Of a DNA stretch of 57,624 nt, positions 1 through 57,624 are shown piece after piece. Origin of the DNA: an uncultured Alphaproteobacteria bacterium. GTDB taxonomy: Bacteria > Pseudomonadota > Alphaproteobacteria > HIMB59. Both the position numbers and the translations under genes were made by a program. The notes below the pieces were generated by a model. The model saw only the letters and a program-made list of their open reading frames with translations. It made no database searches and was not told the origin of the DNA. The stretch is from the NCBI GenBank assembly GCA_902538085.1, contig CACBDV010000005.1:1-57624 (forward strand), in the 5' to 3' direction. How positions within the stretch are numbered: the stretch's first letter is position 1; the number at the start of each line of letters is the position of its first letter.

Positions 1-1362
1 GAAAAAATTATCAATAAAATGAAATTAGCACAACCTTTATGGGCTAATACACCCATTACGAAAAGAAGTGAAATTTTATTTAAATTTAAAAATTTAATTG
101 AAAAAAATTTTGATTTAATAGCAAAAATAATATCTGAAGAACATGGCAAGGTTTTTTCTGATGCTAAAGGATCTTTACAGAGAGGTCTTGAAGTAGTTGA
201 CTTTGCATGTGGTATTCCTCATTTATTGAAAGGAAATCACTCAATTAACGTTGGAACAAACGTAGATTTGTTTGATATTAAGCAGCCTTTGGGAATTTGT
301 GCTGGTATTACACCATTTAATTTCCCAGCTATGGTTCCAATGTGGATGTTTCCATTATCTATAGCATGTGGAAATGCCTTTATGCTAAAACCTTCTGAGA
401 AAGTTCCTCAATGCTCTTTAAAACTTGCAGAGTTAATGAGTGAAGCTGGTCTACCTGATAACGTCCTGACGGTCGTGAATGGCGATAAAAATGTTGTAGA
501 TCTAATACTTCAGTGTGAAGATATTTCTTCAGTAAGTTTTGTTGGCTCAACACCTGTTGCAAAGTACATTTACACCGAATGTTCAAAAACAAATAAAAGA
601 GTTCAAGCTCTTGGTGGTGCTAAAAACCATATGCTTATAATGGAAGACGCAAATTTAGAGGATGCAGTAAATGGACTAATTGGAGCAGCTTTTGGATCTG
701 CTGGTGAACGTTGTATGGCAACATCAGTTGCTATGCCTGTTGGAAATATTCAAAAACCATTTATGGATTTGCTAAAGGAGAAGGCAAGTAAAATCAAAGT
801 TGGGGAGTCTTTAGATCCACAAAGCGAAATGGGACCTCTCATTACAAAGGAACATAAACAAAAAGTTCTATCATATATTGAAAAAGGTGTTCAAGAGGGT
901 GCTAAATTAGAGTTAGATGGAAGAGAAATTAGTCTTCAAGGTTATGAAAATGGTAATTTTGTTGGTCCTACAATATTTAATAATGTTACTGATGGTATGA
1001 CTATATACAAAGAAGAGATTTTCGGCCCTGTTTTATCTGTCCTCAATATGAATAACTTTGAAGAGGCTATAAAACTTATTAATAAACATCAGTTTGGCAA
1101 TGGCACTTCCATTTATACATCAAGTGGTTCATTAGCGAGAAACTTTATGAAAAATGTCCAAATAGGAATGGTTGGGATAAATATTCCTATTCCAGTTCCA
1201 ATGTCTTTTTATACTTTTGGTGGCTGGAAAGGCTCAATTTTTGGTGGTCATGGAATGCATGGAGAAGAAGGGATTAATTTTTATACCAAACGTAAGACAA
1301 TAACATCGAGATGGCCAGATGATGTCGCAGGGGCTTCACTCAACATGCCAACTATGAAATAA
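1..1362 (+). CDS. mmsA: CoA-acylating methylmalonate-semialdehyde dehydrogenase, 5'-truncated by the window edge
   Basis: Family reaction: NAD- and CoA-dependent oxidative decarboxylation of (methyl)malonate semialdehyde to propionyl-CoA or acetyl-CoA, in valine, inositol or beta-alanine breakdown. The frame is open from base 1, so the start lies upstream; the first ATG inside (19) is probably internal, because family members are about 500 residues and about 50 N-terminal residues would be missing. Visible: NAD-site segment GITPFNFPAMVP with MLKPSE, the nucleophile Cys in GERCMA (codon at 712-714), the EEIFGPVL motif, and the typical C-terminal FGGWKGSIFGG segment. GERC rather than the generic aldehyde dehydrogenase GQxC fits the MmsA subfamily. 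The zeta-subunit gene follows after 6 bases. The exact substrate is not proven; it could also handle a semialdehyde made by nearby catabolism. Confidence 0.9.
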   Translation, partial: EKIINKMKLAQPLWANTPITKRSEILFKFKNLIEKNFDLIAKIISEEHGKVFSDAKGSLQRGLEVVDFACGIPHLLKGNHSINVGTNVDLFDIKQPLGICAGITPFNFPAMVPMWMFPLSIACGNAFMLKPSEKVPQCSLKLAELMSEAGLPDNVLTVVNGDKNVVDLILQCEDISSVSFVGSTPVAKYIYTECSKTNKRVQALGGAKNHMLIMEDANLEDAVNGLIGAAFGSAGERCMATSVAMPVGNIQKPFMDLLKEKASKIKVGESLDPQSEMGPLITKEHKQKVLSYIEKGVQEGAKLELDGREISLQGYENGNFVGPTIFNNVTDGMTIYKEEIFGPVLSVLNMNNFEEAIKLINKHQFGNGTSIYTSSGSLARNFMKNVQIGMVGINIPIPVPMSFYTFGGWKGSIFGGHGMHGEEGINFYTKRKTITSRWPDDVAGASLNMPTMK

Positions 1363-1368
1363 TGAATT

Positions 1369-1650
1369 ATGGACAAATTTAAAGACAGACAAAAAGCCTT
1401 TGAAGCAGAGCAAAGCCAAAAAGAGCAAACAGAATTTGAAAAAAGAAATTCAAGAAACAAAATCTTTGCTCAATACATTTTAGATGATATTGGACAATCC
1501 GATAATTCAGAATTACTCAGAGAAATAATATTATCTGATCTTGAGGAACCAGGAGATGAGGATATAATACGCAAAGCCTTAGATGTATTAGCTCAAAATA
1601 ATGGTAGTCTGACTAGAGAAGATTTAGAAAAAAAACTCTCAGAAATATAA
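1369..1650 (+). CDS. F1-ATPase inhibitor (zeta) subunit, DUF1476 family
   Basis: A 93-residue protein matching the DUF1476 pattern: N-terminal FKDRQKAFEAE, middle RNKIFAQYILDD, and the hallmark LEEPGDEDIIRKALDVL. In Paracoccus denitrificans this protein is the zeta subunit, which inserts its N-terminal helix into F1-ATPase and blocks ATP hydrolysis while allowing synthesis. It acts in the cytoplasm on the membrane-bound ATP synthase. The N-terminal helix (about residues 1-25) is rich in K, E and Q, as expected of the inhibitory segment. It starts 6 bases after mmsA and its stop is one base from the convergent glyoxalase stop. This family is essentially restricted to Alphaproteobacteria, so it is also a taxonomic marker. 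Confidence 0.85.
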   Translation: MDKFKDRQKAFEAEQSQKEQTEFEKRNSRNKIFAQYILDDIGQSDNSELLREIILSDLEEPGDEDIIRKALDVLAQNNGSLTREDLEKKLSEI

Positions 1651-1651
1651 T

Positions 1652-2092
1652 CTACCAAGACCCATTATTTTGCATACTAGCCCAAGGCTCTTTTATTTCA
1701 AGGCTCTCACCTTTTTGAAGTAACTCTATTGATATGCCGTCTGGTGATTTTATGAATGCCATATATCCATCTCTAGGAGGCCTGTTTATCACAACATCCT
1801 TTTTAATCAAATTTTCACAAACTTGATAAATATTATCTACTCTAAAAGCTAGATGACCAAAATTTCTGCCACCTTTGTATTCTTCTTTGTCCCAATTGTA
1901 AGTTAACTCTAAGAGAGGTTTCTTTTTACTATCAGCAGTGTCTTTATCATCAGGAGCACAAAGAAAAATTAGAGTAAATCGACCCTTTTCACTCTCTTTC
2001 CTCGAGTATTCAATTAGTCCTAATTTATTACAATAAAAGTCAAGTGATTGCTCAATATCACTTACTCGAACCATTGTGTGTAAATATTCCAT
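1652..2092 (-). CDS. gloA: Glyoxalase I / VOC-fold metalloenzyme (lactoylglutathione lyase-like)
   Basis: 146 residues with two beta-alpha-beta-beta-beta (VOC) half-modules. The start LHTMVRVSDIEQSLDFYCNKLGL is the classic glyoxalase I opening, with the metal-ligand His at residue 5. LLELTYNW carries the second ligand Glu, NFGHLAFRVDN the third (His), and SPDGISIELLQ the fourth (Glu). Known role: isomerises the methylglyoxal-glutathione hemithioacetal to S-lactoylglutathione. All four ligands appear present, so activity is likely. It converges with the zeta-subunit gene with one base between the stops, leaving no room for a separate terminator. Confidence 0.85.
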   Translation of the reverse strand: MEYLHTMVRVSDIEQSLDFYCNKLGLIEYSRKESEKGRFTLIFLCAPDDKDTADSKKKPLLELTYNWDKEEYKGGRNFGHLAFRVDNIYQVCENLIKKDVVINRPPRDGYMAFIKSPDGISIELLQKGESLEIKEPWASMQNNGSW

Positions 2093-2134
2093 TAAGATTA
2101 AATATCAAAAAATTTTAAATCTGTCTAAAAATTT

Positions 2135-3007
2135 CTAAAATTGCTTGTTGCTTCCAAGGACTATTTTTTTTCGAAGGACAGTTTCACGATAAAAAATATA
2201 TCCGACTGAAAGTAAAATTAATGGACCTCCTAGTAAGACCTCTTTCGAGAGAAACTCACCAAAAAAAATATAACCTATGGCAAATGCCCAAACAACAGAA
2301 GTGAAGTCTAAAGGAGCAAGAACAGATGCATCTGCTAATTGAAAAGATTTTGTAAGACAAAATTGAGCAGTAAATCCTAAAAAACCCGAAGCTATTAAAA
2401 AAACTAAGTCTAAATTATTTGGCCATATCCAATCATCATTATAGAAAAACAAACTTGAAACTGTTCCAAATAGAGTAAAGGCCCATACTGTTAAAATATT
2501 GTTATTAGTTATTAATATTTTTTTTAAAATTATCACTGCCATTGACAAAAATATACTAGCTAAAAGTGGCAAAACAGAATAGTTGTTTAATAAATTTACG
2601 TCCGGTTTCAAAATAATTACTACTCCTATAAAACCTATAATGATTGCAATTACCCTCCTATATCCAATTTTTTCACCCAGAAAAAAAATTGATAATATAG
2701 ATATAAAAAAAACAGATGAAAAACTGATTGTTTGCATTTCGATCAGTGGAACATATCTAAGAGATATGAAGAAAAGACTCATTGCTGAAATTCCTACTAA
2801 ACCTCTAAAAAAATGAAGTTTATAATTGTTGATGGAGGATATTTTTAGATTTAAATAATAAATGACAACTATCAATGGAATAAGTGCAAATAGATTTCTG
2901 AAAAAGACTACCTCAAATAATGGTAAGTTGTCTCCTGTTGCCTTTATACATACACTCATTAAAACAAAAAAAAGGACAGATAAAGACTTGTAGATAAATG
3001 CTGACAT
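2135..3007 (-). CDS. EamA/DMT-family transporter, ten membrane segments
   Basis: 290 residues, almost entirely hydrophobic, with about ten predicted transmembrane helices in two EamA repeats (roughly 5-130 and 145-280). Family signs are the early segment VCIKATGDNLPLFEVVFFRNLFALIP, typical of the RhaT/YdcZ-like proteins, and the repeat-end patterns IFFLGEKIGYRRVIAIIIGFIGV and IFFGEFLSKEVLLGGPLILL. Function: inner-membrane drug/metabolite exporter; the substrate cannot be told from sequence. It is transcribed divergently from the amidotransferase gene at 3036, only 28 bases away. Confidence 0.8.
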   Translation of the reverse strand: MSAFIYKSLSVLFFVLMSVCIKATGDNLPLFEVVFFRNLFALIPLIVVIYYLNLKISSINNYKLHFFRGLVGISAMSLFFISLRYVPLIEMQTISFSSVFFISILSIFFLGEKIGYRRVIAIIIGFIGVVIILKPDVNLLNNYSVLPLLASIFLSMAVIILKKILITNNNILTVWAFTLFGTVSSLFFYNDDWIWPNNLDLVFLIASGFLGFTAQFCLTKSFQLADASVLAPLDFTSVVWAFAIGYIFFGEFLSKEVLLGGPLILLSVGYIFYRETVLRKKIVLGSNKQF

Positions 3008-3035
3008 GTGGTTAATCTAAATATATTAAATATGA

Positions 3036-3821
3036 ATGAATTTACTAATAGTTAATGGATATGACAAAAATGGATGGAGTAAACTAGCTAGATATGGATT
3101 ACAACCAATATGTGAGTTTTATAGAGACCAACTAAAAATAATTAATTCAAAAATAAAAACTAAATTCATTTATCCCTCTATGAACTTAGATGAAAATTAT
3201 GATGAAAGTTTCATCAAATCATTTACTGGCATTGTATGGACAGGTTCAAGTCTTAATATTTATGATAATACAAGAGAAATTAAAAACCAAATTTCTCTCA
3301 TGAAAAAGTTATCAAAGTTAAAGGTAAATATGTTTGGTAGTTGTTGGGGTATGCAACTTTTTACTGTTTCAAATGGTGGCACAGTTAAAAAAAATCCTAA
3401 AGGTAGAGAAATTGGTATAGCCTATAATATAAGTATTAATAAATATGGTGCGCATCATCCGATGTATAAAGATAAGCCTATGATATTTGATGCTTTTGCC
3501 TCTCATATTGACCATATATCCCAAAAGCCAAATAGCTCTCATGTTCTGTCAGACAATCATTACTCAATTCAGTCTCTTGTAAGCAATAAATTTTGGGGTA
3601 CCCAATATCATCCTGAATTTAATTTTAAGTATACAGGACAAATTTTAAATGCAAGAAAAGATATTTTACTCAAAGAAAAACTATTTAGTAAAAATCAAAT
3701 ACAAAGCTTAATTAAAGACTTTAAAAGACCCAATATAAAGAGCTATAGTCAATCTTTGTTAAAAGATACGTTAAGACACAAAGAATTAAAAAATTGGCTA
3801 AGTTATCTAAGAAAAAATTAA
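3036..3821 (+). CDS. Class I glutamine amidotransferase-like protein (GMP synthase amidotransferase family)
   Basis: 261 residues. The class I catalytic triad is visible: nucleophile Cys103 in FGSCWGMQLF, His192 and Glu194 in GTQYHPEF. Oxyanion-strand text WTGSSLNIYD precedes it. No synthetase domain is attached, so it is a free-standing amidotransferase or gamma-glutamyl hydrolase-like enzyme rather than GuaA. The C-terminal about 60 residues are basic (K/R rich) and do not belong to the core fold. It overlaps the convergent LOG-family gene by 4 bases. Substrate unknown. Confidence 0.75.
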   Translation: MNLLIVNGYDKNGWSKLARYGLQPICEFYRDQLKIINSKIKTKFIYPSMNLDENYDESFIKSFTGIVWTGSSLNIYDNTREIKNQISLMKKLSKLKVNMFGSCWGMQLFTVSNGGTVKKNPKGREIGIAYNISINKYGAHHPMYKDKPMIFDAFASHIDHISQKPNSSHVLSDNHYSIQSLVSNKFWGTQYHPEFNFKYTGQILNARKDILLKEKLFSKNQIQSLIKDFKRPNIKSYSQSLLKDTLRHKELKNWLSYLRKN

Positions 3822-4369
3822 TATAATTCTTTAAATTCTTTTAGATTATTACAAACTAAAAATAAATCTTTAAAGTTCTTATAAGCAAATTTGGAGTTCA
3901 TTACTTTCTTATATTGATTAATTATATCAGACCAATAATTATTATAATTAAACAAAATACATTTTTTACCTTTTATAACACCCAATTGAAGAGCGCTGAT
4001 TACTAAACTAATTTCTTCTATTGTGCCCCCGCCTCCGGGTAAAGCGACAAAACTATCTGACAATTGTAGAAACTTTTTTTTTCTTTGCTCCATTGTTTTC
4101 GTAACATGAATTTTGTTTATTTTTGAATGAATTTTCTCACGCTTATCTAGAAAAGATGGGATGATACCAGTTACATGGGCGTTATATTTTAATGCTGTCT
4201 TAGCAACAATACCCATTAATCCATTTTCGCCCCCTCCATAAACAATGTCATAATCATTTTGTGCTAGATATTTTGTAACTGTTACAGCTAAATCTTTAAA
4301 ATTTTTGTTTGATCCAAACATAGATCCACAAAATACGGCAACTTTATGTTTAGAATTTTTTAATTTCAT
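3818..4369 (-). CDS. LOG-family protein (cytokinin riboside 5'-monophosphate phosphoribohydrolase-like)
   Basis: 183 residues, the normal size for the small LOG/TIGR00730 proteins. It has the N-terminal VAVFCGSMFGSN, the YGGGENGLMGIVAKTA nucleotide loop, and the signature LPGGGGTIEEIS (consensus PGGxGTxxE), with the catalytic Arg-Lys stretch MEQRKKKFLQLSDSFVALPG. Known activity: hydrolysis of nucleoside monophosphates such as AMP to base and ribose 5-phosphate. The common annotation lysine decarboxylase is a historical error for this family. Divergent from chorismate mutase with 31 bases between start codons. Confidence 0.85.
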   Translation of the reverse strand: MKLKNSKHKVAVFCGSMFGSNKNFKDLAVTVTKYLAQNDYDIVYGGGENGLMGIVAKTALKYNAHVTGIIPSFLDKREKIHSKINKIHVTKTMEQRKKKFLQLSDSFVALPGGGGTIEEISLVISALQLGVIKGKKCILFNYNNYWSDIINQYKKVMNSKFAYKNFKDLFLVCNNLKEFKELY

Positions 4370-4400
4370 ATAAATTTACTGTACAGCAATATAGAAAAAA

Positions 4401-4691
4401 ATGACTAAAAAAAATAACATTGAAGAGCTTAAAAAAGTAAGAAAGAAAATTGATAATATTGATAACAAGATTATTGAGCTGATTGGTGATAGATTTAAAG
4501 AAATACACAAAGTCACTAAATTAAAGGAAAATAGAGAAGAAATAATTGATCACGAAAGAATTACTCATATTTTAAAGTCAGTTCAATCAAAAGCAAAAAA
4601 AAATAAAATTGACGCTGAAATAATTGTTAGAATTTGGCAAATTTTTATACAAGAAGCTATTAAACTAGAGTCTGCAAAAATAAAAAAATAA
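4401..4691 (+). CDS. Chorismate mutase, AroQ class
   Basis: 96 residues forming the three-helix AroQ fold: LKKVRKKIDNIDNKIIELIGDRF (active-site Arg and Lys region), then VTKLKENREEIIDHERITHIL and a C-terminal helix IVRIWQIFIQEAIKLES. Reaction: chorismate to prephenate, the first step to phenylalanine and tyrosine. It is free-standing, not fused to prephenate dehydratase. The stop codon ends at 4691 and the convergent antiporter gene ends at 4692, so the two coding regions abut exactly. Confidence 0.85.
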   Translation: MTKKNNIEELKKVRKKIDNIDNKIIELIGDRFKEIHKVTKLKENREEIIDHERITHILKSVQSKAKKNKIDAEIIVRIWQIFIQEAIKLESAKIKK

Positions 4692-6374
4692 TCACACCAA
4701 AACGATTACTAACATTATAAATAAAATTGATATTAGAATTGTGCCTGCAAAACTTGGTGTTGTAACTTTAATGTAGGATAAATTACTAAATTTATAAGAT
4801 TTACTTAATACTTGTTTAAAAGATAAACCTAAATTTTTATATAAACTATCTGTTAATAAACCTATTTTTTTAAATAAGGGTTTACCAATACCAGGTAACA
4901 TTTTTCTGTAAAACCAATCAGAATTTAAAACAGTTGATCTAATCTCGGAGGGATAAAGTTTAAATTTAACTAAAAATAAAAATGCAATAATTGCAAAAAC
5001 TAAAAGTTGTAGCTGACTTATTACATGGTCTAAAGTATAGGGCTGATACTCAACTGCGTATGGAAGTATTTGATACAAATATTTTGGGAATACACCTATA
5101 GCAATACATAAAAAAGCAGCGATGCCCATAGCAATGAGCATATTAATTGGAGCCTCTTTAACTTTATTCTTCCTCTCGTGCGCAAAAAAAGCAAAGTAAG
5201 GTATCTTTATCCCTGAGTGCTCCAAAACACCTGCGGAAGCAAAGAATAAAATAAAGTAAATTAAAACCATTCCCATACCTCCAAGCGAGGACATTATTAA
5301 AGATTTGGCGACAAATCCGCTGAACAACGGAAATGCAGAAATAGACATGGCCCCTATAATGCAAAATATTGTTGTGAATGGCATGTATTTGTAAAGGCCC
5401 CCTAATTCAGAAGCTTTTGTTGTTCCAGCTCTGTATAAAACAGCACCCATACTCATAAACAAAAGAGCTTTATAAATTATATGAACGAACGCATGCGCTA
5501 CCGTTCCATTAAGAGAAAGTTCTGTCCCAATACCAATACCAACAACCATAAAGCCTAACTGGTTATTAAGACTAAATGACAAAACTCTTCTTAAATCATT
5601 TTCTATGACTGCAAAAAATACAGGAAAAGCTGTCATTATTGCACCTATCCAAATCAGTGTGTCAGTGCCTGGAAAAGTTCTAGCTAAAGCATAAATTGCC
5701 AATTTTGTTGTAAAAGCAGAAAGTGCCACTGTGCCAGTAACTGAAGACTCAGGGTAAGAGTCTTGTAGCCAACCATTTAATAGAGGAAATGCAGCCTTAA
5801 TTCCAAAAGCAATAAATATAAAAATTCCAAAATTTGTTTTTAAATCCAGAACAGCTAAATTATGGTTTCCTGTTTGATATAGCATTAAACATGCGCCAAT
5901 TAAAAGTAATACACCTGAAGAAACTTGAATGATCAAATATCTCATAGCTGCATCTTTTGCTGCATTTGTATTTCCAGCAAAAACTATAAAGACTGAAGTA
6001 AGAGCTGTTGCTTCCCACCAAATAAATAAACTAAAAAAATCTCCTGCGTGGAGAGCACCAATAGCAGAGCCTGCATAAGCTAGTGTCGCCATGTGCTCCA
6101 TTAAATTTTTACTGTGCCAGCTAAAAATTATTACAAGTATAGCTGCAATATGAAAAATAATAGCAAATGGAAGAGTTAAACTATCTGATTGATATAATAT
6201 TAAATTTAAACCAAGTATGTCCCACTCTAAAAAAGTTCCATAACCATTAAATAGAGATAAAGCTGATAAACCCACCGATAATAACATCGCAGGATGTCTA
6301 AAGTATTGAGGAATGGTTGGCAATAAGAATGAAGTAATTATCATAATTAAACCGGGAATAAAATTACTGATCAT
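4692..6374 (-). CDS. Mrp-type antiporter subunit, third MrpD/NuoN-like proton-channel protein
   Basis: 560 residues with about 14 transmembrane helices and a proton_antipo_M core. Channel residues are in place: Glu in FFSLFIWWEATALTS, Lys in FIAFGIKAAFPLLNGWL, Lys in SAFTTKLAIYALAR, and the His-containing helix VAHAFVHIIYKALLFMSMGA. It has a C-terminal extension of about 100 residues, amphipathic and basic, ending in one more hydrophobic helix. Role inferred: one of three ion-translocating subunits of a multisubunit Na+/H+ (or other cation) antiporter in the inner membrane. It overlaps the small gene upstream by 11 bases and is the last gene of the run. A clear paralogue of the two genes at 6598 and 8046 but diverged. 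Confidence 0.8.
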   Translation of the reverse strand: MISNFIPGLIMIITSFLLPTIPQYFRHPAMLLSVGLSALSLFNGYGTFLEWDILGLNLILYQSDSLTLPFAIIFHIAAILVIIFSWHSKNLMEHMATLAYAGSAIGALHAGDFFSLFIWWEATALTSVFIVFAGNTNAAKDAAMRYLIIQVSSGVLLLIGACLMLYQTGNHNLAVLDLKTNFGIFIFIAFGIKAAFPLLNGWLQDSYPESSVTGTVALSAFTTKLAIYALARTFPGTDTLIWIGAIMTAFPVFFAVIENDLRRVLSFSLNNQLGFMVVGIGIGTELSLNGTVAHAFVHIIYKALLFMSMGAVLYRAGTTKASELGGLYKYMPFTTIFCIIGAMSISAFPLFSGFVAKSLIMSSLGGMGMVLIYFILFFASAGVLEHSGIKIPYFAFFAHERKNKVKEAPINMLIAMGIAAFLCIAIGVFPKYLYQILPYAVEYQPYTLDHVISQLQLLVFAIIAFLFLVKFKLYPSEIRSTVLNSDWFYRKMLPGIGKPLFKKIGLLTDSLYKNLGLSFKQVLSKSYKFSNLSYIKVTTPSFAGTILISILFIMLVIVLV

Positions 6375-6597
6375 AATAATCCTCCTTCCTCATTAAGAAT
6401 TTCCTCAACCACTTTCCTAACATGACTATAAAAACAAAACTTACAAAACCGAAAAATGCTGGGAAGCCATATATCTCGGCAAAGGAAAAGTATTCATGTC
6501 TGTGAAAAGTAAAGTCTAAAAGAATTAAAAGTGCTCCGATTATAAGTATGTACTTTGTAAAGCTTTTACCCATACTCTTTAAATCATTTTTTTTCAT
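6364..6597 (-). CDS. Small two-helix membrane protein inside the Mrp operon, family not recognised
   Basis: 77 residues: basic N-terminus (KKNDLKSMGKSFTK), hydrophobic helix YILIIGALLILLDFTF, short loop with HRHEYFSFAEIYGFP, second helix AFFGFVSFVFIVMLGKWL, then a charged tail. It starts directly after the preceding antiporter gene stop and overlaps the next by 11 bases, so translational coupling is expected. It is not one of the seven classical Mrp subunits; position suggests an accessory or assembly subunit specific to this type of antiporter. Function is not known. Confidence 0.7.
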   Translation of the reverse strand: MKKNDLKSMGKSFTKYILIIGALLILLDFTFHRHEYFSFAEIYGFPAFFGFVSFVFIVMLGKWLRKFLMRKEDYYDQ

Positions 6598-8049
6598 TTA
6601 ATTCACTATTACTCCACTAATATTATTCAAAAAATAGTTTGCATAAAAAAAGAAAACTAAACAGCCTAAACCTGTAATTAATGGTGGCCAAACAGTTAAA
6701 GGGGCTTTAATTAATTTTATTTCTTTCTTAGAGTTTTGGGTGAAGCCTATTACTACAGGCTGTAATAGATAATAAATATTTAGCAATGAGGAAATACCTA
6801 AGATTATTGCAACGATTATAAATTCTCTCTCAATAGAGCCCATGATTAAATAAAATTTACTCCAAGAACCAATAAAGGGAGGAACCCCAATGATAGATAG
6901 AGCCCCTAAAGTGTAAGCAAAAAATATTAAGGGTAATTTGTAGCCCATACCTTTTAGGTCACTTACCTTTTTAATATGGGCAGTTACATAAATAGCACCT
7001 GCACAGAAGAATAGAGTTATCTTACCTAAAGCATGAGTTATAATATGAAAAGATGCCCCTTTTAGAGCTAAAGATGAAGCCAAAGCTGCTCCCAAAATAA
7101 TATAGGAAAGTTGACTTATAGTAGAATAAGCTAATCTCGCTTTTAAGTCATCTTTTGTTATCGCTATGATACTAGAAGCCATTATAGTGAAACATGCTAA
7201 CCAGACTAACCAGTCAGAGCTTTTTGTTTGAAGTAAAAAGTCTGGACCAACAATATAAACAACAACCACGAGAAAGCTAAATACACCAGCTTTTACTACA
7301 GCAACGGCGTGGAGTAATGCAGAAACTGGAGTTGGCGCCACCATTGCAGCAGGCAACCAACGATGAATAGGCATAATTGCTGCTTTACCTATACCAAACA
7401 CAAGCATAGCTATTAGAAAAGATAGGTACTCTGCTGGGAATTTATTCATAAGTATTCCCCCATCTTGAAAATCTAAAGTGCCTGTTTTAAGCCAAATCCA
7501 AAATATAGCTGGTAAGAAAAATATTAAAGAGGTACCCACTAAAATCGACAAATAGAGCCTTCCTGCAGATTGCGATTCAGCGTTTTGCTTATGTCCAACT
7601 AAAGGGAAAGTTGAAAAAGTTAATATTTCATAAAAAATAAATAAGACTAGAAGATTTCCAGACCAAGCTATTGCCAATGCAGCATGGATTGCGATTGAAT
7701 AAAAAATTACAAATCTTGTTTGATTTTTTTCACCAGCACCCCTCATATAACCAATAGTGTAGATAGATGCCAGTATCCATAATGAAGATGCCACTAAACT
7801 AAAAATAGATCCAAGAGCTGATACTTTAAAAGCAAAATCTACCCCATCAAAAAGTGTAAAAAAAGTTATTTGATATACCTCATTATTTTGTATTCCATGA
7901 AAAATTTTTAAACTGATTACAAAGGTTATGAGACCTCCAATTATACCAAAAGAGTCTCTGAAGTTATTATTATATCTACAGACATAAGAAAATAACGCTG
8001 CAAAAAGTGGGGTGATAATACCCAGTATAATTAAAAACGAATTACTCAA
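6598..8049 (-). CDS. Mrp-type antiporter subunit resembling the N-terminal part of MrpA / NuoL
   Basis: 483 residues, about 14 transmembrane helices. The stretch around HRWLPAAMVAPTPVSALLHA, continuing into VVKAGVF, is closest to the MrpA/NuoL pattern, whereas the gene at 8046 looks like a normal MrpD. The key Glu is in LFIFYEILTFSTFPLVGH and channel Lys residues in FGIGKAAIMPIH and AVVKAGVFS. True MrpA is about 800 residues and carries MbhD/MbhE-like domains at its C-terminus; here these are on a separate gene (10325-10894), so MrpA is split. Overlaps the preceding mrpD by 4 bases. Confidence 0.8.
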   Translation of the reverse strand: MSNSFLIILGIITPLFAALFSYVCRYNNNFRDSFGIIGGLITFVISLKIFHGIQNNEVYQITFFTLFDGVDFAFKVSALGSIFSLVASSLWILASIYTIGYMRGAGEKNQTRFVIFYSIAIHAALAIAWSGNLLVLFIFYEILTFSTFPLVGHKQNAESQSAGRLYLSILVGTSLIFFLPAIFWIWLKTGTLDFQDGGILMNKFPAEYLSFLIAMLVFGIGKAAIMPIHRWLPAAMVAPTPVSALLHAVAVVKAGVFSFLVVVVYIVGPDFLLQTKSSDWLVWLACFTIMASSIIAITKDDLKARLAYSTISQLSYIILGAALASSLALKGASFHIITHALGKITLFFCAGAIYVTAHIKKVSDLKGMGYKLPLIFFAYTLGALSIIGVPPFIGSWSKFYLIMGSIEREFIIVAIILGISSLLNIYYLLQPVVIGFTQNSKKEIKLIKAPLTVWPPLITGLGCLVFFFYANYFLNNISGVIVN

Positions 8050-9542
8050 TTTTGATAACCTGATATTAAATAGTCTGCGGACAAGTTAGAAAATTCAATT
8101 ATTGGTGTTGAATATATCCCAAAAACAATGATTGAAATTGTAACTATCCATATTGGTAAATAAATATAAGCATCTTCTTTTTCAGATTTAAATTTAATTT
8201 CTGAAAACCACATCTGTTCCACTATTTTCCAGAAATATACAACAGCTAATGCAGAGCTTACCGCAACTAAAGCGATTGAAAAATACATCTGGTTTGTATA
8301 AAGAGCTTGAAATAAATATAATTTTGAAATGAAGCCATTTGTTAGAGGTAATCCAATTAAAGATAATCCACAAATTAATAAAGCAAATGAAGTTATGGGG
8401 TATTTATAGCCAAAACCTTTTAAACTGTTTAGAGTTACTCGATCCTTATAAAGAATAGCGAAGTAACCAACAGCCATAAATAATCCTCCTTTAATCAAAG
8501 CATGATTAAATATATGCACAAAGCCCGAAGATACTCCACTGTGGTCTTTAAGGCTAAAAGCCAGTGTGATGTAACCAATTTGGGCAATTGAGGAAAATGC
8601 CAAAAGTTTTTTGATATCATCTTGATAGATGGCTATTACAGTCCCAATGAATATAGCGAGTAAAGATAGAGGATATAAAACAAAATCTAAAAACAAACTT
8701 AAATAGTTCGGATAAATTATGAATACTTCGTACAAAAGTCTCACAAAAAAATAAAGAATTGTTTTTGTCGCTAAAGCAGCCAAAAGTGTTGAGACAGCTG
8801 ATGGAGCATAACTATATGCAGGTGGTAACCAAATATGGACAGGAAAAATTGCAGCCTTTACCATAAGACCTATAAGCATGAATGACATACCTGCAAAGAT
8901 AGCTAACTGACCATCGGAATATTGGGCCAGTTGAATTACAAGATCATTCATGTTCAATGTACCTGTCATAGCGTAGGCAAAGCCAACCCCGATTACATAA
9001 AATGTAGCCCCGATTGCCCCGATAATTAGATAATTAAAAGCTGCGAGTAATGCTTTTCTATTTTGTCCTGCACCTAAGGCAATTAAAGAAATAGAAGCTA
9101 ATGCAGATATTTCTAAAAAGACAAATAAATTGAAAATATCATTAGTTAAAATAATTCCGTTCAGGCTTCCAACTGCCAATAACCACAAAGAATACGCCTT
9201 TCCAGAATCCCTATAGTCAATTTCATTCAAGAAGATTTTTCTTGAGTAAAATGTTGATACCAAAACAAAAATTGAAAATAACAATTGAAGTCCAATATTC
9301 ACCCCATCTATTTTAAAAGAAATACCCCATGGTGGTTCCCAATTTCCAAACTCATATATAATTAAACCAGAAACAGAAATTTCTTTAAGAAGATGTAATG
9401 ATAAAAATAAATGTAACAACAAAGTGATGATTGAAATTATCCAAGGCCATATTTTTGACGGCATAAATGCAATAATTGCAGAAATAAGTAGAGGTAAAAC
9501 TACTACCAATGCAGGAGCATCGTCTAAAAATATATCAAACAT
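8046..9542 (-). CDS. mrpD: Mrp antiporter subunit D
   Basis: 498 residues, the usual MrpD length, with about 14 membrane helices. Channel residues: Glu in NLFVFLEISALASISLI, Lys in LMVKAAIFPVHIWLPPAYSYAP, Lys in LAALATKTILYFFVRL, and the His helix FVHIFNHALIKGGLFMAVG. In characterised Mrp complexes these residues are needed for Na+/H+ exchange. It begins one base after the mrpC stop and its last 4 bases overlap the next gene. The complex sits in the inner membrane and uses the proton gradient to extrude Na+ (or the reverse). Confidence 0.85.
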   Translation of the reverse strand: MFDIFLDDAPALVVVLPLLISAIIAFMPSKIWPWIISIITLLLHLFLSLHLLKEISVSGLIIYEFGNWEPPWGISFKIDGVNIGLQLLFSIFVLVSTFYSRKIFLNEIDYRDSGKAYSLWLLAVGSLNGIILTNDIFNLFVFLEISALASISLIALGAGQNRKALLAAFNYLIIGAIGATFYVIGVGFAYAMTGTLNMNDLVIQLAQYSDGQLAIFAGMSFMLIGLMVKAAIFPVHIWLPPAYSYAPSAVSTLLAALATKTILYFFVRLLYEVFIIYPNYLSLFLDFVLYPLSLLAIFIGTVIAIYQDDIKKLLAFSSIAQIGYITLAFSLKDHSGVSSGFVHIFNHALIKGGLFMAVGYFAILYKDRVTLNSLKGFGYKYPITSFALLICGLSLIGLPLTNGFISKLYLFQALYTNQMYFSIALVAVSSALAVVYFWKIVEQMWFSEIKFKSEKEDAYIYLPIWIVTISIIVFGIYSTPIIEFSNLSADYLISGYQN

Positions 9543-9905
9543 TTATTTATCTGACTTTAGCTCCAAAGACTCTATTTCTTTTTCTTCAATTGTTTCGTAG
9601 TTCTTGTAAATTTGTAATACTAAAGCTAATCCAAGCGCTGAAGTAGCCACTCCAACGACGATAGCGGTCAGTATTAAGACGTGTGGCAATGGATTTGAAT
9701 AGGCATTTGCCATTTTTGTTAATATAGGGGCGGTTCCATCTAAAACTTTTGCGAGTGATACAAAAAATACAAAAACTGCAGTTTGAAAAATTGCTAAGCC
9801 AACTACTTTTTTTAAATAGTTTTGACTAGTGATGATTATAAATAATCCGCCAACCATAAGTAAAATAAAGGCAAAATGGTTCCAAAAATAAATAAAATTA
9901 CTCAT
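9543..9905 (-). CDS. mrpC: Mrp antiporter subunit C (NuoK-like)
   Basis: 120 residues with three transmembrane helices, homologous to NuoK. The middle helix contains VGLAIFQTAVFVFFVSLA and the third PHVLILTAIVVGVATSALGLALVLQI, matching the MrpC/NuoK pattern LTxIVIGxAxxAxxLAL. The frame also has an ATG at 9944, but the one at 9905 is preferred: it gives the family N-terminus (MSNFIYFWNHFAFILL) and overlaps the mrpB stop as ATGAGTAA, a typical coupled arrangement; the 13 extra residues of the longer version would be coded inside mrpB. A hydrophilic acidic tail of about 20 residues follows the last helix. Confidence 0.85.
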   Translation of the reverse strand: MSNFIYFWNHFAFILLMVGGLFIIITSQNYLKKVVGLAIFQTAVFVFFVSLAKVLDGTAPILTKMANAYSNPLPHVLILTAIVVGVATSALGLALVLQIYKNYETIEEKEIESLELKSDK

Positions 9906-10335
9906 TAATTTCCCCGAAGGAAGCAAAAGAGTGATACAAAGCAATCATTACAGTTGCAACTGTAATGCCTACTCCTAGCTCAACTAATATAATACCAATA
10001 TGTTGACCAGTTGATGGGTCTGATGACAAAACATTGTAATCTAAATACATCCCATCAAGAAATATTGAAACTATTCCGACACCTGCATATAACAAAACAC
10101 CTATGCACATTAAATATCGATTGATCATTATTGGAACTAAAGTTTCTCCTTTTGAAAGCCCAAATATCATTGAATACAATATAAATGCTGCTGCTACTAT
10201 TACCCCAGCCTGAAATCCACCGCCTGGTCCATAGTCACCATGAAATTGAACGTAAAGCCCAAATATAATAATCGGTGCAAAAAGAATTTTGCTAACAACG
10301 CTTAATACTGGACTAGATGAAATTTTATCTCTCAT
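9898..10335 (-). CDS. mrpB: Mrp antiporter subunit B (MnhB domain)
   Basis: 145 residues with four hydrophobic helices. The MnhB hallmark is VQFHGDYGPGGGFQAGVIVAAAFILY, including the conserved HGxxxPGGGFQ. A second family segment is GVGIVSIFLDG and the last helix holds ILVELGVGITVATVMIALYH. It overlaps the preceding gene by 11 bases and mrpC by 8. Part of the inner-membrane antiporter complex; it is in the equivalent place to the MrpB chain that contacts MrpA and MrpC. Confidence 0.85.
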   Translation of the reverse strand: MRDKISSSPVLSVVSKILFAPIIIFGLYVQFHGDYGPGGGFQAGVIVAAAFILYSMIFGLSKGETLVPIMINRYLMCIGVLLYAGVGIVSIFLDGMYLDYNVLSSDPSTGQHIGIILVELGVGITVATVMIALYHSFASFGEINE

Positions 10336-10894
10336 TTTTTTTATTTTTTTTAAAATTAGTTTTACGATTAAGAGTGTTGCTAGTTAATAAAGCAATGACA
10401 CCTAAGCCTGCGGTAAATATTACTATTGTTTCTCCCAAAGTATCAAAACCTCTATAACTTGCTAAAATATTAGTAACAACATTAGGTATATGAAAAAAAT
10501 CTTTACTTTCCTTTAAGTACTCTGGAACTACATGAAGATGTATTGGTGCATTAGGATCTCCTAATAAAGGGAGGTTTGCAATTATAATAATCAATATAAG
10601 TGATATCGCTACTGCAAGAATAATGCTCGGAAATAAGTTTATTAATTTATTTTTTTTTCCTTCTGGTAATTTCGCAGCAGCCATTACCATTAAAATTGTT
10701 GATATACCAGAACCAACTGCAGCTTCAGTAAATGCTACATCAACCGCATCTAAATTCACATATATAGCTGAGCATAACAAAGTAAAAGCGCCTGTGAGTG
10801 CAACAACACTTATTAATGACGTGGTTTTAAAAATAAAAAAGGTTGTTACCAATAGAAGCGAAATTAAGAAAAAATTAATTAATAAAAAGTTCAT
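10325..10894 (-). CDS. MbhD/MbhE-like antiporter subunit (the C-terminal part of a split MrpA)
   Basis: 189 residues, with an N-terminal MbhD/DUF4040 module (about 1-75: LTGAFTLLCSAIYVNLDAVDVAFTEAAVGSG, ending in AKLPEGKKNK) and a C-terminal MbhE module (about 85-175: LASYRGFDTLGETIVIFTAGLGVIALL). In classical Mrp systems these two modules form the C-terminal end of MrpA. The conserved acidic DAVDVAFTEAAVG segment corresponds to helices close to the proposed ion path. Its separation from the NuoL-like core (6598-8049) by four genes shows a split MrpA, as in group-2-like or Mbh/Mrp-related complexes. It overlaps mrpG by 4 bases. Confidence 0.8.
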   Translation of the reverse strand: MNFLLINFFLISLLLVTTFFIFKTTSLISVVALTGAFTLLCSAIYVNLDAVDVAFTEAAVGSGISTILMVMAAAKLPEGKKNKLINLFPSIILAVAISLILIIIIANLPLLGDPNAPIHLHVVPEYLKESKDFFHIPNVVTNILASYRGFDTLGETIVIFTAGLGVIALLTSNTLNRKTNFKKNKKNER

Positions 10895-11205
10895 TTTTTA
10901 TTTTTTCCCTTTGGCTTATACCCCGACTCATGTGCAAATAGAGCTATTGCATGGCCTGTTACAGGGCTAGTAAATATTAAAAATAAAGGTATTAATAAAA
11001 GTTTAAGACTTAATAAACTAAAACCAGAATAAACTATCAAAGCTAAGACTATAAAACCTGATCCTAGAGTATCAATTAAACCAGCAGCATGAATTCGACT
11101 AAATACATCGGGTAACTTTATAAGGCCTAGACTACCAGATAAAATGAAGAAGCAGCCAATAGCTAATAAGACTAAAGAAACTAACTCGATATAATTATAC
11201 GACAT
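10891..11205 (-). CDS. mrpG: Mrp antiporter subunit G
   Basis: 104 residues with three helices. Family motifs are LLAIGCFFILSGSLGLIKLPDVFSRIHAAG (MnhG consensus GxxGxxRxPDxxxRxHA) followed by LIDTLGSGFIVLALIVY, with a basic tail. It overlaps mrpF by 11 bases and the MbhD/E-like gene by 4. It is a small structural subunit of the antiporter complex; no catalytic role is known. Confidence 0.85.
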   Translation of the reverse strand: MSYNYIELVSLVLLAIGCFFILSGSLGLIKLPDVFSRIHAAGLIDTLGSGFIVLALIVYSGFSLLSLKLLLIPLFLIFTSPVTGHAIALFAHESGYKPKGKNKK

Positions 11206-11464
11206 TACTTTTTTTTCTTTTTATTTTGTAATACCTAAGTATTGCAATGGTGCCTAAAAAATTCAAAAGTATATACATCAAAGAAATATCGACAAAATCA
11301 GGTCTATCGAATGCAAAACCATGAACACTGATACCTATGGCTATAATAGTTCCAATGCTTGATATAGATAATATTCTATCAAAAGGAGTTGGTCCTTTGA
11401 TTGCTCGAACTAAACATAATGCTACAGAGACGCCCAGAACAATTAAAGTTGCAAAAAAAATCAT
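11195..11464 (-). CDS. mrpF: Mrp antiporter subunit F
   Basis: 89 residues, three helices, with the MnhF signature LVRAIKGPTPFDRILSISSIGT (consensus RxxxGPTxxDRxxA) and the later FVDISLMYILLNFLGTIAILRYYK (consensus DxxLxYALLxFxGTxAxARY). It overlaps mrpE by 4 bases (ATGA type) and mrpG by 11. The start matches the expected N-terminal helix. Confidence 0.85.
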   Translation of the reverse strand: MIFFATLIVLGVSVALCLVRAIKGPTPFDRILSISSIGTIIAIGISVHGFAFDRPDFVDISLMYILLNFLGTIAILRYYKIKRKKSNVV

Positions 11465-11955
11465 TTATCTAAATCCGTAATTACTTTGTTCATATCATCT
11501 GTTTGCAAGTCTTCTGATAGCTTCTTACTTAATGCGTGAACTAGAAATGTTTTTTTATCTACTTCTATTGTTACTGTACCCGGAGTAAGAGTTATAGCGT
11601 TTGCATAGTTTGCAATACCTGTTCTATTCTTCTGAGATGCTTTAACGCTTATTAGTTGTGGAGAGTATTTACCATTCCATATTAAAGCTGTTGTAGTAAT
11701 TCCAGATTTAAAAATTTCTTTAAATAACCAAATCCAATAAAATGGTAATCTAAGAATAATTTTTAAAGGAAGAGAGTCTTCCTCGAGAGCTTTAGCTCTA
11801 TAAGACATCCAAAAAACAAAAAGAACACTGACTAGTCCAAAAAAAAGTAAAAGCGATTTAAGGTAACCAGATAAAATAAACCAGAATACAAAAAGTATTA
11901 TGAAATAAGTTATAAATGATAAGGTCTTAAGTGAATCTTTATTAAGTTTAGCCAC
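11461..11955 (-). CDS. mrpE: Mrp antiporter subunit E
   Basis: 164 residues. Two or three N-terminal helices (about 10-45) are followed by the MnhE domain: RLPFYWIWLFKEIFKSGITTTALIWNG and the cytoplasmic part NAITLTPGTVTIEVDKKTFLVHALS, which is the diagnostic MnhE motif TLTPGT. It is the first gene of the antiporter group and starts only 9 bases after the stop of the formyltransferase-family gene, so the antiporter is probably co-transcribed with the carboxylate/formyl module upstream, unless there is an internal promoter within that coding region. Confidence 0.85.
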   Translation of the reverse strand: MAKLNKDSLKTLSFITYFIILFVFWFILSGYLKSLLLFFGLVSVLFVFWMSYRAKALEEDSLPLKIILRLPFYWIWLFKEIFKSGITTTALIWNGKYSPQLISVKASQKNRTGIANYANAITLTPGTVTIEVDKKTFLVHALSKKLSEDLQTDDMNKVITDLDK

Positions 11956-11964
11956 TAAAAGCTA

Positions 11965-12882
11965 TTATGAGAATAAATCACCCTCTGTAAATACTGCAGT
12001 ATTCATGTCTTTAACAAATAATTTACCTTGGTCTGATTTAAATCTTGATACCTCAATAAATCCACCTTTAACTGCGATTCTGACGTTTTCAGCATTAATT
12101 GATATGATTTGACCTGGAAAATGCTCAGCACTTTGCTCGTCAATAAACTTAGTGTCATAAAAGACATACTCATCACCCATGAATTCAGCCCATGCACCAG
12201 GCTGAGGGTTGCAACCCCTTATTAAATTATAAATTTCGTTTCCGGGTTTTTTCCAATCAATTCTTGCATCACTTTTTTTACACCAAGACTCATATGTTGC
12301 TTTAGAGTCATCTTGAGGTGTCTTTGGTGCATTACCAGACTCAATTAAATTTGCAGCTTCAACACATGCTTCAAGGCCTAATGGAAATATCTTTTTAAAA
12401 TAAACATCTCCTAAAGTATCATCAGGACCAATATCAACTTCTTTTTGAAGTAATATTTCACCCTCATCTAGCCCATCATTTGGATAAAAAATTGAAAGAC
12501 CTGTTTTTGTGGAGCCACCAATTATAGGCCAGTTTATTGAACTTGGTCCTCTATGGAGTGGAAGTAGTGAGGGGTGAAAGCAAATAGATCCATGAGTGGG
12601 AATATCTCTCGCTCCTTCAGGCACAAAAATTATTACATAAGCCATGACACATAAATCCGCACCATGAGACTTAATTTGGTCTAGTACCTCTTGGTCTTTA
12701 AAATTTGAGGGTTGGTAAACAGGCAAACTAACACTTTGAGCGTATTCTTTAACAGGATCGACTGGTTTACCCTCTTTGTCAGGTGCACAATATACTGCTA
12801 CTACTTCATGGTCTGTTTCTGTATGAAATTTTTCTAAAGCACTTTTTCCAAATGCCTGTTGCCCCATTAAAATTATTTTCAT
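11965..12882 (-). CDS. Stand-alone 10-formyl-THF hydrolase/formyltransferase-family protein
   Basis: 305 residues matching the N-terminal hydrolase domain of eukaryotic 10-formyltetrahydrofolate dehydrogenase (ALDH1L1) more than methionyl-tRNA formyltransferase. The folate-binding core HGSICFHPSLLPLHRGPSSINW contains the catalytic His103, and NDGLDEGEILLQ contains the catalytic Asp139; these correspond to His106 and Asp142 of ALDH1L1. A C-terminal beta-barrel-like domain (about 205-305) follows, but there is no acyl-carrier or aldehyde dehydrogenase domain. Likely reaction: 10-formyl-THF + water to formate + THF, or transfer of a formyl group between THF and another carrier. It is 26 bases after frc and 9 before mrpE. 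In this context (two formyl-CoA enzymes upstream) a role in handling formyl units is inferred, not shown. Methionyl-tRNA formyltransferase is the main alternative. Confidence 0.75.
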   Translation of the reverse strand: MKIILMGQQAFGKSALEKFHTETDHEVVAVYCAPDKEGKPVDPVKEYAQSVSLPVYQPSNFKDQEVLDQIKSHGADLCVMAYVIIFVPEGARDIPTHGSICFHPSLLPLHRGPSSINWPIIGGSTKTGLSIFYPNDGLDEGEILLQKEVDIGPDDTLGDVYFKKIFPLGLEACVEAANLIESGNAPKTPQDDSKATYESWCKKSDARIDWKKPGNEIYNLIRGCNPQPGAWAEFMGDEYVFYDTKFIDEQSAEHFPGQIISINAENVRIAVKGGFIEVSRFKSDQGKLFVKDMNTAVFTEGDLFS

Positions 12883-12908
12883 TATTGCTCCTTAAATTAA
12901 AATATATC

Positions 12909-14156
12909 TTATACTGCTCCGGCCTCTCTTACAGCTTTAATTTCATCGTCACTCATCTGACAAAATTCTTTTAATATCTCATCAGTATGCTCTCCGAGAA
13001 GTGGAGATCTTTCAACTTTTGCTGGGGAGTCAGATAACTTAATCGGATTACCAACAGTCAAATATTTCCCTCGTTCAGGGTGATCGACTTCAACTATAGT
13101 ATTAGTGTCTCTCAGACCTTGATCTTCAGCTAATTCTTTTAGAGATAATATTGGACCAACTGGTATATCTAAAGGGTTACATATATCCATTACCTCAAAT
13201 TTAGTCTTGGTCATTGTCCATGACTCAATTGTATCAAATATTTCGTTTAACCTTGGTAGTCTTTTAGCAGGAGTTGAGTAATTTTCATCCTCTTTCCATT
13301 CGGGTTTACCAATAACATCACATACTTTTTCCCAAACAGCCGCCTGGGTAATAAAATATGTATATGCATTAGGATCCTTTTCCCAACCTTTACATTTTAG
13401 AATTCTTCCTGGCTGACCACCACCTGAATCGTTACCTGCGCGAGGCGTAGAGTCACCAAAAGGAATGTCTTCTCCGAATTGAGAGTATTCTTTTAAAGGC
13501 CCTCTTGAAAGTCTCTGTTGGTCACGAAGTTTAACTCTGCAAAGATTTAAAACTCCATCTTGCATTGCGGCAGATACTCTTTGTCCCTTTCCTGACTTTT
13601 CTCTATGGAATAAAGCAGTAACTATACCCAATGCTAAATGTAGTCCTGTTCCACTATCTCCTATTTGTGCACCGGTGACTAAAGGAACTTCTCCAAGCAT
13701 GCCTGTTGTTGAAGCAGATCCACCTGCGCACTGAGCAACATTCTCATAAACTTTACAATCTTCATATTTTCCTGGACCAAAACCTTTAACAGACGCATAA
13801 ATCATTCTTGGATTTATTTCTTGAATTTTTTCCCATGAAAAGCCCATTCTATCTAAAGCACCAGGAGCAAAATTTTCTACCATCACATCACACTCTTGGA
13901 TTAACTTTGTAAATATTTTTGAACCCTCTGGTTTCTTTGGGTTTAATGTTATACTTCTTTTATTTGAGTTTAGCATGGTAAAGTACAAACTGTCTGCATC
14001 AGGAACGTCTCTTAGCTGACCTCTTGTAGCATCACCCACTCCTGGTCTTTCAACTTTTACGACATCTGCACCAAACCAAGCTAGTAATTGTGTGCAAGTT
14101 GGTCCGGACTGGACGTGTGTCATGTCTAATATTTTGACACCTTTTAAAGCTTCCAT
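12909..14156 (-). CDS. frc: Formyl-CoA:oxalate CoA-transferase homologue (class III, CaiB/BaiF)
   Basis: 415 residues (Oxalobacter Frc: 428). It follows Frc closely throughout: opening [85 protein letters not shown] and the end [14 protein letters not shown]. The catalytic aspartate is Asp167 in [10 protein letters not shown] and the mobile glycine loop is at 245-250 (GGGQPG). Family reaction: CoA moves from formyl-CoA to an acceptor acid via an aspartyl-CoA thioester. It lies 16 bases after the ThDP lyase, which would make the formyl-CoA. The acceptor is uncertain: oxalate is the textbook case, but the partner enzyme does not look like oxalyl-CoA decarboxylase, so a 2-hydroxy acid is suspected. 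Succinyl-CoA as an alternative donor is possible. Confidence 0.85.
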
Positions 14157-14172
14157 GGTTTCCTCCTAAAGT

Positions 14173-15849
14173 TTATTTGTACATAGTCTGGTTTTTTGTA
14201 CCAGGAGCAAATTCTTCTTTATCCACCCAAATATTTACGATTGCAGGTATACCTGACTTAACAGCCTCTCTTGCTCTTTGAAGTGCAGGTTGGATTTCTT
14301 TTGCTTCTCTAACAGCTTCGCCATGACCACCAAAGATTTTTGCAAACTCATCAAAGTTAACATCACCCAAGATGTTTCCAACATTTCCTTTATCTTCACC
14401 GTACTTCATAATTTGACCAAATCTGATCTGGTTTTGAGCAGAGTTATTCCCAATAACTGTTAAAACAGGGGCTTTGTGTCTGACAAAAGCCTCGAAGTCC
14501 ATTCCAGTCATTGAAAAAGCACCATCACCACAATATAAAAGAATTTCTTTTTCAGGTGCAGCTAATTTGGCTGCAAGCGCGTATGGTACTCCGACACCTA
14601 AAGTTCCAAGGGGCCCTGGGTCCATCCAGGCACCAGGCATTCTAGGTTGAACTGCTTGAGCACTTATGGTTACAACATCTCCTCCATCACCTATGTATAT
14701 AGTGTCATCGTTTAAAAACTGGTTGAGTTCCCAAGCTACTCTATAAGGGCTAATAGGAGATTTATCTGTTGTAAATGTAGGCATCAATTTTTCTAAAGCT
14801 GCCTCTTCCCCAGATCGGAGTTCATTAAACCAATCTGAACGATCTTTTTTTGTTCCTGCTTCAGAGATAGCCTTTAGAGTTGTTCCTATGTGTCCAACCA
14901 AACCAAGTGATATATCTCTATTTTTTCCAACAGTTCTATAGTCCATATCAATTTGAATAACAGTTGCGTTAGGATTTAATCTTTTACCGTAACCCATTCT
15001 AAAATCAAAAGGTGTTCCAACAATTATAATACAATCTGACTTGGTAAAAGCATTTCTTCTAGTTCTGTGAAAGTGATGTGGGTCTCCAGGTGGCATTGAA
15101 CCTCTAGCAGCACCATTTAAATAAGCAGGTATATTCATATTTTTAACAAAGTCGATTGCATCTTTTGTAGATTGGCAAGTCCAAACCTGTTGACCTAAAA
15201 GTATGCACGGTCTCTCTGCATTAGAAATAATATCAGCAGCTTTTTGTACATCTACAGGGTCTGCTAATGTTTTTGATGAGGCACTATATTTTCCTGCTTC
15301 TGGTAAGACGGCTTTACTCATTGGAATTGAAGAGTCAAGTATATCTCTTGGAATTTCTAAAAATGATGGACCAAAAGATCCATTTCTGGTTTCCCTAAAA
15401 GCCATTGATACCATGTCTGCACATCTCTCGGTTGACATTACAGTTGCTGCAAATTTTGTAATTGGTTGCATCATGTCTACGTGAGGTAAATCTTGTAAAG
15501 ATCCCATTTTATGTTGTGTAAGTGAACTTTGTCCTCCAATTAAAAGCATCGGGATTTCAGCTCTAAAAGCATTTGCTACTCCTGTTAATGCATGTGTCGT
15601 ACCTGGTCCAGCGGTTACAACTGCACATCCAGGTTTACCTGTCATTCTTGCATAACCATCAGCTGCATGAGAGGCAACTTCTTCATGACGTACGTCAATA
15701 ATTTTAATTCCTTCGTTTAGACATCCATTGTAAATATCAATAATGTGTCCCCCACATAAAGTGTAAATAACCTCAACTCCCTCTGCTTTAAGGGCTTTAG
15801 CAACCAGCTCACCGCCAGTTATCATTTGTTCGTTAGATCCTGTAGACAT
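14173..15849 (-). CDS. ThDP-dependent enzyme, probable 2-hydroxyacyl-CoA lyase (acetolactate synthase superfamily)
   Basis: 558 residues with the three ThDP-enzyme domains: PYR (about 10-175; catalytic Glu in VRHEEVASHAADGYAR, residues 56-57), central (about 195-330), and PP (about 375-545; GDG at 441-443 and NN at 468-469 of the Mg-ThDP motif). Oxalyl-CoA decarboxylase carries a Tyr-Glu pair after its substrate loop; here that position reads MGSLQDLPHVDMMQ, closer to the AFQEF-type text of 2-hydroxyacyl-CoA lyase. With Frc next door the likely chemistry is cleavage of a 2-hydroxyacyl-CoA to an aldehyde and formyl-CoA. The FAD-binding role of true acetolactate synthase and a small IlvN partner are not seen. 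RBS GGGAGAGG lies just upstream of the ATG, and a 17-bp palindrome sits 17 bases before the start. Automatic pipelines would call it acetolactate synthase; oxalyl-CoA decarboxylase remains possible. Confidence 0.75.
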   Translation of the reverse strand: MSTGSNEQMITGGELVAKALKAEGVEVIYTLCGGHIIDIYNGCLNEGIKIIDVRHEEVASHAADGYARMTGKPGCAVVTAGPGTTHALTGVANAFRAEIPMLLIGGQSSLTQHKMGSLQDLPHVDMMQPITKFAATVMSTERCADMVSMAFRETRNGSFGPSFLEIPRDILDSSIPMSKAVLPEAGKYSASSKTLADPVDVQKAADIISNAERPCILLGQQVWTCQSTKDAIDFVKNMNIPAYLNGAARGSMPPGDPHHFHRTRRNAFTKSDCIIIVGTPFDFRMGYGKRLNPNATVIQIDMDYRTVGKNRDISLGLVGHIGTTLKAISEAGTKKDRSDWFNELRSGEEAALEKLMPTFTTDKSPISPYRVAWELNQFLNDDTIYIGDGGDVVTISAQAVQPRMPGAWMDPGPLGTLGVGVPYALAAKLAAPEKEILLYCGDGAFSMTGMDFEAFVRHKAPVLTVIGNNSAQNQIRFGQIMKYGEDKGNVGNILGDVNFDEFAKIFGGHGEAVREAKEIQPALQRAREAVKSGIPAIVNIWVDKEEFAPGTKNQTMYK

Positions 15850-15866
15850 TTTTAACCTCTCCCTGG

Positions 15867-15883
15867 TGGTATAATGTATACCA
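15867..15883. promoter_or_regulatory. 17-bp perfect palindrome, probable GntR/FCD operator before the ThDP lyase gene
   Basis: TGGTATAATGTATACCA: 7-base arms, 3-base centre, no mismatch. It lies in the 63-base gap between the GntR gene and the ThDP lyase gene. On the minus strand it reads TGGTATACATTATACCA, so it holds an extended -10-like TGGTATACA, with TTGCAA 15 bases further upstream. The palindrome ends 17 bases before the ATG, next to the RBS. A protein bound here would block this promoter. The near-identical site at 19798-19814 supports it as an operator. Confidence 0.7.
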
Positions 15884-15912
15884 GATTTAGAGGTCTTGCA
15901 AAGAATTTTGCC

Positions 15913-16572
15913 TTATGAATTAATGCTTTCTTGTATCTTATCAACTAAAGTAAGTGCGTGATTTTTAAGAAGTTTTTCTGCTTTTGATCCCTGGCCTGCG
16001 ACAAGAGATCTAACAATGTCATTGTGTTCATCAATAGATTTGACAGCTCTATGTGACTCTATTACAAATTTTTTCCTCAAGTATTGTAAATGAATTAACT
16101 GTGACTCTAAAATTTCTCCCATTAATTTTACTTTAGTTAATTTCATAATTTGATTATGAAATTTAATATTATCATTCGAGTAGTTATCAAGTTCAGACAA
16201 AACGTTCTCTTTTGAGTAATGACAATACTTATTTAAACTTTCAATCTCATCTTTAGTAGAATTAGCAATAATTAAATGAGCTGCATAACCCTCGAGACCT
16301 GCCCATACAGTTACAATATCAATCAATTCTTTTTTTGATTTTCTGTGCACAAATACGCCTCTTCTTGGAACTGTTTTAACAATTCCCTCTTGCTCTAATT
16401 TAGCAACAGCTTCTCGAATAGGTGTCCGACTAACTCCTAGCTTTTCAGATAATTGTCTTTCATCTAGATGAAAATCACTTTGTTTTAAATATATATTAAG
16501 TGACAAAATATATTTTTTTAGTGAATCGTATACCTTACCTTTTAGGTTTACCGGTCCTATTTTTTGGATCAT
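15913..16572 (-). CDS. GntR-family transcriptional regulator with FCD ligand domain
   Basis: 219 residues. The winged helix spans about 10-75: LKGKVYDSLKKYIL, then the recognition part ERQLSEKLGVSRTPIREAVAKLEQEGIV and wing KTVPRRGVFVHR. The FCD domain (about 85-210) is helical, with the metal/ligand-type residues in NDNIKFHNQIMKLT and the His in IDEHNDIVRSLVAG. FCD regulators usually sense a carboxylate and repress its catabolic genes. The start abuts the tctA stop with no gap, so it is in the transporter operon. Two matching palindromes at 15867 and 19798 flank the operon and are its likely binding sites. Ligand unknown; a 2-hydroxy or dicarboxylic acid imported by TctABC would be logical. 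Confidence 0.85.
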   Translation of the reverse strand: MIQKIGPVNLKGKVYDSLKKYILSLNIYLKQSDFHLDERQLSEKLGVSRTPIREAVAKLEQEGIVKTVPRRGVFVHRKSKKELIDIVTVWAGLEGYAAHLIIANSTKDEIESLNKYCHYSKENVLSELDNYSNDNIKFHNQIMKLTKVKLMGEILESQLIHLQYLRKKFVIESHRAVKSIDEHNDIVRSLVAGQGSKAEKLLKNHALTLVDKIQESINS

Positions 16573-18096
16573 TTATGTAGTCTGTGCTTTTTTAAAAAAT
16601 TTTCTATAAAGAGGGCCAAATGCTGGCATAATTAAAAGTACAATTGCAATATACATTATGATTGCAGCAATAGGTTTTTCTGCCATATCAAAAAATATTC
16701 CCATACTACCATCAGATAAAATTAGAGACTGTCTTAAAGCTTTTTCAGCTAATGGACCAAGAACAATAGATAAAACAGCTGGTGCCACAGGGTAATCTAA
16801 TTTTCTCAAAATATATCCGGCAAAACCGAATAGCAACATTAACCATACGTCGTGAAGGCTTTGTGTAGGTGCATAACCACCTGTTACACAAAGAACAAAA
16901 ATAACCGGGGCCAAGATGGCAAATGGTATCCTTAATACCATTAAAAAAGCTGGAATTAACGCAATATTTAAAACCAGTGTAAAGAAGTTAGCGATATAAA
17001 GACTACCAATTAAGCCCCAAACAAACTCGGGCTCTTGAGTGAATAAAAGAGGACCTGGTGTAAGTCCCCATAAAATCATGCCCCCAAGTAAAATAGCAGT
17101 TGTAGGTGACCCTGGAATACCTAATGTTAACATAGGAAGCATACTTCCAGTGCTAGCAGAATTATTTGCACATTCTGGAGCAACAACTCCAGCTGGGACA
17201 CCTGAACCAAATTCTTTTGAATTTTTTGATAATTGTTTTGTAATTCCATATGACATAAGTGATGCCGGTGTGGCACCTGCCGCAGGGAGAATTCCCACAA
17301 AGAAACCTAGAAAAGAACCAATGTTCATTGCCATTATAGTTTTTTTAAGAGCGCCAAATGCTCTTCCAACTTCCTTCATGTTGACTGATAATTTTGACAT
17401 TTGAACTTTACCTTTTGTTTCTTCAAGGGTCCAAAGCATCTCTCCAATTCCATAAATTCCGATAGCAAGTACAAGGAAATTAATTCCATGAAGAAATCCA
17501 GGGATATTAAAGAAAATTAATCTTGGTTTTCCTGTAATTAGATCTAAGCCTATAGTTGATAAAGCTAATCCAATTAATATAGAAAAAATAGTTTTTGGAA
17601 CGTCATCTCCACCTAAGCCTACAAATGTTGCAAAGGCCATTACCATTAATGCAAAGGTTTCAGGCGCATTAAATCTTAGTGCTACCTCAGCCAGAGGTGG
17701 TGCAAATAAAGTAAATAAAATAACAGATACAGTTCCACCAACGAAGGAACCTACTGCTGCTGCAGTTAAAGCTGTCATAGCTTCTCCCTTAACAGCTAAG
17801 GGTCTTCCATCAAAAACTGTAGCTACTGCAGTAGAAGCTCCAGGTATGCCTAGCATAACGGAACTTATGGCACCTCCATACATAGCACCGTAATAGACAG
17901 CTGCTAAAAATATTATTGCTGCAGTGGGTGGTATAATAAATGTAATTGGAATAAGTATTGCAACACCATTAACTGAACCAAGACCAGGCATTGCACCAAC
18001 AAATAAACCAATTAGACAGCCAAATATTAAAAGACCAAGGTTTAAGGGTTCAAAGGATACAAAAATTCCCTCTAAAAGAAGTATAAATACATCCAT
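16573..18096 (-). CDS. tctA: Tripartite tricarboxylate transporter, large membrane subunit TctA
   Basis: 507 residues with about 12 hydrophobic helices and typical TctA motifs: LGLLIFGCLIGLFVGAMPGLGSVNGVAILIP near the start, YYGAMYGGAISSVMLGIPGASTAVATVFDG, and the second-half repeat GFFVGILPAAGATPASLMSYG and NNSASTGSMLPMLTLGIPGSPTTAILLGGMILWGL. The two GIPG-type loops are the conserved TctA signature. It forms the transport channel in the inner membrane, driven by an ion gradient, and takes a carboxylate delivered by the periplasmic TctC. tctB is 28 bases upstream; the GntR gene follows at once. Confidence 0.9.
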   Translation of the reverse strand: MDVFILLLEGIFVSFEPLNLGLLIFGCLIGLFVGAMPGLGSVNGVAILIPITFIIPPTAAIIFLAAVYYGAMYGGAISSVMLGIPGASTAVATVFDGRPLAVKGEAMTALTAAAVGSFVGGTVSVILFTLFAPPLAEVALRFNAPETFALMVMAFATFVGLGGDDVPKTIFSILIGLALSTIGLDLITGKPRLIFFNIPGFLHGINFLVLAIGIYGIGEMLWTLEETKGKVQMSKLSVNMKEVGRAFGALKKTIMAMNIGSFLGFFVGILPAAGATPASLMSYGITKQLSKNSKEFGSGVPAGVVAPECANNSASTGSMLPMLTLGIPGSPTTAILLGGMILWGLTPGPLLFTQEPEFVWGLIGSLYIANFFTLVLNIALIPAFLMVLRIPFAILAPVIFVLCVTGGYAPTQSLHDVWLMLLFGFAGYILRKLDYPVAPAVLSIVLGPLAEKALRQSLILSDGSMGIFFDMAEKPIAAIIMYIAIVLLIMPAFGPLYRKFFKKAQTT

Positions 18097-18124
18097 CTTT
18101 TATGTCTTTACTTTACCAATCTCA

Positions 18125-18649
18125 TTATGAATACATAAAATCGTATACTGGATAAAATAAGGGCTCTGAAATACCTTGAGGTAAAGGTATTTTTAAAAGC
18201 CATTCAAAAAATAAAAAGGTTAAAACTGGTGTGATTAAAGAGAATACAGATATAAATAGGATACTTTTAGAACTAAAATATCTAAGATAAAAAGCTAAAA
18301 AAAAGATAAGTGAAAAGTAAATTCCCAAATAGCCTATTGCTAAAACTAAAATAACTAATGAAATAATTGTTACTGCAATATATTTGAATGCTTCAGCCTC
18401 AATAAAAGGCGAGTCATCTTTAGATTGTGGTGACCTTTTTAGAACGAATTTAATTATGGTAAGGACAGTACAAATAAGCATGCCAAGAGAAAGGTAAAAA
18501 GGAAGAAATCCCGCACCCATGTTTTCTTCTGCGTTCCATGTAATTCTATTCTCAGCACTTTTAATCATCAGAGCGATTGAGCATAACGCTAAAATAACGG
18601 CCACTGCAATTTCTGCTCTTTTGACAGTTATTTTTTTTGTTACGCTCAT
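18125..18649 (-). CDS. tctB: Tripartite tricarboxylate transporter, small membrane subunit TctB
   Basis: 174 residues, four hydrophobic helices: AEIAVAVILALCSIALMI, MGAGFLPFYLSLGMLICTVLTIIKFVL, a pair around 85-130, and a last one near 140-160. The GAGFLPFYLSLGML text is the usual TctB motif (GxxxxFPxxxGxxL). It ends in PLPQGISEPLFYPVYDF, with the SLPxG-like pattern common at TctB C-termini. Between tctC (19 bases) and tctA (28 bases). It is needed for transport, but its precise part in the mechanism is unclear. Confidence 0.85.
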   Translation of the reverse strand: MSVTKKITVKRAEIAVAVILALCSIALMIKSAENRITWNAEENMGAGFLPFYLSLGMLICTVLTIIKFVLKRSPQSKDDSPFIEAEAFKYIAVTIISLVILVLAIGYLGIYFSLIFFLAFYLRYFSSKSILFISVFSLITPVLTFLFFEWLLKIPLPQGISEPLFYPVYDFMYS

Positions 18650-18668
18650 ATCACTCTTAATTTAAATA

Positions 18669-19646
18669 TTAGTTAAAGTTTTTAATGATCTCACCGTGCT
18701 TAGCATATTCGATTGCTAAGAAATCTTTAAGACCAAAACCCTCTAACCAGCTCATTAACTTTCCATCGTCGATGTTGAAAGTTTGGAACTCGTTATCATG
18801 ATAAACAGTGTGAAGAAGTCCTGTGTAGTACTTCTCTACCTCTGCATCAATACCAGCTGGAGCCATAAATGCTCTCATCATATAGTATTCAAGATCAGGA
18901 TAACCTAATTCATATGAAGATGGTACATCTGGGAAAGCAGGATTTCTCTCAGGAGTCATCATAACTAATGCTTTTGAGTCACCTGATTGATAGAATCCCA
19001 TCTGCTCAGAAGGGTTATTTAATGTGAAATCTGACTCGCCGCCAACTAGACCTTTTGCAACAGCACCACCACCGTCATATGGTACGTACTTTGCATCAAA
19101 TCCAAACTGACCTCTCATCATACCAAGAAGTAATTCGTCTTCTGACATACTTCCTGTACCACCCATTACTAGACCATTGCCTTTAGCAAGTGCGATGAAG
19201 TCATCAAATGTTTCTACACCTTGAGTATTTTTACCTTCAGTTGCAATCCATACTAAGAATGTATCTGTAATAAGTCTTGCTAATGGTGTGAAGTCATTAA
19301 AGAAGTCAATTCCTAACTCAGGCTGGTTAACAGGTGTAGTTAGAACGTTGTTAAGAGTAATGATAAGTGTGTGCTCATCACCAGCTTTTTTCTTAACATA
19401 AGTCATAGCTTCACCACCAGAACCACCTTTTTTATTAATCGGAATCACTGGCTTAGATGCGTAGTCGTTTTTCTCGATAACACCTTGAACTAATCTAGCA
19501 ATTTCGTCAGCTCCACCACCTTGACCAGCTGGGATAATAAGTTCAATAGGCTTCTTTGGACTAAAAGGCTTCGCAGAAGACACTGAACTAACAGCGACAA
19601 GTGAAAGTGAAACAATAACTAATGCTAATTTTTTGATTATTGACAT
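18669..19646 (-). CDS. tctC: Tripartite tricarboxylate transporter, periplasmic binding protein TctC
   Basis: 325 residues. Signal peptide: basic SIIKK, hydrophobic LALVIVSLSLVAVSSV and a likely cut after SSA near residue 25. The mature protein starts KPIELIIPAGQGGGADEIARLV, the usual Bug/TctC opening where loops bind the carboxylate through water and backbone amides. It binds the substrate in the periplasm and hands it to TctAB. A strong RBS (GGAGGAAACAATATG) and a less A+T-rich coding sequence than the housekeeping genes suggest high expression. First gene of the minus-strand operon; 151 bases separate it from the palindrome before qor. Substrate is not deducible, but the neighbours point to a hydroxy- or keto-carboxylate. 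Confidence 0.9.
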   Translation of the reverse strand: MSIIKKLALVIVSLSLVAVSSVSSAKPFSPKKPIELIIPAGQGGGADEIARLVQGVIEKNDYASKPVIPINKKGGSGGEAMTYVKKKAGDEHTLIITLNNVLTTPVNQPELGIDFFNDFTPLARLITDTFLVWIATEGKNTQGVETFDDFIALAKGNGLVMGGTGSMSEDELLLGMMRGQFGFDAKYVPYDGGGAVAKGLVGGESDFTLNNPSEQMGFYQSGDSKALVMMTPERNPAFPDVPSSYELGYPDLEYYMMRAFMAPAGIDAEVEKYYTGLLHTVYHDNEFQTFNIDDGKLMSWLEGFGLKDFLAIEYAKHGEIIKNFN

Positions 19647-19690
19647 ATTGTTTCCTCCTATAGGTTAAGCAGTACAATAAACTATTTAAG

Positions 19691-19711
19691 AGAATATTAA
19701 AAATATATTCT
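19691..19711. repeat. Short inverted repeat in the tctC upstream leader
   Basis: AGAATAT, 7 bases, ATATTCT: perfect 7-bp arms made mostly of A-T pairs. It lies 45-65 bases before the tctC start. If tctC is transcribed from the palindrome region at 19798, this would be a weak hairpin in an approximately 145-base leader. Otherwise the gap 19647-19797 contains only the tctC RBS and nothing else recognisable. Confidence 0.35.
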
Positions 19712-19797
19712 TAATTTAGGATTTAGTTTAAAATTAGAAAAAACCTTGTTTTAGCATTGATTTTCCTAACTTTTACAACAGTGATTGTTTTATTTAA

Positions 19798-19814
19798 TTG
19801 TATAATGTATACAA
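19798..19814. promoter_or_regulatory. 17-bp perfect palindrome, probable GntR/FCD operator between tctC and qor
   Basis: TTGTATAATGTATACAA: 7-base arms and the same ATG centre as the site at 15867-15883; 15 of 17 positions are identical. On plus it contains a consensus -10 box TATAAT (19801-19806) about 28 bases before the likely qor start at 19834. On minus it reads TATACATTATAC, the same orientation as at the lyase promoter, 151 bases before tctC. It could therefore control both divergent operons. Confidence 0.7.
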
Positions 19815-19833
19815 AATACCACAGGCAGTTAAA

Positions 19834-20808
19834 TTGAAGTTTATAAATTATAAAAATGGAAGTTTGTTTCTAGACGAAAAAGAGATCGCTGACCCTCTTG
19901 ATGAACAAATCCAAATTGAAATTCATTTCGCTGGAATAAATAGAGCAGATATTCTCCAAAAAAATGGACATTATCCACCACCCTCAGGTGAGAGTGAAAT
20001 TATTGGATTAGAGTGTTCCGGAATAGTTACCAAATTAGGAAAGTCAGTAAAAAACTTTAGTTTAGGAGACCAAGTTTGTGCAATTCTTGGAGGCGGTGGA
20101 TATGCGGAGTACGTAAATGTTAATGAAAAACAAGTAATGCCATTACCAAAAAATTTAAATTTACATGAAGCTGGCTGCTTACCCGAAACCACACTCACTG
20201 TTTTTGAGAATATTTTCAATGTATCTAAATTTCAAAGAGATGAGGCGATTTTGATACATGGTGGAAGTAGTGGTATCGGCACAACAGCTATTTCAATTCT
20301 TAAAAATTATACAAAAAATATTTTTGTAACCGCTGGTACGAGTGAGAAATGTAAGAGTTGTATCGAATTAGGAGCCACTGATGCTATTAACTACAAAGAT
20401 ACAGATTTTGAAGAATATTTTAATGAGAAAAAATTAAAGGTTGATGTAATATTAGATATGGTTGGAGGAGATTACTTAAAAAAAAATTTAAAAATATTAA
20501 ATTTTAAAGGAAGACTTACTTATATTGCTGCTCTTGGTGGGATTAAAGCAGAAACTAATCTTTTACATATAATGAATAAACAATTAAAAATATCTGGATC
20601 AACATTAAGATCGAGATCTCCTTCTGAAAAGGGAAATATTGTTGATCAGGTTGTCAAAGAAATATGGCCATTAATAGAGAATGATAAATATAAACCAACG
20701 ATTTTTGAAACTTTTAATATAAGTGATGTAAATAAAGCACATGAGGTTATGGAAAAATCTGACCATATAGGAAAAATAGTTTTAAGCATAAAAGGAGAAA
20801 AAAAATGA
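19834..20808 (+). CDS. Zinc-free medium-chain reductase, quinone oxidoreductase (QOR) family
   Basis: 324 residues from the TTG at 19834. The frame stays open further up to a TTG at 19798, but that codon is inside the palindrome and the extra 12 residues have no family counterpart; the shorter start gives the usual LKFINYKNG opening behind AGGCAG. The N-terminal GroES-like domain has the QOR signature [18 protein letters not shown] and [10 protein letters not shown]; the Rossmann domain starts at about 140 with [15 protein letters not shown]. No structural-zinc cysteine cluster is seen. Reaction: NADPH-dependent reduction of quinones or activated double bonds; the actual substrate is unknown. 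It overlaps sucC by 4 bases (ATGA), so it is translationally coupled to it. Confidence 0.8.
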
Positions 20809-21992
20809 ATCTGCACGAATACCAAGCGAAAATATTATTAAAAAATAATAACGTTAGAGTTTTAAATGGCTACCCAGTATTAGATGATAGCGATATAGAA
20901 GCTGCTGTAGATTCTATCCAAACGCCCGTTATGGTTGTGAAGTCTCAAATTCATGCAGGTGGAAGAGGCGCGGGAAAATTTAAAGATAGTGGTGATGACA
21001 AAGGTGGTGTGAGAGTTTGCTTCTCAAAAGATGAAGCCAAAGACAATGCAAAAAAAATGTTTGGTAAAACTTTAGTTACAAAACAAACTGGTCCAAGTGG
21101 AAAACAGGTAAATAGACTTTACATTGAAGAAGGGTGTGATATCAAAAAAGAGTACTATCTAAGTATGCTCGTGGATAGAGCCTCGTCTTCAATTTCAATT
21201 ATAGCCTCTACTGAGGGCGGTATGGAAATTGAGGAGGTAGCAGAAAAACAACCTGAAAAAATTATTACTGTTAATGTCCCTGGGGACAGTGTAATTGACC
21301 AAAATAGTTTAAATAAATTAACTGAAGGTCTAAAGATAGATCAAAACCTATCAAATGATTTTTGTGATCAAATTCAAAAAATTTACAATAGCTTTTTGTC
21401 TTCAGATGCCTCTTTGGTGGAAGTTAATCCTTTTGTATTGACTGGTGAGGGTAATTTTTTGGCTTTAGATGCGAAGGTATCGATAGATGATAATGCGCTT
21501 TATAAACATAAAGATGTAGCTTCAATGAGAGATGAAACTGAAGAGGACCCTGCAGAGATTGAGGCTTCAAAACATGAGCTTAACTACGTCAAATTAGATG
21601 GTCAAATTGGATGCATGGTAAATGGAGCTGGTCTTGCTATGGGTACAATGGATATAATAAAATTACATGGTGGCAGTCCTGCAAATTTTCTAGATGTAGG
21701 AGGAGGAGCTACAAAAGAGAGAGTGGCAAAAGCTTTTTCTATAATCCTGCAAGATCCAAATGTAAAAGCTATTTTGGTAAATATTTTTGGTGGCATTATG
21801 AAATGTGACATTATCGCTGAGGGTGTGGTAGCTGCAGCTAAAGAGCTATCTATTCAAGTTCCATTGGTAGTAAGATTAGAAGGAACCAATGTTGACTTAG
21901 GAAAAGAAATTTTAAACAAATCTGGGCTCTCAATTATTTCGGCAGATAATTTAGAAGATGCAGCTCAAAAGGCAGTTAGGGCTTTAAATTAA
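20805..21992 (+). CDS. sucC: Succinyl-CoA synthetase (ADP-forming) beta subunit
   Basis: 395 residues. ATP-grasp domain at about 1-235 opens [12 protein letters not shown] and has the nucleotide-binding [14 protein letters not shown]; the CoA-ligase domain follows, with [36 protein letters not shown] and [17 protein letters not shown]. The GGRGAGKFK and [10 protein letters not shown] texts are those of succinate-type enzymes rather than the malate thiokinase MtkA pattern, so succinate is the likely substrate. Role: succinyl-CoA + ADP + Pi to succinate + ATP + CoA in the TCA cycle. Alphaproteobacteria usually keep sucCD with mdh and sucAB; here it follows qor behind a GntR-type palindrome. Confidence 0.9.
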
Positions 21993-22002
21993 AGGAGAAA
22001 TT

Positions 22003-22875
22003 ATGTCAGTATTAATTAATAAAAACACAAAAGTTATTTGCCAGGGTTTTACTGGTTCTCAAGGTACATTTCACTCAGAACAAGCTATAAAATATGGAAC
22101 TCAAATGGTTGGTGGGGTGACACCAAAGAAAGGTGGTCAAGAGCATTTAGGACTTCCTGTGTTTAATAGTGTTAAAGAGGCAAAAGACAACACAGATGCA
22201 AATGCAACTGTAATATACGTTCCACCTCCTTTTGCAGCTGGTGCTATAATTGAAGCGATTGATGCAGATATGGAACTAATTGTTTGTATAACTGAAGGAG
22301 TTCCAGTTCTTGATATGATGCAAGTAAAAAGAAAATTGGAAAAATCAAAATCGCGTTTAATTGGACCCAACTGCCCTGGAATAATTACTCCTGATGAATG
22401 CAAAATAGGCATTATGCCAGGTCATATTCACCAAAAAGGAAAAATAGGAGTTGTTAGTAGATCTGGCACATTGACATATGAAGCAGTAGCACAAACTTCT
22501 GCTGTAGGTCTAGGTCAATCGACTTGTATTGGTATTGGGGGAGATCCTATTAACGGAACAAACTTTATAGATTGCCTTGATCTCTTTTTAAAAGATCCCG
22601 AAACTGAAGGTATCATAATGATCGGAGAGATTGGTGGAACTGCTGAAGAGGAAGCTGCAGAATTTATTAAAAAATCTGAAATAAAAAAACCAGTTGCTTC
22701 TTTTATAGCCGGTGCTAGTGCTCCTGCTGGAAAAAGAATGGGTCATGCAGGCGCAATTATTTCGGGTGGAAAAGGCACCGCAGAGTCAAAGTTTAGTGCT
22801 TTAGAAGAAGCAGGAGTTCATATATCCAAATCACCAGCAAAATTAGGTGAGACAATCAAAGAAGCTTTAAACTAA
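22003..22875 (+). CDS. sucD: Succinyl-CoA synthetase alpha subunit
   Basis: 290 residues, the normal SucD length. CoA-binding domain opens [27 protein letters not shown]; the phosphohistidine is His248 in [18 protein letters not shown]; the [10 protein letters not shown]-type segment reads [13 protein letters not shown]. It forms the catalytic heterodimer with SucC and carries the phosphoryl group. RBS AAAGGAGAAATT is 5-6 bases before the ATG, 10 bases after sucC. Its last 4 bases overlap the end of the convergent reductase gene. Confidence 0.92.
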
Positions 22876-23849
22876 TATAATTTAGCTTCTTTAGCTCTAA
22901 GTTTAGTTAAAGCAAGAACTGTATCAATTGTAGGAGTTGGAACATTTGTAATTTTTCCAAGCTCTTGAACAGATGTGATTAAAGCATCAATCTCCATGGG
23001 TCTATCGCGTTCTAAATCTTGGAGCATAGATGTTTTATGTTCGCCAACTGCTTTAGCTGCATCAATTCTTCTCTCAACATCGAAAGGCTTGTCTATTCCT
23101 AAATTTTGAGAAATTGCATGAGCTTCATTCATCATATTTTTTATGACGGCTCTGACTTCATCGTTGCTACAAATTTTTACAAGTGTAGATGTTGTAAGTG
23201 CGCTAATAGGATTAAGAGAAAGATTACCAAAAAGTTTTAACCAGATATCCCCTTTTATATTAGGTCTAACAGGTGCTTGAAAACCAGCTTTCTCTAAAGT
23301 CTCAGAAAGATTTTTAATTCTATCTGTTTCCTCACCATTAATTTCTCCTAGTTGAAACTTATCTCCCTCTAGGTGCTGAATAACGCCTGGTTTGATAACT
23401 TCTGATGCGGGATTAACTATACAGCCAATGATTTTTTCAGGGCCAATTCGATCCCATTGACTTCCATCTGGATCAACTGAAGTAACTTTTTTATCTTTGA
23501 AATCAGGATTAGTGTGATTGTAGAAATACCACCATGGGATACCATTCACACCCCAAACAAATGAAGTATCATCTTTCATAAGAACTTCAAATGCATCAAG
23601 ACAACCCGGAACTGAATGAGCTTTTAGAGTCACAAAAATATAGTCTTGCTTTCCAGCTTTTTCCGCAGTGTCTACACACTTTGGATATACAACTAGTTCT
23701 TTCCCATCTTTTCTTAATCTCAATCCATCTTGCTTAATAGCCTGATAATGAGGCCCTCTAGCAATTAAAGTTACATCTGCACCTATCTCAGTGAGTTTTG
23801 CTCCCAGATAACCACCAATAGCTCCTGCACCATAAATACAAATTTTCAT
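22872..23849 (-). CDS. Ketopantoate reductase-family (ApbA/PanE) NADPH-dependent reductase
   Basis: 325 residues. N-terminal Rossmann domain with [21 protein letters not shown] (GxGxxG), NADPH-selective [14 protein letters not shown], and [12 protein letters not shown]. The helical C-terminal domain has the substrate segment [22 protein letters not shown] with the catalytic Lys and Asn residues. Family reaction: 2-dehydropantoate + NADPH to pantoate. The family is often recruited for other 2-keto acids. It abuts the aminotransferase gene upstream with no gap, so the pair may work on one keto acid (for example glyoxylate or hydroxypyruvate) rather than in pantothenate synthesis. No panB or panC is in the window. 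Confidence 0.8.
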
Positions 23850-25010
23850 TTAAGCCTTTAAATGTTTGATGGCAGCAGCAACACCACTTCCAAGTTCAAA
23901 TTTTATTCCCACATCGTACATGGCTAATTCTGCAGTAGAGATTGCACCTAAAATCATCGTGCTGTTTAAATCTCCAAGGTGACCTATTCTAAACAACTTT
24001 CCAGCTACTTTATTAAGCCCTCCTCCAAACGAGGTGTTATACTTATTGTATGCTGTTTTAACAACATCAGTAGAGTCAATTCCCTCAGGTACCATTATTG
24101 CTGTAACAGTATTTGAATAAAGTGAAGGGTCTTTTGCACAAAGTTTAAGACCCCATGCGCTAGATGCTTTTTGAACAGCTTGTGCTAAAAATTTATGACG
24201 AGCATAAATATTATCAATTCCCTCTTCCATCATCATATTAAGCGCCTCTCTAAGTCCTCTTAGAAGTGGCATTGGATTAGTATAAGGCCAATAGCCTGTT
24301 TCATTTATTTTAAGCATATCATGATAATCATAATAAGCTCTGGGTAAGTTAGATGTTTTTGCAATTTCTAAAGCCTTTTGGCTTACACAAGATATAGCTA
24401 AACCAGCAGGTAACATAAATCCTTTTTGAGAGCCTGAAACTGCAACATCAACCCCCCATGCATCCATTTCAAATTTGATTGAACCTATTGAACTTACGCC
24501 GTCAACAAATAGTAAGGCAGGATGATTAAGATTATTTAAAAGGTCTCTTGTTGCTTTAACATCATTTGTAACGCCTGTTGAAGTTTCATTGTGAGTTACA
24601 AGAACTGCTTTGATATTATGATCTTTATCCTCTGATAATATTTTTTCAAATTCATCATGAGGCGTCCCGGAACCCCACTCTAAATCAACTTCCTCAACTT
24701 CAATATGTAGTTTTTTACACATTTCTATCCAAAGGTGTGAAAAATGTCCAAATCTAGCTGATAAAACTTTATCTCCCTTACTTAATAAATTTGTAAGAGC
24801 TGCTTCCCATCCACTTGAACCTGTACCAGGAAATATAATTGGTTGTGCAGATGTTGTCTCAAAAACTTTTTTTAAATCGTTTATTAGTGGGTGCCAAAAT
24901 TTATCCATACCGGGTGCACGATGGTCCTCGTTTGATATATCCATCGCCTGTCTTACCCTATCTGGCATGTTTGTAGGTCCTGGTACGAAAAGTGAAATTT
25001 TACCTGGCAT
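23850..25010 (-). CDS. Class V aminotransferase, serine-glyoxylate / alanine-glyoxylate type
   Basis: 386 residues. Characteristic opening FVPGPTNMPDRVRQAMDISNEDHRAP; PLP-binding parts GTGSSGWEAALTNLL, THNETSTGVTND, VDGVSSIG, and the Schiff-base lysine Lys196 in VSGSQKGFMLPAG. End region FRIGHLGDLN fits the same family. Reaction: transfer of an amino group from serine, alanine or aspartate to glyoxylate, giving glycine. Some members are the aspartate-glyoxylate enzyme BhcA of the beta-hydroxyaspartate cycle, but no bhcB, bhcC or bhcD is present here. Start preferred because nothing family-like lies upstream. The next gene, the PanE-like reductase, follows directly. Confidence 0.85.
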   Translation of the reverse strand: MPGKISLFVPGPTNMPDRVRQAMDISNEDHRAPGMDKFWHPLINDLKKVFETTSAQPIIFPGTGSSGWEAALTNLLSKGDKVLSARFGHFSHLWIEMCKKLHIEVEEVDLEWGSGTPHDEFEKILSEDKDHNIKAVLVTHNETSTGVTNDVKATRDLLNNLNHPALLFVDGVSSIGSIKFEMDAWGVDVAVSGSQKGFMLPAGLAISCVSQKALEIAKTSNLPRAYYDYHDMLKINETGYWPYTNPMPLLRGLREALNMMMEEGIDNIYARHKFLAQAVQKASSAWGLKLCAKDPSLYSNTVTAIMVPEGIDSTDVVKTAYNKYNTSFGGGLNKVAGKLFRIGHLGDLNSTMILGAISTAELAMYDVGIKFELGSGVAAAIKHLKA

Positions 25011-25078
25011 AATTTATTCTATATCCTTTCTATACAAATAATGACCTTATGGATTGCTTTAATACAATATTTATTAAA

Positions 25079-25095
25079 ATTTCACAAAGTGAAAT
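25079..25095 (-). terminator. Perfect hairpin ATTTCAC-TTT-GTGAAAT: weak terminator or operator
   Basis: Seven-base arms with a three-base loop. On the minus strand it lies just downstream of tRNA-Glu and is followed by TTTTAATAA, so it may end the tRNA transcript. It is also about 69-85 bases upstream of the aminotransferase start, where an operator would sit. The stem has only two G-C pairs, weak for an intrinsic terminator. Between 25011 and 25111 nothing else was recognised. Confidence 0.4.
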
Positions 25096-25111
25096 AAAAA
25101 AGTCAATATTT

Positions 25112-25186
25112 TGGCATCTCCTACGGGAATCGAACCCGTGTCTTCACCGTGAAAGGGTGATGTCCTAACCGCTAGACGAAGGAGAC
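25112..25186 (-). tRNA. tRNA-Glu (UUC)
   Basis: Reading the minus strand, acceptor arms GTCTCCT and AGGAGAT pair (one G-U), with T-loop GGTTCGATTCC and anticodon loop containing TTC. Discriminator G is followed by an encoded CCA, included in the span. Seventy-five bases in all. It lies alone between recJ and the aminotransferase gene. Confidence 0.93.
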
Positions 25187-25233
25187 ATCGGTGTTTAAAA
25201 CAAACAAAATAGCTAGATTTACTAAAAAATCAA

Positions 25234-26955
25234 TCAATGAATATCTTCAAGATGAATTATAGTTTTTTCACTATAAGTATCTTTTTTTACCTTAAAATAG
25301 CAATTAAACTCAAGTTTGTTTGATAAATAATTTTTTAATTCTTTCGATGAAATATCGAAGAACATGCCCTCACATGAAAAGCCAAGATTATCAGATACTT
25401 TTAATTTGGCATGCTTATCTTTAAAAATTTGTAATATTTCAATTTTAGCATTTTCAATTTTAAATATTGGCTCAGCATTTTGTTGGCCAAAAGGACTTAA
25501 ATACTCAAGGTCACTTAAAAGATTATTATTGATAACATTTACATCAATTAGAGAGTCATAAGACTTTTCATTTAAAATTTCCAGGTTATTTGTCTCTTCA
25601 ATTAAAAAGTTTTTAAATACATCAACATTTTCTTTTTTTAAAGTAAAACCACAAGCTTTATGGTGACCGCCACCTTTAATCAAAATACCTTTTTCTGTAG
25701 CTTGCATCATCAATAATCCAATATTCTTTTCACCCTGCGATCTACCTGATCCAACAACCAAATCGTTTGATTGAGTCATTACAAATGATGGACGATTATT
25801 AATACGCATTAATCTTCCAGCTATAATTCCTACAACGCCAATATGCCATTTTTCATCATAGAAAAAATTTATATTTAAATTGTTATTGATGTTGATATCT
25901 ATTTCTTTAACAATTTTCGATTGAATTTTTTGTCTGTTTTGATTGTGAAGCTCAATAATTTGTGCAAACTGAACAGCTTGATGTATGTTTTCTGAGGATA
26001 AAAGATTATAAGCAAGTAAAGACTCTCCCATTCTTCCCCCAGCGTTAATTCTAGGGCCTATAATATATCCGAGATGATATTCTGATATTTTTTGTTTTAT
26101 CTTTGCAAGATTAATAAGAGTTTGTATACCTTTATTGCTGTTATCAGAATTAATTAGTCTCAATCCTTGTTTTACAAGTGTTCGATTTATATTGTTTAAA
26201 GGGACTAGATCACAAATAGTAGCAAGAGAAACAAGATCTAAATATTGTAATACATCTTTTTTTTCAAAGATTTCCTCATTATTTAAAAAAACGACAACTA
26301 AAAATGATAGCGCTGTTGCACATAAATCATCAAGATTAGATTTATCCTCTGGTGTTTTAGGATTTATAACAATCGACTCATTAAAGTAATGATCACATTC
26401 ATGATGATCAATTACAAGAATTTCTGCACCTTTGCTGTTAATATATTTTTGTTCATCAACATTATTACTGCCGCAATCTAAAACCAAAATGTTCGAGCTA
26501 AATTCCAGCAATTTGTTACAGGCAGGTGTGCTTAATCCATACCCTTCACTTAATCTATTTGGGATATAGATAAAAACCTCAATATCAAATTGAGAGAGAT
26601 ATTTTTTAAATATCGATGCTGCACAGGCTCCATCTACATCATAATCTGAGAATATAGAAATTTTTTTATCACTTTTTATTTTTTTAAAGAATGAGATTAC
26701 TTTATTTAAATTATTTAATTTTAAAATTTCTTTTATAGAAATGTTGTCTTTTAATTTTGAATTCAAAAAATTCGGTATTTTGTTAATTTTACGATTTATT
26801 AATAATTTTGAAAGGTTAATAGATATATTGTTTTTTTGAGCAACCTCAAAAACTAATTCATCATTTATATCTGAATTTAATGGTCTCCAAATAGTACCGT
26901 TAAAACTCTTATCAGTAGTCAAGTTGTTTGATGTCAAAGTTGTGTTTTCCATCAA
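25234..26955 (-). CDS. recJ: Single-stranded-DNA-specific exonuclease RecJ
   Basis: 573 residues. DHH-family motifs in order: ISIFSDYDVDGACAASI (motif I, DYDVDG), VLDCGSNN, VIDHHECD (DHH), and in the DHHA1 part VGIIAGRLMRINNRPSFVM, with VVGSGRSQGEKNIGLLMMQ and KGGGHHKACGFTL. It degrades single-stranded DNA 5' to 3' in RecF recombination, mismatch and base-excision repair. It overlaps the end of glpX by 44 bases from the ATG at 26955; a TTG at 26922 would shorten the overlap to 11 bases and is a real alternative. hom-glpX-recJ is a common alphaproteobacterial order. Confidence 0.92.
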   Translation of the reverse strand: MMENTTLTSNNLTTDKSFNGTIWRPLNSDINDELVFEVAQKNNISINLSKLLINRKINKIPNFLNSKLKDNISIKEILKLNNLNKVISFFKKIKSDKKISIFSDYDVDGACAASIFKKYLSQFDIEVFIYIPNRLSEGYGLSTPACNKLLEFSSNILVLDCGSNNVDEQKYINSKGAEILVIDHHECDHYFNESIVINPKTPEDKSNLDDLCATALSFLVVVFLNNEEIFEKKDVLQYLDLVSLATICDLVPLNNINRTLVKQGLRLINSDNSNKGIQTLINLAKIKQKISEYHLGYIIGPRINAGGRMGESLLAYNLLSSENIHQAVQFAQIIELHNQNRQKIQSKIVKEIDININNNLNINFFYDEKWHIGVVGIIAGRLMRINNRPSFVMTQSNDLVVGSGRSQGEKNIGLLMMQATEKGILIKGGGHHKACGFTLKKENVDVFKNFLIEETNNLEILNEKSYDSLIDVNVINNNLLSDLEYLSPFGQQNAEPIFKIENAKIEILQIFKDKHAKLKVSDNLGFSCEGMFFDISSKELKNYLSNKLEFNCYFKVKKDTYSEKTIIHLEDIH

Positions 26956-27865
26956 TCTCTCTAATAGTCCCAGTTTTTGAACGCATCACAATGGAATGTG
27001 TAGTTGCAAAATTCTTATTTATATTAATACCACGAAGCATCGTACCATCAGTTACACCTGTAGCTGAAAACATAACATCTCCTGTAGCTAGATCGTTTAG
27101 CTTATAAATTTTATTTAAATTTGTTATGCCAGTTTTTTTCGCTCTGTCAGTTTCTTGATCATTATAAAAAATAAGTTGTCCCTCTAAATATCCTCCAACA
27201 CATTGTAAAGCAGCGGCGGCTAGCACACCTTCTGGAGCGCCGCCTATACCGTAATACATATCAATGTTACTACTATCTATGACAGAGGAAATGACAGCAC
27301 TGACATCTCCATCACCAATAATTTTTATTCTAGCACCTGCAGATCTTATTATTTCAATATCTTCTTGGTGTCTTTCTCGATCTAAAACACATATTACTAA
27401 ATCCTCAGTATTAATTTTTTTATATTCTGCCAGTGCTTTAATATTTGATCTAAGATCTTGGCTGAGAGATACAACATTTTCATTTTCAACCTTAGCTGAA
27501 ATTTTTCTCATATAGACATCTGGTGCATTTAAAAAACCACCCTCTTGAGCCAACGCAATAACAGCCATAGCGTTCTCTCCACCTTTTGCAGTTATTGTAG
27601 TGCCCTCTAAAGGATCAAGGGCTATATCGACATTAGGGCCACCCTGACCCACTTTCTCACCTATATAGAGCATGGGTGCTTCATCTCTCTCACCCTCACC
27701 TATAACTACTGTCCCAGATATTGTAAGAGAATTTAGACATTTTCTCATTGCATCAACAGCAGCCTGATCAGCTGCCTTTTCATTTCCTCTTCCAATATGT
27801 TTAGAAGCAGCTAATGCTGCAAATTCAGAAACTCGAACTAACTCAATAGCAAGATTTCTATCCAA
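26912..27865 (-). CDS. glpX: Fructose-1,6-bisphosphatase class II (GlpX)
   Basis: 317 residues, the standard GlpX length. Motifs: LIRVSEFAALAA-type opening (VRVSEFAALAASKHIGRGNEKAAD), VIGEGERDEAPMLYIGE, DIALDPLEGTTITAKGGENAMAVIA (metal/phosphate DPLEGT), IGDGDVSAVI, YYGIGGAPEGVLAAAALQCVGG. Reaction: fructose 1,6-bisphosphate to fructose 6-phosphate, for gluconeogenesis; some members also act on sedoheptulose bisphosphate. It overlaps hom by 8 bases. Confidence 0.93.
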   Translation of the reverse strand: MDRNLAIELVRVSEFAALAASKHIGRGNEKAADQAAVDAMRKCLNSLTISGTVVIGEGERDEAPMLYIGEKVGQGGPNVDIALDPLEGTTITAKGGENAMAVIALAQEGGFLNAPDVYMRKISAKVENENVVSLSQDLRSNIKALAEYKKINTEDLVICVLDRERHQEDIEIIRSAGARIKIIGDGDVSAVISSVIDSSNIDMYYGIGGAPEGVLAAAALQCVGGYLEGQLIFYNDQETDRAKKTGITNLNKIYKLNDLATGDVMFSATGVTDGTMLRGININKNFATTHSIVMRSKTGTIREIDGKHNFDIKQLDY

Positions 27866-29144
27866 TATTGTCCTCTATTCTGATAACTGATATCTCGTTT
27901 TTAATAAAATTTGTCTTTTTTAAATTATTTACAACTTGAGTGATATTTTTTATACCAACAGAATCAGATATAATAATTATAGGAACAACTTTTTCATTAG
28001 TAGTATTCAATTGAATTATAGATTTTATGGAAATTGATTTTTGAGAAAATAATTGGGCAATCGATTTAAGAACACCAACTTTATTGAGCACAGACATTCT
28101 TAGGTAATATGGCCTGACTCTTTGTGATTGATTGACAAACTTTGCATTCAACATTTGTGAGTATTTTTTTATAAAGATACCTTTATTAGAGGAATAATTA
28201 ATAAATCTTTTGATATCTGAGATGATAGAAGTAGCTGTTGGGTAACCTCCTGCTCCTTTGCCAACTAAGCTAGTTTTTAAAAAATTCTCACCTTCTAAAG
28301 TAATAACATTTTCTTCAAAATTAGTTTTTGCAATCAAACTTGACTCTGGCACAAAACAGGGTGCCACAGATGAAAAAAACTTATTTTTATATCTCTCTGT
28401 TAAAGAGACAAGTTTTAATTTATAACCAAGATTAAGACCTTGTTCTAAATCTATTAGCTTAATATTTTCAATTCCATCGTAGTGCATATCAGAAAATTTA
28501 AACTTTTTTCCAAAAGATATATTTGAGAGTAAAACAAGTTTGTGCATAGCATCTTTTCCAGATAAATCAGCACTAGAGTCTTGTTCAGCAAATTCATTTT
28601 TAATAGCTTGTACTAATGTTTCTTTGAAACTGATCTTATTTTCATACATTTTTGAAATGATATAGTTAGTTGTTCCATTAAAAATTCCATAAATTGAATT
28701 TATTTTTGAAGGGTGAATACTATGCTCTATTGTACTTATCACAGGTACGGCACCTAATACAGCAGCCTCAAAACCTAAAAATAAATTCGACTTATCAAAG
28801 CCCTCAAAAAACGAATTAGACTTTTCTGCCAATTGAGCCTTATTAGCAGTAATAAGAGATATTTTATTTTTTAAACAAAATTTATATAGATCATTTATGT
28901 ACTTCCCTGTACCTCCAATAGTTTCAATGATTAAGTCAGGTTTAAATTGGATTAAGCTCTTATAATCGCCTACCCATTTGTATTTACTAATTTTGATTAT
29001 TCTTTTCTTTTTCTTATTTTTTGCACCAATGGCAACTATTTCACATTTAGTATCATCTAAAATGTATGAATTTTTTTCTAATAGCTTTACAACATGAGAG
29101 CCTACAACTCCTAAACCTAAAACTGCTATTTTAATCTTGTTCAT
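27858..29144 (-). CDS. hom: Homoserine dehydrogenase with C-terminal ACT domain
   Basis: 428 residues. NAD(P) domain starts [21 protein letters not shown]; catalytic domain has ITANKAQLAEKS, FEAAVLGAVPVISTIEHS, IYGIFNGTTNYIISKMYE, and the active-site stretch AEQDSSADLSGKDAMHKLVLL (catalytic Lys and Asp). ACT domain about 345-428 (LRMSVLNKVGVLKSIAQLFSQ), which allows threonine feedback. Reaction: aspartate semialdehyde + NAD(P)H to homoserine, in threonine and methionine synthesis. Overlaps glpX by 8 bases and the preceding small frame by 14. Confidence 0.92.
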   Translation of the reverse strand: MNKIKIAVLGLGVVGSHVVKLLEKNSYILDDTKCEIVAIGAKNKKKKRIIKISKYKWVGDYKSLIQFKPDLIIETIGGTGKYINDLYKFCLKNKISLITANKAQLAEKSNSFFEGFDKSNLFLGFEAAVLGAVPVISTIEHSIHPSKINSIYGIFNGTTNYIISKMYENKISFKETLVQAIKNEFAEQDSSADLSGKDAMHKLVLLSNISFGKKFKFSDMHYDGIENIKLIDLEQGLNLGYKLKLVSLTERYKNKFFSSVAPCFVPESSLIAKTNFEENVITLEGENFLKTSLVGKGAGGYPTATSIISDIKRFINYSSNKGIFIKKYSQMLNAKFVNQSQRVRPYYLRMSVLNKVGVLKSIAQLFSQKSISIKSIIQLNTTNEKVVPIIIISDSVGIKNITQVVNNLKKTNFIKNEISVIRIEDNIG

Positions 29145-29352
29145 TTTGAGATTTTAAAATTTGTTCTTTTCTAATACTACTCTTTTCGTTGAATTCCTCT
29201 AATTCTTTTTTCTTTTCCATCAAATTTTTATCGAAATTTTGGAATGATCTTTCGCAAGAAATAGTAATTATTGAAAGTGAAATGACAGAAAAAATAAATA
29301 AAAAATTATCTTTTAGAGAACTGAAAACTTCGTCTAGCTTTTTGCCTACCAT
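29131..29352 (-). CDS. Possible small single-pass membrane protein between rpsI and hom
   Basis: 73 residues, not recognised. A short cytoplasmic-type start ([14 protein letters not shown]), one hydrophobic helix ([18 protein letters not shown], about 16-33) and a highly charged, coiled-coil-like tail rich in K, E and Q. The arrangement is FtsB/FtsL-like in topology only; no sequence likeness is claimed. It begins 47 bases inside the end of rpsI and overlaps the start of hom by 14. The 161-base gap between rpsI and hom is otherwise empty, unusually long for this minus-strand run, which supports a gene here. The start is uncertain. Confidence 0.45.
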
Positions 29353-29695
29353 ACTTTTTTCGTTCTACTGTTCTAGAGTCTCTTGTTAAAAACCCATTTT
29401 TCTTTAAAACATCTTTGGTGTTTGGATCTATTTTTGTTAAAGCTCTGCTAAGTCCATGTTTGATAGCTCCAGCTTGACCAGATAAACCTCCACCTAATAC
29501 TGTAATTCTAAGATCCACAGAATCTGATTTTTTCGCAACCTCTAATGGTTGGTTAATTATCATTCTTAGTGCTTTGTCAGGAAAATAATCATCAATATTT
29601 TTTTTATTAATTGTTATATTTCCTGTTCCATTAGAAATCCAAACTCTTGCGATAGACTCTTTACGTCTTCCGGTACTATAGACTTGATCAGACAT
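29306..29695 (-). CDS. rpsI: Ribosomal protein S9
   Basis: 129 residues with the S9 pattern: [25 protein letters not shown] at the start, [25 protein letters not shown] in the middle, and the basic C-terminal tail ending SKR ([26 protein letters not shown]) that reaches the P-site tRNA. Small-subunit protein. It overlaps rplM by 8 bases, the usual L13-S9 pair. Confidence 0.95.
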
Positions 29696-30155
29696 TTACT
29701 ACGTTCTTCCTATTAATAGACTTAAAATCTAAGTTTTTTGGATTTTGAGACTCATGTGGATGATTGGCATCTCTATAAAGTTTTATATTATTTTTCATAA
29801 GGTCTCTAAATAAAGGAGAGTTTGGAAGCATTCCTTTTATTGCTTTTTTAATAATATCATTAGATTTATTATTTTCTTTTAGTTTTTCAGGTGTAGTTTC
29901 TTTAATTCCTCCAGGATGGCCTGTGTGTTTGTAATATTTTTTGTCAGTGTTTTTATTACCTGAAAATTTTACTTTATCAGTATTAATAATAATTACGCCA
30001 TCTCCGACAGGCAAATTAGGTGAATATTGTGCTTTGTTTTTACCTTTAAGAATTAAACTTACCCTTGAAGCAAGCCTTCCAACAGAAATATCAGTAGCAT
30101 CAAGCAAATGCCATGCTTTTTGAAATTCAGATTTTTTTAAAGTAGTAGTTTTCAC
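29688..30155 (-). CDS. rplM: Ribosomal protein L13
   Basis: 155 residues. Typical segments: [54 protein letters not shown], then [20 protein letters not shown] and [35 protein letters not shown]. Large-subunit assembly protein. The 106 bases between its start and tRNA-Pro hold only A+T-rich sequence and presumably the promoter of the L13-S9 operon. Confidence 0.95.
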
Positions 30156-30261
30156 GATAGAGGGAATATAAGTAAAATCATTAAAAAAGCAAGGATTATA
30201 GATAAAATTTTCCTCATTAATTGATAATAAACTTAATTTTTAAACATTATTCTCATTTTTT

Positions 30262-30338
30262 TGGTCGGGGGTACTGGACTTGAACCAGCGACCTCACGCC
30301 CCCCAGACGCGCACTCTACCAGACTGAGCTAACCCCCG
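30262..30338 (-). tRNA. tRNA-Pro (GGG)
   Basis: On minus: acceptor CGGGGGT pairs with ACCCCCG, discriminator A and encoded CCA (included). D-loop AGCTCAGTCTGGTAGAG, anticodon loop CTGGGGG with anticodon GGG, T-arm GGTTCAAGTCC. 77 bases. Its first base is one base after the merR stop codon, so it is probably cut from the merR transcript; the merR-tRNA-Pro order is common in Alphaproteobacteria. Confidence 0.93.
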
Positions 30339-30339
30339 A

Positions 30340-30648
30340 TTATCTAGACTTCTTTAATAATCCCAATAAATCCTTCAAATCTGACAAGATATTATCATCT
30401 AGCGATTTCATTTTAAGCTTTGATTTTGATAAATAATCGTTGACCCCATCAAGTGTCAATTTTTGAACATCAAGTAAGTATTTTATTTTTTTTAAAAGAA
30501 GTAAGTTCTCATAATCATACAGTCTATGTCCAGATTGAGTTCTGATAACTTTAAGTTTTTTTATTCTACTCTCCCAAAACCTGATTGTATGTTTCTGCTC
30601 TCCCACTAATTGAGATACATCATCAATATTGTAAAAATTTTTACTCAT
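30340..30648 (-). CDS. MerR-family small DNA-binding protein
   Basis: 102 residues. A MerR-type winged helix: NIDDVSQLVGEQKHTIRFWESRI (here HTIRFWES in place of the usual xxLRYWExx), then SGHRLYDYENLLLLKKIKYLLDVQKLTLDGVNDYL, the standard arm and start of the dimer helix. No metal-binding cysteines. This is the small MerR protein that alphaproteobacteria keep after ihfA; its targets are unknown. It overlaps ihfA by 4 bases and ends one base before tRNA-Pro. Confidence 0.85.
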   Translation of the reverse strand: MSKNFYNIDDVSQLVGEQKHTIRFWESRIKKLKVIRTQSGHRLYDYENLLLLKKIKYLLDVQKLTLDGVNDYLSKSKLKMKSLDDNILSDLKDLLGLLKKSR

Positions 30649-30935
30649 AAGACTAATTTATTTGATTTTTTAAAACTTATAACTTTTCTAGATTTTATTA
30701 AATATTCCTCTTTGGTTTTTGGATTTCTACCTATCCTCTCATCTTTTTTTTTAATTTTAAATGAACCAATATTACTTATTGATAAATCAGAAATAATCAT
30801 TTCATTGCTCCAAATTTCAAGAATTTTATCAATTTTTTTGTAAATCGTGGAGTATGCTATACCAAATTCAATAGATATTTGTTTAGCAATACTCTCTCTG
30901 GTTGCTTTATCTTGAGACATTTTTCTTAATTTCAT
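30645..30935 (-). CDS. ihfA: Integration host factor alpha subunit (HU/IHF family)
   Basis: 96 residues from the ATG at 30935; the ATG at 30920 would give 91 and less overlap with plsX (14 instead of 29 bases) and matches the usual N-terminus better (SQDKATRESIAKQI). Motifs: SISNIGSFKIKKKDERIGRNPKTKEE, the DNA-intercalating beta-arm with the RNPKT proline, and KVISFKKSNKLV at the end. Bends DNA as a dimer with IhfB. The helical N-terminal part is more diverged than is normal. Confidence 0.85.
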   Translation of the reverse strand: MKLRKMSQDKATRESIAKQISIEFGIAYSTIYKKIDKILEIWSNEMIISDLSISNIGSFKIKKKDERIGRNPKTKEEYLIKSRKVISFKKSNKLVL

Positions 30936-31911
30936 TTAATAAATCATTGTCAATACATTTTATACCAAACTCTATAGCATTCGCGAATGCATGTGAGTCA
31001 GCATTCCCATGACTTTTAATTACAATGCCATTTACACCTATAAACATACCACCGTTGTAATTTCTAGGATCAATTAAATTTTTAAAGTCTTTGAAATTTT
31101 TTTTTAAGAGTAAAGATAGTATTTTTGAGAAAGAGGTAGAGGTTAGACTTTTTTTTAGAGAGTCAGTTATGAATTTAGATACACCCTCAGCCGTTTTCAA
31201 CGCAATATTTCCAGAAAATCCATCTGTGACAATAACATGATTATTTGTTGAGGTAATTTCATCAGCTTCTACAAATCCTTGATAATTTACTCTTTTATCA
31301 CTCTTCATTAATTCATGTGTCTCTTGAATCAAATTATTGCCTTTGAGCTCTTCTGATCCAATATTTAAAAGTGCCACTTTGGTATCAATTTGTGGATAGA
31401 GAACTTTGTAATAAGTACTTCCCATAACAGCAAAATCTAAAAGATTTTCTGAGTTACACTCAGCATTTGCGCCTAAATCTAAAAAACATACCGGATGTTT
31501 CTCTGAAGGAAAAAAAGAGGCAATTGCAGGTCTTGTGATATTTTCAATGGTCCTGAGATATACAGTTGAGTAAGCCATCATTGCGCCAGTGTTTCCTGCA
31601 GAAATAGTAATTTGATTTTTATTTTCTTTTAAATTTAAAATGGCATTTGACATAGAACTATTTCGATTATCCTTTTTTAAAGCATCGCTTGGTTTCATAT
31701 CCGGAGAAATAAAATTTTCAGATTGTGTCCATTTAGATTTATTAAATAGCTTTGAAAATGGCGATTTAAATTTCTCGTAAATATGTCTATCGGAATGTAA
31801 ATTGAATTTAATAGAAGAATTTTTGGTTTGGGCTATTAATGCCCCTTCTAGAACTGATTGTGGGGCAAAGTCTCCGCCGTGTAGGTCAAGATTAATTATA
31901 TATTTACTCAT
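30907..31911 (-). CDS. plsX: Phosphate acyltransferase PlsX
   Basis: 334 residues. PlsX motifs: NLDLHGGDFAPQSVLEGAL (usual DxMGGDxxP; here DLHGGDFAP), SMSNAILNLKENK, ISAGNTGAMMAYS, FLDLGANAECNSENLLDFAVMG, LLNIGSEELKGN, VTDGFSGNIALKTAEGVSKF and VIKSHGNADSHAFANAI. Makes acyl-phosphate from acyl-ACP for phospholipid synthesis, feeding PlsY (51615 in this window). In Alphaproteobacteria fabH normally follows; here plsX runs straight into ihfA with overlap. Confidence 0.92.
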   Translation of the reverse strand: MSKYIINLDLHGGDFAPQSVLEGALIAQTKNSSIKFNLHSDRHIYEKFKSPFSKLFNKSKWTQSENFISPDMKPSDALKKDNRNSSMSNAILNLKENKNQITISAGNTGAMMAYSTVYLRTIENITRPAIASFFPSEKHPVCFLDLGANAECNSENLLDFAVMGSTYYKVLYPQIDTKVALLNIGSEELKGNNLIQETHELMKSDKRVNYQGFVEADEITSTNNHVIVTDGFSGNIALKTAEGVSKFITDSLKKSLTSTSFSKILSLLLKKNFKDFKNLIDPRNYNGGMFIGVNGIVIKSHGNADSHAFANAIEFGIKCIDNDLLNEIKKNVSR

Positions 31912-31960
31912 TAATGTTTATTATTGCTTTAAAGAAACTTATACCTTATTTGTTTTTATT

Positions 31961-32293
31961 GTGAATATTTTAAAAATACCTCTTATTTTTATGGCCTTAT
32001 TAAGCTCAATAATTTTATTTTCCTGTTCTAAAGAGGTATATTTTTCTGGTATTTCAGAAACTAGTTTTAATGAAATTAAAGAAAATTATCAAAATATTAA
32101 TTACTCAAAAGAAGATGTGATAGCAATTATTGGGCCTCCTTTAATAAAGGAAAACTCAGATAATTTATGGATTTATAGAACAGATAAAAAAACAGGAATT
32201 GCTGCATTCAAACAAACAGCCTACAACAAGACCCTAAAACTTAAATTTGAAGATAATGTTTTAAGGTCTGTTGAAGAAATTGAATTAAATTAA
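31961..32293 (+). CDS. bamE: Outer-membrane assembly lipoprotein BamE (SmpA/OmlA family)
   Basis: 111 residues from a GTG at 31961. That start gives a proper lipoprotein signal: NILKIP, hydrophobic [14 protein letters not shown] and the lipid-accepting Cys22 (lipobox LFSC). A longer frame runs back to 31802 inside plsX and is not believed; an ATG at 31991 would leave the signal without its positive charge. Core: [30 protein letters not shown], the BamE beta-fold with GxP. Periplasm-facing subunit of the BAM complex. Its last 4 bases overlap the end of hppA, transcribed the other way. Confidence 0.8.
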
Positions 32294-34413
32294 ACAATAT
32301 TTAAATGAACAACTATTGATAGCAGTAGAATTGATACAATATTTGTTATTTTAATCATTGGGTTAACAGCTGGTCCGGCTGTATCTTTATAAGGATCACC
32401 AACAGTATCTCCTGTAACAGAGGCTTTATGAGTTTCACTGCCTTTCCCTCCTAAATTACCATCTTCAATATATTTTTTTGCATTATCCCATGCACCACCA
32501 CCTGCGGTCATCGAAATAGCTACAAAGAAACCAGTGATTATAACTCCTATTAAAAGAGCCCCAAGTGCTTGAAAGGCTGTATTGACACTACCTGTAAGGG
32601 AATAAACACCAAAGAAAATAATAACTGGTGAAAGTACGGGCAATAAAGATGGAATAATCATCTCTTTAATGGCTGCTTTTGTAAGTATATCAACACACTT
32701 GCCATAGTCAGGCTTTTCTTTTCCAGACATTATGCCTTTTTTTTCTTTAAACTGTTGTCTAACCTCTAAAACAACTGAACCGGCTGCTCTTCCAACTGCA
32801 GTCATACTTAAAGCACTAAATAAAAAAGGTAAAAGTCCACCTAATAGTAGACCAATTATCACATAAGGTTCTGATAAATCAAAAGATACATTGAAAGCAT
32901 TGTTACCTGTTTCTTGATTAAAGAATTTTAGGTCTTCAGTGTAAGCAGCAAATAAAACTAATGCACCCAATCCAGCCGATCCAATAGCGTAGCCTTTGGT
33001 GACAGCTTTTGTAGTATTTCCTACTGCATCTAAAGCATCTGTTCTTTCTCTAACTCTCTTATTCAGACCTGACATTTCTGCAATACCTCCTGCATTATCT
33101 GTAACGGGTCCGTATGCGTCTAAAGCAACTACCATTCCGGCGAGAGCCAACATTGATGTAACAGCGATTGCGATACCAAAGAGTCCAGCAGTTGAAAAAG
33201 TTAGGCCTATCCCAGCACAAATGATCAGCACAGGTATTGCTGTAGACTCCATACCCATAGCAAGACCTTGAATAATATTAGTTGCATGACCAGTCTGAGA
33301 TGCTTCAGCAACACTTTTCACAGGTCTGTACTCAGTACTAGTGTAATATTCTGTAATAAAAACAAGTGCTAATGTAATTACTAATCCGTAAACCGCACAA
33401 AGAAATAAATCCATTCCATTGTACCATTTATTTCCTAATTGGAAAAATTGATCAAAGCCGATTGAATATTGAGTTATAAGTGCAAATAAAATTACAGATA
33501 TAAATAATGTCATGAAGAAGCCTTTGTACAATGCTCCCATAATTGAAGATTTTGGGGTAGTGATTGATACAAACTTTGAACCAACAATAGATGCTAATAT
33601 ACTTGAGCCTGCGATTAATAAGGGATAAATAGTCAGTTCACTAACAGTTCCTTGAAAGATAATAGCTAGGACCATTGTTGCCACAATTGAAACAACATAA
33701 GTTTCGAATAAGTCTGCTGCCATACCAGCACAGTCTCCAACGTTGTCCCCTACGTTATCTGCTATCACAGCTGGATTTCTTGGGTCGTCCTCAGGTATAT
33801 TTTTTTCTACTTTTCCAACCAGATCAGCTCCAACGTCTGCTCCTTTTGTAAAAATTCCCCCACCTAATCTTGCAAATATAGAAATTAATGAAGATCCAAA
33901 ACCTAGAGCTACTAACGGCTCAATAAGTTCTCTTCCTGTTCTCTCAAATCCAAAATACAGTATCATAAAATACCCTGCTATACCTGCTAAAGCCAGACCA
34001 ACAACCAACAATCCTGTGACTGCCCCAGCGTTGAAAGCAACATAAAGACCTTTTTTTAAAGAGGAACTTGCAGCTTGAGCTGTTATAACATTTGCTCTTA
34101 CAGAGACGTTCATACCTATATAACCAGCAAGGCCTGATAAAACTGCACCAATAAGAAACCCTACGGGGACATCATATATGTGTTTAAAAGGAATTAAAAA
34201 GAATGCAAAGAATATTACAATACCAACAATTGCTATCGTTGTGTATTGACGGTTAAGGTAAGCTTTAGCTCCTTCTTGAATAGCACTAGAAATTGTTATC
34301 ATTCTTTTAGTACCTTTAGGTAAACTTAGAATTTTATTAGTTGTGAATATTCCGAAAGCAATCGCTGCTATTGCAGCTAATATTACTATTTGCAAGAACT
34401 GTATTTGAGACAT
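32290..34413 (-). CDS. hppA: Membrane proton-translocating pyrophosphatase, K+-independent type
   Basis: 707 residues, about 16 helices. Catalytic text: [54 protein letters not shown], and [12 protein letters not shown], then [19 protein letters not shown] near the end. The ion-type determinant reads [10 protein letters not shown]: Lys and Thr at the positions that are Ala and Ala in K+-dependent enzymes, so this is the K+-independent form. It hydrolyses pyrophosphate and exports protons. In other Alphaproteobacteria thiL often sits between nusB and hppA; here there are only 31 bases. Confidence 0.93.
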
Positions 34414-34444
34414 GGTAAGTTGTTAATCTATTTTAATTTTATTT

Positions 34445-34831
34445 TCAAGGTGCTTTTTTAGAGGCATCATCTAACAAATAATTGAAGTATTTTACCTCTT
34501 CTTGGGTAAGAAAATCCTTGGAAAGCTTGATATATTCGCTCATTAATATCTTTTTTTTCTTCTTATTTAAAAGATACTCAGAGCAAAAGGCGTAAAGAAG
34601 GAAAACTGTTATTTTGTTAGTTTTTTCAATAATTTTAGAATCTATTAATCCTTTGATCTTTTCTAAATTAGAATTAAAGCTCTCATTTAATGAAATTAAT
34701 TTTTTTTTGTTGAAAGGCCTTTTTTTTATATTTTGTTTTATAAATTCATCTAACTCAAAGTCAGTTGAATAATTTCTTTGAAATATAAACTGAAAGAAAA
34801 ATAATCTCGTGTTTTTATTTAAATTAAGCAT
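34445..34831 (-). CDS. nusB: Transcription antitermination factor NusB
   Basis: 128 residues, all helical. The N-terminal LFFFQFIFQRNYS is the usual R-x-x-x-L-Q-x-L-Y helix in diverged form and the last half IIEKTNKITVFLLYAFCSEYLLNKKKK, with the C-terminal KDFLTQEEVKYFNYLLDDAS, fits the NusB core (xxFxNxxLDxxxK). NusB binds boxA RNA with NusE in rRNA antitermination. Overlaps ribH by 13 bases, the conserved ribH-nusB pair; sequence is unusually Lys/Phe/Leu-rich, so the call leans partly on position. Confidence 0.8.
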   Translation of the reverse strand: MLNLNKNTRLFFFQFIFQRNYSTDFELDEFIKQNIKKRPFNKKKLISLNESFNSNLEKIKGLIDSKIIEKTNKITVFLLYAFCSEYLLNKKKKKILMSEYIKLSKDFLTQEEVKYFNYLLDDASKKAP

Positions 34832-35235
34832 TCAATCATTTTGACCATAGCATTAGCAGCTTCATTTCCTTTATTTTTTGATTCAGATCTTTTCATTGCT
34901 TGAGACTTGCTATAGGCATTTATTATTCCATTTGATATGAGTGTATTTTTATTTTGATTTACGATATCTAAAAGTGCTTTTCCAACAGAGTCAGATATAA
35001 CTTCAAAATGATATGTTTCACCCTTTATAACACATCCTAGAGCAATAAATAAATTGTAATTATTTGGTTTAATTTTCCATTTTATCATTTGAGGAATCTC
35101 ATAAACACCAGGAACAGTTAAAATTTCATATTTAAGTTTACTCTGCTCTAAAATTTCAATACAGGATTGTGTTAATGGGTCAGTTATTTCTTTATAATAA
35201 TTAGCAACTACTATTTTTATTTTTAATTTTTTCAT
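34819..35235 (-). CDS. ribH: 6,7-dimethyl-8-ribityllumazine synthase
   Basis: 138 residues. Motifs: IVVANYYKEITDPLTQSCIEIL, VPGVYEIPQMIKW, the phosphate-binding ALGCVIKGETYHFEVISDSVGKALLDI with catalytic His, then LISNGIINAYSKSQAMKRS. Condenses 5-amino-6-ribitylaminouracil with dihydroxybutanone phosphate, the penultimate riboflavin step. The end region NKGNEAANAMVKMI is normal. Overlaps ribB by 4 bases. Confidence 0.9.
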   Translation of the reverse strand: MKKLKIKIVVANYYKEITDPLTQSCIEILEQSKLKYEILTVPGVYEIPQMIKWKIKPNNYNLFIALGCVIKGETYHFEVISDSVGKALLDIVNQNKNTLISNGIINAYSKSQAMKRSESKNKGNEAANAMVKMIECLI

Positions 35236-36305
35236 AGGCTCTCTATTTTATTTACTCTTAATCCATAAATACCAAGGTTTAAATCCTCACCTAGTGAATT
35301 AGATAATACAGAAATATTATTTATAGAGAAATTTTTAAGAATTTGGGCTCCTAGGCCATAATATTTTACCTTTTCATCATTTGATAACTTTCCTAGATCG
35401 CCTAATATAGGATTATTGATTAGAACTATAATTCCAGATCCATGAGATTTTATTTTTTCAATTGAGGCATGTAAGTCTTTTGTTTTAGGATTATTAAAAT
35501 TCATAATTATATCATCGAAACCTTGAACTGGATGAACTCTTGTCATTACGCTTTCTTGTTTGGATAAATCTCCTAAATGTAATGTTGCATGATGTAATCC
35601 ATCAATAGTATTCTCAAAAACATTAAATTCAAAAATATCTGAATAAATATTTTTAATCTGGTGTTGCTTTTCAGGAATTTTTTTTATGAGTAAATCGTTT
35701 TTAATTCTATATGCGATAAGATCTTGAATTGTCCCTATATTAATAGAATGTTTTTTTGCGTAGGGTATTAAGTCTGGAACCCTTGCCATAGTACCGTCAT
35801 CATTCATAATTTCACAAATTACTGCAGAGTCATTTAATCCAGCTAATCTTGAAATATCTACGGCAGCCTCTGTATGCCCTGCTCTTGTTAAAACTCCACC
35901 ATCCCAGGCAATTAATGGAAATACATGACCGGGGCTAATAATATCACCCGATTTAAAATTTGGATTTATAGCAGCTTTTACTGTTTCTGCTCTATCAAAT
36001 GCAGAAATACCTGTGGTTATATTAGTGCTCGACTCTATTGAGACAGTAAATGCCGTGGTCTTTTTTTTCCAGTTATCAGGATTCATCAATGGAAGCTTTA
36101 ACTCTTTTGCTCTCGTCTCAGAGATAGATAAACAAATTAAACCTCTTCCATAAGTCGCCATAAAATTTATGTGTTCTGGCTTACAAAGAGATGCGGGTAT
36201 AATTAAATCTCCCTCATTCTCTCTATCCTCACTATCAACTAGAATATACATTTGACCATTACGAGCATCACTAATTATATTTTCTATATTTGTAAAATCT
36301 GACAT
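35232..36305 (-). CDS. ribB: 3,4-dihydroxy-2-butanone-4-phosphate synthase with a degenerate GTP cyclohydrolase II domain (RibBX type)
   Basis: 357 residues. RibB domain (about 1-200) is intact: LVDSEDRENEGDLIIPA (metal Glu), FMATYGRGLICLSI, DRAETVKAA, SPGHVFPL and RAGHTEAAVDISRLAG. The C-terminal part (about 205-355) keeps the RibA outline (VMTRVHP, YYGLGAQILKNF) but lacks the zinc-binding Cys motif GDxxxSxRCDC and the RGxGIGL loop: that region reads HPVQGFDDIIMNFN. So it should make dihydroxybutanone phosphate but is very unlikely to be a GTP cyclohydrolase II. Such RibBX proteins are known in Alphaproteobacteria. A separate RibA elsewhere is predicted. In the rib operon, 12 bases after ribE. 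Confidence 0.88.
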   Translation of the reverse strand: MSDFTNIENIISDARNGQMYILVDSEDRENEGDLIIPASLCKPEHINFMATYGRGLICLSISETRAKELKLPLMNPDNWKKKTTAFTVSIESSTNITTGISAFDRAETVKAAINPNFKSGDIISPGHVFPLIAWDGGVLTRAGHTEAAVDISRLAGLNDSAVICEIMNDDGTMARVPDLIPYAKKHSINIGTIQDLIAYRIKNDLLIKKIPEKQHQIKNIYSDIFEFNVFENTIDGLHHATLHLGDLSKQESVMTRVHPVQGFDDIIMNFNNPKTKDLHASIEKIKSHGSGIIVLINNPILGDLGKLSNDEKVKYYGLGAQILKNFSINNISVLSNSLGEDLNLGIYGLRVNKIESL

Positions 36306-36317
36306 TAATTTAATAAC

Positions 36318-36896
36318 CTATGATTTTGAGGAGTGAGCGTATCTTGCTAGCATATCGACTTCAAGATTTAAAATATCATTTTTCTTATATGTATGAATAT
36401 CAGTATATTTGTAAGTATGAGGTATGATCATACAATGACATTTATTTGACTTAACTTCGTTTATTGTAAGTGAAATACCATTTAGAGAAATAGAACCTTT
36501 TTGGACAATAAATTTTTTAAGATTTTTTGGGAACTTAAAAGATAAAAACCAACTACTTCCAACTTTATATAATTCTTTAACAGAACAAGTAGTATCAATG
36601 TGACCAAAAACAAAATGACCAGAGATCTCATCACCAACTTTTAAAGATTTTTCTAAGTTTATTTTTTTTCCAACATTCCAATATTTGGCATTTGTTTTAT
36701 TCATAGTTTCATATGAAATATCAGCTTTAAAGGTATTTTTATTTTTTGATGTAACTGTTAAACAAATACCTGAACAGCATATTGAGGAACCTAACTTATA
36801 TCCTTTTAGAGAAGTTTGAATTTCAACTACCAAAGATTTTTCTTCTCTAGATAGTTTTTTAATTTTACCTTGAGATTGAATTATTCCACTAAACAT
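36318..36896 (-). CDS. ribE: Riboflavin synthase alpha chain
   Basis: 192 residues with two repeated lumazine-binding domains: first MFSGIIQSQGKIKKLSREE to about 90 (SICCSGICLTVTS), second GDEISGHFVFGHIDTTCSV to about 180 (GSISLNGISLTINEV). Converts two ribityllumazines to riboflavin and the pyrimidine precursor. Starts where ribD ends (overlap of one base). Confidence 0.92.
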   Translation of the reverse strand: MFSGIIQSQGKIKKLSREEKSLVVEIQTSLKGYKLGSSICCSGICLTVTSKNKNTFKADISYETMNKTNAKYWNVGKKINLEKSLKVGDEISGHFVFGHIDTTCSVKELYKVGSSWFLSFKFPKNLKKFIVQKGSISLNGISLTINEVKSNKCHCMIIPHTYKYTDIHTYKKNDILNLEVDMLARYAHSSKS

Positions 36897-37885
36897 TAAT
36901 TTACAAATTTATAAATTGTATCCTGTCCGTATTGATAAGAGGATTTTAATTTAAGATTATTTTTTAATGATTTCATTGATAAAAAGTATTTTTTACTAGA
37001 ATTTTTTATAATCATATTTGATTGGCAGACTATAATCTCATCAAACAAATTACAATTAAGAAAATATTTAAAAGTGCTAATTCCGCCTTCGATTAAAATA
37101 GATTGAAATTGTAAATTTTTAAATAAAGAAAAATCCTTATTTAATATTTTTTTGTAATCAACATAAAGTGACAAGTAATTTTTAATTTTATTTTTTTTAT
37201 TTGAGATAAGGATTTTTTTTAAATTTTTTTTAATACCTTGTAATCTACAAGTTAATTTTGGTTTATCATCCAACAATGTGTTCATGCCGACAGCTATAGC
37301 ATCGTGTGATAATCTCATCCGATGCATAAAATATTGAGTTTGTTCAGAGGTAATATTATTAATTGTTGGGCTTTTACTTAAACCGTTTTTGGAGATAGCA
37401 ATTTTGAGAGTAATAAAAGGCCTATTTAATGTTTGGTGAGTGTAAAAATATTTATTAATCTTTTGAAATTTATCTAAAGATTTTGATGAATGAATTACTT
37501 TGATATTTTGCTGCTTTAAAAATTTGATCCCCTTTCCTTTTATATTTGGGTTTGGATCTAATGAACTTATAAAAACTTTTTTTATTCCAGAATTGGCAAT
37601 TGCTTTTGCGCAACAGCTATTATTTTTAAAACAAGGTTCTAAACTAATATACATAACGGTTTTATTATTTATTTTATTTTGAGGTAATTTATTTAAGGCG
37701 TTAATTTCTGCATGAGGTCTGCCGTTTTTTGATGTTAAACCATAACTTAAGACAATTCCTTTTGGAGATTTAGAGTAGTCAACAACCAGACATGCTACTG
37801 AAGGGTTTTTCCCAGTTAATCCAATATTTTTCAATGATAAATTATTTACACTTTGTAAATAATTTTGATGAATTGCACTTAACAA
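36896..37885 (-). CDS. ribD: Riboflavin biosynthesis deaminase/reductase RibD
   Basis: 329 residues. Deaminase domain (about 1-145): zinc ligands in GRPHAEINAL (HAE) and SLEPCFKNNSCCAKAI (PCxxxxxCC), with NPSVACLVV at the start. Reductase domain (about 150-329): RPFITLKIAISKNGLS, RMRLSHDAIAVGMNTLLDDKPKLTCRL and LIEGGISTFKYFL. Carries out the second and third steps from GTP. The zinc motif lacks the common TPP before the last Cys pair, but all ligands are kept. The reductase half is highly A+T-rich and diverged. Confidence 0.9.
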   Translation of the reverse strand: MLSAIHQNYLQSVNNLSLKNIGLTGKNPSVACLVVDYSKSPKGIVLSYGLTSKNGRPHAEINALNKLPQNKINNKTVMYISLEPCFKNNSCCAKAIANSGIKKVFISSLDPNPNIKGKGIKFLKQQNIKVIHSSKSLDKFQKINKYFYTHQTLNRPFITLKIAISKNGLSKSPTINNITSEQTQYFMHRMRLSHDAIAVGMNTLLDDKPKLTCRLQGIKKNLKKILISNKKNKIKNYLSLYVDYKKILNKDFSLFKNLQFQSILIEGGISTFKYFLNCNLFDEIIVCQSNMIIKNSSKKYFLSMKSLKNNLKLKSSYQYGQDTIYKFVN

Positions 37886-37888
37886 ATC

Positions 37889-38344
37889 TTATTTTTTATC
37901 TATTTTTTCTAAGAATTGCTCAAAATCTTTAGTTTCTCTAAAATCTCTGTAAACGGAAGCAAATCTGACATAGCCAACTTTATCTAATGAATATAATCCT
38001 TGCATAACCATTTCGCCAATTGTGTTAGTGCTGACTTCATTTTCACCCATACCTTCAAGGTCTCTAACTATCTTTGAAATTAATTTTTCTTTTGTATCAA
38101 TATCTACAGGTCTTTTTCTTAAAGCCAATTCAACAGATTTGGCAATTTTATCTCTATCAAACATTGATTTTTCACCATTTTTTTTGACTACTAAAAATTC
38201 TCTAAATTGTACTCTTTCAAATGTAGTGAACCTTTCTTTTCTATCACATCCACAAAGACGTCTTCTTCTAATAACACCACCGTCTTCTGTAGGTCTAGAG
38301 TCTAAGACAGATGTTTCCTTCTCCTTACAAAAGGGACACTTCAT
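37889..38344 (-). CDS. nrdR: Ribonucleotide reductase repressor NrdR
   Basis: 151 residues. Zinc ribbon at 1-40, then the ATP-cone (about 49-139: [31 protein letters not shown]). It represses nrd genes when dATP is bound, by binding NrdR boxes. Odd point: the second zinc pair reads [14 protein letters not shown], that is Cys31-x-Cys33 instead of the usual Cys-x-x-Cys, with one residue more before RFTTFE; the DNA confirms the reading. Three bases downstream of glyA; glyA-nrdR-ribD is the common alphaproteobacterial order. Confidence 0.9.
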
Positions 38345-38346
38345 AT

Positions 38347-39624
38347 TTATTTATAGATTGGAAAATTAGAGCAGAGCTCAGTGACATCTTTGAGAATTGA
38401 GCTTTCGGTCATCGAGATATCTGCATTAGATGAAGATAGTGCATTTATGATTGTTGAGATTTTTTCACCTATGAATTTGAACTCTTCCTCTTTGAAACCT
38501 CTTGTAGTAGCAGCTGGTGATCCTAATCTGATACCTGAGGTAATTGTTGGAGGATTTGGGTCATTTGCGACACCATTTTTATTACAAGTCATCCCAGCTC
38601 TCTCTAAACTCTCTTCTGCATCTTTGCCCGTTACATTTTTTGATCTTAAATCTACTAAAACCATGTGAGAGTCTGTTCCACCGGTGACAATATCTATTCC
38701 GTTTGACATGAGAACTTCTCCAAGAATTGATGCATTCTTTTTTACTTGTTGAATGTATTTTTTAAACTCTGGTTGAAGGGCTTCACCAAAAGCAACGGCT
38801 TTAGCAGCAATCACATGCATAAGAGGTCCGCCTTGCAAACCAGGAAAAACAGAACTATTAAATTTCTTTCCAAGGTCTAAATCATTTGAAAGTATCATAC
38901 CCCCTCTTGGACCTCTAATAGTCTTGTGAGTTGTAGATGTAACCACATGTGCGTGTGGCAATGGATCCGGGTATTCTTTGGCCGCAACTAAACCTGAATA
39001 GTGTGCCATATCAACTAGTAAATAAGCCTCAATCTTATCTGCTATCTCTCTAAATTTTTTAAAATCTATATTTCTTGGATAAGCTGAACCACCAGCAATA
39101 ATCAAGGTCGGTTTATGTTCAATAGCTAATCTTTCAACTTCGTCATAATCTATTAAAGAAGTTTCTGGATTTATGCCATACTGAACAGCGTTAAAATATT
39201 TTCCAGATTGATTTGGTCTCGAACCATGTGTTAAGTGACCACCAGCATCTAAAGACATTCCTAAAATAGTGTCACCTGGTTTAATCAGTGCTAAAAATAC
39301 AGCTTGATTAGCTTGTGCGCCTGAGTGAGGTTGAACATTAGCATAACTGCATCCATACAATTGTTTCAAACGGTCAATTGCTAAATTTTCAGCTACATCT
39401 ACAAATTCACAACCACCATAGTATCTTTTAGCACTATAACCCTCAGCATATTTATTAGTCATAATGGAGCCTTGTGCTTCAAGCACAGCTTTAGAGACGA
39501 TATTTTCAGAGGCAATTAATTCGATTTGGTTTTGTTGCCTTGAAAGTTCTTGTGAAATACTTTGATATAAGTCTTTATCTGCATGTTCTAGATTACTAGA
39601 AAAAAAATTCTCACTAAGTGTCAT
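38347..39624 (-). CDS. glyA: Serine hydroxymethyltransferase
   Basis: 425 residues. Motifs: [68 protein letters not shown], and the PLP lysine in [19 protein letters not shown]. Reaction: serine + THF to glycine + methylene-THF. As the main C1 entry point it may connect to the serine-glyoxylate-type aminotransferase and formyl-THF hydrolase-like protein elsewhere in the window, though that link is inference. Overlaps rpiB by 4 bases. Confidence 0.95.
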
Positions 39625-40061
39625 AGTTGCGATATTCTCCTTAAATGTCTCCCTTTGTCAAATTCTGTTTTAAAATAGGCGTTGAGCATAGCAAAAATAT
39701 TTTTTTTTACAAAAGGTCTTCCTTTTAAACATATAACATTACTATTGTTGTGTTTTCTGGTCATTTTTGCTGTTTGTGCATTGTGACAAAGCGATGCTCT
39801 TATGTGCTTATGTCTATTAGCACTAATACTTACTCCTATTCCTGATCCACAGATCAAGATACCCATACTTGATTTATTGATATTTTTACATAATTTTTTT
39901 GCAAATTTTGGATAATCTACAGATTTATCGGAATTAGTGCCTAAATCGAAGAAATTAAAATTTTTTTTGGCCAAATATTCCTCAACGATAAAGGATTTTA
40001 ATCTGAAACCCGCATGATCAGAAGCTATATAAACAGTTTTATAGTTTCCTGGTAATTTCAT
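39621..40061 (-). CDS. rpiB: Ribose-5-phosphate isomerase B
   Basis: 146 residues. RpiB/LacAB signature: [69 protein letters not shown] (catalytic Cys region) and [12 protein letters not shown]-like text ([15 protein letters not shown]). Interconverts ribose 5-phosphate and ribulose 5-phosphate. Overlaps recO by 23 bases, so the start might be slightly later, but the ATG at 40061 fits the family. Confidence 0.92.
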
Positions 40062-40671
40062 CTCTAGAAAAAGGTAAATTAATATTCAAATTAATCAATA
40101 CTCTGTTAACTATTCTGCTCATAAAATCAAAAAAAACCAACTGATGATCTTTATTATCTTTCAAATGTTCGTAAATAAGCTCAAAAGTTTTCAAATTACT
40201 ATTATCGTGGAAATTGAAAATTTTTTTTAAAACTTTCTCATTTAAATCAGGTTGATATCCTGAGGCTTTTAAAATTTCAAGCTCAAGCAATAATAGCTCT
40301 GGAAGGTAATTAGATCTTTCATTCAATTTAGAAATCAATAACAAATAATAACTTATAACATTTGAATTTTGATCAGCTAAAAATAATAATTTATTAATCA
40401 AAAAACAAAAATAATCAATTGCCTTTAACTCATATTTTGAAAATAAAAACCATTTAAATGTATTTATAGATGTTGAGGAAAGGCAAACATTATTATTATC
40501 AAATTCAATATTATTAAATGATCCCTTAACGTATGTAGTATTTTTTTTTTTTGATTTTCCTCCAAAAACTACAAGTGATTTTTGACCATACTGAGAAGAA
40601 TAAACTGAAATACTTAAATGATTTTCTTTAAAATTTTCTACTTTTGTAATTATAGCCTCAGTTTTGTACAA
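40039..40671 (-). CDS. recO: DNA repair protein RecO
   Basis: 210 residues. OB-fold N-terminus: TEAIITKVENFKENHLSISVYSSQYGQKSLVVFGGKSKK, then a helical part with ELLLLELEILKASGYQPDLN, the usual LLRxLGYxPxLxxC region but without the zinc cysteines. It loads RecA with RecF and RecR. Normally era lies between rnc and recO; here the gap to rnc is 4 bases. Confidence 0.85.
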   Translation of the reverse strand: MYKTEAIITKVENFKENHLSISVYSSQYGQKSLVVFGGKSKKKNTTYVKGSFNNIEFDNNNVCLSSTSINTFKWFLFSKYELKAIDYFCFLINKLLFLADQNSNVISYYLLLISKLNERSNYLPELLLLELEILKASGYQPDLNEKVLKKIFNFHDNSNLKTFELIYEHLKDNKDHQLVFFDFMSRIVNRVLINLNINLPFSRDEITRKL

Positions 40672-40675
40672 TAAA

Positions 40676-41329
40676 TTATTTACTAACTTTATTAATGATC
40701 TTTATCATTTTTTTTGCAGCTAAAATTTCGGCTTTTTGTTTTGAAACTCCCTCTGCTTCTACTTCATTATCTTTAATTTTCAATGATACTAAAAATTTAG
40801 GTTTATGTTTCGTACCAGACTCCTCAATCAATTTGTAAATAGGAATTGTTTTATATTTTTTTTGACAAAATTCTTGTATAAATGTTTTAGGATCTTTTTG
40901 AGGAAGTGTATCTAATTCATCTTGCCATAGTTCCATTATTAAATTTTTCGAAAACACTAAACCCTTACTTGTATAAACAAATCCAATTAGAGACTCTAGT
41001 GCATCAGCGTATATAGAATTTTTACTTGAGTTGGGATCGAGTTGATGCTTAAAAATTTCACCTAAATTATTTTTTCTAAATATTTTGGCTAAAGTATTTG
41101 TGTTTACAAGATGAATAAATCTTCTTGAAATCTCATCTAAAGTATTGTGTGAGAAAGTAGTAATTAAATATTCTGAAATTATTAAGCCTAAAACTCTATC
41201 TCCAAGAAACTCATATTTTTGAAAAGGTTTATCAGCATTTTTTTTTGATTTTTCAAAACTATCGTGTTCTATGCTTTTATTAAAACCCTCAAGGCTTTTT
41301 ATTGTTTTGAAAATTTGTCTCTTATTCAA
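40676..41329 (-). CDS. rnc: Ribonuclease III
   Basis: 217 residues. Catalytic domain with YEFLGDRVLGLIISEYL (signature xEFLGDxVL), then YADALESLIGFVYTSKGL (second metal Glu/Asp pair). dsRNA-binding domain about 145-215: DPKTFIQEFCQKKYKTIPIYKLIEESGTKHKPKFLVSLKI and KQKAEILAAKKMIKII. Processes rRNA precursors and other double-stranded RNA. Between lepB (5 bases) and recO (4 bases). Confidence 0.93.
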   Translation of the reverse strand: MNKRQIFKTIKSLEGFNKSIEHDSFEKSKKNADKPFQKYEFLGDRVLGLIISEYLITTFSHNTLDEISRRFIHLVNTNTLAKIFRKNNLGEIFKHQLDPNSSKNSIYADALESLIGFVYTSKGLVFSKNLIMELWQDELDTLPQKDPKTFIQEFCQKKYKTIPIYKLIEESGTKHKPKFLVSLKIKDNEVEAEGVSKQKAEILAAKKMIKIINKVSK

Positions 41330-41334
41330 AATAT

Positions 41335-42066
41335 TTATTTGATAACATTAAAGAGCCTATCATATCTAATATGAAAGGGTAAATTCCAAAATTTTGATAG
41401 AGAAAAATCTGTATCAACTGAGAACCAAATAAACCAAACTTTACCAACTATATTAACTTTTGGCACAAATCCAACTCCACTTAAAATTCTACTATCTGAT
41501 GAGTTATCTCTGTTATCACCCATAAAAAAGAATTTATCTTTTGGTATTTCGTACTCAGGAGTATAATCAAGTGGTCCATCATTAGTGATATTTAATATCC
41601 TATATTCATTTTCAATTAACTGCTGAATTTCCTTACCGTATTGATCATCGTAAAAAAATCCATCTTCTATCTGATCTAACACTTCAAAATCAGTTGCATT
41701 TTTAGTCTTTAGATAGATTTTGCCATTTACAACTTTTATTGTTTCTCCTGGTAGCCCAACCAATCTTTTCACATAATTGATATTTTCTTGTCCTGGGAGT
41801 TTGAAAACAATTATATCTCCTCTTTCAGGGTTACTTTCAAAGATTTTTCCTTTAAACGGAGGAAGTCCAAAAGGAAATGAGTATCTTGAGTATCCATAAT
41901 CCCACTTAGAAACAAATAAAAAGTCCCCAACCAATAGGTTGGGCTTCATTGATCCAGAAGGAATTTTAAATGGCTCGATAGCAAAAGTTCTAATTACCCC
42001 TGCAATGATTAAAGCCCAAAAAAGCGCTTTAAAATTATTAATTAAAGATGATTTAACTTTGCTCAA
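41335..42066 (-). CDS. lepB: Signal peptidase I
   Basis: 243 residues. One N-terminal membrane anchor (FKALFWALIIAGVIRTFAI), catalytic Ser in FKIPSGSMKPNLLVGDFLFVSKW, catalytic Lys in NYVKRLVGLPGETI, and the box-E GDNRDNSSDSR segment. Cuts signal peptides (for instance of TctC) on the periplasmic side. Overlaps acpS by 14 bases. Confidence 0.93.
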   Translation of the reverse strand: MSKVKSSLINNFKALFWALIIAGVIRTFAIEPFKIPSGSMKPNLLVGDFLFVSKWDYGYSRYSFPFGLPPFKGKIFESNPERGDIIVFKLPGQENINYVKRLVGLPGETIKVVNGKIYLKTKNATDFEVLDQIEDGFFYDDQYGKEIQQLIENEYRILNITNDGPLDYTPEYEIPKDKFFFMGDNRDNSSDSRILSGVGFVPKVNIVGKVWFIWFSVDTDFSLSKFWNLPFHIRYDRLFNVIK

Positions 42067-42421
42067 TAATTACCGACGCAATCGAATATAATTTTGTGTC
42101 TGTTAGGCTAACATGAATAAAATATTTCCCAAAAGTATCATTTAAATAACTTTCAAGATTATTTTTAAGAGAAATGACTGGTTTTCCTAATTCATTACGA
42201 CCTACCACAATATTATTTGGGAAACAAGGAGATCTAAAACCCATACCTATACTTTTGGAAAAAGCCTCTTTTATTGCAAAATTATTTGCTAATAAGTTTT
42301 TATTAATTGATTTGAATTGATCATTCAAAAAGTATTTGGATATAAAAATTTTCTTATATTTAGCATAGATATTATTTACTCTATCTATCTCAACTAAATC
42401 TATACCATGACCAATTATCAT
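42053..42421 (-). CDS. acpS: Holo-[acyl-carrier-protein] synthase
   Basis: 122 residues. Signature IIGHGIDLVEIDRVNNIY (metal Asp) and LLANNFAIKEAFSKSIGMGF (metal Glu, catalytic Lys), then NELGKPVISL. Transfers phosphopantetheine from CoA to ACP. Overlaps pdxJ by 4 bases and lepB by 14. Confidence 0.9.
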   Translation of the reverse strand: MIIGHGIDLVEIDRVNNIYAKYKKIFISKYFLNDQFKSINKNLLANNFAIKEAFSKSIGMGFRSPCFPNNIVVGRNELGKPVISLKNNLESYLNDTFGKYFIHVSLTDTKLYSIASVIIEQS

Positions 42422-43125
42422 TTTTTTATTAAATTTCTAAAATATTTTATAGTCTTGGTTAGTGAAATAAATATTGCTTCAGATATTATGAAATGCCCAA
42501 CGTGAACAGTATCAACATATTTTCTTTTTTTTATAAACTTAATATTTTTAAAATTTAAACCATGCCCTACATTTACAATTAATTTTTTAGTGTGAGCATA
42601 CTCAATCATTTCATTTATTTGATTTATTGTGGATTTTCTAATAATTTTTTTATCTAAATTACCTGTGTGTAATTCTACTGTATCAAAACCTAAATTTTTA
42701 GCTAAATTAATCATTTTTTTTGTTGGGTTTATAAAAGCACTTAATTGAATATTTTTTTTTCCAGATATTTTTAATAATTTTTTTAATTTTGATTGTGATA
42801 TAATGTTTAAATTAAGACCACCCTCTGTTGTAATTTCATTTCTTTTTTCGGGAACAATACAAATAAATTTTGGATTGACCTTGCTTGCTATTTTTATCAT
42901 CTCTTCCGTAAGCGCCATTTCAAGATTAATAGGAATTTTAGAATATTTTTTTAATTCAAAGAGATCTTTATCTTTTATGTGCCTCCTATCTTCTCTCAAA
43001 TGAACAGTTAGTGTATCAATTTTTGCTTCTTGACATACTTTCAATGCTCTAATTAAATTTGGATTATCCTGACCCCTTGCATTACGAAGAGTCGCTATAT
43101 GATCTATATTAACGCCTAGTTTCAT
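42418..43125 (-). CDS. pdxJ: Pyridoxine 5'-phosphate synthase
   Basis: 235 residues. Motifs: KLGVNIDHIATLRNARGQDNPNL, LTVHLREDRRHIKDKDL, INLEMALTEEMI, CIVPEKRNEITTEGGL, VELHTGNLDK, VNVGHGLNFKNI and the end TVHVGHFIISEAIF. Makes pyridoxine phosphate for B6. The reading ends in a diverged Lys-rich tail. One-base overlap with the rsh gene upstream. Confidence 0.93.
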   Translation of the reverse strand: MKLGVNIDHIATLRNARGQDNPNLIRALKVCQEAKIDTLTVHLREDRRHIKDKDLFELKKYSKIPINLEMALTEEMIKIASKVNPKFICIVPEKRNEITTEGGLNLNIISQSKLKKLLKISGKKNIQLSAFINPTKKMINLAKNLGFDTVELHTGNLDKKIIRKSTINQINEMIEYAHTKKLIVNVGHGLNFKNIKFIKKRKYVDTVHVGHFIISEAIFISLTKTIKYFRNLIKK

Positions 43126-45266
43126 TAGTAATTAATTGATTGTCTTTTAACTTTATCAACTTGGCTTAAAGTTTTCATTTCGGCAAGAACAAATTTTAGT
43201 TTATCTGAACTTTCAATACTTATATCTATAATAAATGTGTAAACTTTTTTAGTTCTATTTGCGATACGAATATTTTCGATATTAATTTCATGCTTATCAA
43301 AGATTGATGTAATACTAAATAGAGCTCCAGGTTGGTTTTTAATAACTATCTCTATTCTTGAGTTAAATTCAGATTGATTTTCTCCTTCCCCCCATTCAGA
43401 TTTATAAAAATTGTCTTTATGATAATAACCTAAACTCTCACAAATTGTATTGTGTACTACCAGACCTCGACCATATGACATTATTGAGATAATGCTATCA
43501 CCCTTAATAGGAGAACAACAAGTTGCATAATTAACAGCAATACCATTTTCATATTTCAATACATCTACTCTTTCTTCGTCATCATTAGATTGAAAAATTT
43601 TTTTTACAATATTATCTTCCATTTCTTTAAATAATTTATCTAATTCAGCTCTAGATAAAAAACCTCTTCCAACATTTTCAAAAAGTTTATTTTTAAATTT
43701 AAAGTCAGTTTTGGTTAAAATTTTGTTAAAAGTGCTTTCATCAGCGGCAATTTTTTTAGACTTTGCAATATAATTTAAAATATCTTTACCAAGTATTTCA
43801 AACTCTCTTCTTCTTTTTGACCTAAAAAAATACCTTATTTTTTCTTTTACTTTTTCTTTTTTTACGAATCTAATCCATAAGGGTGAAATTGTGGTGTTTT
43901 CATCGAGAATAATCTCTACTTGATCTCCATTATTTAGTTTTGTGCTTAAAGGTGACTCTTGCCCATTAACAATTGCTCCAGCGCATCTATCACCAATATC
44001 TGTATGAATGGTATATGCATAGTCAACTGGGGTAGAGTCAAGTGGAAGTGTAAATAATTCTCCTTTAGGTGAGAAAACATAAATTTGTTCGTCAAAAAAT
44101 TGTTGAGAAGTTTTATTTAGGATCAGATGTTGTTCATCTTTTTCCTCTACATAGTTTACAGCATCTCTTAACCAAGCATACACACCCTCGCTTTGACTGT
44201 CTTTATTTAAATATTTATATCTCCAATGTGCAGCAATACCATTTTCTGCTATCATATGCATAGCTCTTGATCTTATTTGCACTTCAAATATTTTTTTTTG
44301 AAAAATAAGATCAGAATGTATTGATCTATATCCATTAGGTTTTGGGCTTGATATATAATCTTTTGTTCTTCCAACTTTTGCAGAAAAGTTTCGGTGAATG
44401 ATGCCCAGCACTCTATAGCAATCTCTTGTTGATTTAGTAATGATCCTTACCGCAGCAATATCAGAAATAGAATTTAAATCTGTATTTTTCTTATTTATTT
44501 TTTTCCAAATAGAATAAGGATTTTTTTTTCGATAATGAATTTCTGCATCAATATCAGACTTGGAAAGTTGCTCCCTCATTAAATTTTCCAGATCAATAAA
44601 TGAACCTTCTAAGTTTTTGAAGGTATTATCTATTTTGTCATTGATCCTGTTAAAAATATCTGGGTGTAAATTTTTGAAAGATATATTTTCTAAAATTGAT
44701 TTCCAATTCTCAAATCCTAATCTTTGAGCAAGCGGGGCATAAATTAATAAAGTTTCATTGCTTACTCTTTTTCTTTTTTCAACATCTTTAAAATAATGAA
44801 TAGTTTTTATATTATGAAGTCTGTCTGCTAATTTTATAATTAGAACTCTTATATCTTTAGCAGTAGAAATTAGTAATTTTCTGAAATTTTCAGCCTCCTT
44901 TTCTGATCTTGTTGTTTTTTTTTCTTCTAAAAAATCAATTTTAGTCAAACCATCAACAAGGCCAGAAATTGAGTCACCAAAATTTTTTTTTAATTCATCT
45001 TTAGAAAAATCGGTATCTTCAATAACATCATGCAACAAACCTGTTATTACAGTTTCAGTGTCTAATTTTAATTCAATTAGCGATTTACAAACTTCATATG
45101 GATGAATTATATATGGGTCTCCAGAGGCACGAAATTGATCCTTATGAGAATTTTCAGCAACCTCAATAGCTTTTACAAATAGATCCTCTCTAAAATTTTT
45201 GTCATATGACTCTAATGCGGATTTAAACTCGCTGTAACTCTTATTGAAGTAGCTGGTTTGAAACAT
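43125..45266 (-). CDS. spoT: Bifunctional (p)ppGpp synthetase/hydrolase, RelA/SpoT family
   Basis: 713 residues. HD hydrolase domain about 25-190: HKDQFRASGDPYIIHPYEV, GLLHDVIEDTDFSKDEL (HDxxED), IIKLADRLHNIKTI. Synthetase domain about 230-340 with DIAAVRIITKSTRDCYRVLGIIH and KPNGYRSIHSDL, which has the ExD-type EVQIRSRAMHMIAENGIAAHW. TGS about 390-450 and ACT about 635-710. Both activities look intact, the usual single Rsh enzyme of Alphaproteobacteria. Conserved position between rpoZ and pdxJ. Confidence 0.92.
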   Translation of the reverse strand: MFQTSYFNKSYSEFKSALESYDKNFREDLFVKAIEVAENSHKDQFRASGDPYIIHPYEVCKSLIELKLDTETVITGLLHDVIEDTDFSKDELKKNFGDSISGLVDGLTKIDFLEEKKTTRSEKEAENFRKLLISTAKDIRVLIIKLADRLHNIKTIHYFKDVEKRKRVSNETLLIYAPLAQRLGFENWKSILENISFKNLHPDIFNRINDKIDNTFKNLEGSFIDLENLMREQLSKSDIDAEIHYRKKNPYSIWKKINKKNTDLNSISDIAAVRIITKSTRDCYRVLGIIHRNFSAKVGRTKDYISSPKPNGYRSIHSDLIFQKKIFEVQIRSRAMHMIAENGIAAHWRYKYLNKDSQSEGVYAWLRDAVNYVEEKDEQHLILNKTSQQFFDEQIYVFSPKGELFTLPLDSTPVDYAYTIHTDIGDRCAGAIVNGQESPLSTKLNNGDQVEIILDENTTISPLWIRFVKKEKVKEKIRYFFRSKRRREFEILGKDILNYIAKSKKIAADESTFNKILTKTDFKFKNKLFENVGRGFLSRAELDKLFKEMEDNIVKKIFQSNDDEERVDVLKYENGIAVNYATCCSPIKGDSIISIMSYGRGLVVHNTICESLGYYHKDNFYKSEWGEGENQSEFNSRIEIVIKNQPGALFSITSIFDKHEINIENIRIANRTKKVYTFIIDISIESSDKLKFVLAEMKTLSQVDKVKRQSINY

Positions 45267-45295
45267 CAGCTAAAATAATAAACTAAATATAACTT

Positions 45296-45562
45296 TTAAT
45301 CTTCAAGAAGATGATCTTCGTTTTCTTCTTCTTTCTCTTGAACTAATTGATAACTCTTAATAATGTCTTCTTTGACATCTCCAACACTAATCTTTTCATC
45401 AGCAATTTCTCTAAGAGCTATAACTGTGCTTTTATCGTTATCAAGTGGAACTTGGGCTTCATTACCTGCATTAAGAACCTTTGCTCTGTGAGATGCCAGT
45501 AAAACTAAATCAAATAGACTATCAACGTTTTTAGTACAATCTTCTACTGTAACTCTTGCCAT
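45296..45562 (-). CDS. rpoZ: RNA polymerase omega subunit
   Basis: 88 residues: [30 protein letters not shown], then [21 protein letters not shown], the usual omega core, with an acidic C-terminus. Helps assemble RNA polymerase and, in partners with DksA/ppGpp, stringent control; it lies next to the (p)ppGpp synthetase gene. The short gaps on either side (29 and 43 bases) contain nothing else recognised. Confidence 0.92.
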
Positions 45563-45605
45563 GTGAGGTTTATATGAAAAAGTAAGTGAAAATACAAGAA
45601 AATTA

Positions 45606-46043
45606 TTATTTTTTTAAAATTCTTTGTCTTTTGCGATCCCACTCTCTTTGCTTAATTGTTTCCCTTTTATCAAATTTCTTTTTACCAACGCCAACACCAA
45701 ATTTTACTTTCGCTAAACCTTTTTCATTAAAGAAAATCTCCATAGGAACTGCTGTAAAACCTTTTGTGGTCAACATTCCTAAAATCTTCTTTATCTCTTT
45801 TTTATTAAGTAAAAGTTTTTTAACAGATCTCGTCTTTTTTTTGAGGTCAAAATTCTTATCTCTTGAAATAATTTCAAAATTATTGATATAAATTTCACCT
45901 TTTTGTTCGTTAATAAAACTTGACTGAATAGAGGCTTTTCCACTTCGAAGTGGTTTAACTTCATTACTTTCAAGCACTATTCCAGCAACATAAGTTTCTT
46001 TGATTTCATAATCAAATTTTGCTCTACGATTTTGAATAGACAA
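45606..46043 (-). CDS. smpB: SsrA-binding protein SmpB
   Basis: 145 residues. SmpB motifs: [39 protein letters not shown], then [57 protein letters not shown] and a basic tail. Carries tmRNA to stalled ribosomes. No tmRNA gene was recognised within this window. Abuts the dapA stop directly. Confidence 0.94.
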
Positions 46044-46916
46044 TTAAATAAAATTTAAATCTTTTATTATTTTTCTTACTTGTTTTTTTGTATCAGTGCT
46101 TAATTCATACAAAGGTTCTCTTACATCAGCTTTACATTTGCCCATTAAAGAGAGAGCATACTTAGCTGGTGTAGGATTAGGTTCAGCAAACAATATTTTT
46201 GACAATGGAGCTAACTTTAAATTTACTTTATCAAATTCCTTATAATTCTTTTTTTTCCAATGATAGTGGAGCATTGATGTAAGTTTAGGAGCTACATTAG
46301 CTGTAACTGATATACAGCCATGACCTCCTTGAGCTAAAAAACCAGCAATAGTTCCATCTTCACCAGACAAATAATTAAAATCTTGTTTCATAAAAGTTCT
46401 CATAATCAAAGGTCTTGACATATCATTGGAAGCGTCTTTAATACCGACAATGTTTGATACTTTATTTAGTTCCTTAAAGCTATCAAAAGACAAGTCTACA
46501 ATTGATCTTCCTGGTATATTGTAAATTAGTTGTTTTAAAGGTGAAACTTTTGCAATTTTTTTGAAATGGTTAATCAAACCTAATTGATTAGGTTTATTAT
46601 AATATGGTGTAACAACTAATCCGTACTTTGCCCCTGCTTTATAGGCGTGTTTGGTAAATTCAATTGCCTCTTTAGTGGAATTAGATCCTGTGCCGGCAAT
46701 CACAGGTATTTTTTTTGAAGCAACTTTTATTGCGAACTCAACTAACTTCATATGCTCATCATGTGATAAAGTAGGTGACTCCCCTGTGGTTCCGCAAACT
46801 GTTACCCCAGATATTCCATTTTTGATTTGCCAATTTAATATTTTTTCAAAACTATCATAGTCAACATCACCGTTTGAAAAGGGAGTTATTATTGCTGGTA
46901 TAGATCCTGTGAGCAT
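46044..46916 (-). CDS. dapA: 4-hydroxy-tetrahydrodipicolinate synthase
   Basis: 290 residues, TIM barrel. Motifs: SIPAIITPFSNGDVDYDSF, VCGTTGESPTLSHDEHMKL, PYYNKPNQLGLINHFK (YxN), LIYNIPGRSIVDLS (catalytic Tyr) and VGIKDASNDMSR (Schiff-base Lys). Condenses pyruvate and aspartate semialdehyde in lysine and peptidoglycan synthesis. Conserved dapA-smpB-rpoZ neighbourhood. Confidence 0.94.
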   Translation of the reverse strand: MLTGSIPAIITPFSNGDVDYDSFEKILNWQIKNGISGVTVCGTTGESPTLSHDEHMKLVEFAIKVASKKIPVIAGTGSNSTKEAIEFTKHAYKAGAKYGLVVTPYYNKPNQLGLINHFKKIAKVSPLKQLIYNIPGRSIVDLSFDSFKELNKVSNIVGIKDASNDMSRPLIMRTFMKQDFNYLSGEDGTIAGFLAQGGHGCISVTANVAPKLTSMLHYHWKKKNYKEFDKVNLKLAPLSKILFAEPNPTPAKYALSLMGKCKADVREPLYELSTDTKKQVRKIIKDLNFI

Positions 46917-46961
46917 TATTATTTTTTACTATTTTTATATCAAATATATATGTTTTTTTTA

Positions 46962-47053
46962 TGGCGGAGAGAGAGGGATTCGAACCCTCGGTACAACTTG
47001 CGTCGTACGGCGGTTTAGCAAACCGCTGGTTTCAGCCACTCACCCACCTCTCC
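46962..47053 (-). tRNA. tRNA-Ser (GCU)
   Basis: On minus: acceptor GGAGAGG pairs with TCTCTCC (one G-U), discriminator G and encoded CCA (included). The anticodon stem GCGGTTTGCTAAACCGC presents GCT. A long variable arm (CGTACGACGCAAGTTGTACCG region) marks a class II tRNA. 92 bases, between gatB and dapA. Nothing else was seen in 47054-47130 beyond a short GGCT/AGCC stem. Confidence 0.93.
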
Positions 47054-47130
47054 ACAGGCTTATTTATAGCCGAAATATAGTCGAATAAAAAGAATTGTCA
47101 TTCTTATAATTAATAAAAAAGTATATGCGG

Positions 47131-48567
47131 TTACTTTTTAAGTCTTTCGAGAAGGATTTTATTTATTAATTTAGGATTACCTTTACCTTTTGTAGCTTTT
47201 AGACATTTACCGACAAAATATCCTAAAACTCTATCAGAACCACCTTGAAATTTTAAAATGTTCTCCTCTTCTCCAACTAAAGCTTCATCAATTATTTTTT
47301 CCAATTCTCCAGAGTCAGACACTTGTTCAAGTCCTAATTCCTGAACAATTTCAGATGGCTTACCTTCACCATTTAAAACTTTCGGTAAAATTTCTTTACC
47401 AGCTTTATTTGAAATTACATCATCAGAAATTAATCTCAAAAGATCAGTAATATCTTTTGTTTTATCATTTAGACTATTTACTTCTATATTATTTTCTTTG
47501 ATAAATGCAAATATATCTCCAACTAGCCAAGCTGCTATAAATTTAGGTTTTACAGTTGACTCAGAAATCATTTTTTCAAATAAATTTGCGTTTTGTTTTT
47601 CAGCAATTATGATTTTAGCTATGTCTTTATCTAAACTATAATTATCTAAGTATTTATTTAACTTATCTTGGGGAAGCTCTCCTACTAAGGGTTTTATTTT
47701 ATCTATTTGCTCTTGGCTTAAATTTACAGGTAATAAATCGGGATCAGGAAAATAACGATAATCATGCGAAAATTCCTTACTTCTCATTGCTCTTGTTTCC
47801 CCGGTGCTTGTATCAAACAGCATGGTATTCTGTTCAATTTCTCCACCACCATCAATTATATTAATTTGTCTTTGAAATTCATATTCAATAGCTTGTTTTA
47901 TGAATTTAAATGAATTTAAATTTTTTATTTCACATCTAGTGCCAAGTTCTTGGCCCTTTTTGCGAACAGATAAATTTACATCAGCTCTTAAAGAACCTTC
48001 CTGCATATTTCCATCACACACATCTATGTACATAAGTAATTGTCTTAAAGAAGATATGTAGTTTATTACCTCATCTGCAGATGATAAATCAGGATACGAA
48101 ACTATTTCTAATAACGGTGTGCCTACTCTATTAAGGTCAATAAAGCTATATTTCGGATCAATATCATGAATACTCTTACCAGCATCTTGTTCTAAATGGG
48201 CTCTTTCAATTCTAATTTTTTTTTTATTATCACCACTTTCAATATTGATATAACCCTCGCTAAGAATGGGAAATTCAAATTGACTAATTTGGTAACCTTG
48301 AGGTAAATCAGGATAAAAGTAATTTTTTCTTTCGAACACAGAATGCTTGTTAATCCTAAAATTTAATGCGTATCCTGTTTTTATTGCCATTTCAATACAA
48401 CCAAAGTTCATAACTGGAAGCATTCCAGGCATTCCTGAGTCAATAAAATTTACATTCTCATTTGGCTCAGACCCAAATTGATTTGGTGAGGAGGAAAATA
48501 ATTTAGATGAAGTTTTAAGTTGGGCGTGTACTTCAAGACCTATGACCATTTCCCAATTATTACTCAT
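47131..48567 (-). CDS. gatB: Aspartyl/glutamyl-tRNA amidotransferase subunit B
   Basis: 478 residues. Motifs: MVIGLEVHAQLKTSSKLFSSS, DSGMPGMLPVMNFGCIEMAIKTG, RKNYFYPDLPQGYQISQFE, LEQDAGKSIHD, DLNRVGTPLLEIVSYPD, GSLRADVNLSVRKKG, then the helical and YqeY domains (about 295-478). Activates the mischarged Glu-tRNA(Gln) or Asp-tRNA(Asn) by phosphorylation. Overlaps gatA by 8 bases. Confidence 0.95.
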   Translation of the reverse strand: MSNNWEMVIGLEVHAQLKTSSKLFSSSPNQFGSEPNENVNFIDSGMPGMLPVMNFGCIEMAIKTGYALNFRINKHSVFERKNYFYPDLPQGYQISQFEFPILSEGYINIESGDNKKKIRIERAHLEQDAGKSIHDIDPKYSFIDLNRVGTPLLEIVSYPDLSSADEVINYISSLRQLLMYIDVCDGNMQEGSLRADVNLSVRKKGQELGTRCEIKNLNSFKFIKQAIEYEFQRQINIIDGGGEIEQNTMLFDTSTGETRAMRSKEFSHDYRYFPDPDLLPVNLSQEQIDKIKPLVGELPQDKLNKYLDNYSLDKDIAKIIIAEKQNANLFEKMISESTVKPKFIAAWLVGDIFAFIKENNIEVNSLNDKTKDITDLLRLISDDVISNKAGKEILPKVLNGEGKPSEIVQELGLEQVSDSGELEKIIDEALVGEEENILKFQGGSDRVLGYFVGKCLKATKGKGNPKLINKILLERLKK

Positions 48568-50002
48568 TGAAACTTAATTCCTTTTCTGCAAGCGCTGCTA
48601 ACTGTAAAAGTGATTTTTCTTCAAAATAATTTCCAATAAATTGAACTCCCAAAGGTAGACCATTTTTACTTAAACCAGATGGAATAGATATGCCAGGAAG
48701 GCCAGCAAGACTTGTGGGAACAGTATAAATATCATTTTTATACATAGATATAGGATCAAGTTTATCACCAATTTTAAAAGCCTCATTTGGTGTCGTGGGT
48801 GTAAGTATAAAGTCAACTTCGTTTAAAATTCTTTGAAAATCATTTTTAATCAATCTTCTAACTTTTTGAGCTTGTCTGTAGTAAGCATCATAATAACCAG
48901 CTGACAATACATAAGCGCCTATAAGTATTCTTCTAGTTACTTCATCACCAAATCCCTTTGTTCTGGAATTTAGATAAATATCATCAAGACTTTCGCCGCC
49001 TTCTCTAACTCCGTAGCGTATTCCATCATATCTTGCTAAATTTGACGAAGCTTCAGCTGGTGCTAAAATATAATAAGTTGAAAGTGCGTATTCAGTAGTC
49101 TTAAATTTTACATCAACAAATTCTATGCCATGTTTGGAGAGTGCTTTTTTTGTATTATCAATTTGATTTAAAATGTCGTCACTGACATCTTCAAGATAAT
49201 CAGAGGGAATTCCAATTTTAATTTTTTTTTCAAAGCTGTTGTTGATATCAATTAAATAGTCTTCTCTTTGATGATTTGAGCTGGTAGAATCATTAAAATC
49301 ATGTTTGTTTATTGAATTTAAAATATAAGCCGCATCCTCTACACAGTTTGTCAAAGGTCCTGCTTGATCTAAACTAGAGGCAAAAGCTACAATTCCCCAT
49401 CTTGAACATGAGCCAAACGTAGGCTTTAAACCAACTATTCCGCATAAGCTAGCTGGCTGTCTAATTGAGCCACCAGTATCTGTGCCCATTGACGCTACAC
49501 ATGAACCCTCTGCCACAGCTGCTGCTGATCCCCCTGAGGAGCCTCCTGGAACTAGATTATCTTTTTGAGAATTTTTATTCTTCCAAGGATTAATTACAGG
49601 ACCAAAATAACTAGTTTCATTTGAAGAGCCCATCGCAAATTCATCACAATTATTTTTGCCAATAAAAATTGAACCATCATTTAAAAGTTGCTGAGTCACA
49701 AAAGACTCATAATTAGGTATGAAATTACTCAGAATTTTAGATGATGCTGTTGTTTTTATTCCTTTAGTACAGAATAAATCTTTTATACCTAAAGGAATAC
49801 CATCTAAAGGTAAAGGATTGCCATTGTCATATCTGTTTTGAGAGTCGTTAATTGATGAAATATTGTTTTCCCTGTCAATCACTAAGTTAAAGCTGTTGTT
49901 ATTACCAGATTTAGCTTTTGCTAAATATTCGTCATAAAGTTCACCTACACTTATTTTTTTTTCAATAAGAGTTTTTTTAATTTGACTAATTGAATTCTTC
50001 AC
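48560..50002 (-). CDS. gatA: Aspartyl/glutamyl-tRNA amidotransferase subunit A
   Basis: 480 residues. Amidase signature with the Ser-cisSer-Lys triad: Lys in PLGIKDLFCTKG, GGSSGGSAAAVAEGSCVASMGTDTGGSIRQPASLCGIVGLKPTFG. Releases ammonia from glutamine and passes it to GatB. Follows gatC directly. Together with gatB and gatC a complete GatCAB is present. Confidence 0.95.
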   Translation of the reverse strand: MKNSISQIKKTLIEKKISVGELYDEYLAKAKSGNNNSFNLVIDRENNISSINDSQNRYDNGNPLPLDGIPLGIKDLFCTKGIKTTASSKILSNFIPNYESFVTQQLLNDGSIFIGKNNCDEFAMGSSNETSYFGPVINPWKNKNSQKDNLVPGGSSGGSAAAVAEGSCVASMGTDTGGSIRQPASLCGIVGLKPTFGSCSRWGIVAFASSLDQAGPLTNCVEDAAYILNSINKHDFNDSTSSNHQREDYLIDINNSFEKKIKIGIPSDYLEDVSDDILNQIDNTKKALSKHGIEFVDVKFKTTEYALSTYYILAPAEASSNLARYDGIRYGVREGGESLDDIYLNSRTKGFGDEVTRRILIGAYVLSAGYYDAYYRQAQKVRRLIKNDFQRILNEVDFILTPTTPNEAFKIGDKLDPISMYKNDIYTVPTSLAGLPGISIPSGLSKNGLPLGVQFIGNYFEEKSLLQLAALAEKELSFNE

Positions 50003-50284
50003 TTACTCAACCACTTTAGGCACTTTGAAAAAATTTTGTGCTCTCTCTGGAGCATTACTTAATACATCATCAACAGAATTACTTTTACTTACCTCATCAT
50101 TTCTAATTGATACGGTTTTTTCAGTTACATTATGCAAAGGTTCTGTTTTACTTGTGTCAACCTTTTTAAGATTATCTACCCATTTAATGATATCTTTTAA
50201 GGAATTAGAGTAAAATTCCTCTTTTTCTGAGGGTAATTTTAGCTTTGCTAAATAAGAAATTCTTTTAATATCAATGTCACTCAT
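50003..50284 (-). CDS. gatC: Aspartyl/glutamyl-tRNA amidotransferase subunit C
   Basis: 93 residues starting at the ATG 50284 (SDIDIKRISYLAKLKLPSEKEEFYSNSLKDIIKWVDNLKKVDT), which is the usual GatC N-terminus; the frame extends to 50323 but the extra 13 residues are not family-like and would overlap ruvX. C-terminal part has DVLSNAPERAQNFFKVPKVVE, the DxxxxNAPxxxxxFFxVPKVx end. Stabilises GatA-GatB. Its start codon is one base away from the likely divergent ruvX start. Confidence 0.92.
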   Translation of the reverse strand: MSDIDIKRISYLAKLKLPSEKEEFYSNSLKDIIKWVDNLKKVDTSKTEPLHNVTEKTVSIRNDEVSKSNSVDDVLSNAPERAQNFFKVPKVVE

Positions 50285-50285
50285 A

Positions 50286-50732
50286 ATGGTCGTCGATACT
50301 ATATCAGATTTTCTTGTAAGCAATAATTATACCAAGAAATTTATTGCTATAGATTATGGTCTAAAACACATTGGAATGGCTATCAGCGATCCATCAAATA
50401 TCATTTCTGTTCCTTATGGAACTTTTACCGAAACATTATTATTCGAAAAAATTATAGAAATTATAAAAAATGAAAATGTTCATGGAGTCGTGATAGGTAA
50501 ACCTTACCATCTTGATGGTTCTTTGTCTGAAATGGTAAATAAAGTCGAAAAATTTGCCGAAAAATTAGAGAAAATTATCTCTTGTCCAATTTTGTTTATC
50601 GATGAGAGACTGTCTAGTAATCCCTATAAATCAAGGAAAAAATCAGAAAACACACATATTCATGAAAAAAGCGCATGTTTAATACTTGATGATTTCCTAA
50701 GTTTGTATAGAAACTCCTCTAGTGAAAAATAG
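50286..50732 (+). CDS. ruvX: Holliday junction resolvase-like protein RuvX/YqgF
   Basis: 148 residues from the ATG at 50286; an in-frame ATG at 50274 would add four residues and overlap gatC. Motifs: KFIAIDYGLKHIGMAISDP (first catalytic Asp), VHGVVIGKPYHLDGSLSEM and PILFIDERLSS (second acidic pair), near the C-terminus a His and Asp in HEKSACLILDDFL. RNase H-like fold, implicated in 16S rRNA 5'-end maturation. Overlaps pyrB by 11 bases. Confidence 0.88.
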   Translation: MVVDTISDFLVSNNYTKKFIAIDYGLKHIGMAISDPSNIISVPYGTFTETLLFEKIIEIIKNENVHGVVIGKPYHLDGSLSEMVNKVEKFAEKLEKIISCPILFIDERLSSNPYKSRKKSENTHIHEKSACLILDDFLSLYRNSSSEK

Positions 50733-51615
50733 AAAGATCACTTCTATAGACGATCTATCAGCTAAGGATATTCACTCTATTGCTGATCTAGCTATAAAAT
50801 TTAAAAAATCAAAAACAAGAATTGCAGGAAATAAAACAAAAAATATTTTTAATCTATTTTTAGAGCCCTCTACAAGAACTACAATAAGTTTTGAGCTTGC
50901 AGCAAAAAATTTGGGATACAATTCAGTTAACATAAATTTTGAAAAAAGTTCTTTGTCTAAAGGTGAAACGTTTAATGACACCATGGATACTTTGATGAGT
51001 ATGAAACCAGATGCTTTAGTCATCAGAGATAAAAATAATTTTTCACCAATGAATATAGCAAAGAAAAGCAATGTTCCTGTAATCAATGCTGGAGATGGAA
51101 CTAATGAACATCCCACACAGGCGCTACTTGATTATTGTGTGATAAAAGAAATTTTTAAAAAGAAAAAAATAAAAATTGGTATTTGTGGAGATATTAAACA
51201 TAGCAGAGTGGCTCACTCAAATATAAAACTTCTTTCAAAGATGGGCTATCAAATTTATATAATTGCACCTACATATTTCTTAAACAGAAATGAATTGATT
51301 AAAATAAATGATAAAATTAAATTTCATAAAAATCTGAATTATCTAGAAAAGCTAGATGTCTTGATGATGTTGAGAGTTCAAAAAGAGAGAATTCCAAAAG
51401 GTGCAAAGAATATGATGAAATCTTTTAAAAAAGAATTTTGTTTACAAAATAACCATCTATTAAATAAGCCCTATTTGATGCACCCTGGCCCAGTAAATAG
51501 AAATATTGAGATTAGTGATAAAGTTTTAGATAATTATCCTAAATCACTGATCTTAAAACAAGTTGAGATGGGTGTTTACCTCAGAATGGCTTGTTTACAT
51601 TATATATTAAAGTGA
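50722..51615 (+). CDS. pyrB: Aspartate carbamoyltransferase catalytic subunit
   Basis: 297 residues from a GTG. Carbamoyl-phosphate motif FLEPSTRTTISFELAAKNLGY, NAGDGTNEHPTQALLDYCVI and the aspartate-domain LMHPGPVNRNIEI. Reaction: carbamoyl phosphate + aspartate to carbamoyl aspartate. In Alphaproteobacteria a pyrC gene normally follows; here the stop TGA overlaps the plsY start by one base and there is no dihydroorotase gene. Overlap with ruvX is 11 bases. Confidence 0.93.
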   Translation: MKNRKITSIDDLSAKDIHSIADLAIKFKKSKTRIAGNKTKNIFNLFLEPSTRTTISFELAAKNLGYNSVNINFEKSSLSKGETFNDTMDTLMSMKPDALVIRDKNNFSPMNIAKKSNVPVINAGDGTNEHPTQALLDYCVIKEIFKKKKIKIGICGDIKHSRVAHSNIKLLSKMGYQIYIIAPTYFLNRNELIKINDKIKFHKNLNYLEKLDVLMMLRVQKERIPKGAKNMMKSFKKEFCLQNNHLLNKPYLMHPGPVNRNIEISDKVLDNYPKSLILKQVEMGVYLRMACLHYILK

Positions 51616-52199
51616 TGTTTCTAATATTAACGTTTGCCTATTTGATGGGATCCATACCTTTTGGGAAACTAATAACCAAATTTTTAACAAACATAGACAT
51701 AACCATGACAGGATCAGGTAATATAGGTGCAACCAATGTATACAGAAGTGTATCAAAAAAAGCTGGTATTGCTGTCCTGTTATTAGATGGAATAAAACCA
51801 ATTTGTGCATTTTTAATAATTTATTATTTATTTCCAGAACACTACCTGAAATATAAATATTTAATTTTTCTTTTTTCTATAATTGGACATATTTTTCCAA
51901 TTTGGCTTTATTTTAAAGGTGGAAAAGGAGTGGCATGCTTTTTTGGTGCAAATTTATTTTTAACTCCTATTCCAACGATTTTAGCAATGATCCTGTGGTT
52001 TTTTACAGTCAAAATTACTAAACTTTCATCTTTAGGAGCCCTTTCATCAATATTTCTTTTGACAATTTATCAATTAATTTTTATTTATGGCAACTTAGAA
52101 AAAGGAATAGTTTTTATTATTTTTCTTTTAATATTTTTTAAACACAGTTCAAATATTAAAAGATTAATTAAAGGTGAAGAAAATAAAATAAATTTATAG
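51615..52199 (+). CDS. plsY: Glycerol-3-phosphate acyltransferase PlsY
   Basis: 194 residues from the ATG at 51615, chosen because TGATG couples it to the pyrB stop; a TTG at 51591 in frame lies inside pyrB. Five helices; motif 1 YLMGSIPFGKLITK, the GSGNIGATNVYRSVSKKAG loop (motif 1-2) and FPIWLYFKGGKGVACFFG (motif 2). Transfers acyl from acyl-phosphate (made by PlsX) to glycerol 3-phosphate. dprA, which commonly follows, is absent: topA starts 2 bases later. Confidence 0.93.
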   Translation: MFLILTFAYLMGSIPFGKLITKFLTNIDITMTGSGNIGATNVYRSVSKKAGIAVLLLDGIKPICAFLIIYYLFPEHYLKYKYLIFLFSIIGHIFPIWLYFKGGKGVACFFGANLFLTPIPTILAMILWFFTVKITKLSSLGALSSIFLLTIYQLIFIYGNLEKGIVFIIFLLIFFKHSSNIKRLIKGEENKINL

Positions 52200-52201
52200 T
52201 C

Positions 52202-54715
52202 ATGAACTTACTTGTTGTAGAGTCACCCGCAAAAGCTAAGACAATTAATAAATATCTTGGAAATGATTTTGAAGTCATAGCCACTGTTGGTCATTTTAGA
52301 GATTTAGCAAAAAAAGATGGTGTTAAAGTGACTGAAGACTACAGTGATGTTGAGTTGAATTGGGAAACAACAACTGCAGGAATGAAAATGTTGGACAGTA
52401 TAGAGAAAAAAGCAGAAGGTTATGAAAAAATTTACCTTGCAACTGATCCAGACAGAGAAGGTGAAGCGATTACATGGCACTTAGTGAAATCTTTAGAAAA
52501 AAAAATAGATAAAAATAAATTTGAGAGAATTACATTTAATGAAATAACTAAAAATGCAGTAATAAATAGTTTTAAAGAGTCTAGGAAAGTTGATGATAAT
52601 CTAGTTTCTGCATATTTAGCCCGAAGAAGTTTAGATTATTTAGCGGGATATAGTTTATCTCCTGTTCTCTGGAGGAAAATGCCTGGCAGTAGATCTGCAG
52701 GAAGAGTGCAATCTGTAGCAGTAAGACTCATTTATGAAAAAGAAATTGAGATAGAACAATTTGAGCCAGAGAAATTCTATAAAATAAATGTACATGGGGA
52801 AATTAATGGTGCAAAACTTGATACATCCATTACAAGTCTAGATGGGCAAAAAGTAGACAAGCTCTTCTTTAAAAATGAGGCTTTAGCTGAAAAGGCTAAA
52901 AATTATTTAAATAACAACAAATTTTTCATAAGAAAAATTGATGAAAAGACAATATCTCGAAAACCAAAAGCACCTTTTAATACTTCAACCCTGCAACAAA
53001 CAGCAAATAGTCAACTTAATTTTAGTGCCAGTCAAACTATGACTATCGCTCAAGGTTTATATATGGGCATAGATATAAATAAGGAAACTATAGCTTTAAT
53101 CACTTATATGAGAACAGATAGCATAACGCTTTCTAAAGACTCAATTGATACAATAAGAAAAAATATAAGTGAGCAATATGGTGATAAATATTTACCAGAT
53201 AAGCCTATTGAGTATAAGTCTAGAAAAAAGAACGCACAGGAAGCGCACGAGGCAATTAGACCAACTGATATTTCAATAAAGCCTGAAAGTATAAAAGATT
53301 TTTTAAGTGAAGAACAATTTAAACTTTATGATTTAATATGGAAAAGAACATTAGCATCTCAAATGACAAGTGCTGAAACGAACCAAAATACACTTCAAAT
53401 AGATTGTGAAGAAAAAAACATAACTTTAAAAGCAACGCTTGGTAAATTAATTTTTGATGGATATAAGAAAGTTTACAACCTACAAGAGGATGACGAAGAA
53501 CAGATTATTTCACTATTAGAAAATATAAAAGAAAATGATAAATACATTGTAAGTGAAGTTGAAACATTAGAGTCATATACTTCTCCTCCATCTAGATATA
53601 CTGATGCCAGTTTAGTAAAGAAATTAGAAGAGTTAGAAATTGGAAGACCTTCAACCTATGCCTCTATAATTCAAACAATTGTTAATAGGGGTTATGTTTT
53701 AAAAAGTGGAAAATCATTTATACTTAATGATCGCGGTAGAGTAGTAAATGTATTTTTATGTAATTATTTTAAAAAATTTCTTGAATATAAATTTACAGCT
53801 GATTTAGAAAATCAGCTTGATGATGTCGCTGCTGATAAAGCAGAATGGAAAAATATTGTTTTAAATTTTTGGAAAGATTTCGAGTTTTTCATAAATGATG
53901 TTATGGGTAAGCCTAATAGAGAAGTAATTGATGTGATTAATGAAGAATTATCACCAGTTATTTTTAAAAAAATTGGAGGAGACATTGATATCAAATGTTC
54001 CACTTGGGCAAACACAGAAAATTGTGAAGGCAATTTGGGTGTGAAAGTTGGAAAAATGGGAGGATTTATTGGCTGTTCAAATTACCCTGAATGTAAATTT
54101 ACAATTTCTATAGGTGCATTCGTTAAAGAGGTAAATCCAAAAAATCGTGAGGGAGATGAAATCATCACTTTTCCAAGAACCCTAGGCATAGATGCTGACT
54201 CTAAAAAAGAAATAGCAGTCCACTTGGGTCCTTATGGCTATTATCTACAATTAGGAAAAGACACTGATGAAGATAAGCCTAAAAGAGTAACTCTTCCTAA
54301 AAGCTATGATCAAAATACAATTGGGATGAATATTGCTAGTCAGTTAATTAAGCTACCAATTACACTTGGATATTTTCCAAATAGTGAAGATCCGGTAATA
54401 GCAAACATAGGAGCGTATGGACCTTATGTTAAATACCAAGATATTTTTGCCTCTTTGGGAAGAAAATATGATGTCTTGGAGATTGATTTAGACCAAGCAG
54501 TGGAATTGATAACTATTAAAAAAAATAAACCTACCAATAAAGTAAGAGAAATAGGAGTTCTAAAGAGAAGGAAACAAAGAGCTAATCTTTATAAAGGGAA
54601 GTCAGGAAAATATTATTTTAAAATAGGCATAATGAATTACAAAATTCCTCCAGATTATGACGGAGAAAATTTAACAATTGAGGATGTAGAAAAAATACTT
54701 AAAGCTAATCGCTAA
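52202..54715 (+). CDS. topA: DNA topoisomerase I
   Basis: 837 residues. Toprim domain: NLLVVESPAKAKTINKYLGNDF and IYLATDPDREGEAITWHL (DxDREGE). Type IA body with LVSAYLARRSLDYLAGYSLSPVLW, LITYMRTDSITLS (catalytic Tyr) and EIGRPSTYASIIQTIVNRGYV. One zinc-ribbon-like module about 600-635, where the first Cys pair is CX8C (KCSTWANTENC) rather than CxxC while the second is normal (FIGCSNYPECKF). C-terminal repeats VHLGPYGYYLQLGKD and NIGAYGPYVKYQ follow. Relaxes negative supercoils. It overlaps the convergent aspS by 11 bases. Confidence 0.94.
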   Translation: MNLLVVESPAKAKTINKYLGNDFEVIATVGHFRDLAKKDGVKVTEDYSDVELNWETTTAGMKMLDSIEKKAEGYEKIYLATDPDREGEAITWHLVKSLEKKIDKNKFERITFNEITKNAVINSFKESRKVDDNLVSAYLARRSLDYLAGYSLSPVLWRKMPGSRSAGRVQSVAVRLIYEKEIEIEQFEPEKFYKINVHGEINGAKLDTSITSLDGQKVDKLFFKNEALAEKAKNYLNNNKFFIRKIDEKTISRKPKAPFNTSTLQQTANSQLNFSASQTMTIAQGLYMGIDINKETIALITYMRTDSITLSKDSIDTIRKNISEQYGDKYLPDKPIEYKSRKKNAQEAHEAIRPTDISIKPESIKDFLSEEQFKLYDLIWKRTLASQMTSAETNQNTLQIDCEEKNITLKATLGKLIFDGYKKVYNLQEDDEEQIISLLENIKENDKYIVSEVETLESYTSPPSRYTDASLVKKLEELEIGRPSTYASIIQTIVNRGYVLKSGKSFILNDRGRVVNVFLCNYFKKFLEYKFTADLENQLDDVAADKAEWKNIVLNFWKDFEFFINDVMGKPNREVIDVINEELSPVIFKKIGGDIDIKCSTWANTENCEGNLGVKVGKMGGFIGCSNYPECKFTISIGAFVKEVNPKNREGDEIITFPRTLGIDADSKKEIAVHLGPYGYYLQLGKDTDEDKPKRVTLPKSYDQNTIGMNIASQLIKLPITLGYFPNSEDPVIANIGAYGPYVKYQDIFASLGRKYDVLEIDLDQAVELITIKKNKPTNKVREIGVLKRRKQRANLYKGKSGKYYFKIGIMNYKIPPDYDGENLTIEDVEKILKANR

Positions 54716-56480
54716 CTTTTTTTAAATTTAATTCTTTTAATTGTTTATCCTCTATTTTAACTGGAGCATTCATCATTAAGTCTTGAGCTCTTTGGTTAAA
54801 AGGGAAAGCTATTACTTCTCTAATATTTTCATTTTCACTGAGTAACATAATTATTCTGTCTAGACCCGGTGCACATCCTCCGTGAGGGGGAACTCCATAA
54901 TGAAAAGCATCAAACAAAGCACTAAATTTTGATTTAATTTCACTTTCGCCATATCCTGCAATTTCAAAAGCTTTTTTCATGATATCTGGTCTATGGTTTC
55001 TTATGGCTCCAGATGACAATTCTATTCCATTACACACGATGTCATATTGATATGCTAAAACATTCAAGGGGTCATCTTTCGTTAATGCATCCATTCCCCC
55101 TTGAGGCATAGAAAAAGGATTGTGACTAAAGTCAATCTTACCCGTTAAAACATCTTTTTCATACATTGGGTAGTCAACAATCCAGCAAAATTCATATTTA
55201 TTTTTATCAATTAAATTTAAATCCTCTCCTACTTTTGAAATAACCTTTGATGAGAACTCATATGACTCATCTGGTAAATCACAAACAAAAAGTAATCCAT
55301 CATTTAAATTAAAATTTTTATCTTTAATCATTTGGTTTAACTTTTCTTGATTAAAATTTTTTGCTAATGGGCCTTTTGCTAGTGAATTTTCAAAGTTAAT
55401 ATATCCAAGACCCTTTTTTCCTTGTTCTTGAGCCCATTTATTAAGGTTATCATAAAAACTTCTTGGCTTACCCTCAGAATTGAGAGCTTGAATACAATTA
55501 ACAATAGCGCCCTTTTTAATTAAATTTTCAAAAATTTGAAGACCTGAGCCCTCAAAATAATTTGTTACATTAGCTAATCTTAGAGGATTTCTTAAATCTG
55601 GTTTATCGCATCCAAAATTTTCTAAACTATCTTTGTAAGTAAAAGTTGGGAATGGAAGTTTATTAATTAATTTATCTTTAAGTTTAAATCTATCAAAAGT
55701 ATTAAATAGTAAGCGACTGATGACGTCTAAAACATCCTCTTGTGTGGCAAAACTCATTTCCATATCAATTTGATAAAATTCACCAGGAGATCTATCAGCC
55801 CTACTATCTTCATCTCTGAAACATGGAGCTATTTGAAAATATTTATCAACACCAGAAGCAATATAAAGTTGCTTAAATTGCTGAGGTGCTTGAGGCAAAG
55901 CATAAAAGGATCCTTTATGTAATCTGGAGGGTACCAGGTAATCTCTAGCGCCTTCTGGAGAAGGAGCTGTTAAAATTGGAGTTGCTAATTCCATGAAACC
56001 CTCATTATTCATAAAATCTCTTACATAATTTATAATTTGATTTCTTAGCTTAATGTTACGTTGCATTTTGGATCTTCTAAGGTCTAAATATCTATATTTT
56101 AACCTTACCTCTTCGCCATAATCACTTTCAGAATTTACCTCAAGTGGGAGAGTTTTAGAGCATCGGCTTAATATTTCAAAACTTTCTATTTTTAATTCAA
56201 CTTCGCCTGACTCTAAATTTGTATTAATAGTTTCCTCGCTTCTTTTAGTTATTAGACCAGAAATTTTAATTACATCCTCGTTTTTTATTTTTGACAATTC
56301 AGAAAAATTAACAGATGTATTATCTACAACACATTGTAAAAGTGAGGTTGAGTCTCTTAAATCTATAAATAATAAATTGCCGTGATCTCTTGATCTATTA
56401 ACCCATCCAGAAACCGTAATTTTTTTATCTACTAGTTTATTATCAATATCTTTTAAATAATAATCTCTATAAATGTTCAT
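54705..56480 (-). CDS. aspS: Aspartyl-tRNA synthetase
   Basis: 591 residues, bacterial type. OB anticodon domain with VSGWVNRSRDHGNLLFIDLRDS, class II motif 1 around ATPILTAPSPEGARDYLVPSR, motif 2 FQIAPCFRDEDSRADRSPGEFYQIDMEMSF, a GAD insertion (about 290-420), motif 3 GGCAPGLDRIIMLLSE. Since GatCAB is encoded here too, it could be of the non-discriminating kind that also charges tRNA-Asn, but this cannot be settled by eye. Overlaps hda by 14 bases. Confidence 0.94.
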   Translation of the reverse strand: MNIYRDYYLKDIDNKLVDKKITVSGWVNRSRDHGNLLFIDLRDSTSLLQCVVDNTSVNFSELSKIKNEDVIKISGLITKRSEETINTNLESGEVELKIESFEILSRCSKTLPLEVNSESDYGEEVRLKYRYLDLRRSKMQRNIKLRNQIINYVRDFMNNEGFMELATPILTAPSPEGARDYLVPSRLHKGSFYALPQAPQQFKQLYIASGVDKYFQIAPCFRDEDSRADRSPGEFYQIDMEMSFATQEDVLDVISRLLFNTFDRFKLKDKLINKLPFPTFTYKDSLENFGCDKPDLRNPLRLANVTNYFEGSGLQIFENLIKKGAIVNCIQALNSEGKPRSFYDNLNKWAQEQGKKGLGYINFENSLAKGPLAKNFNQEKLNQMIKDKNFNLNDGLLFVCDLPDESYEFSSKVISKVGEDLNLIDKNKYEFCWIVDYPMYEKDVLTGKIDFSHNPFSMPQGGMDALTKDDPLNVLAYQYDIVCNGIELSSGAIRNHRPDIMKKAFEIAGYGESEIKSKFSALFDAFHYGVPPHGGCAPGLDRIIMLLSENENIREVIAFPFNQRAQDLMMNAPVKIEDKQLKELNLKKVSD

Positions 56481-57087
56481 AATACTTTCTAATTAGTGAC
56501 AAATTAATATTATGGTTATTCTCATAAAGCAAATGATTAATGGTTTTTGCTGCCTCAAATGCTGCTAGATATGTTCTTTCAATATGGTTAATTACTTCAA
56601 TAATAATTTGTTCTGGAACAGTAATAGATTTTAAAAATAAATATTTTTTTATTAATTTTAAAAGAAGGTCTTTATTAGGATTTTGTATATTGCATAAATT
56701 AAATTGTCTTAACCTTGACTCAATATCTGGTAAATAAATTTTGTCAAATAGATTTTCAATTGAACTGTCAGAGGTAAATATAGTCAATGGAATATTATTT
56801 GATACAAAGTGCTGTAAGAAGTGAAAAAAATTTTCATCTTTTGAAGGTAATTTATTTAAGTCTAAATAAGTTTCTTTCTTTATATGTAAATCTTTAGGCA
56901 GTTTATTAATCAAATTAGTTTCAAAAACCTTAGAAAAATTATTTGCAATTGAGGTTTTACCTGATTTTCTTGGTCCATAAATAATTAAGTATTTTACTCT
57001 TTTCTTGAGTGATTGAATTACTGACTCATTTTCTGAAGAAAGTATGACTTTATCATCAGAGCTGTCTAAATTTAAAAATGTTTGCAC
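56467..57087 (-). CDS. hda: DnaA-related regulatory ATPase Hda
   Basis: 206 residues from a GTG at 57087 overlapping the upstream TAG by one base. P-loop YLIIYGPRKSGKTSIANNF (about 34-52), a helical lid with IESRLRQFNLCNIQNPNKDLLLKLIKKY and the C-terminal IERTYLAAFEAAKTINHLLYE, typical of the short DnaA-like Hda (DnaA without its DNA-binding domain). Promotes ATP hydrolysis by DnaA with the clamp to stop re-initiation. Walker B is not clear. In Alphaproteobacteria hda normally lies downstream of a DUF2066 or transporter gene. Confidence 0.8.
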   Translation of the reverse strand: MQTFLNLDSSDDKVILSSENESVIQSLKKRVKYLIIYGPRKSGKTSIANNFSKVFETNLINKLPKDLHIKKETYLDLNKLPSKDENFFHFLQHFVSNNIPLTIFTSDSSIENLFDKIYLPDIESRLRQFNLCNIQNPNKDLLLKLIKKYLFLKSITVPEQIIIEVINHIERTYLAAFEAAKTINHLLYENNHNINLSLIRKYYEHL

Positions 57088-57624
57088 TAAAAAAAGTTTA
57101 CCAAGAAATTAATTTGTTTATCGTCATAGATATTTTCGAAATCTAATAGTAATTTGTTTTGTTCATAAGATAATATCTTGGGCTCTAAACCAGTAAAGTA
57201 TTTTAATTTTTTATAATTTGATGGATCGATCGATAATTGATAAGAGCTTTTATTTTTATCCAAGAGTTTAAACCATAATGATTTCAAATTAATATTTTTT
57301 GAAAACTTGTGTAATCGAAAATAATTTTTATTAAAATTTAAATATATATATGAGTCTTTTTCAAAGTTTTGAATAATAAAATTTGGACAATTTTCAAAAT
57401 TATTATTAAATTTAAAAAAGTTTTCTTGTAAAGAACAATTTAAAAAAAATAAATTATGATTGATATTTTTTGTGTATAAATCTTTAGATAAATTATCTAT
57501 ATCAACATTAAGAGATATTTGAGTATTACTAAAATTAATATTATAAATATTTTTTTCTATTGAAGATATAATATCTTCCTCAGTAATTGAATTATTTAAT
57601 CTTAAAAGTAATTCTTGATAATTT
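57087..57624 (-). CDS. Hypothetical protein, 5' part cut by the window end
   Basis: Reading the minus strand, one frame is open from the window edge to the TAG at 57089-57087, at least 178 residues, although the first usual start inside it is a TTG at 57287. The visible protein is very rich in Asn, Lys, Phe and Leu, with no membrane helix in this part; it ends ILSYEQNKLLLDFENIYDDKQINFLVNFF. No family was recognised. Position just upstream of hda suggests a DUF2066-type protein, but there is no motif to prove it. Stop and hda start overlap by one base, so they are coupled. Confidence 0.6.
   Translation of the reverse strand, partial: NYQELLLRLNNSITEEDIISSIEKNIYNINFSNTQISLNVDIDNLSKDLYTKNINHNLFFLNCSLQENFFKFNNNFENCPNFIIQNFEKDSYIYLNFNKNYFRLHKFSKNINLKSLWFKLLDKNKSSYQLSIDPSNYKKLKYFTGLEPKILSYEQNKLLLDFENIYDDKQINFLVNFF

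Follow-up and report, generated by a model that had tools for sequence, protein, structure and literature searches.

A gene cluster in the window, the whole 57,624-nucleotide stretch of an uncultured alphaproteobacterial contig (CACBDV010000005.1) that was analysed, is in our judgement a module for the uptake and assimilation of oxalate, with a probability of roughly 80%. Its ThDP enzyme is best read, from sequence, as a second oxalyl-CoA decarboxylase that descended from the 2-hydroxyacyl-CoA lyase (HACL) branch, and the chemistry of the cluster is probably oxalate use rather than the conversion of a 2-hydroxy acid to an aldehyde. The host is a small bacterium, probably marine.

Results

Organization of the conserved unit

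All seven minus-strand open reading frames at 11965..19646 were confirmed where the preliminary description had placed them (Table 1), with intergenic gaps of 26, 16, 63, 0, 28, and 19 bases from FmtL to TctC. The ThDP gene encodes TPP_enzyme N, M, and C Pfam domains, and FmtL comprises Formyl_trans N and C domains. Gene order is kept within the reach of each congener stretch (L036-L039, L042-L044, L046-L049, and L051) and partly kept in other classes; given this conservation among congeners, the order is more than chance. In the window's genus the conserved unit runs from 11965 to 25010 and adds qor, sucC, sucD, and the PanE-like and BhcA-like genes. The Mnh antiporter genes beyond FmtL fall outside it, with L036-L038 having a different membrane protein there (of the CitMHS family in L036).

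Table 1 Features of the conserved unit, with positions in the window
Feature	Position	Strand	Basis or remark
FmtL, formyltransferase-like	11965..12882	-	nearest: 10-formyl-THF dehydrogenase hydrolase domain
Frc, formyl-CoA:oxalate CoA-transferase	12909..14156	-	TIGR03253, PRK05398
ThDP enzyme; proposed non-canonical oxalyl-CoA decarboxylase of HACL-branch descent	14173..15849	-	
First palindrome, probable GntR operator	15867..15883	.	between gntR and ThDP gene
GntR/FCD transcriptional regulator	15913..16572	-	Pfam GntR + FCD
TctA, large membrane subunit, tripartite tricarboxylate transporter	16573..18096	-	PF01970, 480 bits
TctB	18125..18649	-	PF07331, 73.5 bits
TctC, periplasmic binding protein	18669..19646	-	PF03401, 84 bits
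Second palindrome	19798..19814	.	divergent tctC/qor promoter region
NAD(P)H-quinone oxidoreductase, PIG3 type (qor)	19798..20808	+	TIGR02824, 402 > 296.8
SucC-like CoA-ligase beta subunit	20805..21992	+	PRK00696, 544 > 370
SucD-like CoA-ligase alpha subunit	22003..22875	+	PRK05678, 485 > 336
PanE/ApbA2-like reductase	22872..23849	-	PRK06522.1-4, 454 > 223
BhcA-like L-aspartate:glyoxylate aminotransferase	23850..25010	-	NF045640, 573 bits (cut-off 650)

The ThDP enzyme is related to lyases but has an altered active site

The ThDP enzyme is a member of a distinct family, with 63-72% identity between members from Proteobacteria, Actinomycetota, and a single Longimicrobiales MAG. It had been described as lyase-like, and this holds: by fold and sequence comparison its nearest solved relatives are HACLs and benzaldehyde lyase, not Oxc. 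The enzyme scores far below the cut-off of the Oxc model TIGR03254 (247.7 against 739.4 bits) and also below that of the curated HACL model NF058623 (352.5 bits, or 341.7 for the L028 homologue; cut-off 600), which likewise misses three PRK05858-type comparators (313-318 bits). The best NCBIfam match is PRK05858, a model named acetolactate synthase (487 < 587), and the biosynthetic acetolactate synthase model TIGR00118 gives 313.9 bits (cut-off 538). In a small tree with long branches, from which the solved lyase AcHACL itself is absent, the ThDP enzyme has three PRK05858-type rows as its sister group (support 95/92). Three annotated plasmid records name the gene merely thiamine pyrophosphate-binding protein.

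The Oxc substrate residues Tyr120-Glu121 and Tyr483 (O. formigenes numbering), kept in all seven canonical Oxc aligned, are replaced by Leu118-Gln119 and Ile475 in the ThDP enzyme (10 family members aligned). Ile475 also stands at the position of the AcHACL acid/base Glu493 in 25/25 family members aligned, and the position three residues further on is an invariant Gly. The three PRK05858-type comparators have Glu at the 493 position, which is an imperfect criterion for HACLs, some being without it. Gly33-Gly34-His35 (GGH) and Gln119 are invariant in the family (25 sequences).

The ThDP enzyme occupies the place of canonical Oxc

One genome collection held 579 stretches encoding a relative, and the best 80 of these were read. 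The preliminary description had linked frc to the lyase gene, a claim that would fall if related clusters did not keep the two together; the pairing survives, with frc directly downstream of the ThDP gene in 89 of 91 loci. Among 398 Pseudomonadota genomes, Frc was found in 32. Of these, 28 encode Oxc above the cut-off and another has a truncated Oxc, while the remaining three (G000, the window genome, G347, and G237) all encode the ThDP enzyme (E <= 1.2e-239). The ThDP enzyme occurs in only four of the 398, every one Frc-positive. For its complementarity with Oxc the Fisher p is 0.0008, rising to 0.006 when the window genome is left out. One genome, G389, encodes both enzymes, each adjoining its own frc, so their roles may differ; G237 has an additional ThDP-enzyme copy without frc (L190). 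Oxc above the cut-off was found in none of the 29 ThDP-enzyme genomes and three plasmid records searched, and bicupin oxalate decarboxylase in none of 19 ThDP-enzyme genomes. The pair is also present in five loci of Kribbella (L063, L072, L095, L097, and L118), a genus for which oxalate use has been reported (Robertson & Meyers 2022, as cited in the available text of PMC10192776), and Oxc was not found in the two genomes tested among these.

The neighbours of the ThDP gene are of the same kinds as those of oxc. In 14 canonical oxc regions Frc lies downstream in 13 (L203 is without it), and in seven the nearest mapped gene on the upstream side of oxc encodes a GntR, on the same strand in six of them; these GntR proteins are 34-40% identical to that of the window. 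OxlT occurs in 6/14 regions, PanE-like genes (50-56% identical) in 4/14, FmtL after Frc in 3/14, an ADP-forming acyl-CoA synthetase (ACD) in 2/14, and SucCD in 1/14. Across the 91 ThDP-enzyme loci, 14 contain PanE-like genes (>45% identity) and 19 a GntR gene (>33%), and in Phyllobacterium a curated OxlT (TIGR04259, 623 > 335) adjoins the ThDP gene; the actinobacterial OFA transporter tested (L027) falls under the OxlT cut-off (136 < 335). Like oxc, the ThDP gene adjoins frc in company with an oxalate-type transporter or regulator, each of which is absent from some loci. Neither FmtL nor ACD is present in 7/91 ThDP-enzyme loci (one incomplete) and 9/14 oxc regions. An aldehyde dehydrogenase gene of unassigned kind, found in none of the 14 oxc regions, is present in 37 of the 91 loci, all actinobacterial, as an aldehyde-forming lyase would explain. 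The ThDP enzyme occupies the place of canonical Oxc.

Transfer, import, and regulation

By family, Frc is a formyl-CoA:oxalate CoA-transferase and would have that activity: it exceeds the cut-offs of TIGR03253 (693.9 > 504.2 bits) and PRK05398 (705 > 442), and its best PDB match is YfdW (E 4e-161). All three Tct subunits score above the Pfam gathering scores, and TctA is 67-68% identical in six ThDP-enzyme loci outside the window's genus; TctABC is proposed to be the oxalate importer.

The first palindrome, TGGTATA-N3-TATACCA, is perfect, lies upstream of the ThDP gene, and shows no mismatches in the window or in 12/12 congener loci scanned, several of which are nearly identical to the window. 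It is a probable GntR operator. The second, TTGTATA-N3-TATACAA, differs from the first at two positions and is itself fully symmetrical, with a copy bearing 1-2 mismatches at the corresponding place in 12/12 congener loci scanned. It overlaps the TTG at which qor was called to start, and the true start of that gene is uncertain. GntR would control two promoters, that of the ThDP gene and the divergent one between tct and qor-sucCD, by binding TGGTATAnnnTATACCA-like sites.

Proposed genes for glyoxylate and formyl handling

In M. extorquens the reductase that converts oxalyl-CoA to glyoxylate is PanE2. PanE-like genes lie within 3 kb of oxlT on Azospirillum and Methylobacterium plasmids, and the PanE-like protein is 51-53% identical to Cupriavidus plasmid proteins other than the characterised ApbA2; near one of four relatives read (L212, Skermanella) there is no oxalate gene. 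In C. necator, ApbA2 is encoded near frc-oxc and its deletion slows growth on oxalate, which deletion of frc-oxc abolishes, according to the accessible part of PMC7486775. The PanE/ApbA2-like protein of the window is proposed to be an NADPH-dependent oxalyl-CoA reductase that gives glyoxylate. BhcA-like genes (>45% identity) were found in L047, L048, L049, and L051 alone among 105 loci, and their linkage to the unit is confined to the window's genus. The qor gene is present in the congener regions, and copies 37-40% identical occur in L030, L052, L053, and L189. SucC is the sole match in the window genome and in 17 of 24 other genomes of the genus, four having a second SucC and three none that was found; SucCD may be no more than the TCA-cycle enzyme.

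FmtL falls below the methionyl-tRNA formyltransferase model TIGR00460 (157.3 bits, cut-off 201.5), and the window genome encodes a separate Fmt above it (G000:C2:153849-154733, 255.5). Its best PDB match is 4qpd (E 1.1e-62), and His103/Ser105 and the Asp of GLD are kept in 9/9 aligned sequences. FtfL is present in 15/16 FmtL-positive genomes (six congeners) as compared to 0/5 ACD-positive genomes, and lies directly 3' of FmtL in L067, L109, and L121. The exception, G217, has FmtL without FtfL, and FtfL is likewise absent from three genomes in its genus. We put at about even odds that FmtL transfers formyl groups between formyl-CoA and 10-formyl-THF, with FtfL coupling to ATP.

Discussion

Oxalyl-CoA is the likeliest substrate of the ThDP enzyme because its neighbours are those of oxc, because the Frc genomes without Oxc encode it, and because it has Ile for Glu493 of AcHACL. 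The same observations tell against the 2-hydroxy acid substrate and aldehyde product of the preliminary description, although the other elements of the system proposed there, namely the formyl-CoA-handling pair of Frc and ThDP enzyme with its own importer and regulator, are retained. In the proposed pathway, TctABC would import oxalate, Frc would shift CoA from formyl-CoA to oxalate to give oxalyl-CoA and formate, and the ThDP enzyme would convert oxalyl-CoA to formyl-CoA and CO2, closing the CoA cycle. Part of the oxalyl-CoA may be reduced to glyoxylate by the PanE/ApbA2-like enzyme, and the glyoxylate aminated to glycine by the BhcA-like enzyme. Reduction would drain the CoA ester, so formyl-CoA would need re-priming or draining; FmtL might exchange formyl groups between CoA and tetrahydrofolate, with ATP coupling through FtfL. 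In other lineages ACD occupies its position instead.

That the ThDP enzyme is instead a true 2-hydroxyacyl-CoA lyase, with TctABC importing a 2-hydroxy acid, Frc making its CoA ester, and an aldehyde or glyoxylate plus formyl-CoA resulting, is unlikely. Its HMM, tree, and fold neighbours are all of HACL type, Gly34-His35, Thr79, and Gln119 align with residues that hold the 2-hydroxyacyl group in AcHACL, and human HACL2 likewise has Ile at the Glu493 position (both from the available portion of PMC13327070). Tartronate would give glyoxylate, matching BhcA, and the actinobacterial aldehyde dehydrogenase genes would fit. However, the ThDP enzyme stands in for Oxc in operons that also hold Frc, OxlT, and PanE-like genes, and none of the neighbouring genes annotated in L027, L028, and L030 bears a name from 2-hydroxy-acid metabolism. 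The catalytic Glu is missing, and related lyases seemingly carry their acid three residues later (PMC8760513, in the part available), where this family has its invariant Gly.

Still less probable is a natural carboligase joining formyl-CoA to PanE-derived glyoxylate to form tartronyl-CoA, which would take oxalate to C3 with formyl-CoA supplied by FmtL/FtfL or ACD. The active site is HACL-type, HACLs operate in reverse (PMC11271303, as far as its text was available), and the same clusters hold glyoxylate-making and formyl-CoA-handling genes; yet Oxc fills the same slot elsewhere, Oxc-free genomes would have no decarboxylase to supply the formyl-CoA used by Frc, and no recognised tartronyl-CoA reductase is among the window cluster genes. 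An acetolactate synthase or other pyruvate-type ThDP enzyme lying next to frc by accident is very improbable: while several models give the family that name, PRK05858 being the best, the pairing with frc is too widely kept, and a separate ilvB adjoins ilvN, ilvC, and leuA in the congener L034, and in the window genome the opening portion of that ilvB lies where a contig ends (L033).

Beyond the preferred oxalate reading lies a wider proposal, which we hold tentatively and at somewhat below even odds: that oxalyl-CoA decarboxylase arose twice, the second time from the HACL branch, and underlies unrecognised use of oxalate in bacteria ranging from actinomycetes of soil to streamlined alphaproteobacteria that are probably marine, with the stand-alone FmtL of the TctABC form a dedicated formyl-CoA:tetrahydrofolate formyltransferase and oxalate assimilated through glycine and folate one-carbon units to serine. 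If the oxalate reading is right, surveys for canonical oxc overlook a class of oxalate users, Kribbella and Streptomyces relatives without Oxc would gain a gene for oxalate use, and a group of small alphaproteobacteria would feed on oxalate. Enzyme engineers would have a natural decarboxylase based on a lyase scaffold, whereas engineering work on Oxc runs the other way, towards a carboligase, and the FmtL proposal would name the enzyme joining formyl-CoA to folate.

Compared with known systems, the cluster shares with type II oxalate catabolism (Frc, Oxc of TIGR03254, and OxlT) a true Frc, the formyl-CoA cycle, and the kinds of accessory genes, including a GntR gene upstream, as in half of the oxc regions read. 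It differs in having a ThDP enzyme outside the Oxc family and without the Oxc substrate residues and, in the window and 12/91 loci, TctABC instead of OxlT. AcHACL (7PT1-7PT4, actinobacterial/PRK05858-type) is nearest in sequence, tree, and fold and shares GGH and a Gln at the Gln128 position, whereas the ThDP enzyme has Ile for the catalytic Glu493, an aligned C-terminal tail of about Oxc length, and a setting among frc and oxalate genes. A ketopantoate-reductase-like gene in an frc cluster is common to this system and the M. extorquens PanE2 / Cupriavidus necator ApbA2 route, but the window's genus would pass glyoxylate to the adjacent BhcA-like aminotransferase. For the HypX N-terminal and 10-formyl-THF dehydrogenase hydrolase domains, formyl transfer between 10-formyl-THF and a pantetheine thiol is described or proposed in the available part of PMC6802093. 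FmtL has the His-Ser-Asp residues of the 10-formyl-THF dehydrogenase domain but, unlike HypX and that dehydrogenase, it stands alone in oxalate-type operons, without a decarbonylase or aldehyde dehydrogenase domain.

A lyase-type enzyme as a probable second oxalyl-CoA decarboxylase

Among 398 Pseudomonadota genomes drawn for a census of Frc, canonical oxalyl-CoA decarboxylase (Oxc) and the ThDP lyase of the window, Frc was present in 32. Twenty-eight of these have an Oxc over cut-off and one (G284) has a truncated Oxc, while the three others (the window genome G000, G347 and G237) all carry the lyase. The lyase occurs in only 4/398 genomes, all Frc-positive; among the 29 Frc genomes with Oxc it was found in G389 only, where each enzyme has its own frc. 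The two pairs lie ∼200 kb apart on one contig and offer a naturally occurring case for comparing the roles of the enzymes. Canonical Oxc was absent from all 29 lyase genomes and all three plasmid records in which it was searched for. A bicupin oxalate decarboxylase as the real enzyme was ruled out, being absent from 19/19 lyase genomes searched.

Searching plasmids with tblastn returned eight records at 63–65% identity, with the next matches at 35% or less, and viral contigs gave no match. A genome scan yielded at least 579 relatives; the best 80 of these, seven loci on plasmids and four taken from whole genomes together make up 91 lyase loci; L206 and L207, repeats of L067 and L109, were left out, and six loci (L046–L051) belong to the window genus. 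The expectation that homologous clusters keep frc and the lyase together was upheld, with frc directly downstream, no more than 200 bases away, in 89 of the 91 loci. The exceptions are L050, where the contig ends, and L190, the second lyase copy in G237, a genome with two equal-scoring copies ∼16 kb apart, only one of which adjoins frc.

Two main layouts were observed, and other loci show partial forms. The first, TctABC-GntR-lyase-Frc-FmtL, is found in the window genus and in several Alpha- and Gammaproteobacteria, and the second, lyase-Frc-ACD (an ADP-forming acyl-CoA synthetase), in many cases with OFA/OxlT, in Actinomycetota, Betaproteobacteria and Phyllobacterium. In raw locus counts, kin included, TctA (12/91) and OxlT/OFA (>45% identity, 45/91) never occur together. 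ACD is present in 72/91 loci, SucC/D-like genes in 67, GntR (>33% identity) in 19, FmtL in 12, and a PanE-like gene in 14 at >45% identity or 39 at >35%. Against the curated OxlT model, with its cut-off of 335, the transporter of Phyllobacterium scores 623 and that of Streptomyces 136. Lyase loci and oxc loci alike repeatedly contain a gene of the fumarylacetoacetate hydrolase (FAH) family.

Fourteen canonical oxc regions were mapped with the same query genes, the map covering those genes. Frc follows oxc in 13 (L203 being the exception), and in seven regions the nearest mapped gene on the upstream side of oxc encodes a GntR of 34–40% identity, divergently oriented in L195. FmtL stands after Frc in three regions; ACD is present in two, SucCD in one, OxlT in six, and a PanE-like gene, 50–56% identical, in four. 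That oxc and the lyase gene share the same kinds of neighbors argues that the lyase stands in place of Oxc. We put at roughly 80% the probability that the unit is an oxalate module with a second, lyase-derived decarboxylase family, all activities being predicted.

Identity of the lyase family

Profile searches placed Frc clearly within the curated family of that name. The lyase fell below the cut-off of every one of the 25 NCBIfam models listed among 51 matched, scoring 487 against 587 for PRK05858, which we take to be the mycobacterial HACL of the HACL study, 352 against 600 for 2-hydroxyacyl-CoA lyase and 248 against 739 for Oxc. Its closest solved structure is AcHACL (E 5e-78). An acetolactate synthase identity was rejected, since ilvB lies elsewhere, with ilvN, ilvC and leuA, in a congener. 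Also rejected as orthologues were IolD and a 31% homologue of sister family f2 (L040, L041), whose neighborhood differs.

At the position of AcHACL Glu493, Glu is found in three actinobacterial PRK05858-type proteins (scores of 902–904 over a cut-off of 587), Tyr in canonical Oxc and Ile in the lyase family, where it is invariant in 25 sequences. Excerpts of one study report that Oxc, whose decarboxylation needs no proton transfer, lacks an acid/base of this kind, and that in OfOxc Tyr483 and Ser553 bind the carboxylate of the oxalyl group (PMC8760513). The lyase lacks the Tyr483 and Glu121 of Oxc and has Gln at the Glu121 position, as do HACLs according to the available sections of PMC13327070. 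With these mixed residues, the lyase fits neither Oxc nor HACL wholly. In a tree built without L209, for which a clean ORF was not obtained, the family falls beside the PRK05858-type rows with support of 95/92 and apart from Oxc, a placement that carries a long-branch warning. Of the structure comparison proposed in the preliminary description, the fold was confirmed by an AlphaFold model (pLDDT 77, pTM 0.79) and a fold search, while the choice between decarboxylase and lyase was not decided by it.

Could the enzyme be a true 2-hydroxyacyl-CoA lyase that forms an aldehyde? A relative (>40% identity) of the aldehyde dehydrogenase gene in actinobacterial locus L027 is present in 37/91 lyase loci, all actinobacterial, and in 0/14 canonical oxc regions; it comes near the cut-off of no curated family (best 126 vs 521). 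Such an enzyme could oxidize the aldehyde released by the lyase, but it could equally take over from the PanE-like enzyme in handling glyoxylate or an acyl-CoA, and the lyase occupies the position that Oxc has elsewhere, with neighbors of the same kinds. Because of the aldehyde dehydrogenase count, we lowered our estimate for the oxalate module slightly, from 82% to 80%, and made the aldehyde-forming lyase a little less improbable than before, though it remains quite unlikely. The same count lowered the joint proposal of a second invention of oxalyl-CoA decarboxylase with FmtL as a formyl-CoA:tetrahydrofolate formyltransferase, which we hold tentatively, at somewhat less than even odds.

The conserved unit and its probable regulation

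The seven genes that the preliminary description had placed in one run were all borne out at exact positions, with gaps of 26, 16, 63, 0, 28 and 19 bases. The conserved unit extends further, to the right of tctC, with a divergent PIG3-type quinone oxidoreductase gene (qor) and sucCD, then a PanE-like reductase and a BhcA-type gene on the minus strand. The block bhcA-panE-(sucDC-qor)-tctCBA-gntR-lyase-frc-fmtL is repeated in congener regions as far as each reaches, and 20 of the 25 genus genomes searched, G000 included, carry the lyase; the remaining five are 55–79% complete.

The gene past fmtL varies, being an Mnh gene in L039 and L042–L044 and another membrane protein in L036–L038, and Mnh genes were ruled out as unit members for this reason. 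In the window, likewise in some congeners, this spot holds a multi-gene Mnh/Mrp-type antiporter set, replaced in L036–L038 by a single 438-aa protein, of the CitMHS family in L036 and beginning alike in the other two, an apparent swap of transporters.

The palindrome TGGTATAnnnTATACCA precedes the lyase gene with 0 mismatches in the window and in 12/12 congener loci scanned, and a copy with one or two mismatches lies in the tctC/qor divergent region of each. Several of these loci are nearly identical to the window, the more divergent being L036–L039, L043, L044 and L049. The whole window contains nine matches at ≤3 mismatches as compared to an average of 4.1 in shuffles, and it is the position and conservation of the sites that carry the argument. 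The second copy brings qor-sucCD into the same probable regulon. No copy of this probable operator was seen ahead of the lyase gene in the loci examined outside the genus. The unit sucC is the sole SucC found in G000 and in 17 of 24 other genus genomes, and the oxalate regulator may hence control an enzyme of the TCA cycle.

Coordinates of features in the window and in related loci
Feature	Location	Position	Strand
Seven-gene run	window	11965-19646	-
fmtL	window	11965-12882	-
frc	window	12909-14156	-
Lyase	window	14173-15849	-
Palindrome, gntR/lyase gap	window	15867-15883	
Palindrome, tctC/qor region	window	19798-19814	
Unit sucCD	window	20805-22875	
Mnh/Mrp-type set	window	4692-11955	
438-aa protein	L036	4294-5610	
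438-aa protein	L037	12821-14137	
438-aa protein	L038	5407-6723	
oxc-frc	G389 contig C5 (L188)	near 48869	
lyase-frc	G389 contig C5 (L187)	near 251533	
Lyase copy	G237 (L190)	8784	
Lyase copy	G237 (L191)	7193	
Aldehyde dehydrogenase	L027	5165-6706	
FAH-family gene	L028	14425-15198	
FAH-family gene	L194	11076	
PanE-like/AMP-binding genes	L214	7415-9924	

Proposed fates of the formyl and oxalyl groups

FmtL is similar to the hydrolase domain of 10-formyl-THF dehydrogenase, with His-Ser-Asp kept in 9/9 sequences aligned (the window and 8/12 relatives; L067, L108, L109 and L196 missing). That it is the housekeeping Fmt was rejected, as each of 13 genomes searched has a proper Fmt. The authors of the HypX study propose, without proving it directly, that a related domain of that protein passes formyl from 10-formyl-THF on to CoA (PMC6802093). 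FmtL and ACD occur together in 0/105 loci (91 lyase and 14 oxc), an exclusion that is weak among non-actinobacterial loci (p 0.07, loci grouped by hand). FtfL is present in 15/16 genomes with FmtL, a set that includes six congeners, and in 0/5 genomes with ACD, or by hand-grouped lineage in 10/11 vs 0/4 (p 0.004), and it directly follows FmtL in L067, L109 and L121. It was not found in FmtL-bearing G217 or its three genus-mates searched (G269, G359, G448), and is present in 6/13 genomes with an oxalate region devoid of both FmtL and ACD. Outside these counts stand G267, G356, G178, G210, G434 and the three genus-mates, two of the eight having FtfL. Whether FmtL moves formyl between CoA and tetrahydrofolate, linked to FtfL, we judge an even call.

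The window PanE-like reductase is 51–53% identical to Cupriavidus plasmid proteins. In C. necator, loss of ApbA2, whose gene lies close to frc-oxc, slows growth on oxalate, and loss of frc-oxc abolishes that growth (PMC7486775). Two of four PanE-like relatives with surroundings read (Azospirillum, Methylobacterium) lie ≤3 kb from oxlT, and the Skermanella relative has no oxalate gene nearby. The BhcA-like gene scores 573 bits against the aspartate:glyoxylate aminotransferase cut-off of 650, and none was found beside lyase or oxc outside the genus (>45% identity in 4/105 loci, all of the genus). The Cupriavidus similarity and oxlT neighbors fit a route in which the reductase would convert oxalyl-CoA to glyoxylate and the BhcA-like enzyme would convert this to glycine. 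In the remaining one of the four PanE-like relatives, from strain SC52 (L214), the reductase gene overlaps an AMP-binding gene of CoA-ligase type, beside an ABC transporter and an FAH-family gene, possibly a Frc-free oxalate assimilation set.

Comparison with known oxalate pathways

The literature found, seen partly as excerpts and with subscription papers apart, holds no description of the lyase family as an oxalate enzyme, and excerpts joining Frc, oxalate and acetolactate-synthase-type operon genes concern canonical Oxc only. For a formyl-CoA/formyl-tetrahydrofolate formyltransferase in an oxalate context, the passages retrieved lead to the HypX study only (PMC6802093). No literature on HIMB59 with oxalate was found, and the genome study of AEGEAN-169 does not use the word oxalate in its main text (PMC10308909). 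Marine oxalate use through canonical Oxc has already been proposed, as the accessible part of PMC10192776 states, and the module described here is probably a variant of the known Frc/Oxc pathway.
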